Shown: piece by piece, positions 1 through 64,000 of the stretch
How positions within the stretch are numbered: position 1 is the stretch's first letter
Layout of the letters: every line of letters starts with the position of its first letter
Assembly (NCBI RefSeq): GCF_000317065.1
Contig: NC_019701.1
Location: 496,001-560,000 of the forward strand
DNA from: Pseudanabaena sp. PCC 7367
GTDB lineage: Bacteria > Cyanobacteriota > Cyanobacteriia > Pseudanabaenales > Pseudanabaenaceae
Reading direction: 5' to 3'
Length of the DNA: 64,000 nt
Notes under the pieces: model-generated
Told to the model about the DNA's origin: nothing
Seen by the model: the letters and a program-made list of their open reading frames with translations, nothing else
Database searches by the model: none
Program-made: the position numbers and the translations under genes

Positions 1-555
1 TTTCTTGGTTAGCTTGAAGGAACGACAAAATTGATGCATCTGGCGTAACACCTGTTTGGCTTGTCCCCAGATATTTTCAATCGGGTTCTCTGCCGGTGCA
101 TAAGGAGCAAAGCGCAGACAATGTATTTGCCAGTCCTGTCCTTGATTGATTTGGGTCAGGAAATCACGAAACTCTTGGGAGCGGTGATAACTAGCGCCAT
201 CCCACACTAGCAATATCTTGGCACCAGCACTGATATCGTGCAAATGCTTTACAAATTCAATTGTCGAGGAGCTATTAGCACTTTGATAGGACTGTAAGAT
301 TAAATCTCCATTCAGACAATCTAAGGCGCCAAAATAAGTCTGGCTATCTCGGTAGTTATCAACTTTGACCTCCAGCCGCTGTTGACGGTCTCCCCAGCCA
401 TACCCACAAATATCACCTGCTCGAGTATGGCACTCATCTAGTGCAAATACCCGTATCTGTCCGTTTTGAATCTCTGGTTGATGAGACTTAAGCCAATTGT
501 TAATCATTTGGTTATGCTCGTGCACCACAGATGCATCATACCTGGGGCTTTTTTT
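1..555 (-). CDS. IS630-family transposase, DDE catalytic frame (partial)
   Basis: Reading the minus strand in the -1 frame from the A7 run gives a continuous peptide to the window edge with the DDE catalytic blocks in order: VFALDECHTRAG (first Asp), KILLVWDGASYHR (second Asp) and APAENPIENIWGQAK (the Glu). These are hallmarks of an IS630 DDE endonuclease that cuts and joins DNA at TA targets. The C-terminus (KLTKK...) runs off position 1. There is no stop or frameshift inside the visible catalytic part, so the copy could be active if the missing end is intact. Confidence 0.8.
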
Positions 556-935
556 CTCCCCTTATGCCAACTCATGCCAGCACTTTTGAGCAAATCGTAA
601 TAGCTTTGCACCGAACGGTATATCACTCCATAGTTCTGGGCTATATGTTCAACTACTTCAGATACTGTACGTTGCCTTTCTTGAGCGATCCATTCAACTA
701 CCGCCTGACGCTCTACCTTACTCAAAAAGCCCGCACTGCCTTTATGGCCTAGCCTCAAACCTGCTATGCCTTGCTCTCTATACTTTCTCTCCCAGCGGCT
801 GATATAGTTTGAACTCACGCCTAGGATTGGTTGAATTTCATGGTGTTTCATCTCCTTAAGACGCATTTGTACTGCTAATGCGCGTTTCATCTCGCGCGGG
901 TCTGGGTTACTGGCGATAAATTCTTCTAGGGGCAT
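504..935 (-). CDS. IS630-family transposase, N-terminal frame (HTH domain)
   Basis: This 143-residue frame carries a helix-turn-helix of the IS630 type (about residues 30-60, around ILGVSSNYISRWERKY) followed by a second HTH/linker region ending in WHKGRKK. It would bind the element's ends. The frame stops shortly after a run of seven A residues, and the DDE domain continues in the -1 frame. The full transposase is therefore probably made by programmed -1 frameshifting at A AAA AAA (549-555), whose codon phase fits the classical slippery heptamer. Without the frameshift this product would be a DNA-binding fragment. Confidence 0.85.
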   Translation of the reverse strand: MPLEEFIASNPDPREMKRALAVQMRLKEMKHHEIQPILGVSSNYISRWERKYREQGIAGLRLGHKGSAGFLSKVERQAVVEWIAQERQRTVSEVVEHIAQNYGVIYRSVQSYYDLLKSAGMSWHKGRKKAPGMMHLWCTSITK

Positions 936-1053
936 ATCTTCTCAACATATACTACCCTCTATTATTCTCTATAATCATCTGGAATTGCTATAGTCACAAA
1001 CAAATTAATTATCTTGGTTCAACTTTTATACTTTAAATAGCCGGCTCCAGCAC

Positions 1054-1359
1054 TCAAGAAGCCGATCGCTCCTGACCATATTCAGCGCCATAATCATTCA
1101 CATTAGCTCGTGCCGCTTCCAGGTCTAGTTGATCCTCAACCATAGCGATCGCCCGCTGCAAGAAGTAATAAGCCTCGATCGAAATCACCGCCGCTATATC
1201 CTCCCCATTCTCCGAGATGATTGTATGCTCATCATCAGCAGCATTTAGCACAATCTCATGCCAGTTGCGCGGGATTTGCTGCACCTCCACCCGATTGCCC
1301 ACATGGGTAGCTTCGGTCGCAAAATTCGACACAGATCCAGGCACCATTACTTCTTCCAT
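1054..1359 (-). CDS. Phd/YefM-like antitoxin, no partner toxin visible
   Basis: The protein has the shape of a Phd/YefM antitoxin: an N-terminal segment leading to a beta-hairpin 'HTIISENGEDIAAVISIEAY', then an acidic helical tail. Such proteins bind their own promoter and neutralise a toxin, usually RelE/ParE or PIN/Fic. I chose the ATG at 1359 because GGTGAGGAG lies 3 bases before it. A longer GTG start at 1383 would overlap the gatB stop (TAGTG) but has no such ribosome site. A toxin gene would normally follow immediately, but the next 118 bases hold no gene and then the IS630 element begins. Antitoxin family is likely; its activity is unknown. Confidence 0.65.
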   Translation of the reverse strand: MEEVMVPGSVSNFATEATHVGNRVEVQQIPRNWHEIVLNAADDEHTIISENGEDIAAVISIEAYYFLQRAIAMVEDQLDLEAARANVNDYGAEYGQERSAS

Positions 1360-1382
1360 AAACTCCTCACCTTTGCTTTGCA

Positions 1383-2852
1383 CTAGGCATTCAGCTTCTT
1401 GCCAAGCATTTGATTTGTGGTTTTGGGATCAGCCCGCCCTTGGGTACGCTTCATCACCTGCCCCACAAAGAAACCCAATAGCTTGGTTTTACCACCTTTG
1501 AACTGTTCAACTTCATTGGGATGAGCAGCTACCACCTCGTCGATGATCTGCTCCAATTGATCGCCAGCCAGAACGGTTAAACCTTTCTTTTTGACCAGCG
1601 ACTTTACAGAGCCACCCTTTTCTAATAGCTCTGGTAGGATTTCCTTGGCGATTTTACCAGTAATCGTTTTCTTGTCAATCAAATTAATCAATTCGCCCAA
1701 AACCTTAGGCGTAAGCGGAAGATCGCTGATATTAATCTTTTGGTCTTTCAAATAGGCCATAATATCGCCCATGATCCAGTTGGCGGCTTGTTTTGCATCT
1801 GCGCCAGTGGCCAACACCGCTTCAAAATAATCAGCCGTAGTATGTTCATCAGCCAGCAAATTAGCATCATAAACACTCAGCCCCAATTCATTAATATAGC
1901 GATCGCGCTTGGCTTCGGGCAGTTCCGGCAACTCCTGGCGATAGATGCTCAGGATTTTCTCTGATACTTCGATCGCGCCTAGGTCTGGTTCTGGGAAATA
2001 GCGATAATCACTGGAGCCCTCCTTCGATCGCATTGAAATAGTCCGCTGGGAGTTTTCTTCCCACAGGCGGGTTTCTTGATTAATTTTTTCGCCTGCTTCG
2101 ATCGCCTTAGTTTGGCGGTTAATCTCGTATTCGATCGCCCGTTGGATCGCATTGAACGAGTTCATGTTTTTGATCTCGACCTTGACCCCAAATTTCTCTG
2201 TGCCCACTGGCCGCACCGAAATGTTCACATCACAGCGGAGTGAGCCCTCTTGCATGTTGCCATCGCATACTTCCAAATAGCGCAAAATGCGACGCAATTC
2301 CTGGGCATAGGCGGCCGCTTCTTCACCACTGCGCATATCCGGTTCGGACACAATCTCCGCTAAAGGCACCCCGGTGCGGTTATAGTCCACCAATGAGTGA
2401 CTGGAGCCAGAGAGTCGATCCGCGCCCGCATGGACTAATTTACCCGCATCTTCTTCCATGTGCAGGCGGGTGATGCCGATCCGCTTGGTGCTGCCATCTT
2501 CTAAATTAATATCCAACCAGCCATGTTCGGCGATCGGTAGGTCGAATTGGGAAATTTGATAGTTCTTGGGCAGGTCGGGATAAAAATACTGTTTGCGATC
2601 GAACTTGCTATGGGGGGCAATCTGGCAGTTCAAGGCTAGACCCGCTTTGATTGCAAATTCCAACACCCGCTCATTCAAAACTGGCAACACACCGGGCATC
2701 CCCAGGCAGATCGGGCAAATATTTGTATTGGGGGGATTGCCAAACTGGGTTGAGCAACCACAAAAAATCTTGGTGTTGGTGTTGAGTTGGCAGTGGATTT
2801 CTAATCCAATTACGGCTTCGTATTTTGTGCGAGCGGGGGCGGTAGTGGTCAT
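1383..2852 (-). CDS. gatB: Aspartyl/glutamyl-tRNA amidotransferase subunit B
   Basis: GatB is the kinase/transamidase subunit of GatCAB. It activates Glu-tRNA(Gln) or Asp-tRNA(Asn) and converts them to Gln-tRNA or Asn-tRNA with ammonia from GatA; cyanobacteria depend on this route for Gln-tRNA. The 489-residue length is normal. The N-terminal signature YEAVIGLEIHCQLNT is followed by a zinc site of four cysteines (FCGCSTQFG...NICPICLGMPG, about residues 30-50). The C-terminal YqeY-like helical domain ends in FFVGQVMKRTQGRADP. The antitoxin gene begins at its stop codon, but gatA and gatC are not nearby. Confidence 0.97.
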   Translation of the reverse strand: MTTTAPARTKYEAVIGLEIHCQLNTNTKIFCGCSTQFGNPPNTNICPICLGMPGVLPVLNERVLEFAIKAGLALNCQIAPHSKFDRKQYFYPDLPKNYQISQFDLPIAEHGWLDINLEDGSTKRIGITRLHMEEDAGKLVHAGADRLSGSSHSLVDYNRTGVPLAEIVSEPDMRSGEEAAAYAQELRRILRYLEVCDGNMQEGSLRCDVNISVRPVGTEKFGVKVEIKNMNSFNAIQRAIEYEINRQTKAIEAGEKINQETRLWEENSQRTISMRSKEGSSDYRYFPEPDLGAIEVSEKILSIYRQELPELPEAKRDRYINELGLSVYDANLLADEHTTADYFEAVLATGADAKQAANWIMGDIMAYLKDQKINISDLPLTPKVLGELINLIDKKTITGKIAKEILPELLEKGGSVKSLVKKKGLTVLAGDQLEQIIDEVVAAHPNEVEQFKGGKTKLLGFFVGQVMKRTQGRADPKTTNQMLGKKLNA

Positions 2853-3236
2853 GGCAATTTTTTCAGTGATTTGAATTTGCGTTCTGAATTAGAGAGATAG
2901 ATTTAATCCCAATTTTTAGCGCTCAGAGATAATAGAGGCGATCGCTATCTTGATTTTAACCAGACTGCTAGGCGATCATAGCATTTGCCAATAATTTACA
3001 AATAATCAAATAATAAAAAGGGCAGACCTGTTACGGTTGCCCCTGTCTAGAGTGAAACTTGTAAGTTAGAACTTTAATTTTGGTTGGTTAGGTGTGGCGA
3101 TCGCTTATTGCAAGAGTCCAGAAATCGCTCACTTGAAGTTAAGGCCGTTGATAACGTTAACTAACACTGTGTTATACATTGTTATACCTTGCATATTTAA
3201 AATGTCTCAAGACAGAAGACCTCAGACATCAGACAT
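2853..3236. other. Intergenic spacer between gatB and chlN
   Basis: No reading frame here is supported. The spacer holds the gatB upstream region, one HIP1-like GATCGC site and the chlLN terminator listed separately. The 195 bases between the chlN stop and that terminator would be 3' untranslated RNA. Confidence 0.6.
3012..3042 (-). terminator. Rho-independent terminator of chlL-chlN
   Basis: Read on the minus strand, the stem GGGCAACC pairs with GGT(C)TGCCC across the loop GTAACA. It is directly followed by TTTTTATTATTT. This is a textbook intrinsic terminator downstream of chlN and before gatB, so chlLN and gatB are probably separate transcription units. Confidence 0.75.
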
Positions 3237-4661
<1,425 letters not shown>

Positions 4662-4689
4662 CTATATATTTTCTACTCTCTTAAACCAT

Positions 4690-5550
4690 CTAAACCATCA
4701 TTAGATCTAGCTCTTCTTCGCGTTTTGGCGCAGTGGCTGGATTGAGGTAGAAATCAGACAGCAGGCTAAACAGTTCACGATCGGCGGCATCCTTGGGTAC
4801 TACGCCCTCAGGCAAGGCCAAAAGTTGATCGGCAATGTTGAGGTAGTAATCACAGACCCAGGCCAAGTCGGGATCATGATCGGCCATCTCAAACAGGGTT
4901 TTGCCCTTGACGCGGGAAACCCGAATATCTTCGATCAGGGGCAGGATTTCCAACACTGGCATTGGTACTGCTTCAATATATTTGTCAATTAGATCGCGCT
5001 TGGAGGTGCGATTGCCAATCAGGCCAGCTAAGCGCAGTGGGTGGGTGCGGGATTTCTCACGAACCGAAGCCGCGATCCGATTGGCGGCAAACAGCGCATC
5101 AAAGCCATTGTCAGTGACGATCATGCAATAGTCGGCATAGTTGAGCGGGGCGGCAAATCCACCGCAAACCACATCGCCCAACACATCAAACAGAATCACG
5201 TCATATTCATCAAAGGCGTTGAGTTCCTTGAGTAGCTTCACGGTTTCGCCAACCACATAGCCACCACAACCAGCACCTGCTGGGGGGCCACCCGCTTCGA
5301 CGCAATCCACGCCACCATAGCCCTTGTAGATCACATCCTCTGGCCAGACATCTTCGTAGTGGTAGTCCTTTTCGGCCAGGGTGTCGATGATCGTGGGGAT
5401 TAAATAACCGGTCAGCGTAAAGGTACTGTCATGCTTGGGATCGCAGCCGATCTGTAATACTTTCTTGCCGCGCATGGCCAAAGCCACGGAAATATTACAA
5501 CTGGTGGTCGATTTGCCAATGCCACCTTTTCCATAAACTGCTAGTTTCAC
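4690..5550 (-). CDS. chlL: Light-independent protochlorophyllide reductase iron-sulfur ATPase
   Basis: ChlL is the NifH-like, ATP-dependent electron donor to ChlN-ChlB. The P-loop GKGGIGKST spans residues 7-15. The two cysteines that bridge the [4Fe-4S] cluster in the homodimer are Cys95 (AGAGCGGY) and Cys129 (GDVVCGGF). The length of 286 residues is standard and no key residue is missing. It is the first gene of the chlL-chlN operon, with a 422-base AT-rich upstream region that should hold the promoter. The enzyme is oxygen-sensitive, so it matters in darkness or low oxygen (family knowledge). Confidence 0.98.
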
Positions 5551-5972
5551 GCTTTGCTCTCCGGGTTCTTGAATGTTCTTAATTTCGTTCTGCTTGAATT
5601 ATTGGCTATGTTTGCGGGAATAGAAAGCCCTGCCGATCGCAACCTGGGCATTAAAACAAGCTTTAAAAAACTATTAAACCTCAAAACAAATTATTGCAAT
5701 CGATAGAAACAAATAAAAGCTGATTTAGCAATTAGATTATATTTTGTGATCTAAAATTAATTAATTAAAAACAAAACAAAAATAAATTAGCCTGATTAGT
5801 TAATAAATGCTTAAGTTGAGCCAAAGCAATTGCCTGGTAAAGGTTGAAGCGATTTGGAGGCGATCGCTGGGCTCAAATTCACAACTAATGAGTTAGATTC
5901 AGGTTTTTTATTACGTGTTGTTAATTGTGTTACTAAAGTTTAAGCACTTGCTCTTAAAAGTAAGCATCTAAT
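5551..5972. other. AT-rich spacer upstream of chlL
   Basis: This spacer shows no credible gene. It is strongly A/T-rich, especially 5680-5800 (runs of aattaattaaaaac). It is the likely promoter region of chlL on the minus strand and the 3' flank of the secreted-protein gene. I see no convincing -35/-10 pair or operator. Confidence 0.5.
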
Positions 5973-6695
5973 TTAGCGGTAGCAAGCATCACTGGTTTGC
6001 CGCACCAGAAAATAGTCAGACTGATAACCACAAACATCACCAGAAGCAGCAATATCATAGGGGCAAGTGCAATCGCCCCGTTTCGAGGCAGCGCGGCGCG
6101 GTGTGATCGCCGGATCAGCAGTAATTTTCGTGACCATTACCCTCAATACATGGCGATCGCGGCTGAATGATTGACTAAAAGCGGCCTTTTGCTTCGGCAT
6201 GATCGTGGAAGGTCGCAGGCTAGTTGTGCGCTCATATATGCCTTCTCTGGTGGTAACGCGATAATGCACTTTGGCATTTCTGACCTTAAAGTCATGGGGG
6301 TTTTGTACCTGTCCCGCAAAACTATTATTGTTATACCGACTACCGATCGAATTCAGCCGCACCGTTCCATCGGTCTGAGTTTGTACCCTGAATTCAAAGG
6401 TGGGCAATGGCGCATTTAGGCTGGTTTGAGGGCATCCTAGCTGGGCAAACTCACTGTCGCTAAAGGTCAATCTGCCGCGCGAGACCGCAATCAATCGATC
6501 GCGGTAGTCCTGCCATTGTTGTTTTGTGGTTGGCTTGGTGGTGGCATTGATTTGCCGGGTGGCGATCGAAATTGCCGTATTCCAGTCCTTGGCACAGAGG
6601 GCGCGATTGAGGGGGGAAGAGGTTTGCGCTGGGGCACTGGCGATCGCAAGGGTATTTATGATCAGGGCGATCGCGGCGATTTTGAGTTTTTTCAT
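5973..6695 (-). CDS. Secreted protein with C-terminal CxCPYD cysteine motif, function unknown
   Basis: The N-terminus is a signal peptide (KKLKIAAIALIINTLAIASAPAQ, cleavage near residue 24). A helical region of about residues 28-90 resembles secreted cyanobacterial proteins that count repeats or co-factors. It is followed by a beta-rich middle (FEFRVQTQTDGTVRLNSIG, then NAKVHYRVTTREGIYERT). The last 35 residues carry CTCPYDIAASGDVCGYQSDY...C, a small cysteine-rich module that recurs at the C-termini of secreted or surface proteins. Five cysteines there suggest disulfides in the periplasm. No enzyme motif is visible and the gene stands alone. The function is not known to me. Confidence 0.7.
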   Translation of the reverse strand: MKKLKIAAIALIINTLAIASAPAQTSSPLNRALCAKDWNTAISIATRQINATTKPTTKQQWQDYRDRLIAVSRGRLTFSDSEFAQLGCPQTSLNAPLPTFEFRVQTQTDGTVRLNSIGSRYNNNSFAGQVQNPHDFKVRNAKVHYRVTTREGIYERTTSLRPSTIMPKQKAAFSQSFSRDRHVLRVMVTKITADPAITPRRAASKRGDCTCPYDIAASGDVCGYQSDYFLVRQTSDACYR

Positions 6696-6938
6696 TTACG
6701 ACTTTTTTACTGCAATTTAATCAAATCCAGGCTCACCATCACTTTATTGGCTGGGGAAGCCCACTATTTAATCCTATCGCCAGTCCTAATTCAGAGAAAT
6801 ATAACTAAGGCCAATTAATTAACTGGCACAAGCTATAGATACCCTTAGCCCTTCATCGTCCTTACCAACCGTAGCAGCAGATCAGCATTCAGATTAAATC
6901 TAAATTTATCATCTTGCTAATAATGATTAACATTTAAC

Positions 6939-7643
6939 CTAGCACCAGGACTGCTCACCAGATGGATTAGCAAGCAACTCACGGATATTTGCCTCGATCA
7001 CGCGATAACCTACATTGCCATTCAATCGCTGCCTGCCTTCATTAAAAATCATCGTAGGACTAACCGAAACCGAGTGTTCCCTGATCAGGTCAAAGTCTTT
7101 GGAAAGCTCCGCATAGGCCGCACCGCTATTAATTTGGGCAGCGATCGCATCGATTGGTAACCCCAACTCGATCGCAATTTGCTCTTGCACTGAGCGATCG
7201 GCCACATCTTCTAGTCGCAGGAAGAATGCCTCTCGAAACGCACATATTGCCTGCTCAAATGGACTAAGCGCATGATTTTTGGATTCATTCCCACGCTCTA
7301 GCTCAATTAAACCTTGTTCCTGGACTAGTTTGATCGCCTGTAAGTATAAGTGGCAGGCAGAGGAAGAACGGGGTGGATTTTTGAGCCAGATATCCGGGTG
7401 AACATTGACATGGTTAAACTTATTCACCACCTCTTTGACATGTTGATTATAGGCAGGCAGACCACCGCGATCGTGCCAGCGTTTTTCCAGCTTGCGGTGG
7501 GCATCACCAAAAACGGGAATGAAATGATAATCAATCCAGATTTGATCGCCAAACGTAGATTTCAATTCATCCACCCGAATCTGCGCCACGTAGGCCCAAA
7601 CACAAAGCAGATCGGAAAAATAGTCAATATGAATTACTGCCAT
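6939..7643 (-). CDS. DsbA/FrnE-like thioredoxin-fold protein
   Basis: The protein starts with the beta-strand and active-site loop of the DsbA family (IDYFSDLLCVWAYV) and has the helical insertion and the C-terminal cis-Pro segment VSPTMIFNEGRQRLNGNVGY, as in FrnE/2-hydroxychromene-2-carboxylate isomerase relatives. The usual C-P-W-C is here C-V-W-A, so only one cysteine (Cys14) remains. That argues against a dithiol oxidase and for a monothiol, glutathione-binding or isomerase-like role (inference). There is no signal peptide, so it is cytoplasmic. The length of 234 is usual. The gene has no operon partners. Confidence 0.75.
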   Translation of the reverse strand: MAVIHIDYFSDLLCVWAYVAQIRVDELKSTFGDQIWIDYHFIPVFGDAHRKLEKRWHDRGGLPAYNQHVKEVVNKFNHVNVHPDIWLKNPPRSSSACHLYLQAIKLVQEQGLIELERGNESKNHALSPFEQAICAFREAFFLRLEDVADRSVQEQIAIELGLPIDAIAAQINSGAAYAELSKDFDLIREHSVSVSPTMIFNEGRQRLNGNVGYRVIEANIRELLANPSGEQSWC

Positions 7644-8789
7644 AACTGTCCCTGTTGAGACCTCCTTGATTTAAAGCGATTTAAAGCCAGGTATAAATAG
7701 GTATAAATCAGATATAAATATAGACACCCACAGTCTGACTTAGATAGTGGCTGCAAACCAATTTGTGGATTAAATTTGTGTATTAATAAATATATTAAAT
7801 CCTGCCACATAGAGCAGTCACACTTAAAATAAGAAACAAAGTAAAACAGCTAAAAAGTTAGAACCAAAAAACAACATATGTACACTTACTAAAACCTAGA
7901 CTGAAGATAAGTTGAGTCAAATTTAAGCCTAAACTAAATGTTACTTATTACAATCAATTGAATTGAACTGTAAACCCGCTTAGATTAATTAGATCAATAT
8001 GATCGATTTATCCCAAAACATAACCCTCAAACTTGGGTGATCGCTTAACCATGATCACAGCATTTAGCGCATATGTGGCTGAATATTACAGTTATTCTCA
8101 AGCCTGGATCTAAATTTTATAGAATATAAGGTAGTAACTACATTGGAGAATCTAATTATGCAGCAATGGCACATAACTTAATTCATAACTATTTCCGTAA
8201 TTTCAATAAGATTCAATTAGGCCTAAAGCTCAAATACAATTTTGGATTTAATCACTCTCTTAGCCAGCTTTGGTCATAATTAATCATAAATTTATCTATC
8301 TAGTTTCTTAGGGGTTTTGCTTAGTAGGGCGATCGCTTTCTTACTCTGGCTGTAAATCTAAGTGCTGTACATCTAAGTATAGTTAGCTGATTGAGCCTAG
8401 CCTGGTTTTGATTCCTGGGCACAACGCCATGATCAATCGCCCGATCGCAAAAATGTTGCCTAGCACCAGAACTCCAGAGCACCAGAGCACCAGATTGATC
8501 ACCATAACTGAGTCGATCGTTTTAATTACCCCAATCAGGGCTTAGATCTTAGATCGTAGATGGGGCGTAGATTGAATTAGCATGGCCAGACTAGGTATCT
8601 GCAAGCATGATCGCTAGAAAAATTTATCTAGGCGATCGGGCTGAACTGGTTTATTTAATTGAGCTATTTACTGGTATAACCTTGCTCTAGAGATTTGTGG
8701 TCATGACTGGCACCAGTTAAACAGGTAACTAGCTAGATGAGCATTGGCAATAGTAAATATCAACTTAATATGATGGTTAATTTTCTGAT
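7644..8789. other. 1.1-kb gene-free spacer
   Basis: No reading frame of credible length or coding character exists on either strand. The spacer is A/T-rich and contains short tandem duplications: aggtataaat twice at 7689-7708, with a related copy following, and overlapping ccagagcac copies near 8470-8490. It also has a HIP1 octamer near 8330. I recognise no tRNA, riboswitch or small RNA here. It separates two divergently transcribed genes and so must hold at least two promoters. Confidence 0.5.
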
Positions 8790-9818
8790 ATGGATATCAC
8801 CGAATTGGATGAACTAGAAGCATCGGTTTCCGATCTGCTATCAATGGCGAAAGTAGAAATAGAGCAGAAACGAATCCAGGAACAGCGTAATGAGCAAATA
8901 GAACAAATTGTTGCCCAGATTGAAGAACGGCTCCAGCCATTGTTGGCTCAGATCGAAAAAATGCTGGCGGAGTTTGATGGCGAGGGCATCCAAGATAGTA
9001 GCGTGCGCCAAAAGTTAGAGGATAAAGCAGCAGACTTAAGGAAAGAACTAGCCGAAGCGCCAGCCCTGGCTGCCCAGGAGGCCGATCGCCAAATGCTCTT
9101 ACATGAAGAACGCTTATTAGAAGAACGACTGCAAGATCAAACCAATCAATGGCGCTATGAATTAAAAGCAGATTTACTAGAGATGATCAATGAGCAGCAG
9201 GACTTTTATAGTGCTACGGATGCATCGATCGCCGTGCGCAGCGAAGTGAATGAACTAAAAGCGATCGGTGCCCTAGACGAAGTAGTCGAAGCATTAATTA
9301 ATCAAATAAATGCCTATAGCGAAGAAGGGCCAGTCGCCAAGCTGCGCGGTAGCCATGAGCAAACCCTTAACTTTATCTATCAAAAAGCCCTGACCAATCG
9401 ATCGCGGGTGGAGCGATCGCCCGATGTGCAGCCTTCAACCAAGCATCGTAAATCTGAAAAACGGCCTAGCTTGTATGGTGATCTAGAAGGCAAGGTGGTG
9501 GTTTTTGGGGGACACGATCGCTTGCAAACGGCAGTTAAAAACCGACTCAGAGATGCTTCCGTAGATTTGGTCTGGTGTACAGAGCAGGGTGGCCTGCAAA
9601 TGGCTGGACAAAGTGAAAACCATATTAATAATGCCGATCTGGTCATAGTGGTAACTGGCTATGCTAGCCACTCGTTGACAGAAAAAGCCCTCGAAGCCTG
9701 CCGCCGCATTGGCAGAAGCCCAGAAATACTCAATACGACGGGCATGACCAGGGTGCTAGAAGCGATCGAATCTGGCTTAAAAGCCCAGCTCTTGGCCAGA
9801 CATTGGAATCAGTCTTAG
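8790..9818 (+). CDS. Coiled-coil protein with C-terminal DUF2325 domain
   Basis: Residues 1-150 are a long charged helical segment (EQKRIQEQRNEQIEQIVAQIEE...) predicted to form a coiled coil. Residues 230-335 form a Rossmann-like DUF2325 domain. It has the glycine-rich first strand KVVVFGGHDRLQTAVKNRL, a middle strand ADLVIVVTGYASHS and the end RSPEILNTTGMTRVLEAIE. DUF2325 proteins are small nucleotide-fold modules with no settled function; some sit in stress or metal regulons. The coiled coil suggests oligomerisation. It is a single-gene unit convergent with sodC. The domain call is good, the function unknown. Confidence 0.7.
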   Translation: MDITELDELEASVSDLLSMAKVEIEQKRIQEQRNEQIEQIVAQIEERLQPLLAQIEKMLAEFDGEGIQDSSVRQKLEDKAADLRKELAEAPALAAQEADRQMLLHEERLLEERLQDQTNQWRYELKADLLEMINEQQDFYSATDASIAVRSEVNELKAIGALDEVVEALINQINAYSEEGPVAKLRGSHEQTLNFIYQKALTNRSRVERSPDVQPSTKHRKSEKRPSLYGDLEGKVVVFGGHDRLQTAVKNRLRDASVDLVWCTEQGGLQMAGQSENHINNADLVIVVTGYASHSLTEKALEACRRIGRSPEILNTTGMTRVLEAIESGLKAQLLARHWNQS

Positions 9819-9862
9819 TTAGTCGTTCGAGTTAGATTAAGTTAACTTCAAGAACCGGCAAG

Positions 9863-10558
9863 CTATTCAGCCGCAGACACAACCCCACAGGCAACCCTGG
9901 TGTCGGCATCTACTCCAGGTATGGTGGTTACACCCGCCGCGCCAGCATGAATCAATACTGCCGTGCCAGCAGGGTGCAAGATGGAATTGGAGCTATCCCC
10001 CAAAGCTAAATCTGGTAATACCGCCGTTAAGACTCCTGTACCATCGCGGCTGATATTCAAATTGGGCAGATCGCCTGCCGCCCCGTGATCGTGGGCATCT
10101 AGGGCATTGCTGCTATGGGAGTTGTGGTGCATTGCCCCATGTTTATCACTAGCATGATTGGCATGGCTAGAACTATGACTGGGATTACTGGGATTAAAGT
10201 GTCCACCCGCACTCTTAAAATCAGGCGCTTCACATTTACCAACCTCATGAATATGGATTGCATGTTCGCCAGGGGCAAGGTTTTGTGCCTCAACGATCAC
10301 CTCCAAACCTGCTTCAGTATCACGAAAAGAGGCCGTACCGACTAGCTGCCCTTCTATATCTTTAATCATCGCCATCGCCCCTTTATCACTATGGGCACTG
10401 TGGTTACTATGGCTATGCTCAGTTTGGTTTTGATCATGCTTATGCCCGGAATGTTGATCAGCATGGGCGGGAGCAATTGTGCTACTACCGATCGCAATTA
10501 ATAAGCTAGTAGCAGCGATCGTAAAATGCTTGGTCTTGATTGAGTTGAAAATTTGCAT
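9863..10558 (-). CDS. sodC: Cu/Zn superoxide dismutase with histidine-rich loop
   Basis: This periplasmic enzyme dismutates superoxide. A signal peptide of about 33 residues ends at APAHA. The mature protein shows the SodC metal site: [28 protein letters not shown] and LIHAGA. The disulfide cysteines are in GKCEA and RVACGV, and the active-site Arg (TRVACG) is kept. Two features are unusual: a His/Ser/Asn-rich N-terminal tail just after the signal (about residues 34-60), and a roughly 25-residue His/Ser-rich insertion in the zinc loop between HFNP and GDLPN. Both may bind or buffer copper or zinc. It is a monocistronic gene with a candidate operator upstream. Confidence 0.92.
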
Positions 10559-11070
10559 GTTAATGAATGTGGCCGCTTAAGTTTGATTGATATTTGACCT
10601 GGTTACGAATTCATGCCAGGTGAAATCTCATAATTCTAGCACCAGATTTCATTGGTTGACATTGACGGTATGTCAATCCTGGCAATGGTTTAAGCCTTTT
10701 ATCTTAACAATGCTTAAGCTGATTTGAGCTAGGGTTTAACCACTAAAGCTGATTATCACTATATCTATAACAAAATCCATAACAAAACAGGCAAAGACTA
10801 CTTGCACGCTTGGCGATTGTCTTTGATTAATATCTTTTAAATGATTAATATCTTTCAAACAAGTTATTGAGCAAGATCGATAGAATTAATAAAATTATCA
10901 GTATCTACATCTACATTCAAATAGCTGATATTCCTACCAAAGAGGTCTCTTGCGCCAAGAACTATGCAGCACATACGCGATCGATCTGCCACATAATTTA
11001 TGTAGGATTCATCTATTCAAGCAAGCTAGAAACACAATCGCCGCTACGAAAATTAGTAGCAAATAACAAT
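10559..11070. other. Spacer between sodC and ndhS
   Basis: This is a non-coding, A/T-rich spacer. An 84-codon open frame at 10867-11121 on the plus strand overlaps the ndhS end antisense and has no protein-like composition, so I do not call it. The spacer contains the palindrome listed separately and otherwise nothing I recognise. Confidence 0.5.
10656..10676 (-). promoter_or_regulatory. Inverted repeat upstream of sodC, candidate operator
   Basis: TTGACAT and ATGTCAA form a perfect 7-base inverted repeat separated by 7 bases, about 100 bases upstream of the sodC start. Each half contains TTGACA, so one arm could also serve as a -35 box. The symmetry suggests a dimeric repressor or activator site. 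It does not match the Zur or Fur consensus I know. Function is inferred from position and symmetry only. Confidence 0.4.
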
Positions 11071-11295
11071 TTATTTCTTTCTACCCTTATTCCGGCTCTC
11101 GGTGGCATCCATAACCGTTAGCTCATCAGGTCGGAAAGCGACTATTTTTTCCCAATTGCCACCGCTAAAAACTACGGCAACACGGCCATCACTGAACCTT
11201 TGCACCACACCTTCAAAGCCATAGTAGGTATCGCCTTGATTGCTTACCTTCACAGCGGAGCCAGGAAAGATAATTTCTGATGTAATTTCACTCAT
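11071..11295 (-). CDS. ndhS: NAD(P)H-quinone oxidoreductase (NDH-1) subunit S
   Basis: NdhS is the small SH3-like subunit of cyanobacterial and plastid NDH-1 that helps dock reduced ferredoxin for cyclic electron flow around photosystem I. The 74 residues show the family core [20 protein letters not shown], then [13 protein letters not shown] and [15 protein letters not shown]. The C-terminal tail ([12 protein letters not shown]) is a little longer and more basic than in the shortest homologues. It sits on the stromal/cytoplasmic face of the thylakoid complex. It is a single gene with its own promoter region upstream at 11296-11464. Confidence 0.85.
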
Positions 11296-11464
11296 GGTGT
11301 TTTTTGTGTAATTAATTTGTGTAATTAACCTGTTGGCTAGAATTTTACAAGCAGAGTAATCGAAGCAGACTATTACTCTCAGCCGCTACTCAATCAGGCT
11401 TAAATTGGCAACTCTAATTATCTATCCTACATGGGGATTGGTGTTGCTATCCATAGCTTAAATT

Positions 11465-12271
11465 TTAAGCGATCAGCCGACTAGCCGAATCTGGCAAATT
11501 AGCATCGATCGCCCCATAGCATTCCGCCAGCGCCGCCCCCGATCGCATTTGCTCCACCAGAGCCTCATAGGCAGCGCTATACTCTTTGATCAGGGTGCGC
11601 GATCGTAGCAAAGCCCATCGCATCTCCATCTCTGGGTTTTTCTCTGGAGCCAATTCTTTCACCGCTGCCTTAAGCTGCCGCAGGTCATTCATGCCGCCAG
11701 TGTTACCAAGATCACCTGTCCAGGCATTTCCCGCTGAGCTGATCTGTGAGCTTGGGTTTGGATTTAACTCTGATGATTGTCGATCGCTAGCATCTAGATA
11801 TTGCTCCGCCGCGATCCCCGCCATCCAAACCGTACAATAGCGAGATAACATTTGAGGTTGCTTAATTTGAGCCGGATCGACTTCCACTCCAGCTACTGCC
11901 ATACCTGACATATTTGACATATTTGACATATTTGAGGGGGCGGAAAGTGGATCGAGGTTATAGCCAATAATCTTGAGACCAGACAGATAGGCAGCCAGGA
12001 AATGTCCGGCTTCGTGGTGCAAAATCCGCTCCATTCGCTCTGGCGATCGCCCCTCTAGCCAATTCAGCACAAAATTCGTACCGCGACCGGAAAAAGCACC
12101 TAGATCAATGCCATAAATAGCTAGGATCGCCACTGTGATCGCGGCAGTCAGCACAGGAGAAATACCAATCACTGGCCCCAGCAAAGCCATGATTGTGAGC
12201 GTAAAAATGCCGATCGCTATGATCGTGATATCAATTCCATCCTGATTAGGGTTAGGTGAATTATTATTCAT
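11465..12271 (-). CDS. Membrane protein with HEAGH zinc-peptidase motif (M41-like)
   Basis: Two hydrophobic segments near the N-terminus (about residues 14-60: ITIIAIGIFTLTIMALLGPV, then VLTAAITVAILAIYGI) precede ILHHEAGHFLAAYL (about residues 84-97). This is an HExxH zinc site as in FtsH-type M41 peptidases, but there is no AAA ATPase domain. Cyanobacteria carry such FtsH-protease-like stand-alone proteins. The middle contains a three-fold Ser-Asn-Met repeat encoded by a 9-base DNA repeat (near 11908-11935). Its ATG overlaps the stop of the upstream M15 peptidase gene by 4 bases (ATGA), so the two are translationally coupled. Confidence 0.65.
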   Translation of the reverse strand: MNNNSPNPNQDGIDITIIAIGIFTLTIMALLGPVIGISPVLTAAITVAILAIYGIDLGAFSGRGTNFVLNWLEGRSPERMERILHHEAGHFLAAYLSGLKIIGYNLDPLSAPSNMSNMSNMSGMAVAGVEVDPAQIKQPQMLSRYCTVWMAGIAAEQYLDASDRQSSELNPNPSSQISSAGNAWTGDLGNTGGMNDLRQLKAAVKELAPEKNPEMEMRWALLRSRTLIKEYSAAYEALVEQMRSGAALAECYGAIDANLPDSASRLIA

Positions 12272-13209
12272 CCTGCCCCCGCCGTTTCCGCTGGGGTATT
12301 CAGCCGATCTTTGGTCTTATAGAAAGTTTCCAGGCTATGGCGATCGCCCACAAAACGCCAATGCCAGGGCTCATAGGCAACGCCTTGTTTATTGTTGATC
12401 GGGAAAGACATTTCAAAGCCATAGCGAGCGCCGTTTTCCTGTAACCATTGAAATGCCGCCGTTTGCTCAAATTTCTGGGAAATGTGGGTACTGGGCACTG
12501 CTCCATCACCAATATCTACCGCATAGCCAGTGTGGTGTTCACTATAACCAGGTGGGGCACTAACTGTGGCGCGCTCGGAGGGGTTCTGGTTACGCTGCTG
12601 ACCAATATTAAAAAACAACTGGTTTTGTTCGTCCTGGGTGCGAAACCCAGAGACCGCCACCAAATCTATGCCACTGGCTCTGGCATCATCTGACATCCGC
12701 AAAAAGCTTTCCGCTGCCGCCGATCGCAACCTGATTTCATAACCATCACTGGCTCTGGCGATCGTGGTTAGCTCTGCTGGCGATGCTTCGACATAGGCAA
12801 AATGCTTGATCGAGCTATTATTTTGATTATCAGGCAGCTCCACATAATCTGCTTCGATTTCCTGACCTTGGGCATCGGGGTTGCTGGTAAATGAGTCGGG
12901 GCGATCGGGTGAACCAGCTATATTTGTTTCATCTTGAATATTCTCTGTGGTGGCTGCTGCGACGCGATCGACAGGTGCTTTCTGGTTGGCCTTATTAGTT
13001 TGCTGAGCCGTATTGACCACCCCATCTCCAGGTGTGGCATTAGCCATGTAACGCATTACCACGATCGGTGAAAAAAGCGCCAGGATTACAACGGAATAGC
13101 CCCACCAGGGAATTGCTTTGAGCGATCGCGCCACCGGGTTAGTGTTAGACGATTTTTTCTCAGTATTTGATACGCGCTGAGCAACAGGAATATCGTTGGG
13201 AGAAGACAT
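12268..13209 (-). CDS. D-alanyl-D-alanine carboxypeptidase, M15 (VanY) family
   Basis: VanY-type zinc peptidases trim the terminal D-Ala from peptidoglycan stem peptides. A single N-terminal membrane anchor (IPWWGYSVVILALFSPIVVM) is followed by a low-complexity linker and the M15B domain: VSGFRTQDEQNQLF, SEHHTGYAVDIGD (zinc His and Asp) and YEPWHWRFVG (catalytic Glu and zinc His). All key residues are present, so it should be active in the periplasm. I use the ATG at 13209; a TTG start at 13227 is possible. It is coupled to the following HEAGH membrane peptidase gene by a 4-base overlap. Confidence 0.88.
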   Translation of the reverse strand: MSSPNDIPVAQRVSNTEKKSSNTNPVARSLKAIPWWGYSVVILALFSPIVVMRYMANATPGDGVVNTAQQTNKANQKAPVDRVAAATTENIQDETNIAGSPDRPDSFTSNPDAQGQEIEADYVELPDNQNNSSIKHFAYVEASPAELTTIARASDGYEIRLRSAAAESFLRMSDDARASGIDLVAVSGFRTQDEQNQLFFNIGQQRNQNPSERATVSAPPGYSEHHTGYAVDIGDGAVPSTHISQKFEQTAAFQWLQENGARYGFEMSFPINNKQGVAYEPWHWRFVGDRHSLETFYKTKDRLNTPAETAGAG

Positions 13210-13412
13210 ATGGTTGCTTTGGGTCAATGTTTAGATAGCAGGTTATAGCAGATATTCAGGTTTTGTGGTTGCAACTTTGATTGGTCAGATTCAGATATTG
13301 AAATATTGAAATATCGAACAGTCAAGCGGGCTAGATCGTTGCAAGTTAATCCAAATTCGTGCTGTAATTCCTGCACCAGGGGCATTAATCTATACATATT
13401 GCAAGATTGCAC

Positions 13413-13727
13413 AGATTTACAGCAAACAGGCTAGATTGGATCATGGGTAATATACCTACAGTAACAGCCTAAATGCAACCATGAGAGGGAATAGTTTGGG
13501 CGACAATTTACGTTTAGTAACACTGCCGGAGAAATTTGATCGGTTTGATCGGTTTGATCAATGAGCGGAAAAGTTAGCGGCATACTTAAATAATTAATAT
13601 AATTAATTGCATCAACTAATTAAAATTGCTGATCGGCAGTAGATCCGGCCTAAGAGCCTGAATCTCAGCGATCGCACTGATGACGCGGAACCGGATTGCC
13701 CCTAAAATCGACTCTAGTTGAAAAGGT
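13413..13727. other. Spacer, nothing recognised
   Basis: This stretch separates the peptidase operon from a short plus-strand frame. It contains a tandem gatcggttt duplication near 13537-13555 and a GCGATCGC octamer near 13668. I see no convincing gene, terminator or RNA. Confidence 0.4.
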
Positions 13728-14003
13728 ATGTGTGAGGGAAGAAATAGGGTGAATTTCCGCGAGGCCTGTCAGCGATTTAGACGCTTGAGAATTTTGCTAA
13801 ATCAATGTCAATCGGTCGGTTTTGGTTGCCATTTGTCGGTCTTTTGTTCGGAGCAGATCGCCAGAGAATTGTGGCAAGAGCGATCGGCATTGGCCTTGAT
13901 GTTTGTGGGTGAATATCGCCGGATTGGGATTCAAAGTGATTCAGCGGCGATCGATTTCCAGGTACATCCCAATTTGTCGTTGCAACGGTATTTTGATATT
14001 TAG
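13728..14003 (+). CDS. Small cysteine-containing protein, uncertain
   Basis: This is an open frame of 91 codons with mixed, plausible protein composition: basic N-terminal helix REACQRFRRLRILLNQC, then a hydrophobic stretch LALMFVGEYRRIGI. It has four cysteines in the first 41 residues. I recognise no family. In its favour are an isolated position with room for its own promoter and a sequence that does not look like a shadow of another gene. Against it, there is no clear ribosome binding site before the ATG and no known homologue comes to mind. Confidence 0.3.
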   Translation: MCEGRNRVNFREACQRFRRLRILLNQCQSVGFGCHLSVFCSEQIARELWQERSALALMFVGEYRRIGIQSDSAAIDFQVHPNLSLQRYFDI

Positions 14004-14461
14004 GTTTTGAATATTGTTTAATTCCAGAATCACGATGTCAATAATCTTAAATAGCAAACCTATAGTCGATCGCAGTTTGTATGTATGATTGATAATTTTT
14101 CCGATCATCCGATCATTTTAACAATCTGCAACGCTAGGTTTTATAACCGCGTAAACGCAACAATTACGATCGCTATGGAGCAATCAAGCAATCAATTGTA
14201 CTGATGAAATAGCTATGTGCTATTAGATCATAACTATCAATAATTAAACCTGAGCCATTTACTATGCGGCACAACATAGCCAGTGGCTTTATTTTATTGC
14301 CTATAATAAGCGTTAATATAGTTTGCTATAGCTATCTATCTATGCATCTATCTACTATTTTGCCAACTTAAATCTTAAGGATTTGCAATCTAAACCAGGT
14401 AGATGATCGCTTGTCTTAAAACCATCAAATTCTTTGTAGTGGATTACTACAACGCTTAGAT
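14004..14461. other. Spacer upstream of the Ig-like domain gene
   Basis: Non-coding and A/T-rich, with a simple (tatc)n-like stretch near 14330-14360 (tagctatctatctatgcatctatctac). It presumably contains the promoter of the gene at 14462. No RNA element was recognised. Confidence 0.4.
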
Positions 14462-15946
14462 ATGCAATCGAAAGGAATCAATCGCAGCCAACTATTCAAC
14501 CAACCGATCGACAAGGTAGCGATCGGCTTGATGGTGATTTTAGGGGTGGCGATCGCGGCGCTATTGTTATTGGGCGATCGAACCAGGCCAGAGATACGTG
14601 AATTTAGCTGGCAAGATCAGCAAGTCGAGGCTGCTGATACCGCATTTGTGCTTACTTTCAATCGACCAATGGATCGAGAAAGCGTGGCCGCAAACCTGAG
14701 TATTACGCCAGAATTACCAGGCAGAATGAGTTGGGCGGGGCGACGGATGGCCTATACCCTCGATACCCCGGCGGTCTATGGCAATGAATACACGATCGAG
14801 CTAAAAGAGGCCTTCGATCGCTTTGCCGATGAGGTGGGTAATCATGTACCGATTGAGCCATTTACCACCACATTCTCTACCCCCAAGCCTTTACTTGCCT
14901 ATATTGGTGGTGCTGAGGATGATGCCGGAAGATTAGTGATTTATGATCAGCAGAAGCAAGAGCGATTATTAATTTCGCCAGCAAATTTGAGCGTAACGGA
15001 TTTTCGGGTTTATAGCGATCGGCGTAAGATCCTTTTTTCTGCGGTTGAGCGATTGGCCGATGGCAGCTTGGATGTGCTAGAGCAAAAGATCTATAGCGTT
15101 ACCACTGGGCTAGGAGAGAATGCTGAGGATGTGGGTAAAGTTGAATTAATTTTAGACTCGCAGGAATACCAGAATTTTAAATTTGATCTGTCGGCAAATG
15201 ATCAGGTTATTGTGGTGCAGCGGCTAGACAAGCGTAACCCTGGCAGATATGGATTATGGGTGTTGAGAGAAGGCATGCCGCTAGAACCATTAAACAATGA
15301 ACCCGGTGGTGATTTTATGATTACGCCGGATAGTGATGCGGTGGCGATCGCCCAGGGCGAAGGGGTGGCGATCTTGCCGTTGGAACCGGAAGCGGAACCG
15401 TTGGATTTTTTGCCCCGCTTTGGCACGGTGCTTAGTTTCAGCAGTGATGGTACACAGGCCTTAACAATTAAGTTCAACAAAGACTTTACCCGATCGCTGT
15501 TTTTGGTCACGAATCAGGGCGTGCAGCAAGAACTGTTCACCACGGAAGGATCGATCCTGGGGGCGCAGTTCTCACCGAATAAGAAGCTTGCCTATTGCCT
15601 GCTGACCGATTTATATCAAAATGAGAATCTCTATCGAGAAATTCCCTATTTGGCGGCGATCGATATCCAAACTCAACAAATCACCCGCTTAATTGACCTG
15701 CCAGAACAACAGGACTTAGAGATCAATGTGGCTCCTGATGGCACGGCGATCGCCTTTGACGTGGTGTTGGAAAATCCTGATCAGCCCAACTATAGCGAGT
15801 CCGATCGCGGTGATGATGGCGTTAATGCACCAACTGCGCCAAGTCCACCCCAGCTAAAATTGCTCTCGCTGCCAGGGGCAAATTTGGAAAGTCCTGGCTT
15901 AATCTCGTTGAATCTGATTGGCTCTAATCCCAAATGGCTACCCTAG
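14462..15946 (+). CDS. Membrane-anchored protein with Ig-like (SbsA/Big_5) domain and propeller-like region
   Basis: One transmembrane helix near the N-terminus (VAIGLMVILGVAIAALLLL, about residues 19-37) exports the rest. Residues 40-140 match an SbsA-type Ig-like domain, with the typical FVLTFNRPMDRESVAANLSITPELPG and YTLDTPAVYGNEYTIELKEA. Residues 145-490 show repeated short blades (LLAYIGG, KKLAYCLLTDL, GTAIAFDVVL) like a TolB-type beta-propeller. Together these suggest a periplasmic binding or scaffolding protein. No enzyme motif is visible. It is a single gene ending just before a convergent HAD hydrolase. Confidence 0.7.
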   Translation: MQSKGINRSQLFNQPIDKVAIGLMVILGVAIAALLLLGDRTRPEIREFSWQDQQVEAADTAFVLTFNRPMDRESVAANLSITPELPGRMSWAGRRMAYTLDTPAVYGNEYTIELKEAFDRFADEVGNHVPIEPFTTTFSTPKPLLAYIGGAEDDAGRLVIYDQQKQERLLISPANLSVTDFRVYSDRRKILFSAVERLADGSLDVLEQKIYSVTTGLGENAEDVGKVELILDSQEYQNFKFDLSANDQVIVVQRLDKRNPGRYGLWVLREGMPLEPLNNEPGGDFMITPDSDAVAIAQGEGVAILPLEPEAEPLDFLPRFGTVLSFSSDGTQALTIKFNKDFTRSLFLVTNQGVQQELFTTEGSILGAQFSPNKKLAYCLLTDLYQNENLYREIPYLAAIDIQTQQITRLIDLPEQQDLEINVAPDGTAIAFDVVLENPDQPNYSESDRGDDGVNAPTAPSPPQLKLLSLPGANLESPGLISLNLIGSNPKWLP

Positions 15947-15959
15947 ATTGGCTGGTTAC

Positions 15960-16616
15960 TTAATTCACTAGCAGGCGATCGCAAATTGCTTTTAAGTCAT
16001 TCGCATTCGCTAGATGGATCGCATTAATTCCCATGCTCTTAGCGGTTTCCACATGTTGCGGTGAATCATCGATATATAGCACCTGTTCTGGCTGCGCCGC
16101 CATTCCTGCCAGCACATGCTCAAATACATCCTGGTTAGGTTTCCTCAGGCCAATTAAATGGGAAAAGAAGCATTGCTCAAACAAAGCAAATAACTCTTTA
16201 CATTCGTGCTCTACAGCATTTAAGTGCAAATCATTGATATTACTGAGTAAGCTAAGCCGATACTTCTTTTTTAGTTTTGCTAGCATTCCCACCCGATCGC
16301 CATACAAACCAACTAGCAGCGAATTCCAGGCATGATCGATCGCTTCATCGCTAGCCTCTAGCTTGAATTCACTACGAAGGCGATCGCGGAACTCGGCAGT
16401 CGAGATTTTGCCCGTCTCAAACAGCGAGAAAACCTCTGGCTGCTGGCGCAAGGAATATTCGATCGAATGAATGCTCTGGGGCGATCGCAGGCGGTTCATG
16501 CCCTCACCAAACTTAGCAAAGTCTAGCTCATACAGCACTCCACCTAGATCAAAAAGGATCTGCTGTAAATGCCCTATACTATTAGGATCATTAAAAAAAG
16601 TTTGTGGATCGCTCAT
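15960..16616 (-). CDS. HAD-superfamily hydrolase
   Basis: HAD motifs are visible in order: motif I LFDLGGVL (nucleophile Asp), motif II LSLLSNIND (Ser/Asn type), motif III Lys in GLRKPNQDVFEHVL, and motif IV LYIDDSPQHVETAKSMG. The fold and length (about 218 residues) match the YihX/haloacid-dehalogenase-like phosphatases that act on small sugar or nucleotide phosphates. In motif I the usual second Asp is Gly, as in the FDLGNV/FDLGGV subgroup. I start at the ATG at 16616; a GTG 21 bases upstream is also open. The substrate cannot be told. Confidence 0.8.
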   Translation of the reverse strand: MSDPQTFFNDPNSIGHLQQILFDLGGVLYELDFAKFGEGMNRLRSPQSIHSIEYSLRQQPEVFSLFETGKISTAEFRDRLRSEFKLEASDEAIDHAWNSLLVGLYGDRVGMLAKLKKKYRLSLLSNINDLHLNAVEHECKELFALFEQCFFSHLIGLRKPNQDVFEHVLAGMAAQPEQVLYIDDSPQHVETAKSMGINAIHLANANDLKAICDRLLVN

Positions 16617-16702
16617 CGCTGGAAAATTTTTAATCACCGCATATTAATAAATTGATGCATATAGTAAATCTTTAGCACTAGTTATGTGCAGGAATAAAAT
16701 TT

Positions 16703-16918
16703 ATGTCAAAACACCCCCAAAACAATAACAACAAACAGCTAGGCACCACCGCAACCATCTTCCTATACATCTTTGGTTTTTTGCTGATCATTACTGCGAT
16801 CATTATTGTGCTCAGGGGAGCCGGTCTAATCGATTGGCTACCAGACTATGCGCTCTGGGCGATCGGCCTGGGGGTGATCGGGGTGGGGATTATTGCTGGG
16901 ATTCGTAGCGTTACTTAA
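16703..16918 (+). CDS. Small two-helix membrane protein
   Basis: The 71-residue product begins with a polar Asn/Gln-rich tail (SKHPQNNNNKQLG). Two hydrophobic helices follow (ATIFLYIFGFLLIITAIIIV and YALWAIGLGVIGVGIIAGI) joined by a short RGAGLIDWLPD loop. It is probably an integral membrane protein of unknown function. The composition and clean start make it a credible gene. It ends beside a 17-base tandem duplication that runs into the stop region of the convergent neighbour. Confidence 0.6.
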   Translation: MSKHPQNNNNKQLGTTATIFLYIFGFLLIITAIIIVLRGAGLIDWLPDYALWAIGLGVIGVGIIAGIRSVT

Positions 16919-16951
16919 CTTAGATCTTTACAAGACTTAGATCTTTACAAG
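16918..16951. repeat. 17-base tandem duplication
   Basis: Two perfect copies of ACTTAGATCTTTACAAG lie head to tail between two convergent genes, followed by a partial third (acttagat). It is one of several two-copy duplications in the spacers of this window. Confidence 0.85.
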
Positions 16952-16953
16952 AC

Positions 16954-18876
16954 TTAGATTTTTGCTAAAGCTTGATCAGCCGCATTCTCTGAAGCTAAAT
17001 AATGCCAATGCAACCAGATCACCACCATCGCCAATGTATCCAGGCAGCAATATTGCTTTAATAGCTCTGTCCACTTGGCCTGCAAATCTGGGCGATCGCG
17101 GCTTTGGCCATAGAGAATCTCCTGGTAGGCCAGCATCGCTTCTGTGCCTTCCTTAATTCCCACCGATCGATCGCTAATCTCTAAATTCGGCAGCGCCTCG
17201 TAGGGGCTGAGAATCCGATCGCCTTCCTTTTTGAAATAGTCCTTTAGCCAGTTCAATTCATGTAAATAGGAATTGGTCTTCCAGATTGCCGGCAAAACGC
17301 ATTTTAGCGAAGTTCGCGCCTTCATCAACGGATGGAAATAATGCTCCAGGGTGATCGCATACATATCCTTGAGCTTGGATTTGCCCTTCTTCTTAATTTG
17401 CGCCGTACTGCGCAGCCATTGCTTTAGTTCAGGATCTTCATAGCCATAGATTTCCATTTGATTATGAATATCCCTCAGCACCGCGTTTTCATGGGGAGCC
17501 CAGGTAAAGATCGTGCCCTTTGTGCCCAATTGCTCCATCAGGGCTCTGGCAAACTTAAAATTAGGGAATTGATCGCTGGTGTTCAGCCAATCGGTATGGA
17601 TCGGTTCCGCATCCGGCTCCGGGATGGTATGGCAACTCCATTGAAAAGCAACTCGCTCAAAGGGCGGCATTTGTTTATTAGGGGCGATCGCCAACCGCGA
17701 AGTTTCAAAATCAATAAAATGGAGCGGATATTTACACCGGGTTAAAATCTCTGGCAATTGCCCAGAAATCCATTCGCTATTTTCGCTGGTGTGTTTTAGT
17801 TGCACTAATTGCCTGGCTCGATAAACACTCTCTTCCAGCAACTCCGGTGGTAAGTCAAACATACTCACATTACCCTGCTGGATCATCTCATTCACCAGTG
17901 GTGTACGCACGCCACCAACCCGGCCAATGTGATAGAGATCGAGGATGTGTGGTTCTACTTCCGCCAGCTCCTGCCAGCATTCTTTGAAGCCATCCCGATC
18001 GTCATGGGGCGAGGCGCGATATTCGCAGTTTTTGCACCCCTTATCGATCGGTGTTTCAATCTTTTCCAGCCCGTCCACAATGCTATTGAGATAGGTTTGA
18101 ACATTGCTAACTACCCTGGGCAAAAGCTCTGCTACTTCTGATTTGATGTTTACTAACGCTAAAGATGGGTGCTTTCTAAGTTGTTCTAATTGCTGTTGAT
18201 CGCCCAGGAATTGCACATCCACGCCACTGAAACTGGAGGGAGTAGCTTGCGATTTAGTTTTAGTGATTTTAAACAGATCCGCAAGATTATCGATCGCGGT
18301 GGGCTGAGCCAAGTCCGGCATCATGAAATGGGGAATAATTTCTAGATTTGGCGATCGCTGTCCCATTTGCACCAATAGCTCTTGCAGGGTATGGACTTGA
18401 AATGCCATTTCTTCGATCGCATTGCGCCAGAGGCTATTTACGCTGCGATCGCGCTTACTGCGAAAAATATTCAGACCACGGGCTTGCTCAAGCTTGGCAT
18501 TTTCTTCGCTATTAAATGCCTTGACCCGGACTTCAATTAACTCAATGCGATCGCCCCGTTTGACTAAAATATCCGGCCTGATTAATTTATAGTTGGCAAA
18601 AATGACCGGTTCAAATAACACTACATTTTCCTTAGCCAGTTCTTGCTGGGTTTGGGCAATGCCCTGCTCAAAGCTTTGATCCACCACAATCGCAATTCCA
18701 TCGGGATAGAGCAAGCGGGCGGTTTTAGCAATGATAAATCGACCATCCGACAACATGCGGGAGTAGTTATCCTGGCGATTGCCACGGGGATATCCCTGTT
18801 TACGGTAGTAGAGCTTAGTGGCACAACTTTTTGCTGTTTTATAGTCAAACCGGGACAGATAAGTGATCTCAGTCAT
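16954..18876 (-). CDS. DUF2779-family protein with PD-(D/E)XK-like N-terminus
   Basis: The N-terminal half resembles a RecB/Cas4-like nuclease: LSRFDYKTAKSCATKLYY at the start, then the candidate active-site strand KLIRPDILVKRGDRIELIEVRV (Asp, then Glu-x-Lys-like Glu-x-Arg). A cysteine pair CKNCEYR at about residue 282 is placed as in Fe-S or zinc knots of such nucleases. The C-terminal DUF2779 region starts HFIDFETSRLAIAP (about residue 388) and resembles an RNase-H/DEDD exonuclease (DFE, later TFTWAPHENAVL and CCLDTLAMVVIW). Two nuclease folds in one protein suggest a role in nucleic-acid processing. The function is not established. It stands alone. Confidence 0.65.
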   Translation of the reverse strand: MTEITYLSRFDYKTAKSCATKLYYRKQGYPRGNRQDNYSRMLSDGRFIIAKTARLLYPDGIAIVVDQSFEQGIAQTQQELAKENVVLFEPVIFANYKLIRPDILVKRGDRIELIEVRVKAFNSEENAKLEQARGLNIFRSKRDRSVNSLWRNAIEEMAFQVHTLQELLVQMGQRSPNLEIIPHFMMPDLAQPTAIDNLADLFKITKTKSQATPSSFSGVDVQFLGDQQQLEQLRKHPSLALVNIKSEVAELLPRVVSNVQTYLNSIVDGLEKIETPIDKGCKNCEYRASPHDDRDGFKECWQELAEVEPHILDLYHIGRVGGVRTPLVNEMIQQGNVSMFDLPPELLEESVYRARQLVQLKHTSENSEWISGQLPEILTRCKYPLHFIDFETSRLAIAPNKQMPPFERVAFQWSCHTIPEPDAEPIHTDWLNTSDQFPNFKFARALMEQLGTKGTIFTWAPHENAVLRDIHNQMEIYGYEDPELKQWLRSTAQIKKKGKSKLKDMYAITLEHYFHPLMKARTSLKCVLPAIWKTNSYLHELNWLKDYFKKEGDRILSPYEALPNLEISDRSVGIKEGTEAMLAYQEILYGQSRDRPDLQAKWTELLKQYCCLDTLAMVVIWLHWHYLASENAADQALAKI

Positions 18877-19471
18877 GTATTGAGTAAATTGATTAGCAAT
18901 TTAAGTTATTTGTGCCGGACTTGACCGTAGGCTAAAGAGGCGATTGGAACGTAGATATGATGATAGTACAAAAACTGGACTGAGCTAAATTATGGCTGTT
19001 GCAGATTAGCAATGGTTGGGAAATTAGAGCGTCTGGCATCACCATCACCAAATTAAACAATGCCAAATTGTGAGCGATCGCTCTTGCGATTAGTAAAGAT
19101 TAACTAAAGATTAAACAGATTAAATCAATCTAGTCCCATTTAGACCATAGAATTAGTCTTATGCACTGCATTGATATTTACCAATTAAAAAGACTTGTGC
19201 TGGGATTGACCAATTTTGGCTAGTCGCAGTTTAATCGAGATCTAGTCGATCGGCCTTTAATTGTATTCACTTATTGCATCAGTGCCTGGTTATTACTAAT
19301 ATTAATATTTGTTGGCTAAGTTTAGTAGGGTATTATCCAGCCCGATAACTGGGTATGCAAGCGATCGAGCCTTGCTAATCGCTAAACAATGTTCCTGTTC
19401 CTAATAGTTAGACTGCAATAATTTCGATCGGATCAAAATCAACCTTCATAAAAATGCTGAGGAGTTAGTTT
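18877..19471. other. Spacer upstream of ccmK3
   Basis: About 595 bases without a supported gene, probably containing the promoters of the DUF2779 gene (minus) and of ccmK3 (plus). GAGGAGTTAG just before 19472 is the ccmK3 ribosome binding site. No RNA gene was recognised. Confidence 0.5.
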
Positions 19472-19798
19472 GTGCCAGTAGCGGTTGGAGTAGTTCAAAC
19501 ACAGGGATTTCCCACAGTGCTTGCGGTAGCGGATGCCGGAGTTAAGGCTGGTCGGGTGACGGTGGCGATCCAGGAGACGGCCGAAAGTGGCCAACAATTT
19601 GTGGTCTTTCGGGGTAGCATTTCCGAAGTCAAGGCGGCGATGGCGGCGGGTGTGGCGGCTGGACAAGAAACTCCCGGCGAATATAGCGAGGTTGTAACCC
19701 ACTACATTGTGCCCAATCCACCGGAGAATTTGATTGATGTGCTGCCGCTCAATTATGTGGCGGCTTCGGAGCCATTCCGGGAAAATCCAGGCAAGTAG
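19472..19798 (+). CDS. ccmK3: Carboxysome shell protein CcmK3-like (BMC domain)
   Basis: This single-BMC-domain protein of 108 residues would form part of the beta-carboxysome shell. Core features are VGVVQTQGFPTVLAVADAGVKAG, then FVVFRGSISEVKAAMAAG and HYIVPNPPENLIDVLPL. It starts with GTG at 19472, preceded by GAGGAG. Its pairing with a CcmK4-like gene 200 bases downstream, away from any ccmLMN genes, is the known arrangement of the ccmK3-ccmK4 satellite locus. The pore segment differs from CcmK1/K2, as expected for K3, which assembles mainly as hetero-hexamers with K4. It has a 5-residue tail after PFREN. Confidence 0.88.
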   Translation: MPVAVGVVQTQGFPTVLAVADAGVKAGRVTVAIQETAESGQQFVVFRGSISEVKAAMAAGVAAGQETPGEYSEVVTHYIVPNPPENLIDVLPLNYVAASEPFRENPGK

Positions 19799-20000
19799 TC
19801 AGGTAAGTAGTAGTAGTGCATAGTTAAGGCGATCGCCTGGGATTAGGTAGGCAATAACTAGTAAAATTACGATCGCTTAGATGATGAGATTGTGAGCACT
19901 GCATCTAATTCTTTTTAGACAGCTAGGCTAAACGTCTAAACTTGGGAATTTAAGCATAAACGCAATTATAGAATTTCAACATAGAAAAACGAGAGAAAGT

Positions 20001-20351
20001 ATGACTCAACAAGCAGTAGGTGCATTAGAAACAAAAGGCTTCCCAGGGATTGTGGGTGCGGCTGATGCGATGGTCAAGGCAGGTAGAGTAACTCTGGTGG
20101 GCTACATGCGTTGCGGTAGTGCCCGATTTGTGATCGTGATTCGGGGCGATGTCTCGGAAGTGAAAACCGCGATGGATGCTGGCGTATATGCGGTGGAGAA
20201 TCATGTCTATGGCGGTGTGCTAGAATCCTGGGTGATTATCCCCAGACCCCACGAAAATGTGGTGGCAGTGTTGCCAATTCAATATACAGAAGAAACCCAA
20301 ATCTATCGGGATGCGGTTGAAGGAATCAAGGTTCTACCCAGTCGCGGTTAG
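20001..20351 (+). CDS. ccmK4: Carboxysome shell protein CcmK4-like (BMC domain)
   Basis: This second BMC-domain protein has 116 residues and contains VGALETKGFPGIVGAADAMVKAG, then RFVIVIRGDVSEVKTAMDAG and WVIIPRPHENVVAVLPI. The segment YMRCGSARF around the hexamer pore fits CcmK4, which is thought to tune metabolite flow through the shell. GAGAGAAAGT precedes the ATG. It follows ccmK3 in the same direction with a 202-base gap, longer than usual in an operon, so a separate promoter is possible. The C-terminal tail (GIKVLPSRG) is slightly extended. Confidence 0.9.
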   Translation: MTQQAVGALETKGFPGIVGAADAMVKAGRVTLVGYMRCGSARFVIVIRGDVSEVKTAMDAGVYAVENHVYGGVLESWVIIPRPHENVVAVLPIQYTEETQIYRDAVEGIKVLPSRG

Positions 20352-20565
20352 TGCTTCTAGCCCGATCATGTCACGGGTTTAGCGATCTTAGGTATGGCGA
20401 TCGCTGAGCTTGAAACCTAATCTAGGGTGTAGTAGTCAACCATGAAAATTATGATCGGTGCTGCTCCGATTGAGTAAATACCCGATCTCGATTGCAGCCG
20501 CTTAGATTTCGACTGGTCAACCACTAGATATTAATAGGCTGAATAAATTGCAAAGCTGGCTTCAG

Positions 20566-21201
20566 CTAAAAACTGGCAGCCTGATTGATCTCTGCGATCT
20601 CCGAGCCATAGTCCTGCTGTTTGATCAGGTGATATGGACCCATGATCGCCCCCCAGATTGCCGCCCCGGTATCGGGATTAATGCCCCGATCGAAACTTTT
20701 GAAATAATCTGCCGCCGCCTCAAACCCCAGCATCACCTGCTTAGTCTCGCCCTGATAGCGAAAACAGCATTTACTACCTGGTAATAACTCCGCGGCAAAG
20801 CTCCTGATCTGGCCAGCGATTTGAGCGATCGAGATGCCTAGAGTACATCCTGGCAGCGCTTCAATGTGCTCGATCTTCAATTTAGATAGTAATTCCGGGT
20901 TTTGGCCAGCGCCAATCCAATCCTGTGGCTGCTTGAACGCATAATAGTTGGCTCGCAATGCGCCATTTACCTCGCTGAGCTGAATCAAGCGTTGACGATA
21001 AATATTTTCTGGATTGAGGCCACTGGCCTGCTCAGCAAATAAAAACACCCCACCCAACGCCCCCAAAGAAGTGGCGGGAATTGGGCGTTGCCACAATCGC
21101 AAATTTACATACCAGACCGGTTCAGCACTTGCCTGGGCTTGATTGGAAAACTCGCCTGCCATCCATTTGGCCAGGGTGAGCAGATTGTTTGAATAACTCA
21201 T
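20566..21201 (-). CDS. CpcT/CpeT-family chromophore lyase
   Basis: CpcT/CpeT lyases attach phycobilins to cysteines of phycobiliprotein beta subunits. The 211-residue length and the conserved blocks LAKWMAGEFSNQAQA, VWYVNLRLWQRP, IYRQRLIQLSE, LRANYYAFKQP and the C-terminal YFKSFDRGINPDTGAAIWGA match this family. I cannot decide between T-type subfamilies (CpcT for phycocyanin Cys-155 versus CpeT for phycoerythrin), so no symbol is given. Its presence indicates phycobilisomes. It stands alone, convergent with ccmK4. Confidence 0.85.
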   Translation of the reverse strand: MSYSNNLLTLAKWMAGEFSNQAQASAEPVWYVNLRLWQRPIPATSLGALGGVFLFAEQASGLNPENIYRQRLIQLSEVNGALRANYYAFKQPQDWIGAGQNPELLSKLKIEHIEALPGCTLGISIAQIAGQIRSFAAELLPGSKCCFRYQGETKQVMLGFEAAADYFKSFDRGINPDTGAAIWGAIMGPYHLIKQQDYGSEIAEINQAASF

Positions 21202-21325
21202 TTAGTTGCACTTTTAGCCGATCGATGTGACTGATGATTAATAATTAATATGCCTTGATGAGTATATGCCAAGAAACTGATTTTTATCGCAATTTGGCGA
21301 TCGAAAGTTGCTAAATCTAAAATTT

Positions 21326-21655
21326 CTAAATCTCAGGGGGCAATCGTTTCAGTCTTTTGATGATCACCTCTCCGGCCAGCCAGGTTTTATACTTTTCAAA
21401 AACCTGTTTAGTATAGGCTTGGGCATGATGGAAATTGAATGCCGCCTCATCTGCAAAAATTTCGTAGAGGTAGAGGATCGGCTCCGCCTCGTCGTAGTCT
21501 ACCCCATCATAATCAGTGTGCAAGGTAAACATCTCACACCCTTCTTCAGCTAGAGTCTGTGGCAAGATCGCCAAGATTGCTTGTTTGGCATCTGCAAAGA
21601 ATTCTGGTTTCACCGAAATGGTTGCAAAAGCATAGTATCGAAGGTCTGTCATCAT
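21326..21655 (-). CDS. Antibiotic biosynthesis monooxygenase (ABM/YgiN-like) domain protein
   Basis: This small dimeric alpha-beta barrel protein of 109 residues has RYYAFATISVKPEFFADAKQAI, then the strand EEGCEMFTLHTDYDG and the helix YLYEIFADEAAFNFHHAQAYTKQVFEKY. It fits the ABM superfamily of cofactor-free quinol or polyketide monooxygenases. The two tandem ATGs at 21655 and 21652 leave the start ambiguous by one residue. The substrate is unknown, though a quinol is the common guess for YgiN relatives. Confidence 0.75.
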   Translation of the reverse strand: MMTDLRYYAFATISVKPEFFADAKQAILAILPQTLAEEGCEMFTLHTDYDGVDYDEAEPILYLYEIFADEAAFNFHHAQAYTKQVFEKYKTWLAGEVIIKRLKRLPPEI

Positions 21656-21753
21656 TTGGGTCCTTTCTAGTTTTTTAAAGACAAAAAGCTTTTAATGCTC
21701 AAACACTCTCAAACATACCGACCTGCTCACACCCATTACATTTCACATATCAC

Positions 21754-22455
21754 ATGCAATTAGCCTTCCTCTACCCCCACATTCATCAAATTCTGGCTCC
21801 CATGTTTGCCGATTGCCTGTGGTCAGCCCCAAGCAACGATCGCACTCAGCCAATTGTGGCACTTACCTTTGATGATGGCCCCCATCCAGAACATACTCAG
21901 CCTTTGGTTGAAGTGCTAGCCAAGCATAAAATTACGGCCAGTTTTTTCTGGCTCGGTAGCCTGGTAGAGCGATCGCCGCAACTCGCCCAAATCATTCATC
22001 AACAGGGTCACTGGCTGGGGATTCACGGCTATGAGCATAAATCATTTCCGTTTTTGAGCAAGGTTGAACTAGAGCAAAGTTTAGCTAAAACCCGCCAAGC
22101 GATCGCCCAGGCTTGCAGTCTTGATCCCGACTTAATTAGAGACGTGCGCCCACCCAATGGCTTGTTTATGCCACAGACCTTACAACTATTGCACCAATGG
22201 CAATATCGACCAGTGATGTGGAGCATTGTGCCCGAAGATTGGGTCAGACCAGGAATCGATCTGGTGGTTGAACGAGTCATGCAGCAGGTTACAAATGGGT
22301 CAGTGATAGTCTTACACGATGGCTATTATGGCGGTGAAGACGTGGCCGCAACCGTCGATCGCCTTGTGCCCAAATTACGATCGCAGGGTTATGAATTTGT
22401 AACGATCGATCAGCTCTGGCAACTGCATCGCAATGAAAAAGTTAGCAGTTCGTGA
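21754..22455 (+). CDS. Polysaccharide deacetylase (NodB/CE4 family)
   Basis: CE4 enzymes remove N-acetyl groups from chitin-like or peptidoglycan sugars. Motif 1 VALTFDDGPHPEHT has the catalytic and metal Asp pair. Motif 2 HGYEHKS gives the metal histidines with a changed spacing. Motif 3 IRDVRPPNGLFMP and motif 5 VIVLHDGYYGG are present. There is no obvious signal peptide in the 233 residues, so it may act in the cytoplasm or be exported otherwise. The gene is monocistronic and divergent from the ABM gene. Confidence 0.85.
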   Translation: MQLAFLYPHIHQILAPMFADCLWSAPSNDRTQPIVALTFDDGPHPEHTQPLVEVLAKHKITASFFWLGSLVERSPQLAQIIHQQGHWLGIHGYEHKSFPFLSKVELEQSLAKTRQAIAQACSLDPDLIRDVRPPNGLFMPQTLQLLHQWQYRPVMWSIVPEDWVRPGIDLVVERVMQQVTNGSVIVLHDGYYGGEDVAATVDRLVPKLRSQGYEFVTIDQLWQLHRNEKVSSS

Positions 22456-22628
22456 TTTTTTCTTCCAGATCTAAGCAAGATTGAGCCCTAATAATTTTGT
22501 GGCAACCGAGATGGCAACCGAGGAGATGATTAATACTCAATTGATCTTTGCAAGCATTTCTAAAGATCATGATCGCATCTACAAGCTCTCATCACCAATT
22601 CTTCAACTGAATCTAGCGCAAAATTAGA

Positions 22629-23699
22629 TCAACTAACCAGCTTGATTGCTTCAGCCAAGTGGGATGCAGTGGCTTCTACTGAGGCGATCGCATTTTCATA
22701 ATTCATTCTGGTTGGCCCAAGCACCCCCACACTGCCCACCGCAGTATTGGCATATTTATAGTCACAGTAAATTAGGGCGCAATTTTGGATCGCCTCTAGA
22801 TCAATTTCGGTGCCAATTTTGACCGATACGGCATTGGCCAGGCTGGGTTGCGATTGCTGGGAAATTAATGGAAACAGTCGATCGCGCTCACCTTCTAAGA
22901 TCTCAATTACTGACTGAAGCTGGCTTAGTTCATTGAATTCCGGCTGTTGCAAAATTTCGCGGATACCACTGATAAATAGCTGTCCCATTGCTGGGGTTTG
23001 GCAGACCGAGGTTAGCTGCTTGAGTGACTCCTCAATAAAGTCGGTATATTGCAAAAACTGCCGATCGAGCTCCTGCCAGGGCAACAGATAATCAAACTCG
23101 GCCAGGTTTTGATCCTGAATCTGACTATTAATAAAATTGCTAATTGTCTGTAGCTCTGACTCTAGTGTTTTAGAACTCAGCTCCGGGGGCAAGTCCATCA
23201 AAACCGAAACTGTGTCATAGGAATCACTTATGGCGATCGCCATCACTTTGCGATCGTCCACCGGCACCAGTTGAATATGCTTAATTCTGGCCATGCGCCC
23301 ACTAGGAGCCGTAATCAAGGCAATGCAACCAGTGAGGGTAGCCAAAATCTGAGTAAGATTGTGCAACATGATTTCCAAGCTTTGGCGGCCAATTAGCTCA
23401 GTGCGCTGCAACAAAATCCGGCTGGCGGTTTCCGCTTGAAGACTGTTGGGGGAAATTAATTCATCTACATAAATGCGATAACCAGAATTAGAAGGCACGC
23501 GCCCCGCAGAAGTATGCGGCTGATACAAAAAACCAGAACGATCGAGCGCCCCCATCACGTTACGAATTGTGGCAGGCGAAATCTTAAAATCATATTCATT
23601 GACCAAAACTTTAGAACCCACTGGCTCTGCTGTGGCAATGTAGTGATTGATGGTGGCCCAAAGCACCTTTTGTTCACGATTGTTTAACTTAGCTTTCAT
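22629..23699 (-). CDS. hrcA: Heat-inducible transcription repressor HrcA
   Basis: HrcA represses groESL and dnaK operons by binding CIRCE elements, and GroEL keeps it folded. The winged-helix start LNNREQKVLWATINHYIATAEPVGSK and the repressor helix ISPATIRNVMGALDRSGFLYQPHTSAGRVPS are diagnostic. The GAF-like centre and the C-terminal VGVLGPTRMNYENAIASVE complete the 356-residue protein. I see no CIRCE inverted repeat (TTAGCACTC-N9-GAGTGCTAA) in its own upstream region, so autoregulation through CIRCE is not indicated here. Confidence 0.95.
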   Translation of the reverse strand: MKAKLNNREQKVLWATINHYIATAEPVGSKVLVNEYDFKISPATIRNVMGALDRSGFLYQPHTSAGRVPSNSGYRIYVDELISPNSLQAETASRILLQRTELIGRQSLEIMLHNLTQILATLTGCIALITAPSGRMARIKHIQLVPVDDRKVMAIAISDSYDTVSVLMDLPPELSSKTLESELQTISNFINSQIQDQNLAEFDYLLPWQELDRQFLQYTDFIEESLKQLTSVCQTPAMGQLFISGIREILQQPEFNELSQLQSVIEILEGERDRLFPLISQQSQPSLANAVSVKIGTEIDLEAIQNCALIYCDYKYANTAVGSVGVLGPTRMNYENAIASVEATASHLAEAIKLVS

Positions 23700-24595
23700 G
23701 GCAATTAAACAAATATCAACTTGACGATCGCCCTAGCTCATTCGTCTGGCCGATGCTGAATCTATAGTCACTCAGGAAAATAACCAAAATAACCATAGCG
23801 CCGATTCAGGATTGCCACAACCGCTACTAGAATGATTAGCTAAACCAATTTATCCTCTTTATCCTCAAACCTTAAAACTTTCTTGTAACTTGGCCACGAC
23901 CTGTAAATTAGTCTAGGATTAAAAACTATCTTAATCAATACATAACTATAGTAGAGCCTAGATTGGTTAATTCGGCCTGACCTAGTTAACGAAAATATCA
24001 TAAACAAGTGAGATTTACTTAACTGCTAAGCAGGGCATTCTAAGCAAAGCATTTTACTTACTGTTTGCACCGATCGAGTTAGAATGGCAAACTAATGTAA
24101 ATGTTGCCGAGCTTATATTCATTTAGTATCCATTAGTATCCATTTAGCAAACTATGTAAATTAAGTGAGCTAGTGAGCTATTGATAAAGATTGATCAATA
24201 ATATTGATAAAGATTGATCAATAATATTGATTTAGTGCTTATGTTGATCAACTAATTAAGTGTGATCTACTTCTCTATATTGAAAGACTAGTTAACTGTT
24301 AGCTAAATAACGCGATGTGCAACTAAAACTCTGAAACCCTTATATCCTCGTGCTAGTTAACCTGGATCTTGATATTTTGGATCGCTCAAACGACCTAAAA
24401 TCAATGGCCTGGAAATAGTTGCACACCAGGTTAAATAGATCAGCGATCGGTTAACAGTTTGACGGCATAGATTTAAGTCACATTGCGGCTGCACTAGGCA
24501 AATTCCCCATGTTAGGCTCTATAGCATAATTAACCTGGAACAAGCTAGTTCGGTTTAAGTTGAGAATCCAATCTGAGGTATGGCAGGTTTTTTGC
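23700..24595. other. Spacer between hrcA and the PP2C gene
   Basis: Nearly 900 A/T-rich bases between divergent genes, without a supported gene. It contains a 23-base tandem duplication (listed separately) and a near-duplicate tagtatccatt at 24124-24146. Promoters for both neighbours must lie here, but I cannot place them with confidence. Confidence 0.5.
24180..24225. repeat. 23-base perfect tandem repeat, two copies plus a stub
   Basis: The unit spans 24180-24202 and is repeated exactly at 24203-24225, followed by a five-base third start (attga). Each unit contains the palindromic core TTGATCAA. It lies in the spacer upstream of the PP2C phosphatase gene. Confidence 0.9.
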
Positions 24596-26803
24596 ATGAA
24601 TAAAGATGACAAACCAACTTCCTCGCATTATCTTTGGGCGGTGGGTTTAGATATCGAAGAGTTCTCTGCCGGGACGATGTTTGGCGATCGCTATCGAGTT
24701 GTTGATGCGCAAATCGTTGAGGATACCCAACCATACCAGTTCCCAGAAGCCCCCGAAGAATTGCCGATCGATGCGATCACCTATTTAAAGCTGTCGCGGT
24801 TGTTGCTAAATCTGCCGCGTCCCTATGCGGTGCTGCAATGGGAAGAAGCAATTGGCACGGCTCAGGTGATTTTGTTGGAAAATGTACCGATCGATGCCCA
24901 GGGCGAACTTTTGCCAAATCTCAGATCCAGTTGGGCGAGTGCTACACCTTTACGACAAGTTAATCTGCTTTGGCAGGTGTTGCAACTGTGGCAGCCTCTG
25001 GCGCAGCAAAATATGTGTGCCACGCTTTTGGAACAGGATTTTTTGCGGGTAGATGGCCCCTGGCTGCGAGTGCTAGAGCTAAAACCCGATGCCACCGCCA
25101 CCGAATTAACCCAGTTGGGCGATCGCTGGGTGGAATGGCTGGATGATCTCGATAAGAGCAAGGTTGATGAAGACTATTATGAGCTGCTGGCCGAGTTTTT
25201 CTATGATCTGGGGCGGGGCGATCTAGAAATAAGTGATGCGATCGATCGGATTGACGCGATTGCCAACCGTATTTTTGAAGATGTACCCCTGACAGTGCGG
25301 ATCGCCAGTGCGACCGATGTGGGTTTACGCCGTGATCACAACGAAGATGCCTGCTATCCCTATCCAGAGCAACAAAATCGGGAAGCCCAGCCGGATATCC
25401 TCCGCGATCGATTGGCAATTATTTGTGATGGCCTGGGTGGCCATGAGGGCGGCGAGGTGGCTAGTGCGATGGCGATCGCTACGATTGAGCGATTGCTAAA
25501 AACTTTGCTTCAACAAGTAGAAGATGAATCAGAGCCATTTTCCGCCGATAGCTTTATGGAGCAGTTGGTCAAAATTGTGCAATTGGTCAATGATCAAATT
25601 GTGGCGCTTAATGACCAGCAGCAGCGTTTGGCGCAACAGCGGATGGGCACAACCCTGGTGATGGCGGTGATCCCCAGACCCTATGGCAAATTTGGCTCGG
25701 AGGTCTATATTGTTGGCGTTGGTGATAGCCGGGTCTATTGGCTCGATCGGCACGGGTGCAAGCAAGTCACCCTCGATGATGATGTGGCCACCCGTGATAG
25801 CGTGATGGGCTACAACCTCTATGCCTATTCCTCGCAGCGAGCTGATGGGGGCGCTTTGATCCAGGCGTTGGGCACCAGATCGTCTGATCTGCTTATTCCC
25901 AGGGTGCAGCGGCTGCGGATCGATGATGACTTTTTGCTATTGCTATGTTCCGATGGATTGAGCGATTTCGATCGGGTCGAGCAGCTCTGGAAAATCCATA
26001 TCCAACCGGCGCTAACCGAAAACCTTTCCCTCAGCGGTACTTGCAAAGACCTGATCGAGCAGTCAAATAAGCTCAATGGCCATGACAATGTCACGATTGC
26101 CCTGATGCGGGGGCGATTGGCTGAGCCCGATCCCAACGAAGAAGCCCCAACTGTGGAAACTCTTATTCCGGCGGCGGCGCTTGCTTCTGATGATGATGAC
26201 ACCGCTGGAGATGCACCATCGGACAAACCTACTAAAGCTGGCAAGAGTAAATCCAGTGCCCTGGTGGCTGCTGGCAAAGATCCTGATTCAGAGCAAAATC
26301 AAAATGAAGCAGGCATGGACTTTGAGGACGAACCCGACGCTGCAGCCGTGGCAGAGACCCTGGTAACCAAGCGTCAAGGTGGGGCAGGCTTTTTTGTGGT
26401 GCTGGTGGGGTTGATCTTGATTGGTGGTGCAGCAGCGGTATTGATCCCGCAAAGCAATCGCTGGTTGGGTGAGCAGTTCCCCTGGTTGGAGCAATATTTA
26501 ACGCTAGTGCGAGGCGATCGCATCAAGCCATCGGTCAGCCCTGCTGAAGAAAATGGCAGCGAACCAACTGAAGGAGCAAACGAGACAGAACCAAACCCGG
26601 AGCGATCGCCAGATCCAGAGACAAATCCAGAGCAAAACCCGGAAACTGAACCTAGTTCAAATAATCCTGGTGGCGATGAAACCAGCACCAATGATTCCGC
26701 TGATAGTCCTAGCGAAACCGATCGCCGTTCTAATCCCGGTGGCGATGGCAAGGAAACCGACGTGATCAACACAGAAAATATTGCCGATCCGGTGGAAAGT
26801 TAG
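24596..26803 (+). CDS. PP2C-type serine/threonine phosphatase with C-terminal membrane anchor
   Basis: Residues about 240-515 form a PP2C domain: ASATDVGLRRDHNEDACY (metal Asp/Glu), IICDGLGGHEGGEVAS, VVGVGDSRVYWLD and LLLLCSDGLSD, ending GHDNVTIALM. PP2C enzymes dephosphorylate Ser/Thr proteins using Mn/Mg. The first 230 residues are a cyanobacterial N-terminal region that may be a kinase-like remnant (AVLQWEEAIGTAQVILLENV). A transmembrane helix (GAGFFVVLVGLILIGGAAAVLIP) and a long Pro/Glu/Asn-rich extracytoplasmic tail follow. I use the ATG at 24596; a TTG 36 bases upstream is less likely. Confidence 0.85.
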   Translation: MNKDDKPTSSHYLWAVGLDIEEFSAGTMFGDRYRVVDAQIVEDTQPYQFPEAPEELPIDAITYLKLSRLLLNLPRPYAVLQWEEAIGTAQVILLENVPIDAQGELLPNLRSSWASATPLRQVNLLWQVLQLWQPLAQQNMCATLLEQDFLRVDGPWLRVLELKPDATATELTQLGDRWVEWLDDLDKSKVDEDYYELLAEFFYDLGRGDLEISDAIDRIDAIANRIFEDVPLTVRIASATDVGLRRDHNEDACYPYPEQQNREAQPDILRDRLAIICDGLGGHEGGEVASAMAIATIERLLKTLLQQVEDESEPFSADSFMEQLVKIVQLVNDQIVALNDQQQRLAQQRMGTTLVMAVIPRPYGKFGSEVYIVGVGDSRVYWLDRHGCKQVTLDDDVATRDSVMGYNLYAYSSQRADGGALIQALGTRSSDLLIPRVQRLRIDDDFLLLLCSDGLSDFDRVEQLWKIHIQPALTENLSLSGTCKDLIEQSNKLNGHDNVTIALMRGRLAEPDPNEEAPTVETLIPAAALASDDDDTAGDAPSDKPTKAGKSKSSALVAAGKDPDSEQNQNEAGMDFEDEPDAAAVAETLVTKRQGGAGFFVVLVGLILIGGAAAVLIPQSNRWLGEQFPWLEQYLTLVRGDRIKPSVSPAEENGSEPTEGANETEPNPERSPDPETNPEQNPETEPSSNNPGGDETSTNDSADSPSETDRRSNPGGDGKETDVINTENIADPVES

Positions 26804-26850
26804 CTTTATTATCTTTCCGTTTTTACCATTAGTCACCTTATCCTTACGCT

Positions 26851-27732
26851 CTAGACCACAAGACGGCGGGCTAGGCGCAACTTGGCTGACCGCGATCGAC
26901 TGTTAACCGCAATCTCCTCGGCCTCGGCAATGATTGGCTTCTTGGTAAGCACCTGCAAGCGATCGTCCTGACGAAAAGTGTGCTTCACGATCCGATCTTC
27001 AAGGCTGTGGAAACTAATCACGGCAATGATGCCATCCGCTGCTAACCAATCGGGTGCTTTTGCTAGCCAGGTTTCCAGGCTTTCTAGTTCACGATTGACC
27101 GCGATCCGCAAGGCTTGGAACACACGCGTAGCTGGATTGATCCGGCCATGACGATAGCGCCCCGGCACTGCTTTAGCAATCACCTGGGCTAGTTCGGTGG
27201 TGGTGTGCAATGGCCGTTGGGAGACGATCGCCCTGGCAATCCGCCGTGACAGTCGTTCTTCGCCGTAGTTATAAAAAATATTCGCCAGCTCCACCTCAGC
27301 GGCATGGTTAATCAAATCTGCGGCGGTTGTCTCCTCGGTGCGATCCATGCGCATGTCTAGATCGCCCTTAGCTTGAAAACTAAACCCCCGCTCTGGTAAG
27401 TCAATTTGGGCAGAACTTACCCCCAGATCGGCAATTATACCCGCAAATTTAACTGCGCCAGGTTCATATTCGCAGTAATTACCATGCCAGAACTGCACCC
27501 GATCGCCATATTCGATCAGGTTTTGCTGAGCCGCCGCGATCGCCATTTGGTCCCGATCGATCGCCACCAGGCTAATGTTTTTGCCCTCGGCTTTGGCTTG
27601 CTCTAGGATTAATTTGCTGTGGCCACCGCCACCGACGGTGCAATCTAGGTAAAACCCGCGATCGACAATTTCGCCTAATCCAGCGATCAGGGGTTTGGCA
27701 AGGACTGGGATATGGTGAAATTCGGAGGACAA
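26851..27732 (-). CDS. rsmH: 16S rRNA (cytosine1402-N4)-methyltransferase
   Basis: RsmH (MraW) methylates C1402 in the ribosomal P-site with S-adenosylmethionine. The N-terminus [14 protein letters not shown], the SAM-binding [18 protein letters not shown], the [24 protein letters not shown] block and the C-terminal [17 protein letters not shown] are all diagnostic. The 293-residue length is usual. It converges with the PP2C gene and lies divergently from miaB. It is not next to cell-division genes, unlike in many bacteria. Confidence 0.96.
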
Positions 27733-27987
27733 AAATGTTTAAAGAGAAAAGGGCTATGGTCTGGGAACAATGGAGGTTGATAGTCTTAGCGATCGTTACA
27801 ACCATTAATTAAGGCTACCGCAATCTGCCAAGCTTACATTCATAAGTTAATCGAACCAACGGCCTAGCTAAGTAGTAATTGTCGATCGTTTGATTTAGGT
27901 TTAGTTCAGTTAATCGCCAATTTTGAAAAAGGGTATAAAATAAAAGACTGCTACTCAAAATACCCTAAACTACAGCAGCTAAAACCC

Positions 27988-29415
27988 ATGACCGTTACCC
28001 CTGCTAAGCCAACAGCCCCGATTGAACTAGAAAACCAAGCGCCCGATCGATCGGCTCTAATGCAAAATCTAGATCAAAAAGCGCAAAAATATCACATCGT
28101 GACCTTCGGTTGTCAGATGAACAAAGCCGACTCCGAGCGGATGGCAGGGGTATTAGAAAACATTGGCTATCGCGCCACCGACGATGCCAACGATGCCGAT
28201 CTGGTTCTCTACAACACTTGCAGCATCCGCGACAATGCCGAGCAAAAAGTTTATTCTTATCTGGGCAGGCAGGCCAAGCGTAAACATAGTAACCCTGGCT
28301 TAACCCTGGTGGTGGCGGGTTGTGTGGCTCAACAGGAAGGTGAAGCCCTGATGCGGCGGGTGCCTGAGTTAGATCTGGTGATGGGGCCGCAGCATGTCAA
28401 TCGCCTCGATGACCTTCTGGCGCAGGTATATGCTGGCAATCAGGTGGTTGCCATTGAAGAAGCTTTTATTGAAGAAGACATTACCAAGCCACGTCGTAGC
28501 AGTACGATCACCGCCTGGGTCAATGTGATCTATGGTTGTAATGAATCCTGCACCTATTGCATTGTGCCCTCAGTGCGGGGGCAGGAACAATCGCGTACGC
28601 CAGCCGCGATCCGCGCGGAAATCGAAGCTCTGGCAGCCCAGGGCTACAAGGAAATTACTTTGCTTGGCCAGAACATCGATGCCTATGGCCGCGATCTGCC
28701 TCCTGGTGGGATTGGGGCTGGCATTGGTGGCAAGATTACCCTGACCGATTTGCTTTATTATGTCCATGATGTGGAGGGGATCGAGCGGATTCGGTTCGCC
28801 ACCAGCCACCCACGCTATTTTAGTTCGCGCTTGATTCATGCCTGCGCGGAGCTACCAAAATTATGTGAGCATTTCCACATCCCGTTCCAGTCTGGGGATA
28901 ATGAATTGCTCAAAGACATGAAGCGGGGCTATACCCACGAGAAGTACCGCCGGATTATTGACCAAATCCGCGAGATTATGCCCGATGCGGCGATCAGTGC
29001 CGATGCGATCGTGGCGTTTCCCGGTGAAACCGAAGCGCAGTTTGAAAACACTTTGCGATTGGTTGAAGAAATTAGCTTTGATCTTGTGAATACGGCTGCC
29101 TATTCACCCCGCCCTGGCACTCCGGCGGCAGTATGGGAAAACCAGCTCAGCGAAGAGGTCAAAAGCGATCGCTTGCAGCGACTTAATCATTTGGTCAATC
29201 AACAGGCAGCGGAGCGATCGAAACGTTATTTAGGCCGCACTGAAGAAATATTGATCGAAGGTATTAATCCCAAGAACCCCAATCAAGTGATGGGACGCAC
29301 CAGGGGCAATCGAATTACTTTTTTGAATGAACAAAAACCAGAATTAATCGGCCAAGTGGTAACTTTACAAATTACCGAAGTGCGACCGTTTAGTTTGACT
29401 GGGATCAGGATTTAA
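27988..29415 (+). CDS. miaB: tRNA-2-methylthio-N6-dimethylallyladenosine synthase
   Basis: MiaB adds the methylthio group to i6A37 of tRNAs reading UNN codons. The N-terminal MTTase domain has its three cluster cysteines ([30 protein letters not shown]). The radical-SAM motif is [10 protein letters not shown]-terminal TRAM domain ([19 protein letters not shown]) binds RNA. The 475 residues include a roughly 30-residue N-terminal extension and a glycine-rich loop ([12 protein letters not shown]) after the radical-SAM start. It is a single-gene unit. Confidence 0.96.
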
Positions 29416-29602
29416 GTATTTATACTATTATCTGGAGTTATGGGTATCTGGAGTTATGGGGCGATTACTGGGCGATCGCTCCACCAAATCTAAAATCATT
29501 AGCGAATCTGGGCATAATCATGCCAATATTGCCTATACAGGAATTTGGCAAGCAAGCGATCTATAGTAAACTTCTTGCACAGGATGCCAGGATGAGCAAA
29601 AT
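29416..29602. repeat. Spacer with 16-base tandem-like duplication
   Basis: TATCTGGAGTTATGGG occurs twice in a row between about 29429 and 29460 in the miaB-response-regulator spacer. It belongs to the class of two-copy duplications seen across the spacers here. A GCGATCGC octamer follows. Confidence 0.7.
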
Positions 29603-30250
29603 ATGATCAGTAAAATCTTAATTGTTGATGATCAAGAAACCGTAATCGGTGGCACGATCGCCCCCCTGAAACAACAGTATCCCGATGCGGAAATTGTGAC
29701 TGCCCAAACCGGCAAAAAAGCGATCGATCTGGTGGAGCGGCATCAGCCCGAATTGCTAGTGATGGATTTATCATTGCCCTTCGAGCCAGGGGAGCAGGCG
29801 GTTAGCGAAGTTGGCATCCAGGTATTGCGCACCGTGATGGAAAAATTCAAAACTCTCAATATTGTGGTGCATAGCATTGACCCCATGCCCTTGGTACGGC
29901 TGCGCCCAGCGATCGACAGCCATGAAGGCGGTTTCACGGTGGTGAATAAGGCGATGTCGATCCAGGACATGACCACGCGGGTTGATTGGGCGTTGCAGGG
30001 CTTGAATTATACTCCCCGCGAGATTAGAACTGGGGTTGAGGTGCGACCCGAATGGCTAGAGGTTTTAAACCTGGCCTTCAATCAAGCGCTGACCGACAAG
30101 GCGATCGCTGAGTTTATGAATGTGTCTGAACGCACGGTGCGTAACTATTGGAGCAAGATGCAGGATGCCCTGGGAGTTTATCCGGAGCAGGGCAAAAATA
30201 TTCGCGTACAAACGGGCAAGCGGGCTCGTGAAGAGGGTTTGATTGATTAA
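29603..30250 (+). CDS. Response regulator with receiver and LuxR-like HTH domain
   Basis: The receiver domain (residues 1-125) has the acidic pair in LIVDDQETV, the phosphorylatable Asp in LLVMDLSLPF and a switch residue in NIVVHSID. The Lys of the fifth strand appears as VVNKAMS. Residues about 150-215 form a helix-turn-helix (LTDKAIAEFMNVSERTVRNYWSKMQDALGVYPEQGKN) of the LuxR/NarL style. It should bind DNA when phosphorylated. No sensor kinase is adjacent. The cyanobacterial type with EVGIQVLRTVMEKF is familiar, but I know no name. Confidence 0.82.
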   Translation: MISKILIVDDQETVIGGTIAPLKQQYPDAEIVTAQTGKKAIDLVERHQPELLVMDLSLPFEPGEQAVSEVGIQVLRTVMEKFKTLNIVVHSIDPMPLVRLRPAIDSHEGGFTVVNKAMSIQDMTTRVDWALQGLNYTPREIRTGVEVRPEWLEVLNLAFNQALTDKAIAEFMNVSERTVRNYWSKMQDALGVYPEQGKNIRVQTGKRAREEGLID

Positions 30251-30771
30251 TTTTGATTGATTAATTGGGATTGGTGCTATTCCTAGACTGCCAAATTATT
30301 ACTAAGTTAACTTATGCAAAGATGCTTAAGCATAATTAGCTGTTTGTTATGATGTGGGAACAATTAAAAGTACAGAAGGTTGGTAATAGCAAATTCAATA
30401 AAATATCCATTCTAATACTCTACCCAATCGTAAAGCTGGCAAAGACGGTTGCTTACTTTTCGCCCGATCAGGGGAATATGCATAATCCGATCGTGGGTAA
30501 AGTTAGGTCAAGTTTAACTTTGATTTTGATATTTCTAAATTTTCAGTTTTTGGTTCAAGTTTTTGATAAATAAAATTATTAAGTTAGATGTTTGTGATTC
30601 CATCTAGCTGTTTAACATGAATTTTTCTCAGGAATAATGCCGTAAAAGCAGGTAACCCCTGACTTAGGGCAAATTATTTCTAACTTAGGGCTTAGGGCTG
30701 GTTTATCACGTTGTGATTATTGTTTAATAAATGTTAAGTCGGATTGTAATCGATCTAGCCCCATAAACCAT
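30251..30771. other. Spacer, no supported gene
   Basis: A 74-codon open frame (30349-30573) is A/T-rich with a phenylalanine/isoleucine-rich translation and no ribosome site, so I do not call it. The stretch otherwise shows no hairpin-plus-T-run or tRNA. Confidence 0.45.
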
Positions 30772-31167
30772 ATGTCTTCAAGTCCAGTATTTTCTTCAAA
30801 CACCTCCCAGCGAGGTTCAAAAAGCATTGCAATTCCTGGTACAACTAAGCCCCAAAATTCAAATTCTTATACTCAACGGCAGCAACATAGCCAGAAGCGC
30901 TATGTGCCGATATTTCTAGCGGAGCGCGATCAACAAGCTGAGCATAGCCGCTGCAATATCCATTTTGGGATGGTGCGCTATTGTCGGATTAAAAAGCGGC
31001 ATGGCGATCGGCCTTTGCGAGCGATCGAATATAACCATAAATATTACAGCTTTTTTAAGCTAGCCCATAGCTGGATGGATGCTGAGGCGATCGCTATCAA
31101 ATTGGATGGTGATTTTGTGATTACGGTCATGACCCAGGGGTGGGCAATCTGGCTATATCGACAATAG
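30772..31167 (+). CDS. Hypothetical protein with compact C-terminal domain
   Basis: The first 40 residues are Ser/Gln/Asn-rich and probably disordered. From RYVPIFLAERDQQAE onwards the composition is that of a folded domain: HFGMVRYCRIKKRHGDRP, then YYSFFKLAHSWMDAEAIAIKL and FVITVMTQGWAIWLYRQ at the end. Aromatic residues and alternating strands suggest a small alpha-beta fold. I recognise no family and see no catalytic motif. The gene ends 10 bases before the convergent thiG stop. It is probably a real, lineage-specific cyanobacterial gene. Confidence 0.55.
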   Translation: MSSSPVFSSNTSQRGSKSIAIPGTTKPQNSNSYTQRQQHSQKRYVPIFLAERDQQAEHSRCNIHFGMVRYCRIKKRHGDRPLRAIEYNHKYYSFFKLAHSWMDAEAIAIKLDGDFVITVMTQGWAIWLYRQ

Positions 31168-31177
31168 CTCTATCGCT

Positions 31178-32062
31178 CTACTTTACCAAACCCGTTTGGG
31201 GTGAACTGGCCTTGGCGATCGGCTGAATCGGAATCCGCCCCGCCAGATAAGCAAGTCGGCCAGCCTGAGTGGCCATATTCATTGCTGCACCCATCGCTGG
31301 TGCATTTTGAGCTTTGGCGATCGCTGTATTAATCAACAACGCATCTGCGCCCATTTCCATTGCCGTTGCTGCTTCGCTGGGCGTACCGATCCCGGCATCC
31401 ACCACCACCGGAATTTTGGCTTGCTCAATGATAATGGCGATGTTAGCGGCACATTTCAACCCCTGCCCCGAACCGATCGGTGAACCCAATGGCATCACCG
31501 TAGCGCAGCCAATTTCCTCTAGAGCCTTGGCCAACAGAGGATCAGCATTGATATAGGGCAGCACCGCAAAGCCTTCTTTAACCAATTGTTCGGCAGCGCG
31601 GTAAGTACCGATCGGATCGGGCAATAGATATTTAGGATCGGGAATTACTTCAAGTTTAATGAAGTTATTATCTTCCTGGCCAAGGATCTTAGCCATTTCC
31701 CGCCCCAACCGGGCCACTCGGATCGCTTCTTCGGCTGTTTTGCAGCCCGCCGTATTGGGCAGCAGCCAATATTTTTGCCAGTCCAATGCTTCTGCCAAAC
31801 CCTCATGACCAGGGGCATTTGTTTGTACCCGTCGCACCGCTACGGTAATAATTTCACTGCCACTAACTGCGATCGCCGATCGCATTACTTCAAAATTGCT
31901 GTATTTGCCCGTGCCAGTCATCAAGCGAGAGTTGAATTTACGGCCAGCGATTTCGAGCGGCTGATCGTCGATCCCTAGCTGCTTTGGATCGAGCTGGATT
32001 GATCGATCGGGCTGCGCAGGATGCAAATCATTATTGGTGGGAGCGTGAGGCTGGGTGATCAT
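31178..32062 (-). CDS. thiG: Thiazole synthase
   Basis: ThiG condenses deoxyxylulose phosphate, dehydroglycine and ThiS-thiocarboxylate into the thiazole of thiamine. Diagnostic blocks are [67 protein letters not shown] (the Lys is the Schiff-base residue), [15 protein letters not shown] and [30 protein letters not shown]. The 294 residues include an N-terminal extension of about 28 that is not conserved. The gene stands alone without thiS or thiO nearby. A possible degenerate thiamine-responsive element lies upstream. Confidence 0.95.
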
Positions 32063-32440
32063 AATTGCGGATTTTAAATGATTTTATTTAACTAATTTTC
32101 TATGGCTTGGGATCGACTAGGGCGATCGCCATCAACTAAAACTTCAAAGACCTGAGGATATTTATTCTAATCATTTCTGCGCTGGCATTGTCTAGAATTT
32201 TGTTTTTTTCAAGATCAGCAAAATCATTGCGATTGGCTTGAGGCACTCTTGGCCTTAAATTAGTCTCTAAAGTATTGCAAATTGTTACCTACACAAGGGT
32301 AGTATGCGTTTGAATTAATCGCTGAAATATTGCCTATAAGAGGATTAAACAGTTGAAAGTTTTACCTTCTAGACAATTAAATCCACAATTCCCTGCGTCA
32401 TACCGGAGTATGATCATTTAAGATCGTTATAATTTAGATT
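32063..32440. other. Divergent promoter region between thiG and the Rrf2 regulator
   Basis: This 378-base spacer serves thiG on the minus strand and the Rrf2 gene on the plus strand. It holds the operator/-10 described separately next to the Rrf2 start. About 118 bases before thiG it has the string AATGCCAGCG on the thiG strand, which is identical to part of the TPP riboswitch core, although the rest of the aptamer is not convincing. Confidence 0.5.
32398..32433 (+). promoter_or_regulatory. Palindromic operator and -10 box of the Rrf2 gene
   Basis: A perfect inverted repeat TCATAC-CGGA-GTATGA spans 32398-32413. A consensus TATAAT lies at 32428-32433, only 7 bases before the GTG start at 32441. 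The palindrome covers the expected -35 position, so a bound dimer would block polymerase. This is what autoregulation by an Rrf2-type repressor would look like. With the -10 so close to the start codon the mRNA should be leaderless. Confidence 0.6.
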
Positions 32441-32899
32441 GTGGAACTTTCGTTAAAAAGTGAATATGCGCTGCTGGCATTGATCGTTCTGGCAAATCAT
32501 TACAGCGCTGCTCAGCCCTTGCAAATTCGCCAGATCGCCAGTCAACAAAACATTCCCGATCGCTATTTGGAACAACTCCTGGCCACCCTGCGCCGCAATG
32601 GTTTGGTGCGTAGTCAACGTGGCTCCAAGGGAGGCTATTTATTAGCCCGCGAGCCCTGGCATATCACTGTATTGGAAGTGGTGCAGTGCATTGAAGGAAT
32701 TGAACCTAATGCTGGTGGCCAGAATGGTAAGGCCAACCCAACTACCCAGGAACAGGAAACTCCAGCCGGTTTGGTAGTTAAGGAATTATGGCAAGCGGCG
32801 CAACAAGCTGCTGCTGAAGTTTTAGATAGTTGCACGCTCAAGGATTTGTGTGAGCAGGAAAAGCAAAAGCAGGGCACTAATCCGATGTATTACATTTAA
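32441..32899 (+). CDS. Rrf2-family transcriptional regulator
   Basis: The 152-residue protein starts with the Rrf2 winged helix: MELSLKSEYALLALIVLANHY, then IRQIASQQNIPDRYLEQLLATLRRNGLVRSQRGSKGGYLLAREP. Rrf2 proteins include CymR (cysteine metabolism), IscR and NsrR. The canonical three-cysteine cluster of IscR is not evident; cysteines occur in VVQCIEG and SCTLKDLCEQ. cysK follows in the same direction, which favours a CymR-like control of cysteine synthesis (inference). Start is GTG with no Shine-Dalgarno, consistent with a leaderless mRNA. Confidence 0.85.
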   Translation: MELSLKSEYALLALIVLANHYSAAQPLQIRQIASQQNIPDRYLEQLLATLRRNGLVRSQRGSKGGYLLAREPWHITVLEVVQCIEGIEPNAGGQNGKANPTTQEQETPAGLVVKELWQAAQQAAAEVLDSCTLKDLCEQEKQKQGTNPMYYI

Positions 32900-33128
32900 C
32901 TAGTACAGGTAGTGCTGAAAAAGTAAGGATCTAGGAGATAGTTGAATATCCATAACCCAAATAAGCTAAGCTCCGAATTTTAAATCGATTGCCAATTATC
33001 CTTACTACCGCATGACTACCCTAGTACATTTATATTTAGATTGCATAAATCAAATTCAGCTAATACATTTAGCTTTGTGGTTTTAAATTGTTATCATTAG
33101 TAGTTTTTTATTAGATATTGTTTGAGCT

Positions 33129-34082
33129 ATGAAGATCGCCCATGATGTCACCGAATTAGTTGGTAATACTCCCCTAGTGCAGCTCAACCGCATTCCCGCC
33201 GCAGAAGGTTGTGTGGCCAGAATTGTGGTCAAGTTAGAGGGTATGAATCCGGCTGCCTCAGTTAAGGATCGGATCGGCACCAATATGATCAATGAGGCTG
33301 AAGCGGCAGGGGCGATCCTCCCCGGTAAAACGATTCTGGTGGAGCCAACCTCTGGGAATACGGGGATTGCTTTGGCAATGGTGGCTGCGGCCAAGGGTTA
33401 TCAATTAATCCTGACGATGCCAGATACGATGAGTATGGAACGCCGCGCTATGCTGCGAGCCTATGGTGCGCAACTGGAACTAACTCCAGGGATTGAGGGA
33501 ATGGGTGGGGCGATCGCCAAAGCCCAGAGTATTGTAGACAATACGCCCAATGCATTTATGTTGCAGCAGTTTGCCAACCATGCTAATCCAGCCATGCACC
33601 GCAAAACCACTGCCGAGGAGATCTGGCAAGATACCGATGGGCAGGTGGATTTTGTGATCGCTGGGGTCGGCACTGGTGGCACGATCACGGGTATTGCTGA
33701 GGTAATCAAGGAGCGCAAACCTTCGTTTCAAGCGATCGCCGTGGAGCCTGCCAATTCGCCGGTGCTTTCCGGTGGCAAGCCAGGCCCCCATCGCATTCAG
33801 GGTATTGGCGCTGGGTTTATTCCCGAAGTGCTGAAGGTAGAACTAATCGACGAAGTGGTCACAGTCACCGACGAAGAAGCGATCGCCTATGGGCGCAGGC
33901 TGGCGCGGGAGGAAGGTTTATTGTCAGGCATTTCCACGGGGGCGGCGTTATGTGCGGCGATCGAGATCGGCAAGCGACCAGAGAATAAAGACAAGTTGAT
34001 CGTGATGGTTCAGCCTAGTTTTGGTGAGCGCTATCTGAGTACGCCATTGTTCCAGGATCTAGAACTAGTGGCATTAACATAG
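33129..34082 (+). CDS. cysK: Cysteine synthase A (O-acetylserine sulfhydrylase)
   Basis: CysK makes cysteine from O-acetylserine and sulfide with pyridoxal phosphate. The PLP lysine is in [11 protein letters not shown], and the substrate-binding loop is [20 protein letters not shown]. The phosphate-binding glycine loop is [10 protein letters not shown], and the C-terminal block is [16 protein letters not shown]. The length of 317 is standard. The Rrf2 regulator lies 230 bases upstream on the same strand and may control it. No other cys genes are in the window. Confidence 0.95.
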
Positions 34083-34143
34083 TCTTTGATTGCTTAGTTG
34101 CATAATGTGTTAACCTAGTTAGGCTGTAAAAATAAAATCCACA

Positions 34144-34220
34144 CGTCTAGGGATTCGGGTGTTTTGAGTAGATAATTAAAAATCGCCAAGATGCAGCCTA
34201 GACGCAAGGAATAACCCGAA
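34144..34220 (+). promoter_or_regulatory. rpsB 5' leader with interleaved complementary segments
   Basis: CGTCTAGG (34144-34151) is complementary to CCTAGACG (34197-34204). TTCGGGT (34154-34160) is complementary to ACCCGAA (34214-34220), which ends two bases before the AAGGAG ribosome site. The order A-B-A'-B' means either a pseudoknot or two alternative helices. It is a good candidate for translational autoregulation by ribosomal protein S2. The pairing is exact by sequence, while the function is inferred. Confidence 0.5.
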
Positions 34221-34238
34221 CAAGGAGTTAAATAGAAT

Positions 34239-35159
34239 ATGCCCGTAGTCTCCCTAGCCGAGTTGCTAGAGTCAGGAGTCCACTTTGGTCACCAGACCCG
34301 GCGCTGGAATCCCAAAATGGATTCATACATTTTCACCGAACGTAACGGCGTTCATATTATTGATCTGGTGCAAACTGCCCAATGCATGGAGCAAGCCTAT
34401 CAATATATGCGTCAAGCCTCCGAGCAAGGCAAGAAAGTTTTATTTGTCGGCACCAAGCGTCAAGCTGCCGGCATTATTGCCCAGGAAGCAGCCCGCTGTG
34501 GTGGCCACTATGTTAACCAGCGCTGGTTGGGTGGTATGCTCACCAACTGGACCACGATCAAAACCCGGATCGAACGGCTCAAGGATTTATTGCGCCGCGA
34601 AGAAAGTGGGGCAATGGATCGGATGCCCAAGAAAGAAGCAGCCAGAGCCAGACGTGAACTGGATAAGCTCCAGAAGTATTTGGGTGGCCTCAAGTCCATG
34701 CGCAAGCCCCCCGATATTGTGGTGATCGTCGATCAAAAGCGTGAGTACAATGCGGTGCAGGAATGCCAAAAGCTCAAAATCCCGATCGTGTCTCTGCTTG
34801 ATACCAACTGCGATCCCGATACCGCCGATATTCCGATCCCCGCTAATGATGATGCGATCCGATCGGTTAAGTTAATCATCAGTCGGTTGGCCGACGCGAT
34901 CTATGAAGGTAAACATGGCCAAATTGACGAGGTTGACTATGATAGTGCTGGCAACCCCGAAGATTTTGTGGATGAGGCATACGTCGAAACAGTTGCGGCG
35001 GAAGAGACTGTAACTGCGGCGGAAGCAGTAGCTACGGCGGTGGAAGAAACCGCTACTGTAGCTGAAGAAGCTGCAACTACCGCTACGGCTGTTCAAGAAA
35101 CGGCTACCGCAGTAGAAGAGGCTGCGGCTGCGAGCAAATCCGGCGGCGAAGAAGAATAA
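34239..35159 (+). CDS. rpsB: 30S ribosomal protein S2 with extended acidic C-terminus
   Basis: S2 binds late in 30S assembly and is needed for S1 docking. The first 235 residues match S2: [51 protein letters not shown] and [15 protein letters not shown]. The remaining 65 or so residues form a repetitive Ala/Glu/Thr/Val tail ([19 protein letters not shown]...), making 306 residues versus about 260 in most cyanobacteria. AAGGAG lies 11 bases before the ATG. tsf follows after 377 bases, the usual rpsB-tsf order but with a long gap. Confidence 0.96.
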
Positions 35160-35536
35160 GTTAGCGATCGCTTCTTGTCACAACTGTCACAACTGGTTGG
35201 ATATCCGGTCAGCTCGATCGGTAATTACCAGCAAGTCGTTGTGATGATGTGGGTTGAGATAGTTTAACCTAAATATATATGCCTGCTGGGTAATTTTGAG
35301 TAATTGTGGCGATCGCTACGATTTAAGCCTGTATGGTTTAAATGCCTTAAGGCACTAATAAGGCGGTAGGGAGTTGTTGTCTTTGACTAATAAGACTAAT
35401 AACTCTTTACTCACTTAGTAGGTTATCTTCGGTATATGTTCGATCTAGACTCGATCTAAACCAAGCTCTTAGCTTCTAGCTAATTAATTAAGCAAACTAG
35501 TAACCAATTTAAGCATTTGAAGTTGGATTGAAAATC
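35160..35536. other. rpsB-tsf spacer
   Basis: The spacer is unusually long for the rpsB-tsf pair. It has a tandem gtcacaact duplication near 35176-35194 and a GCGATCGC octamer. I see no strong terminator, so tsf may be read from rpsB or from its own promoter. Confidence 0.4.
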
Positions 35537-36148
35537 ATGGCAGAAATAAGCGCTAAGCAAGTTAAAGAACTTCGGGCCAAAACCGGAGCCGGGATGAAAG
35601 ATTGTAAGGTTGCCCTGACAGAGTCTGAAGGTGACGAGAAGAAAGCCACGGAATGGCTGAGACAGAAGGGTTTGGCTTCTGCCGGCAAAAAAGCTGGTCG
35701 CGCTGCTTCGGAAGGAATTATTCACAGCTATATTCACTTTGGAGCCAGAATTGGCGTGTTAGTGGAAGTCAATTGCGAAACTGACTTTGTGGCACGTCGT
35801 GAAGAGATTAAAGAACTGGCTGATAATGTGGCCAAGCAGATCGCTGCCTCTGCCAATGTCAAATACGTCAGTGTTGCAGATATTCCCCAGGCGTATATTG
35901 ACCAGGAGAAAGAGATCGAAGCGAAGAAAGATGATCTGGCCAAGAAGCCTGACAATATCAGGGAAAAGATTGTCCAGGGGCGGATCGACAAACAGCTTAA
36001 GGAGCTTTGCTTGCTGGATCAACCCTATATCAAAGATCCTTCGATCACCATAGATGAGTTGGTCAAGCAGACTGCCTCCAAATTGAGCGAGAATGTTAAG
36101 GTGAGTCGCTTTGCCCGCTTTGTGGTTGGTGAAAGTGACGAGGAATAG
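35537..36148 (+). CDS. tsf: Translation elongation factor Ts
   Basis: EF-Ts exchanges GDP for GTP on EF-Tu. The N-terminal UBA-like domain ([30 protein letters not shown]) and the core signature [20 protein letters not shown] are clear. At 203 residues it is the short cyanobacterial/plastid type that has one core subdomain shortened. The end [11 protein letters not shown] is the usual C-terminal helix. I choose the ATG at 35537 rather than the TTG nine bases upstream. Confidence 0.96.
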
Positions 36149-36355
36149 TGAGGTAAGCTCTATCCTATCCTTAATTAGTTAGGTTGTTGAGTTAGTCTAA
36201 ACGTAGAAATAATCAGGATTGACTTGCTAACAGGCTCATTCACAAGTTAAAAGCAATCTGGCAACAGGGTTTGTAAAGCCCAATAATCCAATAAATAGAT
36301 AAATCGCCTCTAGTTATGGTTGGGTAGCAACCCCCTGAACCAGCTAAAGGCTTTT

Positions 36356-36955
36356 TTAATTTAAGTAGTCTTTGCTCATAATTACTTCATCGATCGCGGC
36401 TAGATATTCTTTCACCACCTCGATTCTTTTTGCGAGATCGCCAAAAGTAAAAGATGCACTTTGATTCCTATGTACAATGATATTTCTATTTTCGATAAAA
36501 GTACCTATCTGGGGTTTTAAGTTTTCAAACTGCTCTGAAGTAGTTAAATCTAAATCTAGTATTTTAAAACATGAAATAGTTTTTTCTATGTTGCCAGATA
36601 TCGATGCGATGTAATCTTTATAAGCCTTATTCTTCTCAATTTTGAAATATTGACCTGGGGATCTATCTTTCTTTTTGTATTTCTCAGTATTAGTAGCCCA
36701 GACAATTATACTGCTTGGGATCTTTATATCGTCTAGGCTTTGGTTAAATTTATCAACGCACTGATCAAATGCATCCTTGATATAAGTTTCAATGTAAGTA
36801 CAGGCAAGAACAATAAATGAATTGATCAAAAAAGTTGCATGGTCTAATAAAAACTCATCACCTTCAGCAAGCTTTGTTTGTGCATCCAAAATTGATAATT
36901 TGAGTTGATCCAAATACTCAGCCGTGATCAGATAAAGCTGTGAATTACTAGCCAT
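36356..36955 (-). CDS. HEPN-domain protein (MAE_28990-like), predicted RNase or toxin
   Basis: An all-helical 199-residue protein with the HEPN catalytic signature RX4-6H as RNIIVH (Arg157, His162), placed near the end of a helix as in RiboL-PSP-HEPN/MAE_28990 families. HEPN dimers of this kind cleave RNA in toxin and defence systems. An early helix pair (LINSFIVLACTYIETYIKDAF) fits the dimer core. The gene follows a DUF262 protein gene by 10 bases on the same strand, so the two form an operon. The region is A/T-richer than the surrounding housekeeping genes. Confidence 0.65.
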   Translation of the reverse strand: MASNSQLYLITAEYLDQLKLSILDAQTKLAEGDEFLLDHATFLINSFIVLACTYIETYIKDAFDQCVDKFNQSLDDIKIPSSIIVWATNTEKYKKKDRSPGQYFKIEKNKAYKDYIASISGNIEKTISCFKILDLDLTTSEQFENLKPQIGTFIENRNIIVHRNQSASFTFGDLAKRIEVVKEYLAAIDEVIMSKDYLN

Positions 36956-36965
36956 TTCTTCTGAG

Positions 36966-38009
36966 CTATTTAATCAATTCTAATTTGCTTGCCCATACTT
37001 GCCTTCTAGCAAGAATAGAACTTTTCTTTACTAATCCACCTGATAAAGTTTTTTGAAACTCTTGTTCATTACACATCTCTTTGAACTTGGAATATATTTC
37101 TGTCCTATGTCCTTCTATAAACTCACGTGAGTAGTTTTGTAAGCTGTACATTTGCGTATCGTAGATCGCTATACTTTTCCCCCTACGATTGCTTTGATTT
37201 GCTAAATTTTTAAATATCTCATTATCAAAAACTATGCGACATTTTTCTAATGTATTTTGAAATAAGGTTTCCATTTCGGAACAAGAAGTCACAGACAAAT
37301 CTTGATTCTTAAACATGTATCTGTTGAGATAGTCACTTAAATTATCATTGTAATCATCTAAATTATTGTTTAAAGCAAAAAATCTGATAACTAATTCTTC
37401 GCCTTGGCGATTTTTGCCCATGCCAGAAACTAATTTTCTTATTTCCTCTAGCTGAGATAATTTTGCGAGGAGATCATCTAGAGTGCCAGGATATAGAGCA
37501 TGACGAATTTCTTGAGAAGTTAATCTAACAGCTCCTTGATTCACTCTATTGACGACATCAACTAGCAGAAATCTATCGTTCTTATTTCTAAAAACAATAC
37601 ATCTGATTGTGTAAGTCTTAATTTGTTTTTGAATTATCGGGTCAAGATCTTTAAAATATAAGTTATTAAGTTCTGGATATACAGTCAATCCAGTGAAGGC
37701 AAATTCGTTTTTAATGAATCTGTAAACAGAGTTAATTCTATTTAAGCCATCAATTACCAAATGATTCCTATTCCCATCCTCAGCAAAATAACAAGACGGT
37801 AATGGTATTTGCATTAAACAAGATTCAATGAACCTTGAGGCTGTTTCTTCTGTCCATTTATAGTTTCCACGGAATGCATAATTTAGAATTAGGCTGGGCG
37901 TAGGTTTTTCATCAATTTTGTTAACCAGCATCTCAAAAGGATAGTCGATCGGATATAAATTGAGTTCCCGTTGAGGGATTTGCTGTTTATTTTTTGCGGT
38001 AGAAACCAT
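36966..38009 (-). CDS. DUF262-domain protein, ParB/GmrS-like NTPase
   Basis: DUF262 proteins are ParB-fold nucleotide-dependent enzymes found in GmrSD-type restriction and other defence systems. This 347-residue protein has the family blocks RGNYKWTEETASRFIESCLMQIPLP and VIDGLNRINSVYRFI. The latter corresponds to the usual DGQQRLTS with the Arg kept but both Gln replaced. Further on it has VVNRVNQGAVRLTSQEIRHALYPG. It lacks the C-terminal DUF1524 HNH nuclease of full GmrSD, so the HEPN partner downstream probably supplies the nuclease (inference). Confidence 0.75.
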   Translation of the reverse strand: MVSTAKNKQQIPQRELNLYPIDYPFEMLVNKIDEKPTPSLILNYAFRGNYKWTEETASRFIESCLMQIPLPSCYFAEDGNRNHLVIDGLNRINSVYRFIKNEFAFTGLTVYPELNNLYFKDLDPIIQKQIKTYTIRCIVFRNKNDRFLLVDVVNRVNQGAVRLTSQEIRHALYPGTLDDLLAKLSQLEEIRKLVSGMGKNRQGEELVIRFFALNNNLDDYNDNLSDYLNRYMFKNQDLSVTSCSEMETLFQNTLEKCRIVFDNEIFKNLANQSNRRGKSIAIYDTQMYSLQNYSREFIEGHRTEIYSKFKEMCNEQEFQKTLSGGLVKKSSILARRQVWASKLELIK

Positions 38010-38065
38010 AATTTTAAATTCGTAGCGATCGCGTTTTTTATATATTAATCACAATAACAAAAAAA

Positions 38066-38749
38066 TTAGTCATCAAGATTTTGTAAATGCCGCATTTTCT
38101 GCTGCACATTGATCCCCACCTGCAACGCATCATTGAGCAGTTTGCCATATTCGCCCACCCGATCGCGGATTTGCAAAGACCTTAAAGCCGTCAAATCCAC
38201 TGATAAATGCTCAGGATTAAATTGGGGGTTCTCGCGCAGGATTCTTTCGGTGCGTAGAGCTAGCAAAATCTCATCTTTGGAAGCTTTGACCGCCTGGATT
38301 GTTTCTTGCCGATCGACAATGTCAATTTGGTGACCCGCCTGTTTGAGCTGATCCAGCACCTTAATGTCGTGAATCACTTTATTGTGGCGATTTACATCTT
38401 CGAGCAGGTTCAACAGATCGGCGCTAAATTGCTGGCGTTGCGATCGCATTTGCTGGGTGAATTTGGCTTTCACTTCCAGTTCCATCAAGAACCACAGCAA
38501 CATGGGTCCAATCACAATTAACCAGAAGAAAGAAAAGTAAGCCAGATAAGACCAGATCCCTGCCCCTTGCAGCAACAGAATAAATATGGCGAGCCAAACC
38601 AGGGGCAAAGTGATCGCGGCGATCAAAAAGGTAGAGCGATTTCGGAACCGGGGCGATCGATAGGTAGCGGCATCGGGATTCAGCCCAGTGATCTGCCGCA
38701 GATCGGTTTTGGTGATTTCTAAACTCGCCAGATCTGGTTCCACTGTCAT
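38066..38749 (-). CDS. Two-helix membrane protein with coiled-coil tail
   Basis: Residues 40-88 contain two hydrophobic helices (FLIAAITLPLVWLAIFILLL and YLAYFSFFWLIVIGPMLLWFL). They are flanked by a cytoplasmic N-terminus and a long charged helical tail (EVKAKFTQQMRSQRQQFSADLLNLLEDVNRHNKVI...), probably coiled coil. No family is recognised. It ends 56 bases from the defence pair and lies 73 bases downstream of the adenylate cyclase gene on the same strand, so it may be co-transcribed with the cyclase. Confidence 0.6.
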   Translation of the reverse strand: MTVEPDLASLEITKTDLRQITGLNPDAATYRSPRFRNRSTFLIAAITLPLVWLAIFILLLQGAGIWSYLAYFSFFWLIVIGPMLLWFLMELEVKAKFTQQMRSQRQQFSADLLNLLEDVNRHNKVIHDIKVLDQLKQAGHQIDIVDRQETIQAVKASKDEILLALRTERILRENPQFNPEHLSVDLTALRSLQIRDRVGEYGKLLNDALQVGINVQQKMRHLQNLDD

Positions 38750-38822
38750 GGCGATCGCCCCTTTGTAGTTGCTCGAATAATAATTAATAATTGAGTGATT
38801 TCTGGTTTGCCGCAGCTTACCA

Positions 38823-41477
38823 CTACTTTTCAGTCAGGCTCCAAATCCCATCCCAATCATCACCGGGAGGCTTTTGCAGGAAATGTTGACAGCGACTTAG
38901 ATGCAACGAGGCGGCCTTGTTACTGCGATCGAGTTCTAGCACCCGACCAAACTGCGCCATCGAACTAGCAAACTGGCGCTGAAGATAAAGATTACGGCCG
39001 CGATCGTAAAGTTCCATGATTTCTTGCTTGGGGGCTGGAATTGAGTTGCTGCGCAGGTCTACCAGCTCATAAATGGAGATCGCCTTATTTTTGCCCTTCA
39101 CCTTAATCCGATCCAGCTCCGTTACCCATACTCGATCCTGGCAATAGGCATAGGTACTCTCACTGATAATAATATCGCAGCCATATTGCTTGGTGGCTCC
39201 TTCCAGGCGCGAGCCCAAATTTACGCCATCACCGATCGAAGTTAGCTCCATCCGCTTACTGGAGCCAATATTACCGCTAATTACCGTATCCGAATTGATG
39301 CCAATGCCAATATTCAAAATTGTCAGGCAGATCTCTTCTGGCGTGACGGGCTCACAACCATTGCGATCGATAAATTGCTGGAGACGCTGCTGATTAAACT
39401 GCACGAGCCTATGGCGCATTTCTACTGCCGCCTGTACCGACATCCAGGCGTGATCCTCTAGATACAACGGTGAACCAAACACCGCCATGATCGCATCACC
39501 AATATATTTATCCAGTGTGCCTTTAAATTCAAATACCGCATCCACCATCAACTCAAAATATTGATTGAGCATTTCCACCACTTCTTCCGCCTGCATTTGC
39601 TCAGTGATGGTGGTGTAGCTGCGGATATCCGAAAACAGCACGGAAACTTCTTCTCGTTTACCACCCAGCTCAGTCTCACCACTGGATAGAAGCTGTTCGG
39701 CTACTTCCTGGGTCATGTAGCGATAGAAGGTATTTTTAAGCCGTTTTTCCTGGCTAATATCTTCCATCACCACCAGCGCCCCGCGCACATTACCAGTTTC
39801 ATCATCATCAAAATCAAACATGGTATTGACTGAGAAATTGACGCTGCGCTCGCTGCCATTGAGGGCGGTTAGAGTTTGATCGGGATAATACTGCTTACTG
39901 CTTTTGGCATTTTTAGCTTCCAGGGCTGAATCGAACCAATTGGCAAACATGCCCTTATCAATGTTAATGATGTCATAGATCGATCGACCTTCGAGGCGAT
40001 AGTCATGGCCAAGATCGCCACAGCCCAATAATTCATAGGCTCGTTCATTGACGGCAATAATATTACCTTTATTATCGGTAGAAATCACCGCATCGGAAAG
40101 GCTGCGCAGAATGTCCTGCTGCATTTTTTGCTCTTGCTTGACCTTTTCAAACAGCTTGGCATTTTCTAGGGCTACGCCAGCCTGCACATTAAAGGCCTTC
40201 ATGAAATCTTCATCACCACTGTTAAAACTGGCTTTGAATATTTCCGGCGCTTCTGGCCAGGCCGCAGGATCATATTCTGGGAAGTCACCGCGCTGGCGTT
40301 TGTTCACCAATTGGGTCACGCCAATTAGTTCTTGAGCCGAATTGAAGATTGGCATACATAGCAGGCTACAGGTGCGATAACCATTGGATTGGTCAAACTT
40401 TTTAGAGTTTTCCGAATCGGCATGGTTATATAAATCAAAGGAAATATTTAATACATTGCCTGTTTCTGCTACCCGCCCAGCATAGCCAACGCCCAATGGT
40501 ACGCGCAGTTCTTTGGTGGTGCCATCTGCCAGTGATATCCGTGTCCACAGGTCATGGCGATCGCGGTCGATCAGCCATAGGGTACTGCGATCGGCATCCA
40601 TGAGTTGTTTGGCCTCATCCATCACCTTTTTGAGGGTGGTTTCGAGGTCTAAACTTTGCCCCAGAGACATCGCCGCCTGCATCAGTGCTTCCGCGGCACG
40701 TTGCTTTTGAGCCGCCAAATAGAAAGCTTGCGAACTCTCTAAGATCAGTCGCATAGATGGTGCAAACTGGGCAAATAGCGCCTGGTCTTCCTGGCTAAAC
40801 CCATAGGTATCGATCCGATCTTCCAGCGGAATGCTCCCATCTAGGCTGGTGAGTTTGTTGATTAGCTGCACCACCGCAACTAGATCGCCATTGTCATTGA
40901 GCAGCGGCATCGCCAGCATCGTATAGGTGCGATAGCCAGTGCGATCGAATTGTTTTTTAGCCTGAATGGAGCGGGGATCATCAAAAAAGTCGTAGAGAAT
41001 ATTGACCGTATTTTTGGTGAGGGCAACTTCTCCAGCGATGCTATTGGGAGCAAGAGGAATTCTGATTTCAATACTTTTGCCAGCCTCACCCTCTTTGGGG
41101 ACATTTGACCAGAGTTGATCACGTTCCGCATCGAGCAAAAAAATCGTGGTGCGATCGGCACTGAGCAACTCACCAATTTTGAAGCGGATCGCCTGGAGCA
41201 TTTCATCCAGGATCACATCAAAATCAGTATTGAGTAGACCCAGGGTTTGATTGACCACCCGCAGTCTTTGCTCAACATCAGTAACCGCCTGCTTAAAATT
41301 GTCCTGGGTGAGCGGAGCCAGCACTGAAGCAAAGCTGCCTCGCTTAGTTACCAGGGCACCGGCATAATTTGGCGCTGGTGTACTTCTAGCGCCAGTATTA
41401 ATATTATCGCTAATGTTGTCGCTATCTGTGACGATGTCAACTATGACAGCCGATTGATCTTCTGATGGTAATGTCAT
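38823..41477 (-). CDS. GAF-GAF-PAS adenylate cyclase (class III)
   Basis: This is an 884-residue signalling enzyme. Two GAF domains (about residues 80-255 and 275-445; LSADRTTIFLLDAERDQLWS and DADRSTLWLIDRDRHDLWT) bind small ligands. A PAS domain follows (about 455-575; LSDAVISTDNKGNIIAVN). The class III cyclase catalytic domain (about 600-800) has metal aspartates in VLFSDIRSY and GDAIMAVFG, the purine-selecting Lys in DKYIGD with Thr in ELTSIGDGVN, and Arg in NLGSRLEG. The Lys/Thr pair points to ATP rather than GTP. This matches the cyanobacterial CyaB1/CyaB2 architecture. The C-terminus adds a TPR-like segment. Confidence 0.9.
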   Translation of the reverse strand: MTLPSEDQSAVIVDIVTDSDNISDNINTGARSTPAPNYAGALVTKRGSFASVLAPLTQDNFKQAVTDVEQRLRVVNQTLGLLNTDFDVILDEMLQAIRFKIGELLSADRTTIFLLDAERDQLWSNVPKEGEAGKSIEIRIPLAPNSIAGEVALTKNTVNILYDFFDDPRSIQAKKQFDRTGYRTYTMLAMPLLNDNGDLVAVVQLINKLTSLDGSIPLEDRIDTYGFSQEDQALFAQFAPSMRLILESSQAFYLAAQKQRAAEALMQAAMSLGQSLDLETTLKKVMDEAKQLMDADRSTLWLIDRDRHDLWTRISLADGTTKELRVPLGVGYAGRVAETGNVLNISFDLYNHADSENSKKFDQSNGYRTCSLLCMPIFNSAQELIGVTQLVNKRQRGDFPEYDPAAWPEAPEIFKASFNSGDEDFMKAFNVQAGVALENAKLFEKVKQEQKMQQDILRSLSDAVISTDNKGNIIAVNERAYELLGCGDLGHDYRLEGRSIYDIINIDKGMFANWFDSALEAKNAKSSKQYYPDQTLTALNGSERSVNFSVNTMFDFDDDETGNVRGALVVMEDISQEKRLKNTFYRYMTQEVAEQLLSSGETELGGKREEVSVLFSDIRSYTTITEQMQAEEVVEMLNQYFELMVDAVFEFKGTLDKYIGDAIMAVFGSPLYLEDHAWMSVQAAVEMRHRLVQFNQQRLQQFIDRNGCEPVTPEEICLTILNIGIGINSDTVISGNIGSSKRMELTSIGDGVNLGSRLEGATKQYGCDIIISESTYAYCQDRVWVTELDRIKVKGKNKAISIYELVDLRSNSIPAPKQEIMELYDRGRNLYLQRQFASSMAQFGRVLELDRSNKAASLHLSRCQHFLQKPPGDDWDGIWSLTEK

Positions 41478-42598
41478 AATCGCACTGAAAGAAGATAATT
41501 ATTGCCCCAAATATGCCGCTGGACTATATCTGATCATAATTCGATTCATAGTTCGATCGCAATTGGTCAATTTTAAACCTAACTTTGATTGAATGTTGGT
41601 GAGCCAGCCTAATAAATATAGAGATTAATTCAAGATAGCGATCGGGTTGATTAGCAACAGCCCCAATCCATTAATACTTTCTACCTAAAATATTAAACTA
41701 CTGCCCATGCATTACCCTAGTTAGTGGCATGCAAACTTATGCACATAATCAATCGGCTGACTTCTAACCCAAACCAATTTAGTTAAATGATTTGAGCTGA
41801 TTGATTGCTGATTGGTTAAAGATTTTGGCTCAGAAGGCACGATCGCCAGTCTCAGCATCTAACTCAATCTAATCTCTCTAAATTTAATCAGCATTAAATT
41901 AGGTAAGGCACCGATCGCTGCTAGAGCATAGCTAACTAGTATCTTATCCAGGTTTCACAATAACACGGTAGCTTAGGCATCCAAATCTAGGGCTGTAAGC
42001 CAGCTTATTCCTTTTGTTTACTAACTTCGTACTCGTTAACTTACTTAACCAGAATTCTCTAGCTAGCTACCAAAACACATAACCCAAATATCTAGCCTAA
42101 TTTAGGTTCACCTAAAATTGGGTAAAAGTTATCACCAAAATCACAACAGCTATGGTTCGGAGCTGGCGGCCAAAAAACGGTGTCAGAAAATGTAATACTA
42201 CCACATCTGGCCTGGGATAAAGGCTGCGTAATTCCGCTTAAAGACGCTCAGTGCGGCCCTTTGGCATAATCATGCTTCTGTTTGTTTGGTAGGTTGGCGA
42301 ATTGAATTACCTGATTCAAATTGCCTGATTCAAATTTAAGGTCAAGCCTTGCCAACATAAAGCTAGAATAGTTGCTGGCTAAATTTTGGTAACTGAGGCG
42401 ATCGCCTTAATTAAGCTCTTACGCAAGTTAGATATCTTAGATTTCTAGGTTTGTGATTTCTAGGTTTGTGATCCTGGCCAAAAGCTCTGAGCTAACCTAG
42501 CTAATCAACTACATGCTTCCTCTCAATGGCTATTAAAGCTGTTGAGTAGATATGTAGATATTTAGTTAAATTCAATCGATCAATAAATAATAAACAAC
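41478..42598. other. 1.1-kb gene-free spacer upstream of gltX
   Basis: No credible reading frame. The stretch holds two tandem duplications (14 bases at 42310-42337, 15 bases at 42440-42469) and a G/C-richer patch at 42150-42265 that can fold (listed separately). The remainder is A/T-rich. Confidence 0.5.
42155..42265. ncRNA. Candidate structured RNA or folded element
   Basis: This is a compositionally distinct patch within A/T-rich spacer. CTGGCGGCC (42163-42171) can pair with GGTGTCAG (42179-42186) across an A-rich loop. Farther on, AAAGG (42219-42223) pairs with CCTTT (42258-42262), enclosing GCGT (42226-42229) with ACGC (42244-42247). It matches no RNA family I recognise (not 6S, tmRNA, RNase P or SRP). 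The strand is unresolved. It is reported as a candidate only. Confidence 0.25.
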
Positions 42599-44041
42599 AT
42601 GACTGTTCGTGTCCGCATTGCACCAAGTCCTACTGGCAATCTCCACATTGGTACTGCCCGTACGGCGATGTTTAACTGGCTCTATGCCCGCCGTCATGGG
42701 GGCAAGTTTGTGCTGCGGATCGAAGACACCGACAAGCAACGATCGCGCCCGGAATATACCGAGAATATTCTGAAGGGGCTGGAATGGTTGGGGTTAGATT
42801 ATGACGAAGGGCCCATTTATCAAAGTGATCGTTTCGATCGGCACGTGGAAATGGTGCAATTATTGCTCGATCGGGGTTTGGCCTATTATTGCTATACCTC
42901 AGCAGCGGAGCTGGAGCAAATGCGGCAGGAGCAAGCCGCCAAAAAGCAAGCCCCCCGTTATGACAATCGCCACCGTAATTTGACCCAGGCACAGCGGGAT
43001 CAGTTTGCTGCCCAGGGACGGATTCCGGTGATCAGATTTATTATTCAAGAGCCGCGCGAAATTGTCTGGACAGACCTGGTGCGGGGCAAGGTGACCTGGA
43101 ATAGCCGCGATCTGGGGGGGGATATGGTGATCGCTAAGGTGGACGAAACTGGCGCAATTAGTCAGGCACTCTATAACTTTGCGGTGGTGGTGGATGATCT
43201 GGATATGGAGATCAGCCAGGTGATTCGTGGCGAAGACCACATTGCCAATACGGCTAAGCAGATTTTGCTCTATGAGGCATTCGATCGCCAACCGCCAGAA
43301 TTTGGCCACACGCCACTGATTCTTAATGCTCAGGGAGCCAAAATTTCCAAGCGCGATGGCGCTACCTCCGTCGATGAGTTTCGAGCAATGGGATATGTAC
43401 CGGAGGCGTTTAATAACTATATGGTGTTGCTGGGTTGGTCACCGGCTGATGCGAAGGAGATTTTTAGCCTGGATGAGGCGGCTCAGGTGTTTGACTTCGA
43501 TCGCGTCAACAAGGCTGGAGCCCGGTTCGATTGGGATAAGCTCAATTGGATCAATAGCCAGTATTTGCACCATATGGACATTGGCGATCTGTGCGATCGA
43601 CTCGTCCCCGTCTGGCAAGCAGCGGGATATGATTTAGAGCAACCGGGGATCGATCGGGATTGGCTGATGGCGTTGGTAGAAATTATTGCGCCAAGCCTGA
43701 CCCGCCTGAATGATGCGATACAAATGACCAGCTTTTTCTTTACCAGTTCATTAACCTACACCGATGAAGCCAAGGGCGTTCTGGAGCCCGACGAGGTGCG
43801 AGGAATTTTGCAGGATTTGCTAACGGAATTGAAGGCCGCCAGTACATTAGACCAAGAAAGCGTAAATGGCATCCTCAAGAGCGTAACCAAGGCCAAAGGA
43901 GTTAAGAAAGGCAAGGCAATGCGACCCCTACGGGCAGCGATCACTGGGGATGTACATGGCCCCGACTTGATTCCTTCGTTGTTATTGTTGGCGCAGCGTG
44001 ATGTTCTGGTAAATCGGTTGGCAGCGGCGATCGCCCTTTGA
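42599..44041 (+). CDS. gltX: Glutamyl-tRNA synthetase
   Basis: GltX charges tRNA(Glu) and, in organisms with GatCAB, also tRNA(Gln); its Glu-tRNA feeds tetrapyrrole synthesis too. The class I signatures are PSPTGNLHIGTARTA (HIGH) and AKISKRDGA (KMSKS variant). Other blocks are RIEDTDKQRSRPEYTENIL, the MEISQVIRGEDHIANTAKQ segment and the C-terminal anticodon-binding helices. The length of 480 is normal for cyanobacteria. It works with gatB at 1383-2852. cas6 starts 68 bases downstream on the same strand. Confidence 0.97.
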   Translation: MTVRVRIAPSPTGNLHIGTARTAMFNWLYARRHGGKFVLRIEDTDKQRSRPEYTENILKGLEWLGLDYDEGPIYQSDRFDRHVEMVQLLLDRGLAYYCYTSAAELEQMRQEQAAKKQAPRYDNRHRNLTQAQRDQFAAQGRIPVIRFIIQEPREIVWTDLVRGKVTWNSRDLGGDMVIAKVDETGAISQALYNFAVVVDDLDMEISQVIRGEDHIANTAKQILLYEAFDRQPPEFGHTPLILNAQGAKISKRDGATSVDEFRAMGYVPEAFNNYMVLLGWSPADAKEIFSLDEAAQVFDFDRVNKAGARFDWDKLNWINSQYLHHMDIGDLCDRLVPVWQAAGYDLEQPGIDRDWLMALVEIIAPSLTRLNDAIQMTSFFFTSSLTYTDEAKGVLEPDEVRGILQDLLTELKAASTLDQESVNGILKSVTKAKGVKKGKAMRPLRAAITGDVHGPDLIPSLLLLAQRDVLVNRLAAAIAL

Positions 44042-44061
44042 TCTTTAAGCCCTTTAAACAA

Positions 44062-44082
44062 TCCCCTGCGGGGGACTATAAT
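44062..44082 (+). promoter_or_regulatory. G/C hairpin and TATAAT before cas6
   Basis: TCCCC-TGCG-GGGGA (44062-44075) forms a tight stem-loop directly followed by a consensus TATAAT (44077-44082), 27 bases before the cas6 start. TATAAT is a likely cas6 -10. The hairpin resembles the short G/C stems of CRISPR repeats that Cas6 recognises and would be in any read-through transcript from gltX. There is no T-run, so it is not a typical terminator. Confidence 0.45.
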
Positions 44083-44108
44083 GTTGGGCATAGCTTTAGC
44101 GATCGGCC

Positions 44109-45215
44109 ATGTCAATCAAACCGCAATTCAAGCCCTGGACGGCGAGTACCGAGATCGTTGGCGTAACCCTGACGCTGCGATCGACCCTGGATAATCTTTT
44201 ACCTGCCAACTATGGCGTGGGGCTCCATGCCTGGTTTCTGCATCAGGTACGCGACAGCGATCCCATTCTTTCCGCCTATTTGCATGATGGCGAATCGGAA
44301 AAACCCTTCACCCTCTCGCCTCTGGTGGGTAAGTTGCTCAGTCGTGGCGATCGTCTGCTATTGCCCAAGCAAACTTTATACCGCTGGACAATCACCGCCC
44401 TCTATAAGCCTCTGTGTAAGTGGTTGGCAAAGTGGTTAAAAAATGTGCCAGAGGCGATCGATTTGCGGGATGCGACCCTGCCGATCGAGGCGATCGAGAT
44501 TTCTTTGCCAGCGATGACCTATAAAAAAATGTTCAAGGTGGAGCGGCAGCTAGCTCGCAACTTCACCCTTAGTTTTACTTCGCCAACGGGGTTCCGATCG
44601 AAGGGGCACCACCTGCCCTTGCCGATTCCGCGTAATGTATTTCATAGTTATTTGCGGCGCTGGAGTGATTTTGCCAAGCAATCGATCGACAAAGAAGAAT
44701 TCCTGAACTGGGTCGAGGAGAAGGTTTATATCAATAGTCATAATATCGCCACAATCAAGACGGCGGCAGGGAAGCGGGGGATGGTAACTGGGTTTACTGG
44801 GGTGGTGGAATTTGGCATTGATGGCGCGGCTCGAAATGACCTGACGCAGATGCAATTGCTACAAGCGCTGGTGCGTTATGCGCCCTATTGCGGCACGGGG
44901 CACAAGACTACGTTTGGGCTGGGGCAGACTAGCCTGGGCGAGGCGGAGGGATATGATCTGGCGTTGCCAGCGATCGCGGAGATTAAGCTGGCCGATCGGA
45001 TCGCGGCACTGACGGATATTTTTCTGGCGCAGAGGAAACGACCGAATAACGATCGATCGCGGCAGATTACGGCTACCTGGGCGACGGTGTTGGCAAGGCG
45101 GGAGTTTGGCGAATCGTTGCAGGACATTGCCGTTGATTTGGAGTTGAATTATCAAACCGCGAAAACCTATGTGAAGCTGGCGCGGCGGGCTTTGCGAGAG
45201 CATGAAGGGAATTAG
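44109..45215 (+). CDS. cas6: CRISPR repeat endoribonuclease Cas6 with C-terminal HTH extension
   Basis: Cas6 cuts precursor crRNA within repeats. The N-terminal RRM-like fold has the motif NYGVGLHAWFLHQV (His40 or His45 are candidate catalytic residues). The C-terminal ferredoxin fold ends in the glycine-rich loop GTGHKTTFGLGQ (residues 262-273). The core is followed by an additional 80-90 residues ending in a helix-turn-helix (ESLQDIAVDLELNYQTAKTYVKLARRAL, about 334-362) like a sigma or LuxR recognition helix. That is unusual for Cas6 and suggests DNA binding, perhaps autoregulation (inference). It converges with the cas10-cas7 operon. Confidence 0.88.
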   Translation: MSIKPQFKPWTASTEIVGVTLTLRSTLDNLLPANYGVGLHAWFLHQVRDSDPILSAYLHDGESEKPFTLSPLVGKLLSRGDRLLLPKQTLYRWTITALYKPLCKWLAKWLKNVPEAIDLRDATLPIEAIEISLPAMTYKKMFKVERQLARNFTLSFTSPTGFRSKGHHLPLPIPRNVFHSYLRRWSDFAKQSIDKEEFLNWVEEKVYINSHNIATIKTAAGKRGMVTGFTGVVEFGIDGAARNDLTQMQLLQALVRYAPYCGTGHKTTFGLGQTSLGEAEGYDLALPAIAEIKLADRIAALTDIFLAQRKRPNNDRSRQITATWATVLARREFGESLQDIAVDLELNYQTAKTYVKLARRALREHEGN

Positions 45216-45282
45216 ATTTATATTTTTTGCATTTTTTAACCCGAGCGGACTGGACAAGGTGGGGTTTAATCGATAATAGAGA

Positions 45283-45915
45283 TCAAGGCACATACTTAAC
45301 CTTTCGCAAACTGCCATCCTCACGCAGCGCCACCACTGAAACCTTTACAGCCTGCCCCTCGGTCAGCTTCTTCGCATGTTTCGGTTCCTTTTCCGTCAAT
45401 CGCACTGTTCCCAAAATCTCAAACGTGACCTTATTCCCCTTACCCAGACCAGTCACCACCGCATCCAGCAGCTCCCCCACCTGGAACTCATGCTGACTGG
45501 TGATCGCCGCGATCGCTTCTTCTCGTTCTGATCTTAGCTCCGTCGCCGCCATTTCCTGCAACTCTTCGATCGGAGTCGCCTCTGCATAATACCGCGTCAG
45601 CCTTGCTGCCCAGCCCAGAATCTGCAACAGTGCGGTTACATCATCTTGATAATCGAGCAAAAACTCCCGACATACCACCTCAATATTCTGCAAATAGGTC
45701 CTGGTGCGCTTACTGTGACCAATCTTGTCGCCCTGCTTCGCCAGGGTTGCCAAGTAATCAAAATACAGTTGCCCTGCCCCCGGTCGATCGGCAAAAGCCC
45801 GCAGGTAAGCGATCGTTTTTTTTAGTTCATTCGGATCAGCATCCGTTTTCGCCAGGGCGATCGCCATCCGTTCCGCCACCTGCATTTGATAATCGCTCAA
45901 GTTCTTTGTAAGCAT
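45283..45915 (-). CDS. Last gene of the type III-D operon, unknown function, possible OB-like C-terminus
   Basis: This 210-residue protein lies 10 bases after the cysteine-insertion cas7 gene and is the last gene of the effector operon. Residues 1-140 are helical with many charged residues (KKTIAYLRAFADRPGAGQLYFDYLATLAKQGD...). Residues 143-210 look like a small beta-barrel: QVGELLDAVVTGLGKGNKVTFEIL, then LTEGQAVKVSVVALREDGSLRKVKYV. This resembles an OB or S1/TRAM-like RNA-binding domain (inference). I do not recognise it as Csm6, Csx1 or any CARF protein. Position and tight coupling suggest an accessory subunit or regulator of the complex. Confidence 0.6.
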   Translation of the reverse strand: MLTKNLSDYQMQVAERMAIALAKTDADPNELKKTIAYLRAFADRPGAGQLYFDYLATLAKQGDKIGHSKRTRTYLQNIEVVCREFLLDYQDDVTALLQILGWAARLTRYYAEATPIEELQEMAATELRSEREEAIAAITSQHEFQVGELLDAVVTGLGKGNKVTFEILGTVRLTEKEPKHAKKLTEGQAVKVSVVALREDGSLRKVKYVP

Positions 45916-45925
45916 AGATCAATTT

Positions 45926-46972
45926 CTAGTACAATGCATCTGCTTGCCAACTTGCATTTTTGCCTAAAATGGAGACCAACTTTGCTAATTGGTTCGCCTG
46001 AACCAGGTTTTGATGAGCTAAAGCTATAGATCTTACGATCAGGCTATTTGAGTCAGATTTAGGCATACTTCCCTGCAAATCAAAATAGCGACTTTTTATA
46101 TCATCTCCATTAAATATCTCAGGTTCCACATTAATGGAAACCGTTCCAAAGCCGATCGGTTTGCCACCGCCAACCTTTAGGTTGAAACTATTATTCTGAT
46201 CCTGTCCTAGGGCAATTAACAAAGTCCCCAGCTCAGCAAGGGAAAGGTTCTGGAACTGCAACTTAGTCTTAAACTTATATTCATCAACTGCAACTTGAGT
46301 ATCTACTCCCTTATCACTTTCGGTTGCAGCCGAATCAAAGTTGTAATAGAACTTTCTGCCCCTGACTCTCTCATGTTCGTCATAGCACATGTGATGCCCT
46401 GGCCCATGTAAGTTTGGCATGAAGCATATATCTGAGGATACTTCTATGCAATGACAATCAAATATACTAATCAATCCTTGCCATCCCATAGAGCCAAATA
46501 CACGGCATGCAGGACATATTTCACTCTTATTCTCTTTTTTGTCCTTTTCCTTGATTTCACATTCTTTATACTTTTTTGCTGCTCTCGCCTTAGTTTTGCA
46601 TAAACAGCTTCGCGTAATCGCTTCAAAGACGGAGCGGACAACCCCTTTAAAAGAACTCCCAGGAATACGCAGGTGGCCAAGTGGACTGCTTTCCATAGTT
46701 TTGATCAAAGGAGCTGAATGTTTTATGTCAGTGCCCATTACCGTCAGGCCAGTTGATACATGCAAGGATGTCTTAACGGATAGGGTTACATGTAAAGCCC
46801 CATGCCAAAGATCGTGGCGGTAAATATTTTGTCCAGCTTTGGAAAGATCTTTTTTTATGGGGCGGTTAAGTAGTTCATATGGATGAGCTGGATCACAGCG
46901 TTTAACGTCAGATGGTAGTGGAACAAAGTCATAAGGCTTTGGGACATTTGGTTGCTTATAGGAATAAGTCAT
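45926..46972 (-). CDS. Type III-D RAMP protein, Cas7 with cysteine-rich insertion
   Basis: A Cas7-fold backbone subunit of 348 residues. The RAMP signature is HLRIPGSSFKGVVRSVFEAI (about residues 100-119). Directly after it is a Lys/Glu/Cys-rich insertion with Cys123, 125, 138, 153 and 156 (SCLCKT...ECEI...ICPACRVFGSMGW), a likely zinc site. The glycine-rich loop is KVGGGKPIGFGTV. The position of the catalytic Asp of Csm3-type Cas7 (before the PLIK/PVIK segment) is Ser86 in HSAPLIKT, so this subunit is probably not a nuclease. It corresponds to the Cas7-insertion subunit of type III-Dv. Its start overlaps the csx19-like stop by 4 bases. Confidence 0.75.
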   Translation of the reverse strand: MTYSYKQPNVPKPYDFVPLPSDVKRCDPAHPYELLNRPIKKDLSKAGQNIYRHDLWHGALHVTLSVKTSLHVSTGLTVMGTDIKHSAPLIKTMESSPLGHLRIPGSSFKGVVRSVFEAITRSCLCKTKARAAKKYKECEIKEKDKKENKSEICPACRVFGSMGWQGLISIFDCHCIEVSSDICFMPNLHGPGHHMCYDEHERVRGRKFYYNFDSAATESDKGVDTQVAVDEYKFKTKLQFQNLSLAELGTLLIALGQDQNNSFNLKVGGGKPIGFGTVSINVEPEIFNGDDIKSRYFDLQGSMPKSDSNSLIVRSIALAHQNLVQANQLAKLVSILGKNASWQADALY

Positions 46973-47475
46973 TTTCTCTCTTCCAGCTTAGGTTCTTTTA
47001 GGGTGAGCGCCACAAAATGCACAGTGCAGGTTTGCTTATTTTTAAAATATCTTTGTCCCATTGAACTATCTTTGGATTTAGGGACTTCCCCTACAAAGGG
47101 TTTAGGGAATCTGGTTTTATCTTGGTTCTTTTTATACAAATGAGCGTAGCGATCTTCGTATTCCCATTCCCCTGGTAAGGACTTAAATCCTTCAACCAGT
47201 TTCTTGGTAGTAAGCAATAAAACACTATACTCATTACCTTGTGGCTTCCATCTCAACTCGCTCTCACTATTGAATAGCTGCCCTGTTGGAGTAAGGCAAT
47301 CGGCACTTGGCAAGCCCTGCTTAAACCCACTAACCTGATGCGGTTCGCGCAGAAAGTAATAGTTCTCTTCTTTTCTCTCAGTGATAGTTATTTGTTTAAA
47401 TAGCTCAGAGAGTTCCTTTTGAGTAACATGATTCCGAAATCCAACATAGGCTTTATTACTACTTTTACTACTCAT
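46969..47475 (-). CDS. csx19: Csx19-like type III-D protein (all1473 group)
   Basis: A 168-residue protein in the slot where type III-D and III-Dv loci carry csx19, between the paired cas7 genes and the insertion cas7. The segment TGQLFNSESELRWKPQGNEYSVLLL (residues 64-88) resembles the G-x-L-F...E-L-R-W core I associate with Csx19/TIGR03984. In III-Dv, Csx19 sits in the complex as a non-RAMP subunit. The rest is charged and without motifs. Both its start and its stop overlap neighbours by 4 bases (ATGA), so it is strictly co-translated. The family call is moderate because it rests on position plus one motif. Confidence 0.6.
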   Translation of the reverse strand: MSSKSSNKAYVGFRNHVTQKELSELFKQITITERKEENYYFLREPHQVSGFKQGLPSADCLTPTGQLFNSESELRWKPQGNEYSVLLLTTKKLVEGFKSLPGEWEYEDRYAHLYKKNQDKTRFPKPFVGEVPKSKDSSMGQRYFKNKQTCTVHFVALTLKEPKLEERK

Positions 47476-48485
47476 GATGCAACTCCTTTTGGCATCAATA
47501 GCTTACGCCATGCCCCAACCGCACGCTCGAATAATTCTTTAACATTATTAGAATCCCAGACAAGTTCAACTCCGAATCCTAATTCCATTGCTTCACCTGG
47601 CACAGATGTATCTTGAAAATCATCTTTAGGGAACCCATATGCTTCACATTCACTCTTACTTAGGAACATCCCAGCCCCCAATAAAGAAGTATGCGGCCAT
47701 CCCGCAGTATTGCCAATCAACTTGATCTCTTCATTATCTAACACACAGCCAGGATACTGCACCACCACCCGATCGATCGCCACTTGTACCATTCCTAAAC
47801 CGCGCGACTTGGCAAACCCCAGACCAAACCAGCCCTCATTGAGATCTCGCAACACCAGCCCAATCAAGGCAAGTTGAGCAAGGGTGAAGTTCTTAAGATG
47901 GATCTTAGTTGTAAATTTCCCTGCGGTACAGACCTGATAGTTAAACGGCCCCACCGCCACCGAGCCGAAGACCCGATCGATCGCTACGCCATTTCGTTCT
48001 TCGGTTTTGACTGCTACCTCTGGAGCGGGATAGGCATCTTCGATCCTAAAGCGACTGGCAACTGATGTGCTACCAAATAACTGAGTTGTAAAACAGGACA
48101 TTTTGTACAACGAAGCTCCTGGATTAGGTTCCCTATCTTCTAACTTTTTATTCTTTTCACCTTTTTTCCAATCATCTAAATAGTGATTAGGGTTATTATC
48201 TCTACATTCACTCAGTGGATCGCTTGCCCAGAGTTTGTTTTGTTCATCACCAGGACGGCGATCGCTACCGATCGTTCTTACGATTCTTTCCGCATGGGCT
48301 CGGATCGCCCCTTTTAGCGAGCTACCTGGGAAATAGATCGATTTACCACCTTGATGATAGGTTTCTACAAACTCCATGCTCGGTTTAGTGGGATCGGCTC
48401 CTTCCTGGCCAGACTTGACTAAAACAGGGCCATCTGGCTCGATACTGATCTCAATGGTGCAATGATTAACTAATCGTTTATGCAT
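47472..48485 (-). CDS. Type III-D RAMP protein, Cas7 (Csm3-like)
   Basis: A Cas7 backbone subunit of 337 residues with KSGQEGADPTKPSMEFVET (Asp31 is the candidate catalytic residue), followed by SIYFPGSSLKGAIRAHAERIVRTIGSD (RAMP signature). The family segments SRFRIEDAYPA, RNGVAIDRVFGSV and the glycine-rich GFAKSRGLGMVQV are all present. The DPTxP...FV-T motif is the form seen in the second Cas7 of Cas7-2x and in Cas7-11 (family knowledge). It would bind crRNA and cut target RNA in one 6-nt register. It follows another cas7 by 37 bases and overlaps csx19 by 4. Confidence 0.82.
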   Translation of the reverse strand: MHKRLVNHCTIEISIEPDGPVLVKSGQEGADPTKPSMEFVETYHQGGKSIYFPGSSLKGAIRAHAERIVRTIGSDRRPGDEQNKLWASDPLSECRDNNPNHYLDDWKKGEKNKKLEDREPNPGASLYKMSCFTTQLFGSTSVASRFRIEDAYPAPEVAVKTEERNGVAIDRVFGSVAVGPFNYQVCTAGKFTTKIHLKNFTLAQLALIGLVLRDLNEGWFGLGFAKSRGLGMVQVAIDRVVVQYPGCVLDNEEIKLIGNTAGWPHTSLLGAGMFLSKSECEAYGFPKDDFQDTSVPGEAMELGFGVELVWDSNNVKELFERAVGAWRKLLMPKGVAS

Positions 48486-48522
48486 TCCAATTCTCCAAGC
48501 TTAGAATTTTATTGGGAAGGTA

Positions 48523-49440
48523 CTAAATACAACTAAGGTAAGTAATGAGTTCCTGTGTCCATTGTGTTTTTCTCTCTTCGTCCGAAGGAACCGGCTCGCG
48601 TTCTTGAGCTTCTTCCAGGCCGGCAAGCTTTTTGAGATATTTCAACATTTTCTGGGGATCTGGTTCGCTATTCTTTAATTTATTAGGGTTGAATAAACCG
48701 TCTTCTGGATCTTTCTCTACTTCTTTTGTAACATCAATCCAATTCATTTTATCGATCGTTAGTTTGACTACTCCTAAACCACGCGATCGTCCACCACCAA
48801 GCGGTATCTGCTCCGCCTCAAATTGATGTAAGCCAATCATGAGTAAGCCCAGTTCCCATCCTTCCGCATTCTCAACCACACATTTGAATTCAAACTCAGT
48901 GCCAGCAGGAACAACCTGATAGTTATAAAGCTTGCCGTCGGCGGCGGTTTCTGTGTCCCGATCGATCGATACCCCATCGCGTTCTTGATATTGACCAAAC
49001 CAGGTATCTTTAATTACAGTCAAATCCCTAACCTGGAATTTACTGGCTAGCCAGGGCGATCCAAATAACCGCGAGATTAGATCTGTATGCCCAATAATAT
49101 ATTCATTTAAGCTACTCTCTCGTTCATATTGGGAGAGCTTCTCAAGACTTTTTTTGAATTCTGAAAGTTCTTCCGATCTGATTGACCATTCTTTTTCATC
49201 AGAGGGATCTGCTACTAACCTTCGATCGCTACCCAAAATGCCGCGCAAAAAAGATTCTAGCCGCGATCGGAGCGCTCCTTTAAAACTGGAACCAGGAATC
49301 AAAGGATTACCCAATGCATCCTTGATTACAGGCAGATCGGAGCCGATCGGTTCATTAGAACGACCAGCACTAATTCTGATCGCCGTAATTGTTTTCAGTG
49401 TTCCTGTTACTTCTAAACGATTTTTGAATATATCAAACAT
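48523..49440 (-). CDS. Type III-D RAMP protein, Cas7 (Csm3/Csx7-like)
   Basis: A Cas7 backbone subunit of 305 residues. GSDLPVIKDALGNPLIPGSSFKGALRS contains the catalytic Asp (Asp35, in the same place as Asp33 of Csm3) and the RAMP signature. RDGVSIDRDTETAADGKLYNYQVVPAG and GGGRSRGLGVVKL complete the fold. A charged C-terminal tail (residues 255-295) is extra. It should cleave target RNA. The gene starts with ATG 40 bases after the small-subunit gene and is followed 37 bases later by another cas7. The pair corresponds to the fused Cas7-2x of III-Dv. Confidence 0.85.
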   Translation of the reverse strand: MFDIFKNRLEVTGTLKTITAIRISAGRSNEPIGSDLPVIKDALGNPLIPGSSFKGALRSRLESFLRGILGSDRRLVADPSDEKEWSIRSEELSEFKKSLEKLSQYERESSLNEYIIGHTDLISRLFGSPWLASKFQVRDLTVIKDTWFGQYQERDGVSIDRDTETAADGKLYNYQVVPAGTEFEFKCVVENAEGWELGLLMIGLHQFEAEQIPLGGGRSRGLGVVKLTIDKMNWIDVTKEVEKDPEDGLFNPNKLKNSEPDPQKMLKYLKKLAGLEEAQEREPVPSDEERKTQWTQELITYLSCI

Positions 49441-49480
49441 TTCCTATATTTGCTCTCAAAACATACTGCTATACGAAACT

Positions 49481-50032
49481 TTAACGTACTGGTTTAGCAT
49501 GTTTATTTTTCTCTTTACGAAGATTTTCCATGATTTTATTTTCTCCTACAAGAGCTGTATGTTCTCGTGCCAAGTACCCTAAATAAAGGCGAGCGAGCTT
49601 TAGGTGAATTTCTTTTGTTAATGCGGCCTTTTGCTGAGGATTTTTAAGATACTCAGATACGTCATTATTCTCTGCGTCACTATTTTCCAGGCTGTTGATA
49701 ATATCATTAGTATACTTGGACAACGCATTAAGTTCTTCTGCTAATTTGGTAGCAAAAAGCTTATCACCTAGAGAATGCTTCCAGATTGGACTTGAATTTG
49801 CCCTCCCAATTTGATACTTGATAAAACCTTTTATACTTTCCAAGGAAGCAGAAAATTCCATAGCCACTGCAAGAATATTGCGAAATGGCGTTTTTTTATC
49901 TTTTTGATGAATCTTGTAATCATGAGCGAGCTTCTGAAGCTGGAGTATAACTGAGTCCATTCGCAACCCTATCTCACTCTCGACTTTTAAATCCAATCTC
50001 ATCTGAAATCTTGAACGTTTCTTAATATCCAC
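49481..50032 (-). CDS. Type III-D small subunit, Cas11-like (Csm2 group)
   Basis: An all-helical protein of 183 residues. It has RNILAVAMEFSASLESIKGFIKYQIGR followed by SPIWKHSLGDKLFATKLAEELNAL and a Lys-rich end, as in Csm2/gr11 small subunits that line the target-RNA groove. I use the GTG start at 50032, directly after the csx10 TAA, because GGGAGGA lies about 10 bases before it. An ATG 30 bases further in is the alternative. Its place right after csx10 matches the Cas11 part of the fused Cas7-5-11 protein. Small subunits diverge strongly, so the call relies on size, helicity and position. Confidence 0.65.
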   Translation of the reverse strand: MDIKKRSRFQMRLDLKVESEIGLRMDSVILQLQKLAHDYKIHQKDKKTPFRNILAVAMEFSASLESIKGFIKYQIGRANSSPIWKHSLGDKLFATKLAEELNALSKYTNDIINSLENSDAENNDVSEYLKNPQQKAALTKEIHLKLARLYLGYLAREHTALVGENKIMENLRKEKNKHAKPVR

Positions 50033-51346
50033 TTATTTTGATTCCTCCCATAGGTTCAAGTGAAACCGATCGCAAACTCTGACCTGGCCAAACCCTTCGC
50101 AAGTGCGATCGCCCACTCCAGTTATTTCTAACTTTGCCAATCGCTCCAGCCAGTCTTCTTCATTCTCTTGACTAATACTAAATAAATATACTGCCCCCAT
50201 TTTAGTAACTAGCTCAACATCTTTCTTGAGCCCCCAGGCAGCATTCCAGCCCGATAAATAGTCATAACTACTGTAGGCGATCTCTAGTTGTAAATCTTGA
50301 TTATCACTGTTTTTGTTAACGAACTGTTGTAGCATTTCTGGCGAAATAATTGTCGTGCGCAACCAGTTTTCAGAAAGGATCGCATCAGATTGCAGATCGA
50401 TCGTAAAATATAGCTTTTTAGGATTAAAATCTCTTCCGCCAAAGAGCTTTTGCCAGTCTTTATATTGTTCTTCCAGCTTCGCATTAAATGCTTTTACGCG
50501 ATTCCCTAAAGCCTGCTGATTGCTGTTAGTATCGTTCGATTCAGCCTTAAGCTCTACCCTACCCAGCCCCCGCGAGATCGAACCACCAAAACGGAAGCTT
50601 TGTTGATTCGCCTGAATATAATCAATCAAAGCATTAGCTAATTCCTTATTCTCTAACAGGATTGAGCTTTTATATATTACTTGCTGATTATTTTTACCCT
50701 GCATCTCATTTAGCACCTCAATGCTATAAAGAATACTTTCTTCTGCGGTGTTAAGTTTGCGATTGATTCCAACCCTGGTCAGCAGTCGCTTGTCTATGCT
50801 AATAGAGTGATAGTTTTTTACTTCGCTATCAGTCTCTTCAGTACAATAGAAGCCTGAATAAGTATCAGTGCGATCGCTCTCTTTTCCCTCTAAATTTGGG
50901 CAGACTGGCGCATAAATCTGGTTGAGACATTGGGCACAAAAGCGATCGATCAGTGTATCAAACACCCCTTTCTTTTTGGTTTTATTATTATTTCTAAACC
51001 CTGAGTGTGTTTTTGCGCTGAGTGCTGTAGCTGGGAGTATGGAAATTTTTGAAGAGGCAATCCTGGCAAATTTTATCTCTTCCTCTAACTCATGCTTATA
51101 AATGGCGGGATAGGCATTCTGGAATATTGCTGCCCCATCATCCAGAAACAGCGACTTAAAATCATTCTCACTGGTACGAAGATGCTCTAGATTAGGCTGC
51201 GCTTGCTCAAGTATCTTAGCAGCGATCGCCCCTCTAATTACAGTGCCAGGGATATAATCACAAGCTTCACTGACCGAACCACCGGGCTTTTTCTTGCCGA
51301 TCGCCAAAGGAGAAAGGGCAGTAATCGTTAGATCAACCTGCTGCAT
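50033..51346 (-). CDS. csx10: Csx10, Cas5-group RAMP protein of type III-D
   Basis: Csx10 is the Cas5-like subunit that holds the 5' handle of the crRNA. This 437-residue protein has the RAMP start LTITALSPLAIGKKKPGGSVSEACDYIPGTVIRGAIA. A likely zinc knot with cysteines in FCAQCLNQIYAPVCPNL comes next, then SISIDKRLLTRVGINR, SFRFGGSISRGLGRVEL and the very typical C-terminal YDYLSGWNAAWGLKKDVELVTKMGAVYLFS with a final GFGQVRVC. It overlaps the preceding cas7 by 14 bases and abuts the small-subunit gene. Its presence is the key marker for subtype III-D. Confidence 0.88.
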   Translation of the reverse strand: MQQVDLTITALSPLAIGKKKPGGSVSEACDYIPGTVIRGAIAAKILEQAQPNLEHLRTSENDFKSLFLDDGAAIFQNAYPAIYKHELEEEIKFARIASSKISILPATALSAKTHSGFRNNNKTKKKGVFDTLIDRFCAQCLNQIYAPVCPNLEGKESDRTDTYSGFYCTEETDSEVKNYHSISIDKRLLTRVGINRKLNTAEESILYSIEVLNEMQGKNNQQVIYKSSILLENKELANALIDYIQANQQSFRFGGSISRGLGRVELKAESNDTNSNQQALGNRVKAFNAKLEEQYKDWQKLFGGRDFNPKKLYFTIDLQSDAILSENWLRTTIISPEMLQQFVNKNSDNQDLQLEIAYSSYDYLSGWNAAWGLKKDVELVTKMGAVYLFSISQENEEDWLERLAKLEITGVGDRTCEGFGQVRVCDRFHLNLWEESK

Positions 51347-52034
51347 TCGAGCTTCCCTCCGTAGCTTGTAATTCCTGAATATCTGCTTCCGTTATTTGAA
51401 ATGCGCTTAAATCCCATGACAGCCAACCCAATCCAGCAGACTTACTGCCACCAAGGGCATTGATGTGTTTTAGGGCTGCAAATATCAGGGGCTTAGCATA
51501 ACCTGGGCGATCGGGAATGAAGTTGATATTGCCCTCAAACTTTAGTTCAGAAGCAGGAGGTGTAGTTTCCAGGTAGAATAATTTTTGATCCTTTGCCGTT
51601 CTTAATTTTCTACTAATGGTTACGCCAGGTCTAGTAAATTCAGGTAAGCTGGCCGTATCTTGTTTACAGATTAAATCATCAAAGAGAACATGAGAAGGGA
51701 ACCTGGGATTACCAAAAATTTGACATATTTTGCAATAATTTCCCGACTGGCCTGGGGAACTCGCTCTCTGTGGGCACATATTCTGAGCGATCGGCGATCC
51801 ACAAACATCCCATTCTAATGCTCTGCCAAGTTTCTCGCATTCGTGGCGCAGTCGCCCTTTGATCTGAGACGCAGGAATAACAAACCGCCCCATTGCATCG
51901 CGCACGATCGGCTTATCTGCCAATGAACCCGAAGAACCACCAGCACCAATACAAAGAGCTGTATCGATCGTAGCAGCGATCGTGATTGGTTCCGTTCGCC
52001 TATCGGACTGAATAAGACGAGCAAGATTAACCAT
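51333..52034 (-). CDS. Type III-D RAMP protein, Cas7 with zinc-site cysteines (Csm3-like)
   Basis: The compact Cas7 subunit next to cas10, 233 residues. GSLADKPIVRDAMGRFVIPASQIKGRLRHECEKL holds the candidate catalytic Asp40 (as in Csm3) and a RAMP signature. A cysteine set follows: CGSPIAQNMC, then YCKICQIFGNPRF, the usual Csm3-group zinc site. TRPGVTISRKLRTAKDQKLFYLETTPPA and GGSKSAGLGWLSW complete it. It overlaps cas10 by 8 bases and csx10 by 14, so the three are translationally coupled. It corresponds to the N-terminal Cas7 domain of Cas7-5-11. Confidence 0.85.
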   Translation of the reverse strand: MVNLARLIQSDRRTEPITIAATIDTALCIGAGGSSGSLADKPIVRDAMGRFVIPASQIKGRLRHECEKLGRALEWDVCGSPIAQNMCPQRASSPGQSGNYCKICQIFGNPRFPSHVLFDDLICKQDTASLPEFTRPGVTISRKLRTAKDQKLFYLETTPPASELKFEGNINFIPDRPGYAKPLIFAALKHINALGGSKSAGLGWLSWDLSAFQITEADIQELQATEGSSNAAG

Positions 52035-54429
52035 TAGCTCTAACCTCCCTGGAAGATTTTGCTACATCGATCGGCTCCATTAAAACATTCTCTTCCTCAA
52101 TGAACGGATATAGATCAATTAACTCGCGCCAGATTGTTTCGTAGGCAATTATTTCTAGATTCCCTCCCTCATCTTCTTTAGCAACACTCAGCCAGGGTGC
52201 TAAGTTACCTTTATTCTCTTGATTCTTCGGTTTACACCAGGCTTCTTCAAAATCTTGTTTTAATTTTTTCTGCCCTTTCTTTAACCTAGTGCGGAAATAG
52301 CGATAGTTGAGAATGGCAGTGTTTTTGCCAAATTTCAGGAGATCACGAATTTGATAGAGTTGGGATTTAGGGAATTCCAACTCCTTGAGATCACGAATAA
52401 TATTGATCAAGCTATTTAATTCTGCCAGGGTATAGGGTGCAGCATATAATTTCAGCTTTTGATTCCTTTCTACGGTAAGTGCCTCGTCCCTGAATGAAGT
52501 AATATTGGATGAGATCATCGTTACCGCTTTCATCACAAGAAAATCGATCGTGCCGCCATAGTAGTTCTTCTGCGTTTTTAAGTTTTTGGCTTTCTTTTTG
52601 GCAGACTTGAGCAATTGGCTAACTAACTTATCTGCGTAATAGATAGGCGTGCTACTAGAGGTGATCAGAACTCCAGTGGACATACTTAATGATACTTTAT
52701 TCAGAGATATGCCATCTTCCGAATGTCGATGAGTATCTTTTTTTGTATTATCATGCTCTAGCTTGTATTTTCTTTGGGCTTTTTCACGCTCTCGATCGAA
52801 TTCACATAATATGTTTTCAAACTCCTCACCGATCGCAATAGCAATTTCCAGCGCCTTATTCGCAGGCACAATCAAGAGGACATCATCCCCACCGATCGTG
52901 ATAATTTCAAATGGATGAATCCAATCGCCATTTTTGTTTCTTGTGTCCTGGGCAGACGATAAATTTTTGAGCTGATATGGATGGAGGTGCTGGGCAATCG
53001 CCTTGTAAACAGAATTCTCAGTCGCTTTAAAAATCTCCTGGCTAAAGATTTTGTATCCTTCAATATCAGTAATAGTCTGGATATGACCACCCATATTGTT
53101 GCCATCGGCATATATATAGGCAATATAACCATTACGATCGCCTATCTCAACAACACTCTGAACTTCACTTATTGCATTATTGCGATTGAAATCTGCATAA
53201 TAATTATCACCAAGCCCTGGATTATCTTTTAGAAAATCTTGGAATTTCACAATCCAGCTATCAACCTCAAGCGCATCCCAATCTATACCTTGCGCCTTTT
53301 TTATCCTTTCCCACCAATCGAGATCTTCACCGCGCTTGGCTTTTTCACTTATCACCCGTTTTCTTGCCAAAGGCTCAGACATCCAGGGCTGACCGGGTAA
53401 ATCTTCAACTTGAGCGATCGCGGTGCGGCTGTCATAGCTATCCCTGACCAGATAGGGATGAGTCTCAAACATGGGTGGATAGCAACGAGGCGATCGCCCT
53501 TCCTCAAAATCATTCCCATTACGACGATACTCAAATTTTGTGGCTAGTTTCGCTACCAGTTCATTAAAACTTTTTCGTTTTCTAAATACTTCCTTGAATT
53601 CACCTTCATCTGAAAGGCTTTTTGCATTGAACTGCGATCGCACGATTGGGCTATCTCTCTTCTCCCAATAATCATTCAGCCATGGCGTTTGCCGAATATT
53701 TTCTTGGTTAAGCAACCCAAACCGAAACTCCAGTAATGAGAACTTTTCACCAACAGCACAGGAATTCGCCGTCATCGTCTCGTCGGTATAGCGCTTCTCG
53801 ATCGCATCAGCTAAGTGATTCACAAAGAACGCTGGACAAAGGGCAAGAATATTACCACCAGTTGAATAGATTTTTAGTTCGGGGATTAATGCTTGCTTTA
53901 GATCGCCAAAGCCGTTTTTATTTAGCCATTTATTTACTGCTTTTCTTAAGTGAGCTTGCTCATCTTTTACTTGCAAGTGAGTTTGATCATCTGTCTCGAT
54001 TTCAAAAAAAGCAGGGAGATCCGCTAGATTAATTCGATCTAATAGAGCAGAAGCGCCTCTAATACCAGGCAGCTTGGCTGCTTCAAATACATACTGTTTG
54101 ATCTTGGTAGCACCGCCATAGACCAGGCCAATCTTAATTTCTTGCTCTACCAGTTTGGCGTAATCATTATCATTGGTGAGAGTGTCGATCGCCTTGCCAA
54201 ATTCCCCCTCTTGGATTTTAATATTTTGCAATTCTTGAACTTGCTCAACGATCGACGCAACCGCCGCAGGCACTTGATCGATTTGCCCACTTATTAGGGC
54301 ATCCCGCATCTGCAAAAGCACTTGCCGATCGAAATTCGGCTCTTTTTGATCTCCCCAGGCCAAACACCAGGACAGGGCGATCGTGGTCTGCTGTTTCTCT
54401 TTAGCTGTGCTCTGGTTCTCTGCTGGCAT
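52027..54429 (-). CDS. cas10: Cas10, type III-D (GGDD cyclase-type palm, no HD domain)
   Basis: Cas10 is the large subunit. It recognises target RNA and, with an intact palm, makes cyclic oligoadenylate. The first palm is visible from IGLVYGGATKIKQYVFEAAKLPGIRGASALLD (about residues 100-131) with YSTGGNILALCP. The second has YIYADGNNMGGH and the synthase motif GGDD at residues 513-516 (TIGGDDVLLIVP). The roughly 100 residues before the first palm contain no HD motif, so the ssDNA nuclease domain is absent. That is characteristic of III-D. The 800-residue length fits. It is the first gene of the operon. Confidence 0.9.
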   Translation of the reverse strand: MPAENQSTAKEKQQTTIALSWCLAWGDQKEPNFDRQVLLQMRDALISGQIDQVPAAVASIVEQVQELQNIKIQEGEFGKAIDTLTNDNDYAKLVEQEIKIGLVYGGATKIKQYVFEAAKLPGIRGASALLDRINLADLPAFFEIETDDQTHLQVKDEQAHLRKAVNKWLNKNGFGDLKQALIPELKIYSTGGNILALCPAFFVNHLADAIEKRYTDETMTANSCAVGEKFSLLEFRFGLLNQENIRQTPWLNDYWEKRDSPIVRSQFNAKSLSDEGEFKEVFRKRKSFNELVAKLATKFEYRRNGNDFEEGRSPRCYPPMFETHPYLVRDSYDSRTAIAQVEDLPGQPWMSEPLARKRVISEKAKRGEDLDWWERIKKAQGIDWDALEVDSWIVKFQDFLKDNPGLGDNYYADFNRNNAISEVQSVVEIGDRNGYIAYIYADGNNMGGHIQTITDIEGYKIFSQEIFKATENSVYKAIAQHLHPYQLKNLSSAQDTRNKNGDWIHPFEIITIGGDDVLLIVPANKALEIAIAIGEEFENILCEFDREREKAQRKYKLEHDNTKKDTHRHSEDGISLNKVSLSMSTGVLITSSSTPIYYADKLVSQLLKSAKKKAKNLKTQKNYYGGTIDFLVMKAVTMISSNITSFRDEALTVERNQKLKLYAAPYTLAELNSLINIIRDLKELEFPKSQLYQIRDLLKFGKNTAILNYRYFRTRLKKGQKKLKQDFEEAWCKPKNQENKGNLAPWLSVAKEDEGGNLEIIAYETIWRELIDLYPFIEEENVLMEPIDVAKSSREVRANG

Positions 54430-54664
54430 GTTGAAGATGGATTCCTAACTTAAGCCTTGCCCTATCAGCAAAATATGACCCGTGGCGATCGCTTTTGCCA
54501 GATCTGCTCACATTCGGTTGCTGTGGTTAGTATGCACTAAATTCAGGGTTGCGATCGCTATTTATTGCAAAAACTTTACAAGAAGATTATGTTTATTTGT
54601 CTAAATTAAAAGATATTTACTCAGCTATTTATCTGATCTAAAAAGTTTGTAGTAATGATCGAAC
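54430..54664 (-). promoter_or_regulatory. Upstream region of the cas10 operon
   Basis: This 235-base gap precedes cas10 and should contain its promoter. It has two GCGATCGC sites and A/T-rich sequence but no repeat-spacer pattern, so it is not a CRISPR leader or array. I cannot place the -10 reliably. Confidence 0.35.
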
Positions 54665-55504
54665 TTAATCAATTGCGCTCATAACATAGGCTGAATCAAC
54701 CATTGCTACCATAAGTGATATTTTGTTATTAGCTATATGAACATAATCAACTTTTTTGCTATGTAAAAACGCTGTTAGTACATCTGATTTCGAAGGAATA
54801 TAGACAACAATCATAGCTTTCTTGCTAAGTTGGTTTGCGATCTGATTCAGGGATTGCTTTAGCTCAGGCTCAGACTGAGGTGCATTTACAATATCCAACA
54901 ATACAGCGCAGTTCTCATATCTATCATCTTGTCTAATGGCAATTTCCGGCGTGATTCTGAATCTTCTTTTGCTTAGAATCCTGTATTCTGGAAGTTTCTT
55001 AACATCTGCTATGGATTGACCAATAAGCAAATATATAATTTGTAATTCCTCTATTACCACTTCTTTGGCTACTGCTCTTTCAACAAACTCTAACCGCTGT
55101 CGAATTTCCCTTGAAATCTGATTATTTACTTCTCGCTTAATAATGTAATTCATTTCCCGATCGACTATACTTACAATCTCTCGCTTCAACGATTCGGTGA
55201 TTTTTTCTTCAGCTTCCGTAAGAGTTTTGCCGTAAATAAAGACCGCGATCGCTCCCAAAACCCCAACAAAGACAAGGAAATAGTTGAAATTATTACTTAA
55301 AGAGTCAAAATTGTTAGCAATTTTCTCATTTGCATCCTGCAGAAACTCGATCTGCTTTAGCAGAATATCCACATCTACGCTAGGAGAAGGAGTCGGAATT
55401 GGGGTTGGCGTAGGGCTAGGGCTGGGCGTAGGTTGAGCCTGAGCAACAAGAGCCACCAGATCGAACAGATGCCAGTGTATAGATTGCAAATTCAGTAAAT
55501 TCAT
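54665..55504 (-). CDS. Membrane-anchored coiled-coil protein upstream of cas10, possible type III ancillary protein
   Basis: The N-terminus up to about AQAQ looks like a signal or membrane segment. A Pro/Thr/Ser linker (PTPSPSPTPTPIPTPSPS) follows, then a transmembrane helix (FNYFLVFVGVLGAIAVFIYG). Next is a long coiled coil (EAEEKITESLKREIVSIVDREMNYIIKREVNN...). The last 100 residues look like a small Rossmann-type fold: ENCAVLLDIVNAP, KKAMIVVYIPSKSDVLTAFL, KVDYVHIAN. I see no HEPN or nuclease signature and no certain CARF motif. I prefer the ATG at 55504 over a TTG at 55537. It is same-strand and adjacent to cas10, so a role as signal-triggered membrane effector is possible but unproven. 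Confidence 0.6.
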   Translation of the reverse strand: MNLLNLQSIHWHLFDLVALVAQAQPTPSPSPTPTPIPTPSPSVDVDILLKQIEFLQDANEKIANNFDSLSNNFNYFLVFVGVLGAIAVFIYGKTLTEAEEKITESLKREIVSIVDREMNYIIKREVNNQISREIRQRLEFVERAVAKEVVIEELQIIYLLIGQSIADVKKLPEYRILSKRRFRITPEIAIRQDDRYENCAVLLDIVNAPQSEPELKQSLNQIANQLSKKAMIVVYIPSKSDVLTAFLHSKKVDYVHIANNKISLMVAMVDSAYVMSAID

Positions 55505-55892
55505 AGAATATCGGCCACCACCATAAAACTTGCCCAAATTATAGGTTTAAACTGAGCCGCATTACTATTTCTAATTCATCGATCGCCAAAGACCAACTAC
55601 AGCCGATCGCCACAACGCATATTCTATCCGACATTCCGCGGTTTACTTTGGAAAATTAATAATTAAATTGATGATGCAATCCCAAAGCCCTTATTACCAC
55701 GTAGCTTGGTCAATTTCACAAGAAAACAAGAGAACTGACTTAAGACTGATAAGCATATATACTGGCTCATAATAATTTGTCCAAATGCCATATATAGAGT
55801 TTTAGATTGTTTGGGGTACTACATATAGCGTCAATATTTAATTGATCAATTTCGTTTTATAAGCGCGGAATGTGGGTTCTATTAACTTGCCA
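55505..55892. other. Spacer, no gene or array seen
   Basis: An A/T-rich stretch of 388 bases between the membrane protein and the glycosyltransferase gene. I checked it for direct repeats with regular spacing, because it borders the Cas locus, and found none. Confidence 0.5.
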
Positions 55893-56840
55893 CTAATGCA
55901 TCAAGCGAATCCGCACCAGATCAACAAACATCAACAGCGGATCGCGGAACACATTCACCTTACTACGCGTATCATTGCGCCAGACCACCGGTACCTGAGC
56001 GATCGTAGAGCCAGCCCGATGTGCCAGATAGAGCAACTCCACATCAAACCCAAACCCAGGAATTTGCATTTGGGCAAACAACGATCGACAAAGATCGCCC
56101 TTAATTAACTTAAACCCACATTGGGTGTCTTGGATTTGAGCACCGATCGTGAGCCTGGCCAGCCAGTTGAAACCTTCGCCCAAAATCGTACGATAGAAAG
56201 GTTGGCGTTTACTCACCAGGGTTTGATCGCGCCTGGTGCCGATCGCAATTTCATAGCCACTTGCCAACTGGGCTTGCAATTTAAACAATTCCGGCAAAGG
56301 AGTCGAACCATCCGCATCAGAAAACAAAACCTGCTCCCCTCTTGAGGCCAAAACGCCTGTCCTGACGGCGCTGCCCTTGCCTTGATTGGTAGGTAACTTG
56401 ATTAATTTAATTTGGCCGATCGCTTTAGCCGTTGCTCCGGTTCCTGCATCTTGCTCAGTCACATCATTGGCCGTATCGATTGGATGATCATTCATATGAT
56501 CCTTGATCAACTGTGCGGCCGCGATCGCCTCCACCACATCCACCGTGCGATCGCTACTGCCATCATCAACCACAATTATTTCCCAGGCATAATCCAAGCT
56601 ATGCAAGTATTGCAAAAACATCGCCAGGGTTTGGGGGATGCGTTCCGCTTCATTAAAGGCAGGAATGACTACCGATAAAAACGGTCTGGCTAATTTATTT
56701 ACAGTCGCTACCTCAGGGGGCTGGGGCGATCGCACCGCAACCGATTTAGCCGCCTGTTCAAGGGCTGAGGCTGCTAAGGGATGGCGTTGCTTTCGGGGGG
56801 AGCGTCGCACCAAACCTGTTTGCGCCAGGGCTTTAACCAT
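55893..56840 (-). CDS. Family 2 glycosyltransferase (dolichyl-phosphate glucosyltransferase-like)
   Basis: A GT-A fold enzyme of 315 residues: FLSVVIPAFNEAERIPQTLAMFLQYL, WEIIVVDDGSSDRTVDVVEAI, the nucleotide-sugar DxD-like VLFSDADGSTPLPELFKL, and TQCGFKLIKGDLCRSLFAQM (the QCGFK motif of eukaryotic ALG5 and bacterial relatives). It probably transfers glucose or mannose from a nucleotide sugar to a polyprenyl phosphate. The N-terminal 50 residues are basic and overlap the end of the upstream membrane-protein gene by 67 bases. A later start is possible. The pair may build a lipid-linked sugar for surface glycosylation. Confidence 0.85.
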   Translation of the reverse strand: MVKALAQTGLVRRSPRKQRHPLAASALEQAAKSVAVRSPQPPEVATVNKLARPFLSVVIPAFNEAERIPQTLAMFLQYLHSLDYAWEIIVVDDGSSDRTVDVVEAIAAAQLIKDHMNDHPIDTANDVTEQDAGTGATAKAIGQIKLIKLPTNQGKGSAVRTGVLASRGEQVLFSDADGSTPLPELFKLQAQLASGYEIAIGTRRDQTLVSKRQPFYRTILGEGFNWLARLTIGAQIQDTQCGFKLIKGDLCRSLFAQMQIPGFGFDVELLYLAHRAGSTIAQVPVVWRNDTRSKVNVFRDPLLMFVDLVRIRLMH

Positions 56841-58891
56841 AACAAAATACCTATACCGCTGCCAAAACTAATCAAATAACCAAGCCAATTGCTGAGCGTG
56901 CCAAGATAACGCACCACCACCCGATGCTTACCTACGGGCATGTTGATCGCTAACCTACCGCGATCGCCCAATCTGGCCGGAACATACTTACCATCAATTT
57001 CTACTCGCCAGCCAGGAAAGTAAAAATTACGTAACAACAGGCGTTGACCTGGCAAATCAGGATCAAAATCGCGCTCTAGCTCTGGATCTAAGCCAGGTTC
57101 TGAGTTCGCATCTGCGGCCAAATTAACCACAAATTCTCTGATCCCAAAATCCCAGCGCTTCACGTCCAGGCCATTGCTACTGCCATCCGCCCATTCCAAC
57201 AGGTCATAATCCCGATCGGGAGGCATGGGAAAATTAACCCCCTGGGCTCGATATTCCGGTACGTCAACTAGCGCCAAGCCATCGGGAAAAATCCAATGCC
57301 AGTAAATAAACTTTTTACCCTCAGTCTCAAAGGAAGGCGGTTCGTTGGGGAATTGCTTTTGCGCCGCCAATTGTTCAAATTGCTGAATATCATTAGCTCT
57401 GGCCTGGGTGTTGCTGACAATATCCCAACTCAACCACACAAACCCAATCAGGGAAATTAAGACTCCAGCGATCGCTGCTTTTTTGAGTGGTTCGATCGTC
57501 TCTGGGATTTGAATCTGCACACTAATCGCATTGAACCAGCGCTGCACCCGAAACAACAAATAGCCCCACAACAACGGATATACGATCGAAGGAATGCTGA
57601 ACCAGCGGAAGGTAAACTGAATCCGATTTAATGTAGGCACCAGTTGATAAATCCAACCCAGTGCATCAGTGGTCATCAGCATGGCGATCGTACCCATGAT
57701 CAACCACACCAGCACCGCCTGCTTCAGCTTGATAAGTCGATCGCGGTCGGCAGGCCGATCGAAGGTTTGCAATAGTCCAGTCGTGTCTTCCGATTGACGA
57801 TCTTGCCGATCTTGACGGTCTAAGGCTAAATGCTTGAAACGATGATTAAACCAATAAACATAGCCCAATCCCAGGGTTACCAGCACCACCAGCCACATCG
57901 GAATTAGCTTCGAGTCAAACCAATGCTCGGTAAAATGGGGTTGCAAAGTTAAAACACCATCCAACATCAACCGATACTGGGCTTGATATTCATGGATGAA
58001 GGTGAGCATTTGCAATTGAATCTGCTTTTGCCCCATGATCACGGGCACAAGAAAAAAGCTAGTCCAGGCGATCGCCAGACCAAACCCTAAATAGCAGGCT
58101 TTAATTGTGGTTAAGTAGTGCTTAAAGCCCTTGCCCAGTCTACGGTTTTTTACTAGCAGTGGGAACGGCCACCACACCATTGTAAAAATGAGCAAAGTGG
58201 GCAAATGGGACAAGACCAACATGCCATAGGCGATCGCTAGCGTTACCACTCGCAGCGGCTTAGGGCGATCGATCACTCGCTGCGTAGCCCACAGAATCCA
58301 GGGGATAAACACAATTGCCCAAACTTCACCCAGGGCACCACGCATATAAATATCAGCCAGGAAATAAGGCGCGATCGCCCCTAGCCCCGCTACACAAACT
58401 GCAATCCACTTAGGAAAATACAACCGCCCATACAAATACATGCCCATGCCCAGGGTAAAGATCGCCAACACCATGCTGGCAATCAATGAACCAGATAAAC
58501 TCAGACCCAGGGCACGAAATGGCAACGTTGCCGCCATACAAATCGGCGGATAAAAAGCAAAGGTGGCATTGCCAAACCCAAAATTAGAAAACTCCAGCCA
58601 GCGGGGATAGAACTGCCCACTAAAAAATTGGCGCTGATATTGAAAGGCCCAGCTCAAGTTGAAATGGGTAGAGTGGGTGATCGGGTAGCTATGCAAAAAC
58701 ATTGGCACTGAGGCTATTAATGCGATCGCCAAAATTACAGCCACAGGAGTTGTGGTTGCGCCAAAGAGCGATCGCCAACTTGGCCAATTTGGCAACCAGG
58801 TAGCTTTGTTTATAACTGGTTGAGATTCATCACTAGATAAGCTTTCCGGTGCTATTTTGCGTGCTCTCCGCTGTTTAGATGAGTTTGCCAT
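56774..58891 (-). CDS. Large polytopic membrane protein, PTPS-related / GT-C-like
   Basis: A 705-residue integral membrane protein with about 10-12 hydrophobic helices. It resembles the '6-pyruvoyl-tetrahydropterin synthase-related' membrane family (a misleading name) and GT-C or YfhO-like glycosyltransferases: FQYQRQFFSGQFYPRWLEFSNFGFGN, FYPPICMAATLPFRALG, GALGEVWAIVFIPWILWATQ. The C-terminal periplasmic domain includes GQRLLLRNFYFPGWRVEIDGKYV and KHRVVVRYLGT, typical of YfhO-type ends. Its overlap with a dolichyl-phosphate-type GT2 gene fits a lipid-linked donor sugar pathway (inference). A coding DNA repeat gives RQDRQDRQ near residue 365. Confidence 0.75.
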   Translation of the reverse strand: MANSSKQRRARKIAPESLSSDESQPVINKATWLPNWPSWRSLFGATTTPVAVILAIALIASVPMFLHSYPITHSTHFNLSWAFQYQRQFFSGQFYPRWLEFSNFGFGNATFAFYPPICMAATLPFRALGLSLSGSLIASMVLAIFTLGMGMYLYGRLYFPKWIAVCVAGLGAIAPYFLADIYMRGALGEVWAIVFIPWILWATQRVIDRPKPLRVVTLAIAYGMLVLSHLPTLLIFTMVWWPFPLLVKNRRLGKGFKHYLTTIKACYLGFGLAIAWTSFFLVPVIMGQKQIQLQMLTFIHEYQAQYRLMLDGVLTLQPHFTEHWFDSKLIPMWLVVLVTLGLGYVYWFNHRFKHLALDRQDRQDRQSEDTTGLLQTFDRPADRDRLIKLKQAVLVWLIMGTIAMLMTTDALGWIYQLVPTLNRIQFTFRWFSIPSIVYPLLWGYLLFRVQRWFNAISVQIQIPETIEPLKKAAIAGVLISLIGFVWLSWDIVSNTQARANDIQQFEQLAAQKQFPNEPPSFETEGKKFIYWHWIFPDGLALVDVPEYRAQGVNFPMPPDRDYDLLEWADGSSNGLDVKRWDFGIREFVVNLAADANSEPGLDPELERDFDPDLPGQRLLLRNFYFPGWRVEIDGKYVPARLGDRGRLAINMPVGKHRVVVRYLGTLSNWLGYLISFGSGIGILLWLKPWRKQVWCDAPPESNAIP

Positions 58892-59117
58892 ATGCTCTGA
58901 TATATCTGTTTCGTAAGCCCAATGCTTCTAAATCTTACGCCCAAATTAAACCCAATTCCAGGCAATTAAATCGCCATATTTGACGTTGGCTGTTTTTTCG
59001 CCGATTGTTTTTGAATTATTTCTATTTAGACGATCGTTAAGAGCTAGCAACTCGATCGCGCCATCCTATTTATTCCCCATAACCAACTACTAATTACCCT
59101 CAAAGCCAGATTTAATC

Positions 59118-59249
59118 ATGGCCAAGGTCTATGTCATTGAGTCCCAAATCATCCGATCGGATGATACCGAGCAGAGGAAGTGGGCGATCGTTTACTCTCG
59201 CTACCATAGCAATGGGAAATTCAAGATCATAGACATGAACAGACGGTAA
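59118..59249 (+). CDS. 43-residue small protein upstream of the peptidoglycan-binding gene
   Basis: ATG at 59118 to TAA at 59247-59249 gives a 43-residue basic protein: MAKVYVIESQIIRSD, then TEQRKWAIVYSRYHSNGKF and IIDMNRR. Its alternating strand-like residues look like a small folded beta protein. It ends 5 bases before the ATG of the peptidoglycan-binding protein, so the two are very likely co-transcribed and coupled. I recognise no family. Confidence 0.5.
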   Translation: MAKVYVIESQIIRSDDTEQRKWAIVYSRYHSNGKFKIIDMNRR

Positions 59250-59254
59250 GCACT

Positions 59255-59728
59255 ATGCAAACACTAATTAGCCAACCGAGCATTAAGCCAAAATGTTGCA
59301 AGCCAGAGCTACAGACTGGCACAAGTGGCAAGCAAGTAGTCGAGCTACAAAGACTTTTAAGCTATTGGGGCACATATCGGGGGAAGATCGATGGGGAATT
59401 TGCGCAAGCTACCAAACAAGCCGTAGAGACTTTTCAACGCAAAGTATTTTTGACTGATGACGGCATTGTCGATCCCTTCACTTGGCAGGCCTTGTACGCT
59501 GGTTGCCCAGTGGATATGCCAGTTTTGAAGTTGGGTAGTGTGGGGCATTTGGTGGTGCTATTGCAACAGGCGCTCAAGGCAAATGATTATTTCTGGGCTG
59601 ATGTGAATGGGGAATTTGATTTGTTTACTGATATTGCAGTGCGTGAGTTTCAAAAGCGCTGTGGATTGGTGATTGATGGCACTGTGGGCTTTCATACCTG
59701 GCGATCGCTCAGTAAGCTGCCTCATTAG
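59255..59728 (+). CDS. Protein with two peptidoglycan-binding repeats
   Basis: 157 residues consist of two PG_binding_1 repeats: TGTSGKQVVELQRLLSYWGTYRGKIDGEFAQATKQAVETFQ and LGSVGHLVVLLQQALKANDYFWADVNGEFDLFTDIAVREFQ, each ending in ..DG.V.. .TW..L. These bind murein in hydrolases and surface proteins. There is no catalytic domain and no signal peptide, since the protein starts MQTLISQPSIKPKCC. The twin cysteines near the start are unusual. It may be a stand-alone scaffold. A 43-residue ORF immediately precedes it. Confidence 0.8.
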   Translation: MQTLISQPSIKPKCCKPELQTGTSGKQVVELQRLLSYWGTYRGKIDGEFAQATKQAVETFQRKVFLTDDGIVDPFTWQALYAGCPVDMPVLKLGSVGHLVVLLQQALKANDYFWADVNGEFDLFTDIAVREFQKRCGLVIDGTVGFHTWRSLSKLPH

Positions 59729-60067
59729 AGATTAATTGCATTGAATAGCTTCAAGTAACTAGCCACTGAGAGCAAACAAGTTCAACCAAGTTACGGCTAT
59801 GGGTAAGCTGGCTGAATGTGAATATAAATATATAAGCAATATATCTCAACTGAATATTTTTTATCTATAGGCTGATCCTAAATCTGCTCGATGAACTTAC
59901 CTATACAAGTACAAGTAACGCAGCAAGATAAGATCCAGATTCACCCGTGTTTTGATTAAAAGGTCTTGATCACCAGAGATGATCGCATCCACTACCATTG
60001 AGATGAAGGCGATCGAGACTCAAAATATTCAATTTCAATTGATTTTAGATTTTATAAGAGGCAATCT

Positions 60068-60101
60068 AAAAAACAAAAGCCCCCTATCAAATCATTTGGG
60101 G
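60068..60101 (-). terminator. Probable intrinsic terminator of tRNA-Tyr
   Basis: On the minus strand a CCCC...GGGG stem (60081-60101, imperfect in its inner part) is followed by GCTTTTGTTTTTT. It lies 43 bases downstream of the tRNA 3' end, as expected for its terminator. The short stem makes this a moderate call. Confidence 0.55.
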
Positions 60102-60143
60102 ACTTATAGAAACAATAGATTATTGCAGGAATAATTTAAAAAA

Positions 60144-60226
60144 TGGGCCGAGCTGGATTTGAACCAGCGTAGGTATAAACCAGTGGATTTACAGTCCACC
60201 CCCATTAACCACTCGGGCATCGACCC
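60144..60226 (-). tRNA. tRNA-Tyr (anticodon GUA)
   Basis: The 83-nt sequence folds as a class II tRNA. The acceptor stem GGGTCGA pairs with TCGGCCC (one G-U) and the discriminator is A at 60144. The anticodon arm GGACTGTAAATCC carries GTA and the T-arm is GCTGG-TTCAAAT-CCAGC. A long variable arm lies between. CCA is not encoded. It reads UAC and UAU codons. Confidence 0.95.
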
Positions 60227-60354
60227 TCAATGCCGATATATCATAGCATGCGATCGCCATTCTCAACCAGGTAGATCAATCAAAAACGATCGCATGTTTG
60301 CATAATTTGCTAGTAGTTAGCGATTCTGCTCTGATGCATAACCCTAACTTGATG

Positions 60355-61215
60355 CTATTTTGCCATTTCCTCTAAATCCTTCAAGTTAAATAGAAATGGA
60401 ATTGCACCACCAGCGCCCGAAGTGTCACCATTGAGCACCAGCACATTTGGCATTCTCGCGCCACCATTGCGCCAGGCTTCGATCGCTTCTTTTTGTAATA
60501 CTAACTGGCCACCCTGAGCTTTAAGGGTTTCTGCCAATAGTCGTTGTGCCTCGGCTTTACCTTTGGCGCGATTGATATCTGCCTGGGCTTGTTGGGAGGC
60601 TTCTTGAGCTACAAACACGGCTCGGCGGGCGCGTTGCTCGGCAATTTGCTTTTCTTCCACCGCCTTAGCAAATTCCGGTGAGAAAGCCAGATCGACAATA
60701 CTGGTATCCAGAATCACCAGGCCATACTTATTCAAGCGGCTACTAAGGGCTTCATCAAAGTCATTTTTTAATTCATTGCGCTGCGTAATCGCCTCTTCGA
60801 TCGTGCGGCGAGCGGCAGCAATTTTAAATGATTCTTGGGTTTGGGGGGCAATAATTTTGGCCACAATATTTTGCAAACTACCCTGAGTTCTCCTAATTAC
60901 CACTACTTCGAGTGGATCGATCCTAAAGTTGATCGCAAAACTGGCAGACAGATCCTGCAAATCTTTGGTGGAACTTTGGGCTGGCACTTCAAATTTCTGC
61001 ACCTTCAGGTCATATAAATCTACCTGCGAGATGAATGGCGGTTTGAGGTGAATTCCCTCAATCAGCGCACCATCCTGGGCTTTACCCAATATACTCAAAA
61101 CCCCAGCTTCACCGGGATTAATAATCACAAACGAATTGAGACTGACCAGAGCTGCTACAGTTAGCAAAATTGCGGCGATCACTGCTTGCAAGCTTTCGGT
61201 TTGACTCTTTCTCAA
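60355..61215 (-). CDS. Prohibitin/SPFH-domain membrane protein
   Basis: A single N-terminal membrane anchor (QAVIAAILLTVAALVSLNSFVII) is followed by an SPFH domain: NPGEAGVLSILGKAQDGALIEGIHLKPPFISQVDLYDLKVQKFEVPAQSST and FAINFRIDPLEV. A coiled coil follows (KAVEEKQIAEQRARRAVFVAQEASQQAQADINRAKGKAEAQRLL). It has 286 residues, like cyanobacterial prohibitin Phb. Such proteins form ring-shaped membrane scaffolds that organise proteases such as FtsH. It is a single gene next to tRNA-Tyr on the same strand. Confidence 0.9.
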   Translation of the reverse strand: MRKSQTESLQAVIAAILLTVAALVSLNSFVIINPGEAGVLSILGKAQDGALIEGIHLKPPFISQVDLYDLKVQKFEVPAQSSTKDLQDLSASFAINFRIDPLEVVVIRRTQGSLQNIVAKIIAPQTQESFKIAAARRTIEEAITQRNELKNDFDEALSSRLNKYGLVILDTSIVDLAFSPEFAKAVEEKQIAEQRARRAVFVAQEASQQAQADINRAKGKAEAQRLLAETLKAQGGQLVLQKEAIEAWRNGGARMPNVLVLNGDTSGAGGAIPFLFNLKDLEEMAK

Positions 61216-61613
61216 GGCACTTTTCTCCTTTAATGTATTTTAGGGTAGTTTAAGAGCTTAGATTTAGATATTTGCTAAGACTTAGATCCTACCAACCCAT
61301 GGTAGCCAATTTTTTGAGCATCGCTGCCCTGCCAGATTTCAACATAAGATAGGCAAAGATTGCGATCGCATTAGCCTTGTAGGCATCCTAGCGATTTAAT
61401 CCCAAAGCCAAATACTTGAATAGTCTGCAGCTACCTAGCTGGTAAAAATCGATCGGCTCAGACAACTCAAGTAAGCTAACACAATTGTCGAATCTAACCA
61501 TAGTATTGGGCGCTACCCAGTTACCATAACTATAACTATGTATAAAACTATGTATAACTTTATATTTTTGAATACCTCATATTTTTGAATAACTAATCTA
61601 GGTTCTCCTCACC
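61216..61613. other. Spacer between prohibitin and DoxX genes
   Basis: A gene-free stretch with overlapping duplications near 61535-61595: aactatgtataa twice and atatttttgaata twice. It must carry divergent promoters for both neighbours. No RNA element was recognised. Confidence 0.4.
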
Positions 61614-62021
61614 ATGAATACGCAAAAATATATCCCTCTGGTTGCTCGCACTTTTATCGCCCTAATTTTTTTGCAATCGGCGATCGGTAAAATCACCGAC
61701 TTCCCTGGCCTGGTGGATACGATCGCTGGTAAGGGTTTACCACTGGCGTTTGTAATGGCAGCAGGTACGATCGCGTTTCAACTGTTGGGTAGTATCTCAC
61801 TGATTTTGGGCTATAAGGCAAAGTGGGGTGCTTTGTTATTAATTTTGTTCCTGATCCCCGCCACGATCGTGTTTCATAACTTCATTGCTGACCCATCCCA
61901 AAAGATCGCTTTTTTAAAGAATTTGGGGCTAATGGGTGGGGCGCTGATGGTGATCGCCTATGGCTCAGGGCCGCTTAGCTTGGAGCCGCAGGCAAAGACT
62001 GGATTATCTGAAGCTGAGTAA
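61614..62021 (+). CDS. DoxX-family membrane protein
   Basis: A 135-residue, four-helix membrane protein: VARTFIALIFLQSAIGKITDFPGL (the DoxX signature with Lys and Phe), then LAFVMAAGTIAFQLLGSISLILGY, ALLLILFLIPATIVFHNFI and LGLMGGALMVIAYGSGPLSL. DoxX proteins are associated with quinone or thiosulfate oxidation and redox stress in bacterial membranes; the exact reaction is uncertain for most. It is a monocistronic gene. Confidence 0.85.
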   Translation: MNTQKYIPLVARTFIALIFLQSAIGKITDFPGLVDTIAGKGLPLAFVMAAGTIAFQLLGSISLILGYKAKWGALLLILFLIPATIVFHNFIADPSQKIAFLKNLGLMGGALMVIAYGSGPLSLEPQAKTGLSEAE

Positions 62022-62451
62022 ACCCAATTGCTTTAATACCGATTGCTTCTTTCAGGGGGGAATTGCGCCTTAGCAAGATGGACAGGTTGGTCTAGGTTGG
62101 TCTGAGACTAGGCGATCGTTTTCACTTCTATATTTAACTTGGATTAGCGCTAGACTCCGATCGACTCTTTTTTATGATCTCTACGTCAGACAGAATTTAT
62201 GGTTAGGGTAGGTCAGTCAGTCACTTACCAACATTAAGTTTTTTGGCACTTGTCTATTTATCTGCCGATATGGAAGCATACTAAAACATGCTGATTTAAG
62301 TTCTTGAATACTGGATCAGCATAATTAGGGAGCTGGATTTTCAGTGAATACTTGAATACTTGAATACTTGAATACCTAGAGTTAACTTACAGGCTGGCTA
62401 TCTGTAATCACTTGCTCACATAATTCTTCCTAACTTAGAGTTTTAACCACC
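62022..62451. other. Spacer with 8-base tandem repeat
   Basis: No gene is seen. GAATACTT is repeated about four times head to tail at 62346-62375, and aggttggtct twice near 62090-62110. These are simple-sequence expansions upstream of the secreted-protein gene and could lie in its promoter region. Confidence 0.6.
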
Positions 62452-63792
62452 ATGAAAAATCTATCTATTTTTGCCTCGGCTCTTTGCCTGTATGGTCTCA
62501 TGGCAACGCCGATCGGAAATCTGGCTGGGATCAAAACCATGCCTGTTGCTGCGCAGACCGTAAACGGATTCAATGTAAAAGAAGTACGCTATGGGCAGGG
62601 AGGAATGTTTCAGCAACAACCCGATGGCTCCTGGCTCGAAAAAAACCGCGATGGACAATTTACTTTTCAAGAAACCAACCGCGATGAATGGTCTGTCTAT
62701 CTAGTAAAAAGCGATGGTGCCAGGGTACAGCTTGACCTGTTTAAAAAAGAGATTATTTTAAATGGTTCCAACAAGCTCTATGACATCCTTTCTTCATCTG
62801 CAACCAGCAGTATTTCGCAGTCGAGCACGCCAAGAAATGCAGCAACTAGAACACCCACCTTGCCCCAAAATGATGCGAATCAACCTGTAAGTACAGAACC
62901 ATTGCCAGGTAAACAGTGTGTTTATAACAATGGGCTATATGTCCTAACGGTTGACTGGTTCGATCCGGCCACAATTATCTATACAGGCGGAAATACAAAG
63001 GACTTCTCTAATTATGAGATGACCGAAGATCCCCATTCCAGCGAAAACATTACACTGGGATACAGCTCCTGCACTAATGTCAAAAATCGGGTTGCAGTTG
63101 TCCGCATTGTTGGCCATGATATTGCCAATGAAGGAATCGTCATTGCTGCTGGAGCCGTCACTGGGATCGTAACCGGTGCCGCTGGTGCGTTTGCCTGTGT
63201 AGCTACCGCTGGTACAGGTTGCCCAGCAGCAGCAGCCGTTGTCGGTGTAGCTACTAGCGCTGCTGTTTCGGCCACTGGATTAGCCCTACCGGATATTGAG
63301 GAGATCGCTTACCTTGGTTCGCCAGGTACAGAGAAATATCTGGATGTTTCCGGTACACTCTGGACTGTGAAAACTTCACAAACTGTCCCGTTAAGCCGAT
63401 CGCGGAATGCTTTTCTTGAAGATCCGATCGTCAGGGGTGCGGCCAATTTTATCACCGATGGCGATCCTGGTCCCAAGAGCATCACCTTCAACAATCAATC
63501 CGGCTATGTGGCCAAGATGACGGTGATTTATCACGAGTATAAAGACTTTGGCAATGGGGTGATTGTGACACTCCCCGTAGTCAAAAGCTCCGGCGATCTA
63601 CCCTTGGGATTTTCCAGGCATGTTGACATCCCCGAAAATATTGCCGATATCCCAATCACAGTAAGTATCACTGGTACAGCCACAATCAAAAGTGACATTT
63701 ACTCCACCACTATTCCGGCCAACTTCAGGGGCAACAAATGCTTTAAAACCTGGGCCACAATTTTTGATGCTAAAGCTGGTACTTGCAATTAA
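62452..63792 (+). CDS. Secreted protein with glycine-zipper segment and C-terminal beta domain
   Basis: A signal peptide (KNLSIFASALCLYGLMATPIG..., cleavage after about residue 36 at VAAQ) leads the 446-residue protein. After a variable region of about 110 residues and a Ser/Thr/Pro linker comes a small domain with paired cysteines. A hydrophobic Ala/Gly stretch (about residues 232-280, AAGAVTGIVTGAAGAF, then AAAAVVGVATSAAVSATGL) is typical of glycine-zipper membrane insertions. The last 100 residues (FNNQSGYVAKMTVIYHEYKD, ending NKCFKTWATIF...C) form a beta domain seen at the ends of diverse secreted bacterial proteins. It may be a membrane-active effector, but no function is established. 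Confidence 0.65.
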   Translation: MKNLSIFASALCLYGLMATPIGNLAGIKTMPVAAQTVNGFNVKEVRYGQGGMFQQQPDGSWLEKNRDGQFTFQETNRDEWSVYLVKSDGARVQLDLFKKEIILNGSNKLYDILSSSATSSISQSSTPRNAATRTPTLPQNDANQPVSTEPLPGKQCVYNNGLYVLTVDWFDPATIIYTGGNTKDFSNYEMTEDPHSSENITLGYSSCTNVKNRVAVVRIVGHDIANEGIVIAAGAVTGIVTGAAGAFACVATAGTGCPAAAAVVGVATSAAVSATGLALPDIEEIAYLGSPGTEKYLDVSGTLWTVKTSQTVPLSRSRNAFLEDPIVRGAANFITDGDPGPKSITFNNQSGYVAKMTVIYHEYKDFGNGVIVTLPVVKSSGDLPLGFSRHVDIPENIADIPITVSITGTATIKSDIYSTTIPANFRGNKCFKTWATIFDAKAGTCN

Positions 63793-63835
63793 TCATTAAC
63801 GCCCAGGCATGATCTGGGATTTAAATTAAAATAAG

Positions 63836-63870
63836 GAGCTAGATCGATTCAATCTGGCTCTTTTTGCTTT
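63836..63870 (+). terminator. Rho-independent terminator after the secreted-protein gene
   Basis: GAGCTAGAT pairs with ATCTGGCTC (9 pairs, one G-U) around a 7-base loop, followed by TTTTTGCTTTT. It lies 44 bases after the stop codon. This is a strong intrinsic terminator. Confidence 0.9.
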
Positions 63871-64000
63871 TGCTTCGTATCGTCCTCAAGGGACTCTGCT
63901 GATAAAAAATCCGATCCGCAGTAGATAGATTGTTCAGCTATACCAAAACTAACTATGGTTGATGAAATAGATCTGCTATCTGCGATTCATATAAATCGAT
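63871..64000. other. Window end, nothing recognised
   Basis: The last 130 bases show no reading frame, repeat or RNA signal that I can support. Confidence 0.4.

Follow-up and report, generated by a model that had tools for sequence, protein, structure and literature searches.

The unfused III-D1 effector operon of Pseudanabaena sp. PCC 7367 and its relation to the fused III-Dv complex

The analysed window, a stretch of 64,000 nucleotides from Pseudanabaena sp. PCC 7367 (NC_019701.1, positions 496,001 to 560,000), carries what we consider, with a probability of about 0.9, to be a standard unfused III-D1 effector operon, representing the unfused state of the III-Dv lineage. The gene identities, their order, the prevalence of that order, most of the paralogue groupings and the existence of arrays in other parts of the genome are directly established. 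The evolutionary link between the unfused III-D1 order and fused III-Dv is not new. Passages of PMC11026444 already describe III-Dv as retaining the III-D1 gene order with its subunits fused, and present unfused III-D1 as a candidate for the pre-fusion state; the mirroring of the III-Dv effector parts, proposed earlier from the letters alone, is partly supported and already known.

Eight separate genes, cas10, cas7-1, csx10, cas11, cas7-2, cas7-3, csx19 and cas7-4, follow each other on the minus strand, and open reading frames together with family matches confirm the content and order given in the sequence-only reading. The same range, 45283-54429, contains a ninth gene, csx21, besides the eight claimed (Table 1). 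The four RAMP/Cas7 proteins score 78.1, 95.8, 93.1 and 48.6 bits, all above the Pfam RAMPs cut-off of 22.1, and cas7-2 alone among them passes an NCBIfam cut-off. The Cas6 model TIGR01877 has a single match in the genome, the cas6 of the window, the sigma part of which scores under its Pfam cut-off. A comparison of Cas10 with PDB sequences gave no match at E 0.01.

Table 1. Genes of the III-D1 locus (window coordinates)
Gene	Coordinates	Strand	Length (aa)	Features and probable counterpart
cas10	52027..54429	-	800	GGDD at residue 513, no N-terminal HD pair; TIGR02577 139.8 bits, cut-off 79.4
cas7-1	51333..52034	-	233	Pfam RAMPs 78.1 bits; probable counterpart: N-terminal Cas7 of Cas7-Cas5-Cas11
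csx10 (Cas5 of III-D)	50033..51346	-	437	TIGR02674 400.7 bits, cut-off 177.3
cas11 (Csm2-type small subunit)	49481..50032	-	183	GTG start; PADLOC Csm2 E 6e-30; III-D small-subunit model E 7e-26
cas7-2 (Csx7)	48523..49440	-	305	TIGR02581 250 bits; probable counterpart: first Cas7 of Cas7-2x
cas7-3	47472..48485	-	337	hhalign 162 to 2x.2, tree 92/88; counterpart: second Cas7 of Cas7-2x
csx19	46969..47475	-	168	PADLOC Csx19 E 8.5e-44
cas7-4	45926..46972	-	348	Counterpart: Cas7-insertion and last Cas7 of Cas7-11; without large insertion
csx21	45283..45915	-	210	III-D associated; PADLOC Csx21 E 5e-79
cas6	44109..45215	+	368	C-terminal HTH/sigma-70 region 4-like part; adjoins csx21

The assignment to III-D1 relies on csx10 and csx19, both identified by their family models, on a Cas10 with GGDD and without HD (by motif search only), and on the separate open reading frames of the effector subunits. 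Absence of the HD domain is a trait of III-D Cas10; by motif search with copies kept, GGDD is found in 81/81 Cas10 proteins longer than 650 aa and an HD pair within the first 120 residues in 1/81. According to passages of PMC11026444, csx19 occurs in III-D often, not always. The Cas7-Cas5-Cas11 and Cas7-Cas7 fusions of III-Dv are absent, as is its large insertion from cas7-4. The presence of Cas10 and of separate genes distinguishes the locus from III-E, with its single fused Cas7-11 and no Cas10, and the separate Cas7 genes from III-D2, characterised in passages of PMC8730458 by three fused Cas7 (Cas7x3).

The exact nine-gene order recurs in 64 of the 86 cyanobacterial III-D1 loci examined, nearly all of which were chosen through csx10 similarity, no two having an identical csx10 core (L044 and L076 were left out of the counts as copies of L026 and L027). 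In the remaining 22, one or more of the nine are lacking, split or overrun; short contigs are frequent among these loci. The III-D1 locus of the Allocoleopsis franciscana plasmid pMIC7113.03 (NC_019740) shares the genes and their order, down to the csx21-like gene and cas6, but there cas11 is separated from cas7-2 by a Cas_APE2256-type gene, and cas7-2 from cas7-3 by two genes of 206 aa; the window has none of these. A search for Cas_APE2256 gave no match in the Pseudanabaena genome, and likewise none in any control.

In the III-Dv system of Synechocystis 6803 pSYSA (NC_005230; structures 8s9t-8s9x) the parts stand in the same order and are related domain by domain, but are joined into Cas7-Cas5-Cas11 and Cas7-2x, whereas the window genes are separate; Cas10 is 558 aa against 800 aa in the window, and the last Cas7 bears a large insertion. 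This record was taken by accession, and was not among the matches listed in a search of plasmids with csx10. In the profile matrix each of the four III-Dv Cas7 domains is best matched by the gene in the same position (4/4), and 3/4 pairs hold in the reverse direction. The first III-Dv domain prefers its positional gene narrowly (82 against 79), and the cas7-1 profile scores 88 against 2x.1, slightly above the 82 for its own position. In the Cas7 tree, cas7-4 groups with Cas7-insertion (100/100), cas7-3 with 2x.2 (92/88) and cas7-1 with the Cas7-5-11 N-terminus (79/84). Taken together, cas7-4 pairs strongly with its positional counterpart, cas7-3 well and cas7-1 weakly. The remaining gene, cas7-2, stays unpaired in the tree, where it lies beside group 4 (43/44); it is the reciprocal best profile match of 2x.1 (hhalign 146.5), and a constrained clade of the two is not rejected (AU p 0.46). 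The phylogenetic check suggested with the sequence-only reading, run here against III-Dv, supports that reading in part. The tree with support values covers 8 of the 14 III-D1 loci of the earlier tree and omits the L025 cas7-1 (beyond the length limits) and, from group 4, the short L125 Cas7-insertion (542 aa); long branches meeting were flagged by the tree program. No sequence likeness was detectable between the III-D1 cas11 and the Cas11 region of III-Dv (E 0.23).

Between III-D1 and III-Dv stands a clade of 15 cyanobacterial loci, including Planktothrix agardhii p3 and Sphaerospermopsis plasmid1, in which csx10-cas11 and cas7-2x are fused and cas7-1 is free. The scan for relatives kept 80 of 128; neither the half-fused class nor III-Dv includes L167 (diverged, of odd architecture), L171 (in which Cas7-insertion alone was found) or L035 (with a single weak Cas7). 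It is an even bet that the fusions of cas7-2 with cas7-3 and of csx10 with cas11, and the insertion, came first, and that of cas7-1 with csx10 last. This order is made slightly less likely by the half-fused and III-Dv rows of Cas7 group 3, which do not form one clade; they do so in only 10% of bootstrap trees. The III-D1 cas7-3 sits with III-Dv in this group weakly (89/32), and Cas7-2x may have two separate origins. Two open frames, 1199 and 1230 aa long, resembled new Cas7 fusions without the insertion but were rejected as such, since their loci (L165 and L166) have ordinary separate genes.

It had also been proposed that neighbours which already overlapped were the ones later joined. The reported overlaps of 8, 14, 0 (abutting) and 4 bases are right and a further one of 4 is present, but two junctions without overlap are missing from the list: a gap of 40 bp lies between cas11 and cas7-2, and one of 37 bp between cas7-2 and cas7-3. 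Counting from the longest open-reading-frame start, which gives upper bounds, and among III-D1 loci near that of the window only, overlaps occur at cas7-1|csx10 in 82/84 loci and at csx10|cas11 in 73/86, and both pairs are fused in III-Dv. However, cas7-2|cas7-3, also fused there, overlaps in only 6/77 loci, is more than 200 bp apart in 56/77 and is usually separated by another gene in relatives, whereas cas10|cas7-1 (72/82) and cas7-3|csx19 (68/76) overlap and are fused in 0/26 fused loci. Joining because of overlap is accordingly unlikely, and gene overlap does not account for the choice of joined neighbours.

Still less probable is that III-D1 is secondarily unfused, a III-Dv-like ancestor having been split, even though III-D1, the half-fused loci and III-Dv each occupy one side of a branch in a tree without an outgroup beyond III-D. 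The states are nested (no, two and three fusions), and repeated splitting at domain borders with new starts would be less simple; fission would further require loss of the large insertion, and the III-D structure 8bmw (SsoCsm) has separate Cas7 paralogues, as in the window. On parsimony, in an unrooted tree, fusion rather than fission is the simpler polarity, and the genes probably stood in this order before any of them were fused. That the four Cas7 are recent local duplicates and the likeness to III-Dv coincidental, which had been named as evidence against the proposal, is hardly credible: the III-D1 cas7-1 and cas7-2 profiles do score 152 against each other, above the score of either to any III-Dv domain, but each of the four makes its own clade across loci, and a single clade of all III-D1 Cas7 costs 62 log units and is rejected under the model used (AU p 0.0003).

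The cysteine stretch of cas7-4 had been equated with the III-Dv/III-E insertion, wrongly: TIGR03986 matches in two pieces, at 1-96 and 412-530 only, with the insertion missing, and the protein has 348 aa against 668-833 aa for unbroken Cas7-insertion copies. The stretch is short, and C153 alone among its cysteines is invariant in a 24-row alignment. The insertion is a change separate from the fusions.

Type III-E, compared through PDB profile matches and two predicted models only, is a single protein without Cas10 and Cas5 (passages of PMC8730458 and PMC11026444), whereas the window has Cas10, csx10 and separate genes. Of the order match claimed for III-E, the pairing of cas7-4 with the last Cas7 of Cas7-11 (gRAMP) is shown (E 1e-31 to 5e-26), but a gene-by-gene correspondence to every III-E domain is not supported. 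The best match of cas7-1 is the region preceding the last Cas7, presumably the third Cas7; cas7-3 has no sequence match at E 0.001, and its predicted structure matches the last Cas7 of Cas7-11. No relative turned up when viral contigs were scanned with A5. The cas7-3 model also matches chain H of SsoCsm, which we take to be archaeal (Z 17.0, rmsd 4.6, 244 aligned; next 12.5). The two systems are diverged (16-23% identity).

The three catalytic sites of III-Dv carry Asp, according to passages of PMC11026444. The corresponding residue is conserved at Asp40 of cas7-1 (81/81 copies) and Asp35 of cas7-2 (78/79), while cas7-3 of the window has Ser36 at the presumed catalytic position, which is Asp in 72/77 aligned copies. 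On C2, six clusters hold 69 copies of III-D-type repeats, against 0 in the control. We infer that transcripts of the arrays encoded elsewhere in the genome would be cut by Cas6, and that the crRNA would be the scaffold on which Cas10, Csx10, Cas11, Csx19 and the four different Cas7 come together. The conserved Asp sites of cas7-1 and cas7-2 would cleave target RNA, the site of cas7-3 being doubtful, and Cas10 would make a nucleotide signal with its GGDD.

The locus is one more member of a common subtype, and it helps to order the steps towards fused effectors. If the proposed order is true, natural forms allow the steps by which an RNA-cutting complex of many genes became one of few genes to be reconstructed and tested. 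The half-fused clade offers natural constructs with which the effect of each fusion can be studied.

The window operon is of the III-D1 form, in which every subunit has its own gene. Csx10 (TIGR02674, 400.7 bits) and Csx19 place it in subtype III-D, and open reading frames and family matches bore out the genes and the order proposed by the sequence-only reading. Neighbouring genes overlap by 8, 14, 0, 4 and 4 bases, with 40 free bases between cas11 and cas7-2 and 37 between cas7-2 and cas7-3. The operon is adjoined by cas6. Upstream of cas10 lies a gene for a protein that combines a Pro-rich stretch with a hydrophobic segment. It matched nothing in NCBIfam, and its Pfam matches were weak and below cut-off; the protein may be unrelated to the operon or may be an accessory membrane protein.

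Coordinates of the window genes and of features in other loci
Feature	Positions	Strand
cas10	52027-54429	-
cas7-1	51333-52034	-
csx10	50033-51346	-
cas11	49481-50032	-
cas7-2	48523-49440	-
cas7-3	47472-48485	-
csx19	46969-47475	-
cas7-4	45926-46972	-
csx21	45283-45915	-
cas6 with C-terminal HTH-like part	44109-45215	+
290-aa protein upstream of cas10	54665-55537	
541-aa frame, locus L107	11813-13438	
Junction accessory genes, III-D1 locus L020	13782-14903 and 15821-17089	
Paired loci, genome G039 (locus L024)	3945-19031	

The 4.89 Mb genome of Pseudanabaena sp. PCC 7367 (two contigs) contains a single match each to the Cas10 (TIGR02577), Cas6 (TIGR01877) and Cas1 (PF01867) models. The sole Cas1 match adjoins a different array (contig C2, 2205086) that, judging from ORF sizes, probably belongs to a type I-C system. 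No CRISPR array was found in the window or within 20 kb on either side; 69 copies of a III-D-type repeat occur far from the operon in six clusters on C2 (841.8k, 3090k, 3106k, 3411k, 3694k and 3888k).

Scanning a csx10 alignment against genome contigs yielded 128 relatives, of which 80 were kept, all with genus names that we take to be cyanobacterial. Together with seven other loci and the window, 78 of these (two copies removed) form a set of 86 III-D1 loci, no two of which have an identical csx10 core. The exact nine-gene order occurs in 64 of the 86, a sample biased to the window's kind because loci were picked by csx10 likeness; in the remaining 22, many of them short contigs, genes are missing, split or running into a neighbouring locus (L025). 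Allocoleopsis franciscana pMIC7113.03, as publicly annotated, carries the same operon. The window locus is an ordinary III-D1 operon. In locus L107, one frame joins cas7-4 to a part resembling Cas7 (65 bits with the cas7-1 profile), and cas7-2, cas7-3 and csx19 were not found at the locus; a deletion or fusion has probably occurred locally within III-D1.

The proposal that the unfused order preceded the fused III-Dv and III-E effectors is right in outline, and is already published. In profile-profile comparisons of III-D1 genes 1-4 (cas7-1 to cas7-4) with III-Dv domains, whose sets include three half-fused loci, the best match of each III-Dv Cas7 domain was the gene in its position, narrowly for the first: scores against genes 1-4 were 82, 79, 33 and 17 for the N-terminus of Cas7-5-11, 88, 147, 105 and 32 for 2x.1, 53, 140, 162 and 42 for 2x.2, and 37, 70, 52 and 221 for Cas7-insertion. 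Gene 1 itself scores slightly higher against 2x.1 (88) than in its own position (82). A Cas7 tree (70 rows, 252 columns; the program flags long branches that meet) upheld the positional pairing for gene 4 with Cas7-insertion (100/100), gene 3 with 2x.2 (92/88) and gene 1 with the N-terminal Cas7 of Cas7-5-11 (79/84), but gene 2 did not settle with 2x.1; holding these two as a clade was not rejected (p 0.46). Recent local duplication would instead group the four genes together, and a single clade of all III-D1 Cas7 proteins was rejected (AU p 0.0003).

Fifteen loci (L024, L030, L036, L125, L126, L168-L170, L172-L177 and L182) are half-fused, with cas10, a free cas7-1, a single csx10 of 520-580 aa, cas7-2x, csx19 and Cas7-insertion, which is split in L168 and short in L125. 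The C-terminal extension of this csx10 aligns with the III-Dv Cas11 region (profile of five loci; columns 52-562 with 250-779, probability 99.7), and with the gene either adjoining or overlapping cas7-2x there is no space for a separate cas11. In a Cas10 tree confined to III-D, the III-D1 (12 rows; 100/100), half-fused (15; 100/98) and III-Dv (11; 99/99) forms are each one clade. Since the fusion states are nested, the half-fused form is a natural step between III-D1 and III-Dv. A single origin of Cas7-2x is called into question, with weak support, by Cas7 group 3, where half-fused and III-Dv rows do not form one clade. Genome G039 carries a half-fused locus and a III-D1 locus in head-to-tail arrangement, separated by about 320 bp. 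The wording 'Csx10-Cas11' was not found in the literature searched; the form may already be in print, as the search covered that one wording in texts without supplementary figures.

That overlapping neighbours were later joined was not supported. Counted with the longest starts, and thus as upper bounds, overlaps at junctions fused in III-Dv occur in 82/84 loci (cas7-1/csx10), 73/86 (csx10/cas11) and 6/77 (cas7-2/cas7-3), the last usually holding an extra gene (median gap 652). At junctions unfused in III-Dv they occur in 72/82 (cas10/cas7-1), 2/81 (cas11/cas7-2), 68/76 (cas7-3/csx19) and 34/75 (csx19/cas7-4), so that two of these four overlap in most loci. Among 77 loci with both the cas11/cas7-2 and cas7-2/cas7-3 junctions, gaps above 150 bp occur at both in 53, at the first only in 12, at the second only in 4 and at neither in 8, including the window, which lacks either accessory gene. 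One protein cluster at cas11/cas7-2 is common to 43 loci; its Allocoleopsis member matches Cas_APE2256 and TIGR02619 and is presumably a CARF-type effector. A cluster of about 206 aa at cas7-2/cas7-3 is common to 50 loci, and its two Allocoleopsis members had no match in NCBIfam or Pfam.

For III-E, profiles of 23 or 24 orthologues were searched against PDB sequences. The cas7-4 profile matched Cas7-11 at its last Cas7 (E 1e-31 to 5e-26), and it also matched Cas7-insertion of III-Dv (E 2e-22). The best Cas7-11 match of cas7-1 was at about 698-871, which we take to be the third Cas7, ahead of the last, with nothing positive at the first Cas7 among PDB sequences; the best stretch of cas7-2, among the matches listed, was in the C-terminal part of the last Cas7, and cas7-3 had no Cas7-11 match among PDB sequences at E 0.001. 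Predicted models (mean pLDDT 73.6 for cas7-1 and 75.5 for cas7-3; rows at most 1 Z unit apart count as tied) agree in direction. For the cas7-1 model the top rows were type VII Cas7 and 8bmw chain H (Z 12.3); it also aligned with Cas7-11 over about 470-880 (Z up to 12.2) and with III-Dv Cas7-Cas5-Cas11 over residues 1-222 (Z 10.9). The closest structure to the cas7-3 model was chain H of III-D 8bmw (Z 17.0, rmsd 4.6, 244 aligned); within Cas7-11, its best alignment was to the last Cas7 (Z up to 12.2). These placements therefore establish a one-to-one III-E match for cas7-4 alone, but not the full correspondence with Cas7-11 claimed also for cas7-1, cas7-2 and cas7-3. Along chain D of 9wxh, a 1235-aa protein of the TIGR03986 family, pieces matching the cas7-2, cas7-3 and cas7-4 profiles follow one another in this order, although the best single cas7-2 piece is at the far end. 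The Cys stretch of cas7-4, equated by the sequence-only reading with the III-Dv/III-E insertion, is not that insertion, because cas7-4 matches TIGR03986 in two pieces only (positions 1-96 and 412-530; copies from other genomes, in frames of about 330-400 aa, about 1-102 and 320-567) and about 200 Cas7-insertion residues (264-469 in Synechocystis) are left unmatched in the alignment. Excerpts of PMC12669027 trace III-E and III-I back to separate variants of III-D, in the case of III-E likely III-D2, and those of PMC8730458 describe III-D2 with Cas7x3 as an apparent intermediate; the accessible part of PMC11127173 has III-D as a reference title only.

The III-Dv catalytic residues D26, D33 and D246, as named in the accessible part of PMC11026444, share one alignment column, with Asp in 13/13 cas7-1, 14/14 cas7-2 and 13/14 cas7-3 sequences, the exception being the window, and in 81/81, 78/79 and 72/77 of wider sets. 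Residue 36 of the window cas7-3 is Ser, and one RNA cutting site may have been lost in the window; four other copies among the 77 aligned have Gln or Asn. Asp36 was assigned from its correspondence to D246, which lies equally far from a Pro-Gly-Ser motif, and its catalytic role is not certain, because the nearby Asp31 is kept in 76/77. Judging from the protein families, Cas6 would process transcripts of arrays encoded elsewhere, the effector would assemble on crRNA, target RNA would be cut by the Cas7 Asp residues, and Cas10 would provide signalling.

What the first reader, a model, noticed from the sequence alone, without database searches (positions are those of the whole stretch)
52027..54429. 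Cas10 with an intact GGDD synthase motif but no CARF nuclease in sight
Seen: GGDD at residues 513-516 and no HD motif in the N-terminus. No Csm6, Csx1, Can1 or other recognisable CARF-nuclease gene lies in the 11 kb around it. Established: GGDD Cas10 makes cyclic oligoadenylates that need a receptor. Inference: either the receptor is encoded elsewhere or it is one of the two unassigned neighbours (45283 or 54665).
Basis: partly seen in the sequence, partly recalled or inferred. Interest (0 to 1): 0.65.

Follow-up and report, generated by a model that had tools for sequence, protein, structure and literature searches.

The report
CARF-less CRISPR III-D with membrane receiver
A cyanobacterial type III-D CRISPR system has a signal-making Cas10 but no CARF receptor; the gene just upstream encodes a membrane protein ending in a receiver-like domain, very probably the already proposed but untested effector Cam2.

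Summary
Cas10 (52027-54429, minus strand) has GGDD at residues 513-516 and no N-terminal HD. No CARF or SAVED gene lies in the locus. Seven CARF/SAVED/HEPN profiles find none anywhere in the 4.89 Mb genome, which carries one PF22335-detectable Cas10. Five of those seven profiles detected a positive somewhere; two did not.

The "unassigned" genes are known families. 45283-45915 is Csx21: helical, with an S1/OB-like barrel, not a CARF. 54665-55504, directly upstream of Cas10, belongs to PADLOC C3a55/Mem_02 (E = 2e-77). It has a hydrophobic N-terminus, a Pro-rich linker, one clear transmembrane helix, a long helix and a C-terminal domain whose AlphaFold model matches response-regulator receiver (REC) domains.

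That is the architecture of Cam2, a candidate effector proposed in 2024 and untested as far as I could find. Homologues occur only in cyanobacteria here. Fifteen of 19 sit within about 10 kb of III-B or III-D effector genes, and every linked Cas10 with its palm region readable keeps GGDD and lacks HD. Two sit beside SAVED-CHAT, as reported for Cam2.

Best reading: Cas10's cyclic oligoadenylate opens or disrupts the membrane through this protein. Ligand binding is not shown. New member of a known kind.

The parts
54665..55504 (-). Cam2-like candidate effector (PADLOC C3a55/Mem_02), 279 aa from ATG (the ORF opens at TTG 55537): N-terminal hydrophobic segment 6-21, Pro-rich linker, TM helix about 72-92, long helix 95-147, receiver-like domain 150-278
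52027..54429 (-). Cas10, GGDD 513-516, no N-terminal HD
51333..52034 (-). Cas7-group RAMP (Csm3-like)
50033..51346 (-). Csx10 (Cas5, III-D signature; TIGR02674 8e-120)
49481..50032 (-). Cas11 / Csm2-like small subunit
48523..49440 (-). Csx7 (Cas7-group RAMP, TIGR02581 1.9e-74)
47472..48485 (-). Cas7-group RAMP (Csm3-like)
46969..47475 (-). Csx19
45926..46972 (-). Cas7-group RAMP of TIGR03986 type (below that model's cut-off)
45283..45915 (-). Csx21: helical N-terminus plus C-terminal S1/OB-like beta barrel (residues 149-209); not a CARF fold
44109..45215 (+). Cas6 fused to a C-terminal HTH domain

Best explanation
This is a type III-D CRISPR-Cas locus whose Cas10 is a cyclase without an HD nuclease. 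Its most likely receptor is the protein encoded immediately upstream (54665-55504, minus strand). On recognising target RNA, Cas10's palm makes a cyclic oligoadenylate. The messenger binds the cytoplasmic receiver-like domain, probably at the conserved C-terminal edge of its beta sheet (D204, N207, Y235, N259). The long helix carries the change to the membrane helix, and the oligomer perturbs or depolarises the membrane, stopping growth and phage production. Shown here: Cas10 motif state, gene identities, receiver-like fold of a predicted model, association with GGDD-positive HD-less Cas10s, and no CARF/SAVED match in the genome with the profiles tried. Inferred: that Cas10 makes a messenger, that this protein binds it, which ring size (cA3 favoured because homologues sit beside SAVED-CHAT), oligomeric state, and membrane disruption as the output.
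For: Family match C3a55 2e-77 and Mem_02 ('2TM membrane protein with globular domain') 5e-29. AF2 model: domain 150-278 at pLDDT 70-89 by blocks of ten (mostly 78-89) with order b1-a1-b2-b3-a3-b4-a4-b5-a5. Foldseek against the PDB returns mostly response-regulator receiver and CpaE-type receiver-like domains at the top (4dad E 7e-4; 3lte TM-score 0.56-0.62 by target) and no CARF in the 50 rows shown. D204, N207, Y235 and N259 are invariant in 18 homologues and lie at strand C-termini. Of 19 distinct homologue loci, 15 have type III effector genes within about 10 kb and 2 more have CRISPR arrays, Cas6 or Cas1 (search blind to CRISPR). All 10 linked Cas10s with the palm region readable (some incomplete) carry GGDD; none shows an N-terminal HD where the N-terminus is present, while the Synechocystis III-B control does. 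III-D synteny in G338 and G352: Cas10 through Csx21, then this gene, then Cas6-HTH. It moves between III-B and III-D on its own tree, as sensor/effector modules do (PMC12669027). SAVED-CHAT neighbours in Calothrix PCC 7716 and Nostoc TCL26-01, TIR-SAVED in a third. Only one Cas10 detected in the genome, so in-trans signalling from a second type III locus has no visible partner. A 10-repeat array with a hairpin repeat ending ACTGAAAC lies at G000:C2:841798, a possible guide source.
Against: No ligand binding, messenger synthesis or toxicity has been tested. The receiver similarity is fold-level only: no Pfam Response_reg match in the rows shown for 18 members, Foldseek E-values near 1e-3, and a model built on 18 sequences. 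This member is the most divergent (23-35% identity to the others, branch 1.66) and lacks the D before Y158 that most others have. Two homologues have no CRISPR neighbour (L028, L040). Profile searches do not exhaust the divergent CARF superfamily. Csx21 remains an unassigned accessory.
Confidence: 0.72

Rival explanations
1. The receptor is a divergent CARF, SAVED or other sensor effector encoded elsewhere in the genome and missed by the profiles used; the upstream membrane protein is an accessory.
For: CARF families are highly divergent; two of seven profiles detected nothing anywhere (PF09670, PF09659). Hoikkala et al. report effector-lacking loci more often in genomes with several type III loci, suggesting in-trans signalling (PMC11229360).
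Against: Only one Cas10 found in this genome; SAVED and the main CARF models with working positives are negative; no CARF adjoins the syntenic III-D loci of G338/G352; the only Cas1 found is a type I-C locus with no CARF seen by eye among its ORFs.
Confidence: 0.13
2. Csx21 (45283-45915) is the messenger receptor or effector.
For: It is a conserved type III-associated family (PADLOC 5e-79) at the 3' end of the III-D operon in four other loci (L034, L037, L038, L039).
Against: The C-terminal part models as an S1/OB-like barrel (weak Foldseek hits, many to S1/OB-containing RNA-binding proteins) and not a Rossmann fold; most of the N-terminal helical part is below pLDDT 50. Fits crRNA/RNA binding or complex assembly better. 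In L037 the C-terminal half is not conserved.
Confidence: 0.07
3. The membrane protein is a true phospho-receiver wired to a histidine kinase, and its link to type III loci is regulatory.
For: A beta-3 aspartate (D204) is invariant.
Against: No histidine kinase gene seen next to it; the beta-5 lysine position appears to be N259 and the beta-1 acid pair is not conserved, so phosphotransfer residues look incomplete (positions inferred from topology, not from a superposition).
Confidence: 0.05
4. The locus is a decaying or signalling-dead system; GGDD is a relic and the neighbour is incidental.
For: No CRISPR array or cas1/cas2 within the window or the adjacent sequence read; relatives show broken copies (L037 cut by a Tn3 element, L035 Cas10 split by an IS).
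Against: All genes of the operon are open and syntenic with relatives (Cas10 51-53%, Csx7 and Csm3-like 58-60% identity); a Cas6-HTH is present; a separate 10-repeat array with identical repeats exists at C2:841798.
Confidence: 0.05

Closest known systems
Cam2 (CRISPR-associated membrane protein 2; Hoikkala et al. 2024, PMC11229360)
   Same: N-terminal TM part plus C-terminal REC-like domain; gene in type III loci with cyclase-positive, HD-less Cas10; two members next to SAVED-CHAT (paper: 2 of 26; here Calothrix PCC 7716 and Nostoc TCL26-01, both complete genomes).
   Different: No Cam2 sequence was available to compare directly; this member is divergent. The paper's NucC-adjacent case was not seen here.
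PADLOC families C3a55 (PDLC01054) and Mem_02 (PDLC01156)
   Same: Direct profile membership, 2e-77 and 5e-29.
   Different: The C3a55 model is described as 'ABC permease' and weakly hits unrelated ABC permease proteins; no TM-REC architecture or function is attached.
Cap1 (PMC12642688), Csx23 (PMC11014256), Cam1 (PMC10808066)
   Same: Small TM part plus cytoplasmic sensor domain in type III loci, membrane output (depolarisation shown for Cap1 and Cam1).
   Different: Sensors are CARF-like, a separate soluble domain, or CARF; here the model is receiver-like, and no PDB sequence relative is found.
Synechocystis pSYSA III-D with SyCsx1/SyCsm6 (PMC9676260)
   Same: Cyanobacterial III-D with GGDD Cas10 and no N-terminal HD.
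   Different: That locus carries two CARF proteins; they served as positive controls here.

Membership tests
Type III-D CRISPR-Cas | Csx10 (Cas5 of III-D) with Csx19 and multiple Cas7 RAMPs | tested here: met
   TIGR02674 8e-120; Csx19 8.5e-44; four Cas7-group RAMPs
Type III-D CRISPR-Cas | Cas10 with intact cyclase GGDD, HD usually absent | tested here: met
   PMC11229360 reports 3% HD in III-D
Type III-D CRISPR-Cas | CRISPR array able to supply guides | tested here: inconclusive
   None in the window or adjacent sequence; isolated 10-repeat array at C2:841798 found in about half the genome read; link to this Cas6 not shown
Cam2 | N-terminal transmembrane helical part | tested here: met
   Hydropathy 2.17 at 73-91 in this protein; a strong segment (1.76-2.68) in all 18 homologues
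Cam2 | C-terminal domain with REC fold | tested here: met
   AF2 model, Foldseek hits mostly receiver or receiver-like domains, TM-score up to about 0.62 by target; not supported by any sequence profile
Cam2 | Encoded in type III loci; some beside SAVED-CHAT | tested here: met
   15 of 19 loci; SAVED-CHAT in L024 and L035
Cam2 | Sequence homology to published Cam2 proteins | not testable with these tools
Cam2 | Binding of cA3 or another cyclic oligoadenylate | not testable with these tools
   Also unproven for Cam2 itself in the paper
CARF or SAVED effector | CARF or SAVED domain in the protein | tested here: not met
   No profile match; no CARF in the 50 Foldseek rows shown
Cap1 | Two TM helices, CARF-like domain, DUF4579 | tested here: not met
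   No Pfam match to DUF4579; no sequence match in the PDB

The most novel reading that the evidence does not exclude
A whole type III signalling chain with no CARF or SAVED protein anywhere in the genome, in which a receiver domain borrowed from two-component signalling senses Cas10's messenger and acts on the membrane. Because this genome has one detectable Cas10 and one such protein, it would be a clean natural single-effector system to prove REC-type sensing.
Probability: 0.55. Interest if true: 0.6.

Novelty: new member of a known kind. Interest (0 to 1): 0.38.

Why it matters
It turns an apparent orphan cyclase into a testable pair of neighbouring genes, links the obscure database families C3a55/Mem_02 to the proposed effector Cam2, and points to loci (this one, and the III-D loci of G338 and G352) where a receiver-type sensor appears to be the only candidate receptor of a III-D Cas10. 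If confirmed, REC domains join CARF and SAVED as sensors of cyclic oligoadenylates.

Tried and rejected
(1) Receptor elsewhere: seven profile searches of the whole genome, negative; direct tblastn of Synechocystis CARF, SAVED-CHAT, TIR-SAVED and the G352 CARF against about half of the genome, negative. (2) Csx21 as receptor: the folded part is an S1/OB-like barrel. (3) C3a55 as an ABC permease, as PADLOC describes it: the strong members are TM-REC proteins; the weak hits whose ORFs I read are ABC permeases of the DppC kind (my reading of the sequences). (4) Solved relatives by sequence: none. (5) Viral copies: none confirmed. (6) The III-D repeat of relatives in this genome: no match within 3 mismatches. 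(7) Phage matches to the C2:841798 array: none. (8) A PADLOC scan of 58 neighbouring proteins listed only 25 of 43 families, no CARF among those, so it is not conclusive. (10) The first fold of the array repeat used a mistyped sequence and is superseded.

Full report
OBSERVATION. The locus is real and lies on the minus strand. The 800-aa Cas10 has GGDD at 513-516 and no N-terminal HD; the only HD dipeptide is at 559 in the palm region. The operon reads, 5' to 3' on the minus strand: 54665-55504 membrane protein, 235-nt gap, Cas10, Csm3-like Cas7, Csx10, Csm2-like Cas11, Csx7, Csm3-like Cas7, Csx19, TIGR03986-like Cas7, Csx21. A Cas6-HTH gene stands opposite. This is a type III-D locus. Lack of HD is typical: HD occurs in 3% of III-D Cas10s in the survey of Hoikkala et al. 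(PMC11229360).

IS THE RECEPTOR ELSEWHERE? The genome (4.89 Mb, 2 contigs, 100% complete) has one PF22335-detectable Cas10. SAVED (PF18145), PF09651, PF22230, PF09670, TIGR02221, PF09659 and PF23400 gave no match in it. The searches can detect: SAVED hits two relatives, PF09651 hits G352, TIGR02221 hits Synechocystis pSYSA, PF22230 and PF23400 hit control genomes. PF09670 and PF09659 detected nothing anywhere, so they carry no weight. The only Cas1 found belongs to what reads as a type I-C locus 1.6 Mb away with an 80-repeat array and a 14-repeat one (subtype assigned by reading gene order and sequences, not by profile). CARF proteins diverge strongly, so absence is likely but not proven.

THE TWO 'UNASSIGNED' NEIGHBOURS. 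Both have names. 45283-45915 is Csx21 (5e-79); its model has a confident C-terminal five-strand barrel resembling S1/OB domains and a mostly unconfident helical N-terminus, so it fits RNA or complex binding. 54665-55504 matches C3a55 (2e-77) and Mem_02 (5e-29), the latter described as a 2TM membrane protein with a globular domain. It has a weakly hydrophobic N-terminus, a Pro-rich stretch, one strong TM helix at about 72-92, a long helix, and a C-terminal domain. The domain (150-278; blocks of ten at pLDDT 70-89) has the order b1-a1-b2-b3-a3-b4-a4-b5-a5. The Foldseek search of the PDB gives mainly response-regulator receiver domains and CpaE-type receiver-like domains, with TM-scores up to about 0.62 by target length; no CARF is among the 50 rows shown. 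No Pfam profile recognises it, so the receiver relation rests on fold alone.

CONSERVATION. In 18 homologues D204, N207, Y235 and N259 are invariant and lie at the C-terminal ends of strands 3, 4 and 5, the face that carries the active site in receivers. Mean conservation at strand C-termini is 0.71 against 0.55 elsewhere; random block sets reach this in 2.75% of trials, so the clustering is suggestive only. The conserved aspartate remains, while the beta-1 acids and the beta-5 lysine appear not to, by position in the topology. I infer ligand sensing rather than phosphorelay.

ASSOCIATION. A search blind to CRISPR found relatives in cyanobacterial genomes only, plus three cyanobacterial plasmids. 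In 386 genomes of the phylum, 7 have a strong match and all 7 have Cas10, against 102 of 386 with Cas10 over the cut-off. Of 19 distinct loci, 15 have type III effector genes (Cas10 or RAMPs) within about 10 kb: own, L024-L027, L029, L032-L039 (L033 is the same contig as L042) and L041. L030 and L031 have an array, Cas6 or Cas1. L028 and L040 have nothing. In G338 and G352 the whole III-D block is syntenic (Cas10 51-53% identical) with this gene convergent at the 3' end; here it is at the 5' end. All ten linked Cas10s with a readable palm carry GGDD, and no HD is seen in an N-terminus that is present. On the gene's tree III-B and III-D labels are mixed (at least 4 changes forced by well-supported branches for III-D), although the present sequence is a long branch whose place is unsure. 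Variable position plus movement between subtypes is what effector modules do (PMC12669027).

NAME. Hoikkala et al. describe Cam2 as a TM part plus REC domain, found by looking for effectors in cyclase-positive HD-less loci without known effectors; 26 loci, two beside SAVED-CHAT, predicted to be cA3-activated, untested. Here Calothrix PCC 7716 and Nostoc TCL26-01 have SAVED-CHAT beside the gene, and G060 has TIR-SAVED. I take the family to be Cam2 at about 85%. I could not compare sequences, so this is not a proven membership. A library search found no later paper naming Cam2 with type III CRISPR.

MECHANISM. Shown: parts, motifs, predicted fold, linkage, absence of CARF/SAVED matches. Inferred: target RNA triggers Cas10 to make a cyclic oligoadenylate; the receiver-like domain binds it; the long helix relays to the membrane helix; membrane integrity or potential is lost. 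Analogues with the same logic are Cam1, Cap1 and Csx23 (PMC10808066, PMC12642688, PMC11014256). cA3 is favoured by the SAVED-CHAT company, weakly, because companions in other loci need not share the ligand.

GUIDES. No array lies in the window or in the sequence from C2:436001 to 600000. About half of the genome could be read. In it, besides the type I-C arrays, a cas-less array of 10 identical 37-nt repeats (ATTGCAACGCTCCTTTACCCCGCAAGGGGACTGAAAC, hairpin -7.7 kcal/mol, no better than many shuffles) lies at C2:841798. It may serve the III-D complex through Cas6-HTH; that is a guess.

VERDICT. It is a new member of a known, still untested kind. The value is a clean single-receptor system for testing REC-type sensing.

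Noticed in passing
G000:C2:841798-842505 (locus L105): Isolated cas-less CRISPR array, 10 identical 37-nt repeats ATTGCAACGCTCCTTTACCCCGCAAGGGGACTGAAAC; possible guide source for the III-D complex. No phage match to the array.
   Followed up: partly
G000:C2:2198498-2213800: What reads as a type I-C cas locus (Cas3, Cas5, Cas8c, Cas7, Cas4, Cas1) with arrays of 80 and 14 repeats; the only Cas1 found in the genome.
   Followed up: partly
L039:3220-3765 (G352): Another type III-associated transmembrane protein (PADLOC C3a59, 4.9e-60) at the 5' end of a syntenic III-D locus, where the present genome has the Cam2-like gene.
   Followed up: no
L037 (Nostoc sp. UHCC 0870 plasmid) and L035 (Nostoc sp. 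TCL26-01 plasmid): Broken relatives: the III-D operon cut inside Csx10 by a Tn3-family element with Cas10 missing from the stretch, and a III-B Cas10 split by an ISKra4 element, while the Cam2-like gene stays intact.
   Followed up: no
L041:9999-11219 (G060): TIR-SAVED effector gene next to a Cam2-like gene in a III-B-like locus.
   Followed up: partly
PADLOC PDLC01054 (C3a55), loci L009-L022: The C3a55 model is described as 'ABC permease' and weakly hits proteins that read as DppC-type ABC permeases; its strong members are TM-REC proteins, so the description looks wrong.
   Followed up: partly
window 38823-41477 (-): GAF/PAS protein with a class III nucleotide cyclase domain; weak match to Pycsar cyclase models, probably a housekeeping adenylate cyclase.
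   Followed up: no
G000:C2:1625264-1625800: Seven 78-bp tandem repeats, apparently coding (glycine/serine-rich), not CRISPR.
   Followed up: no
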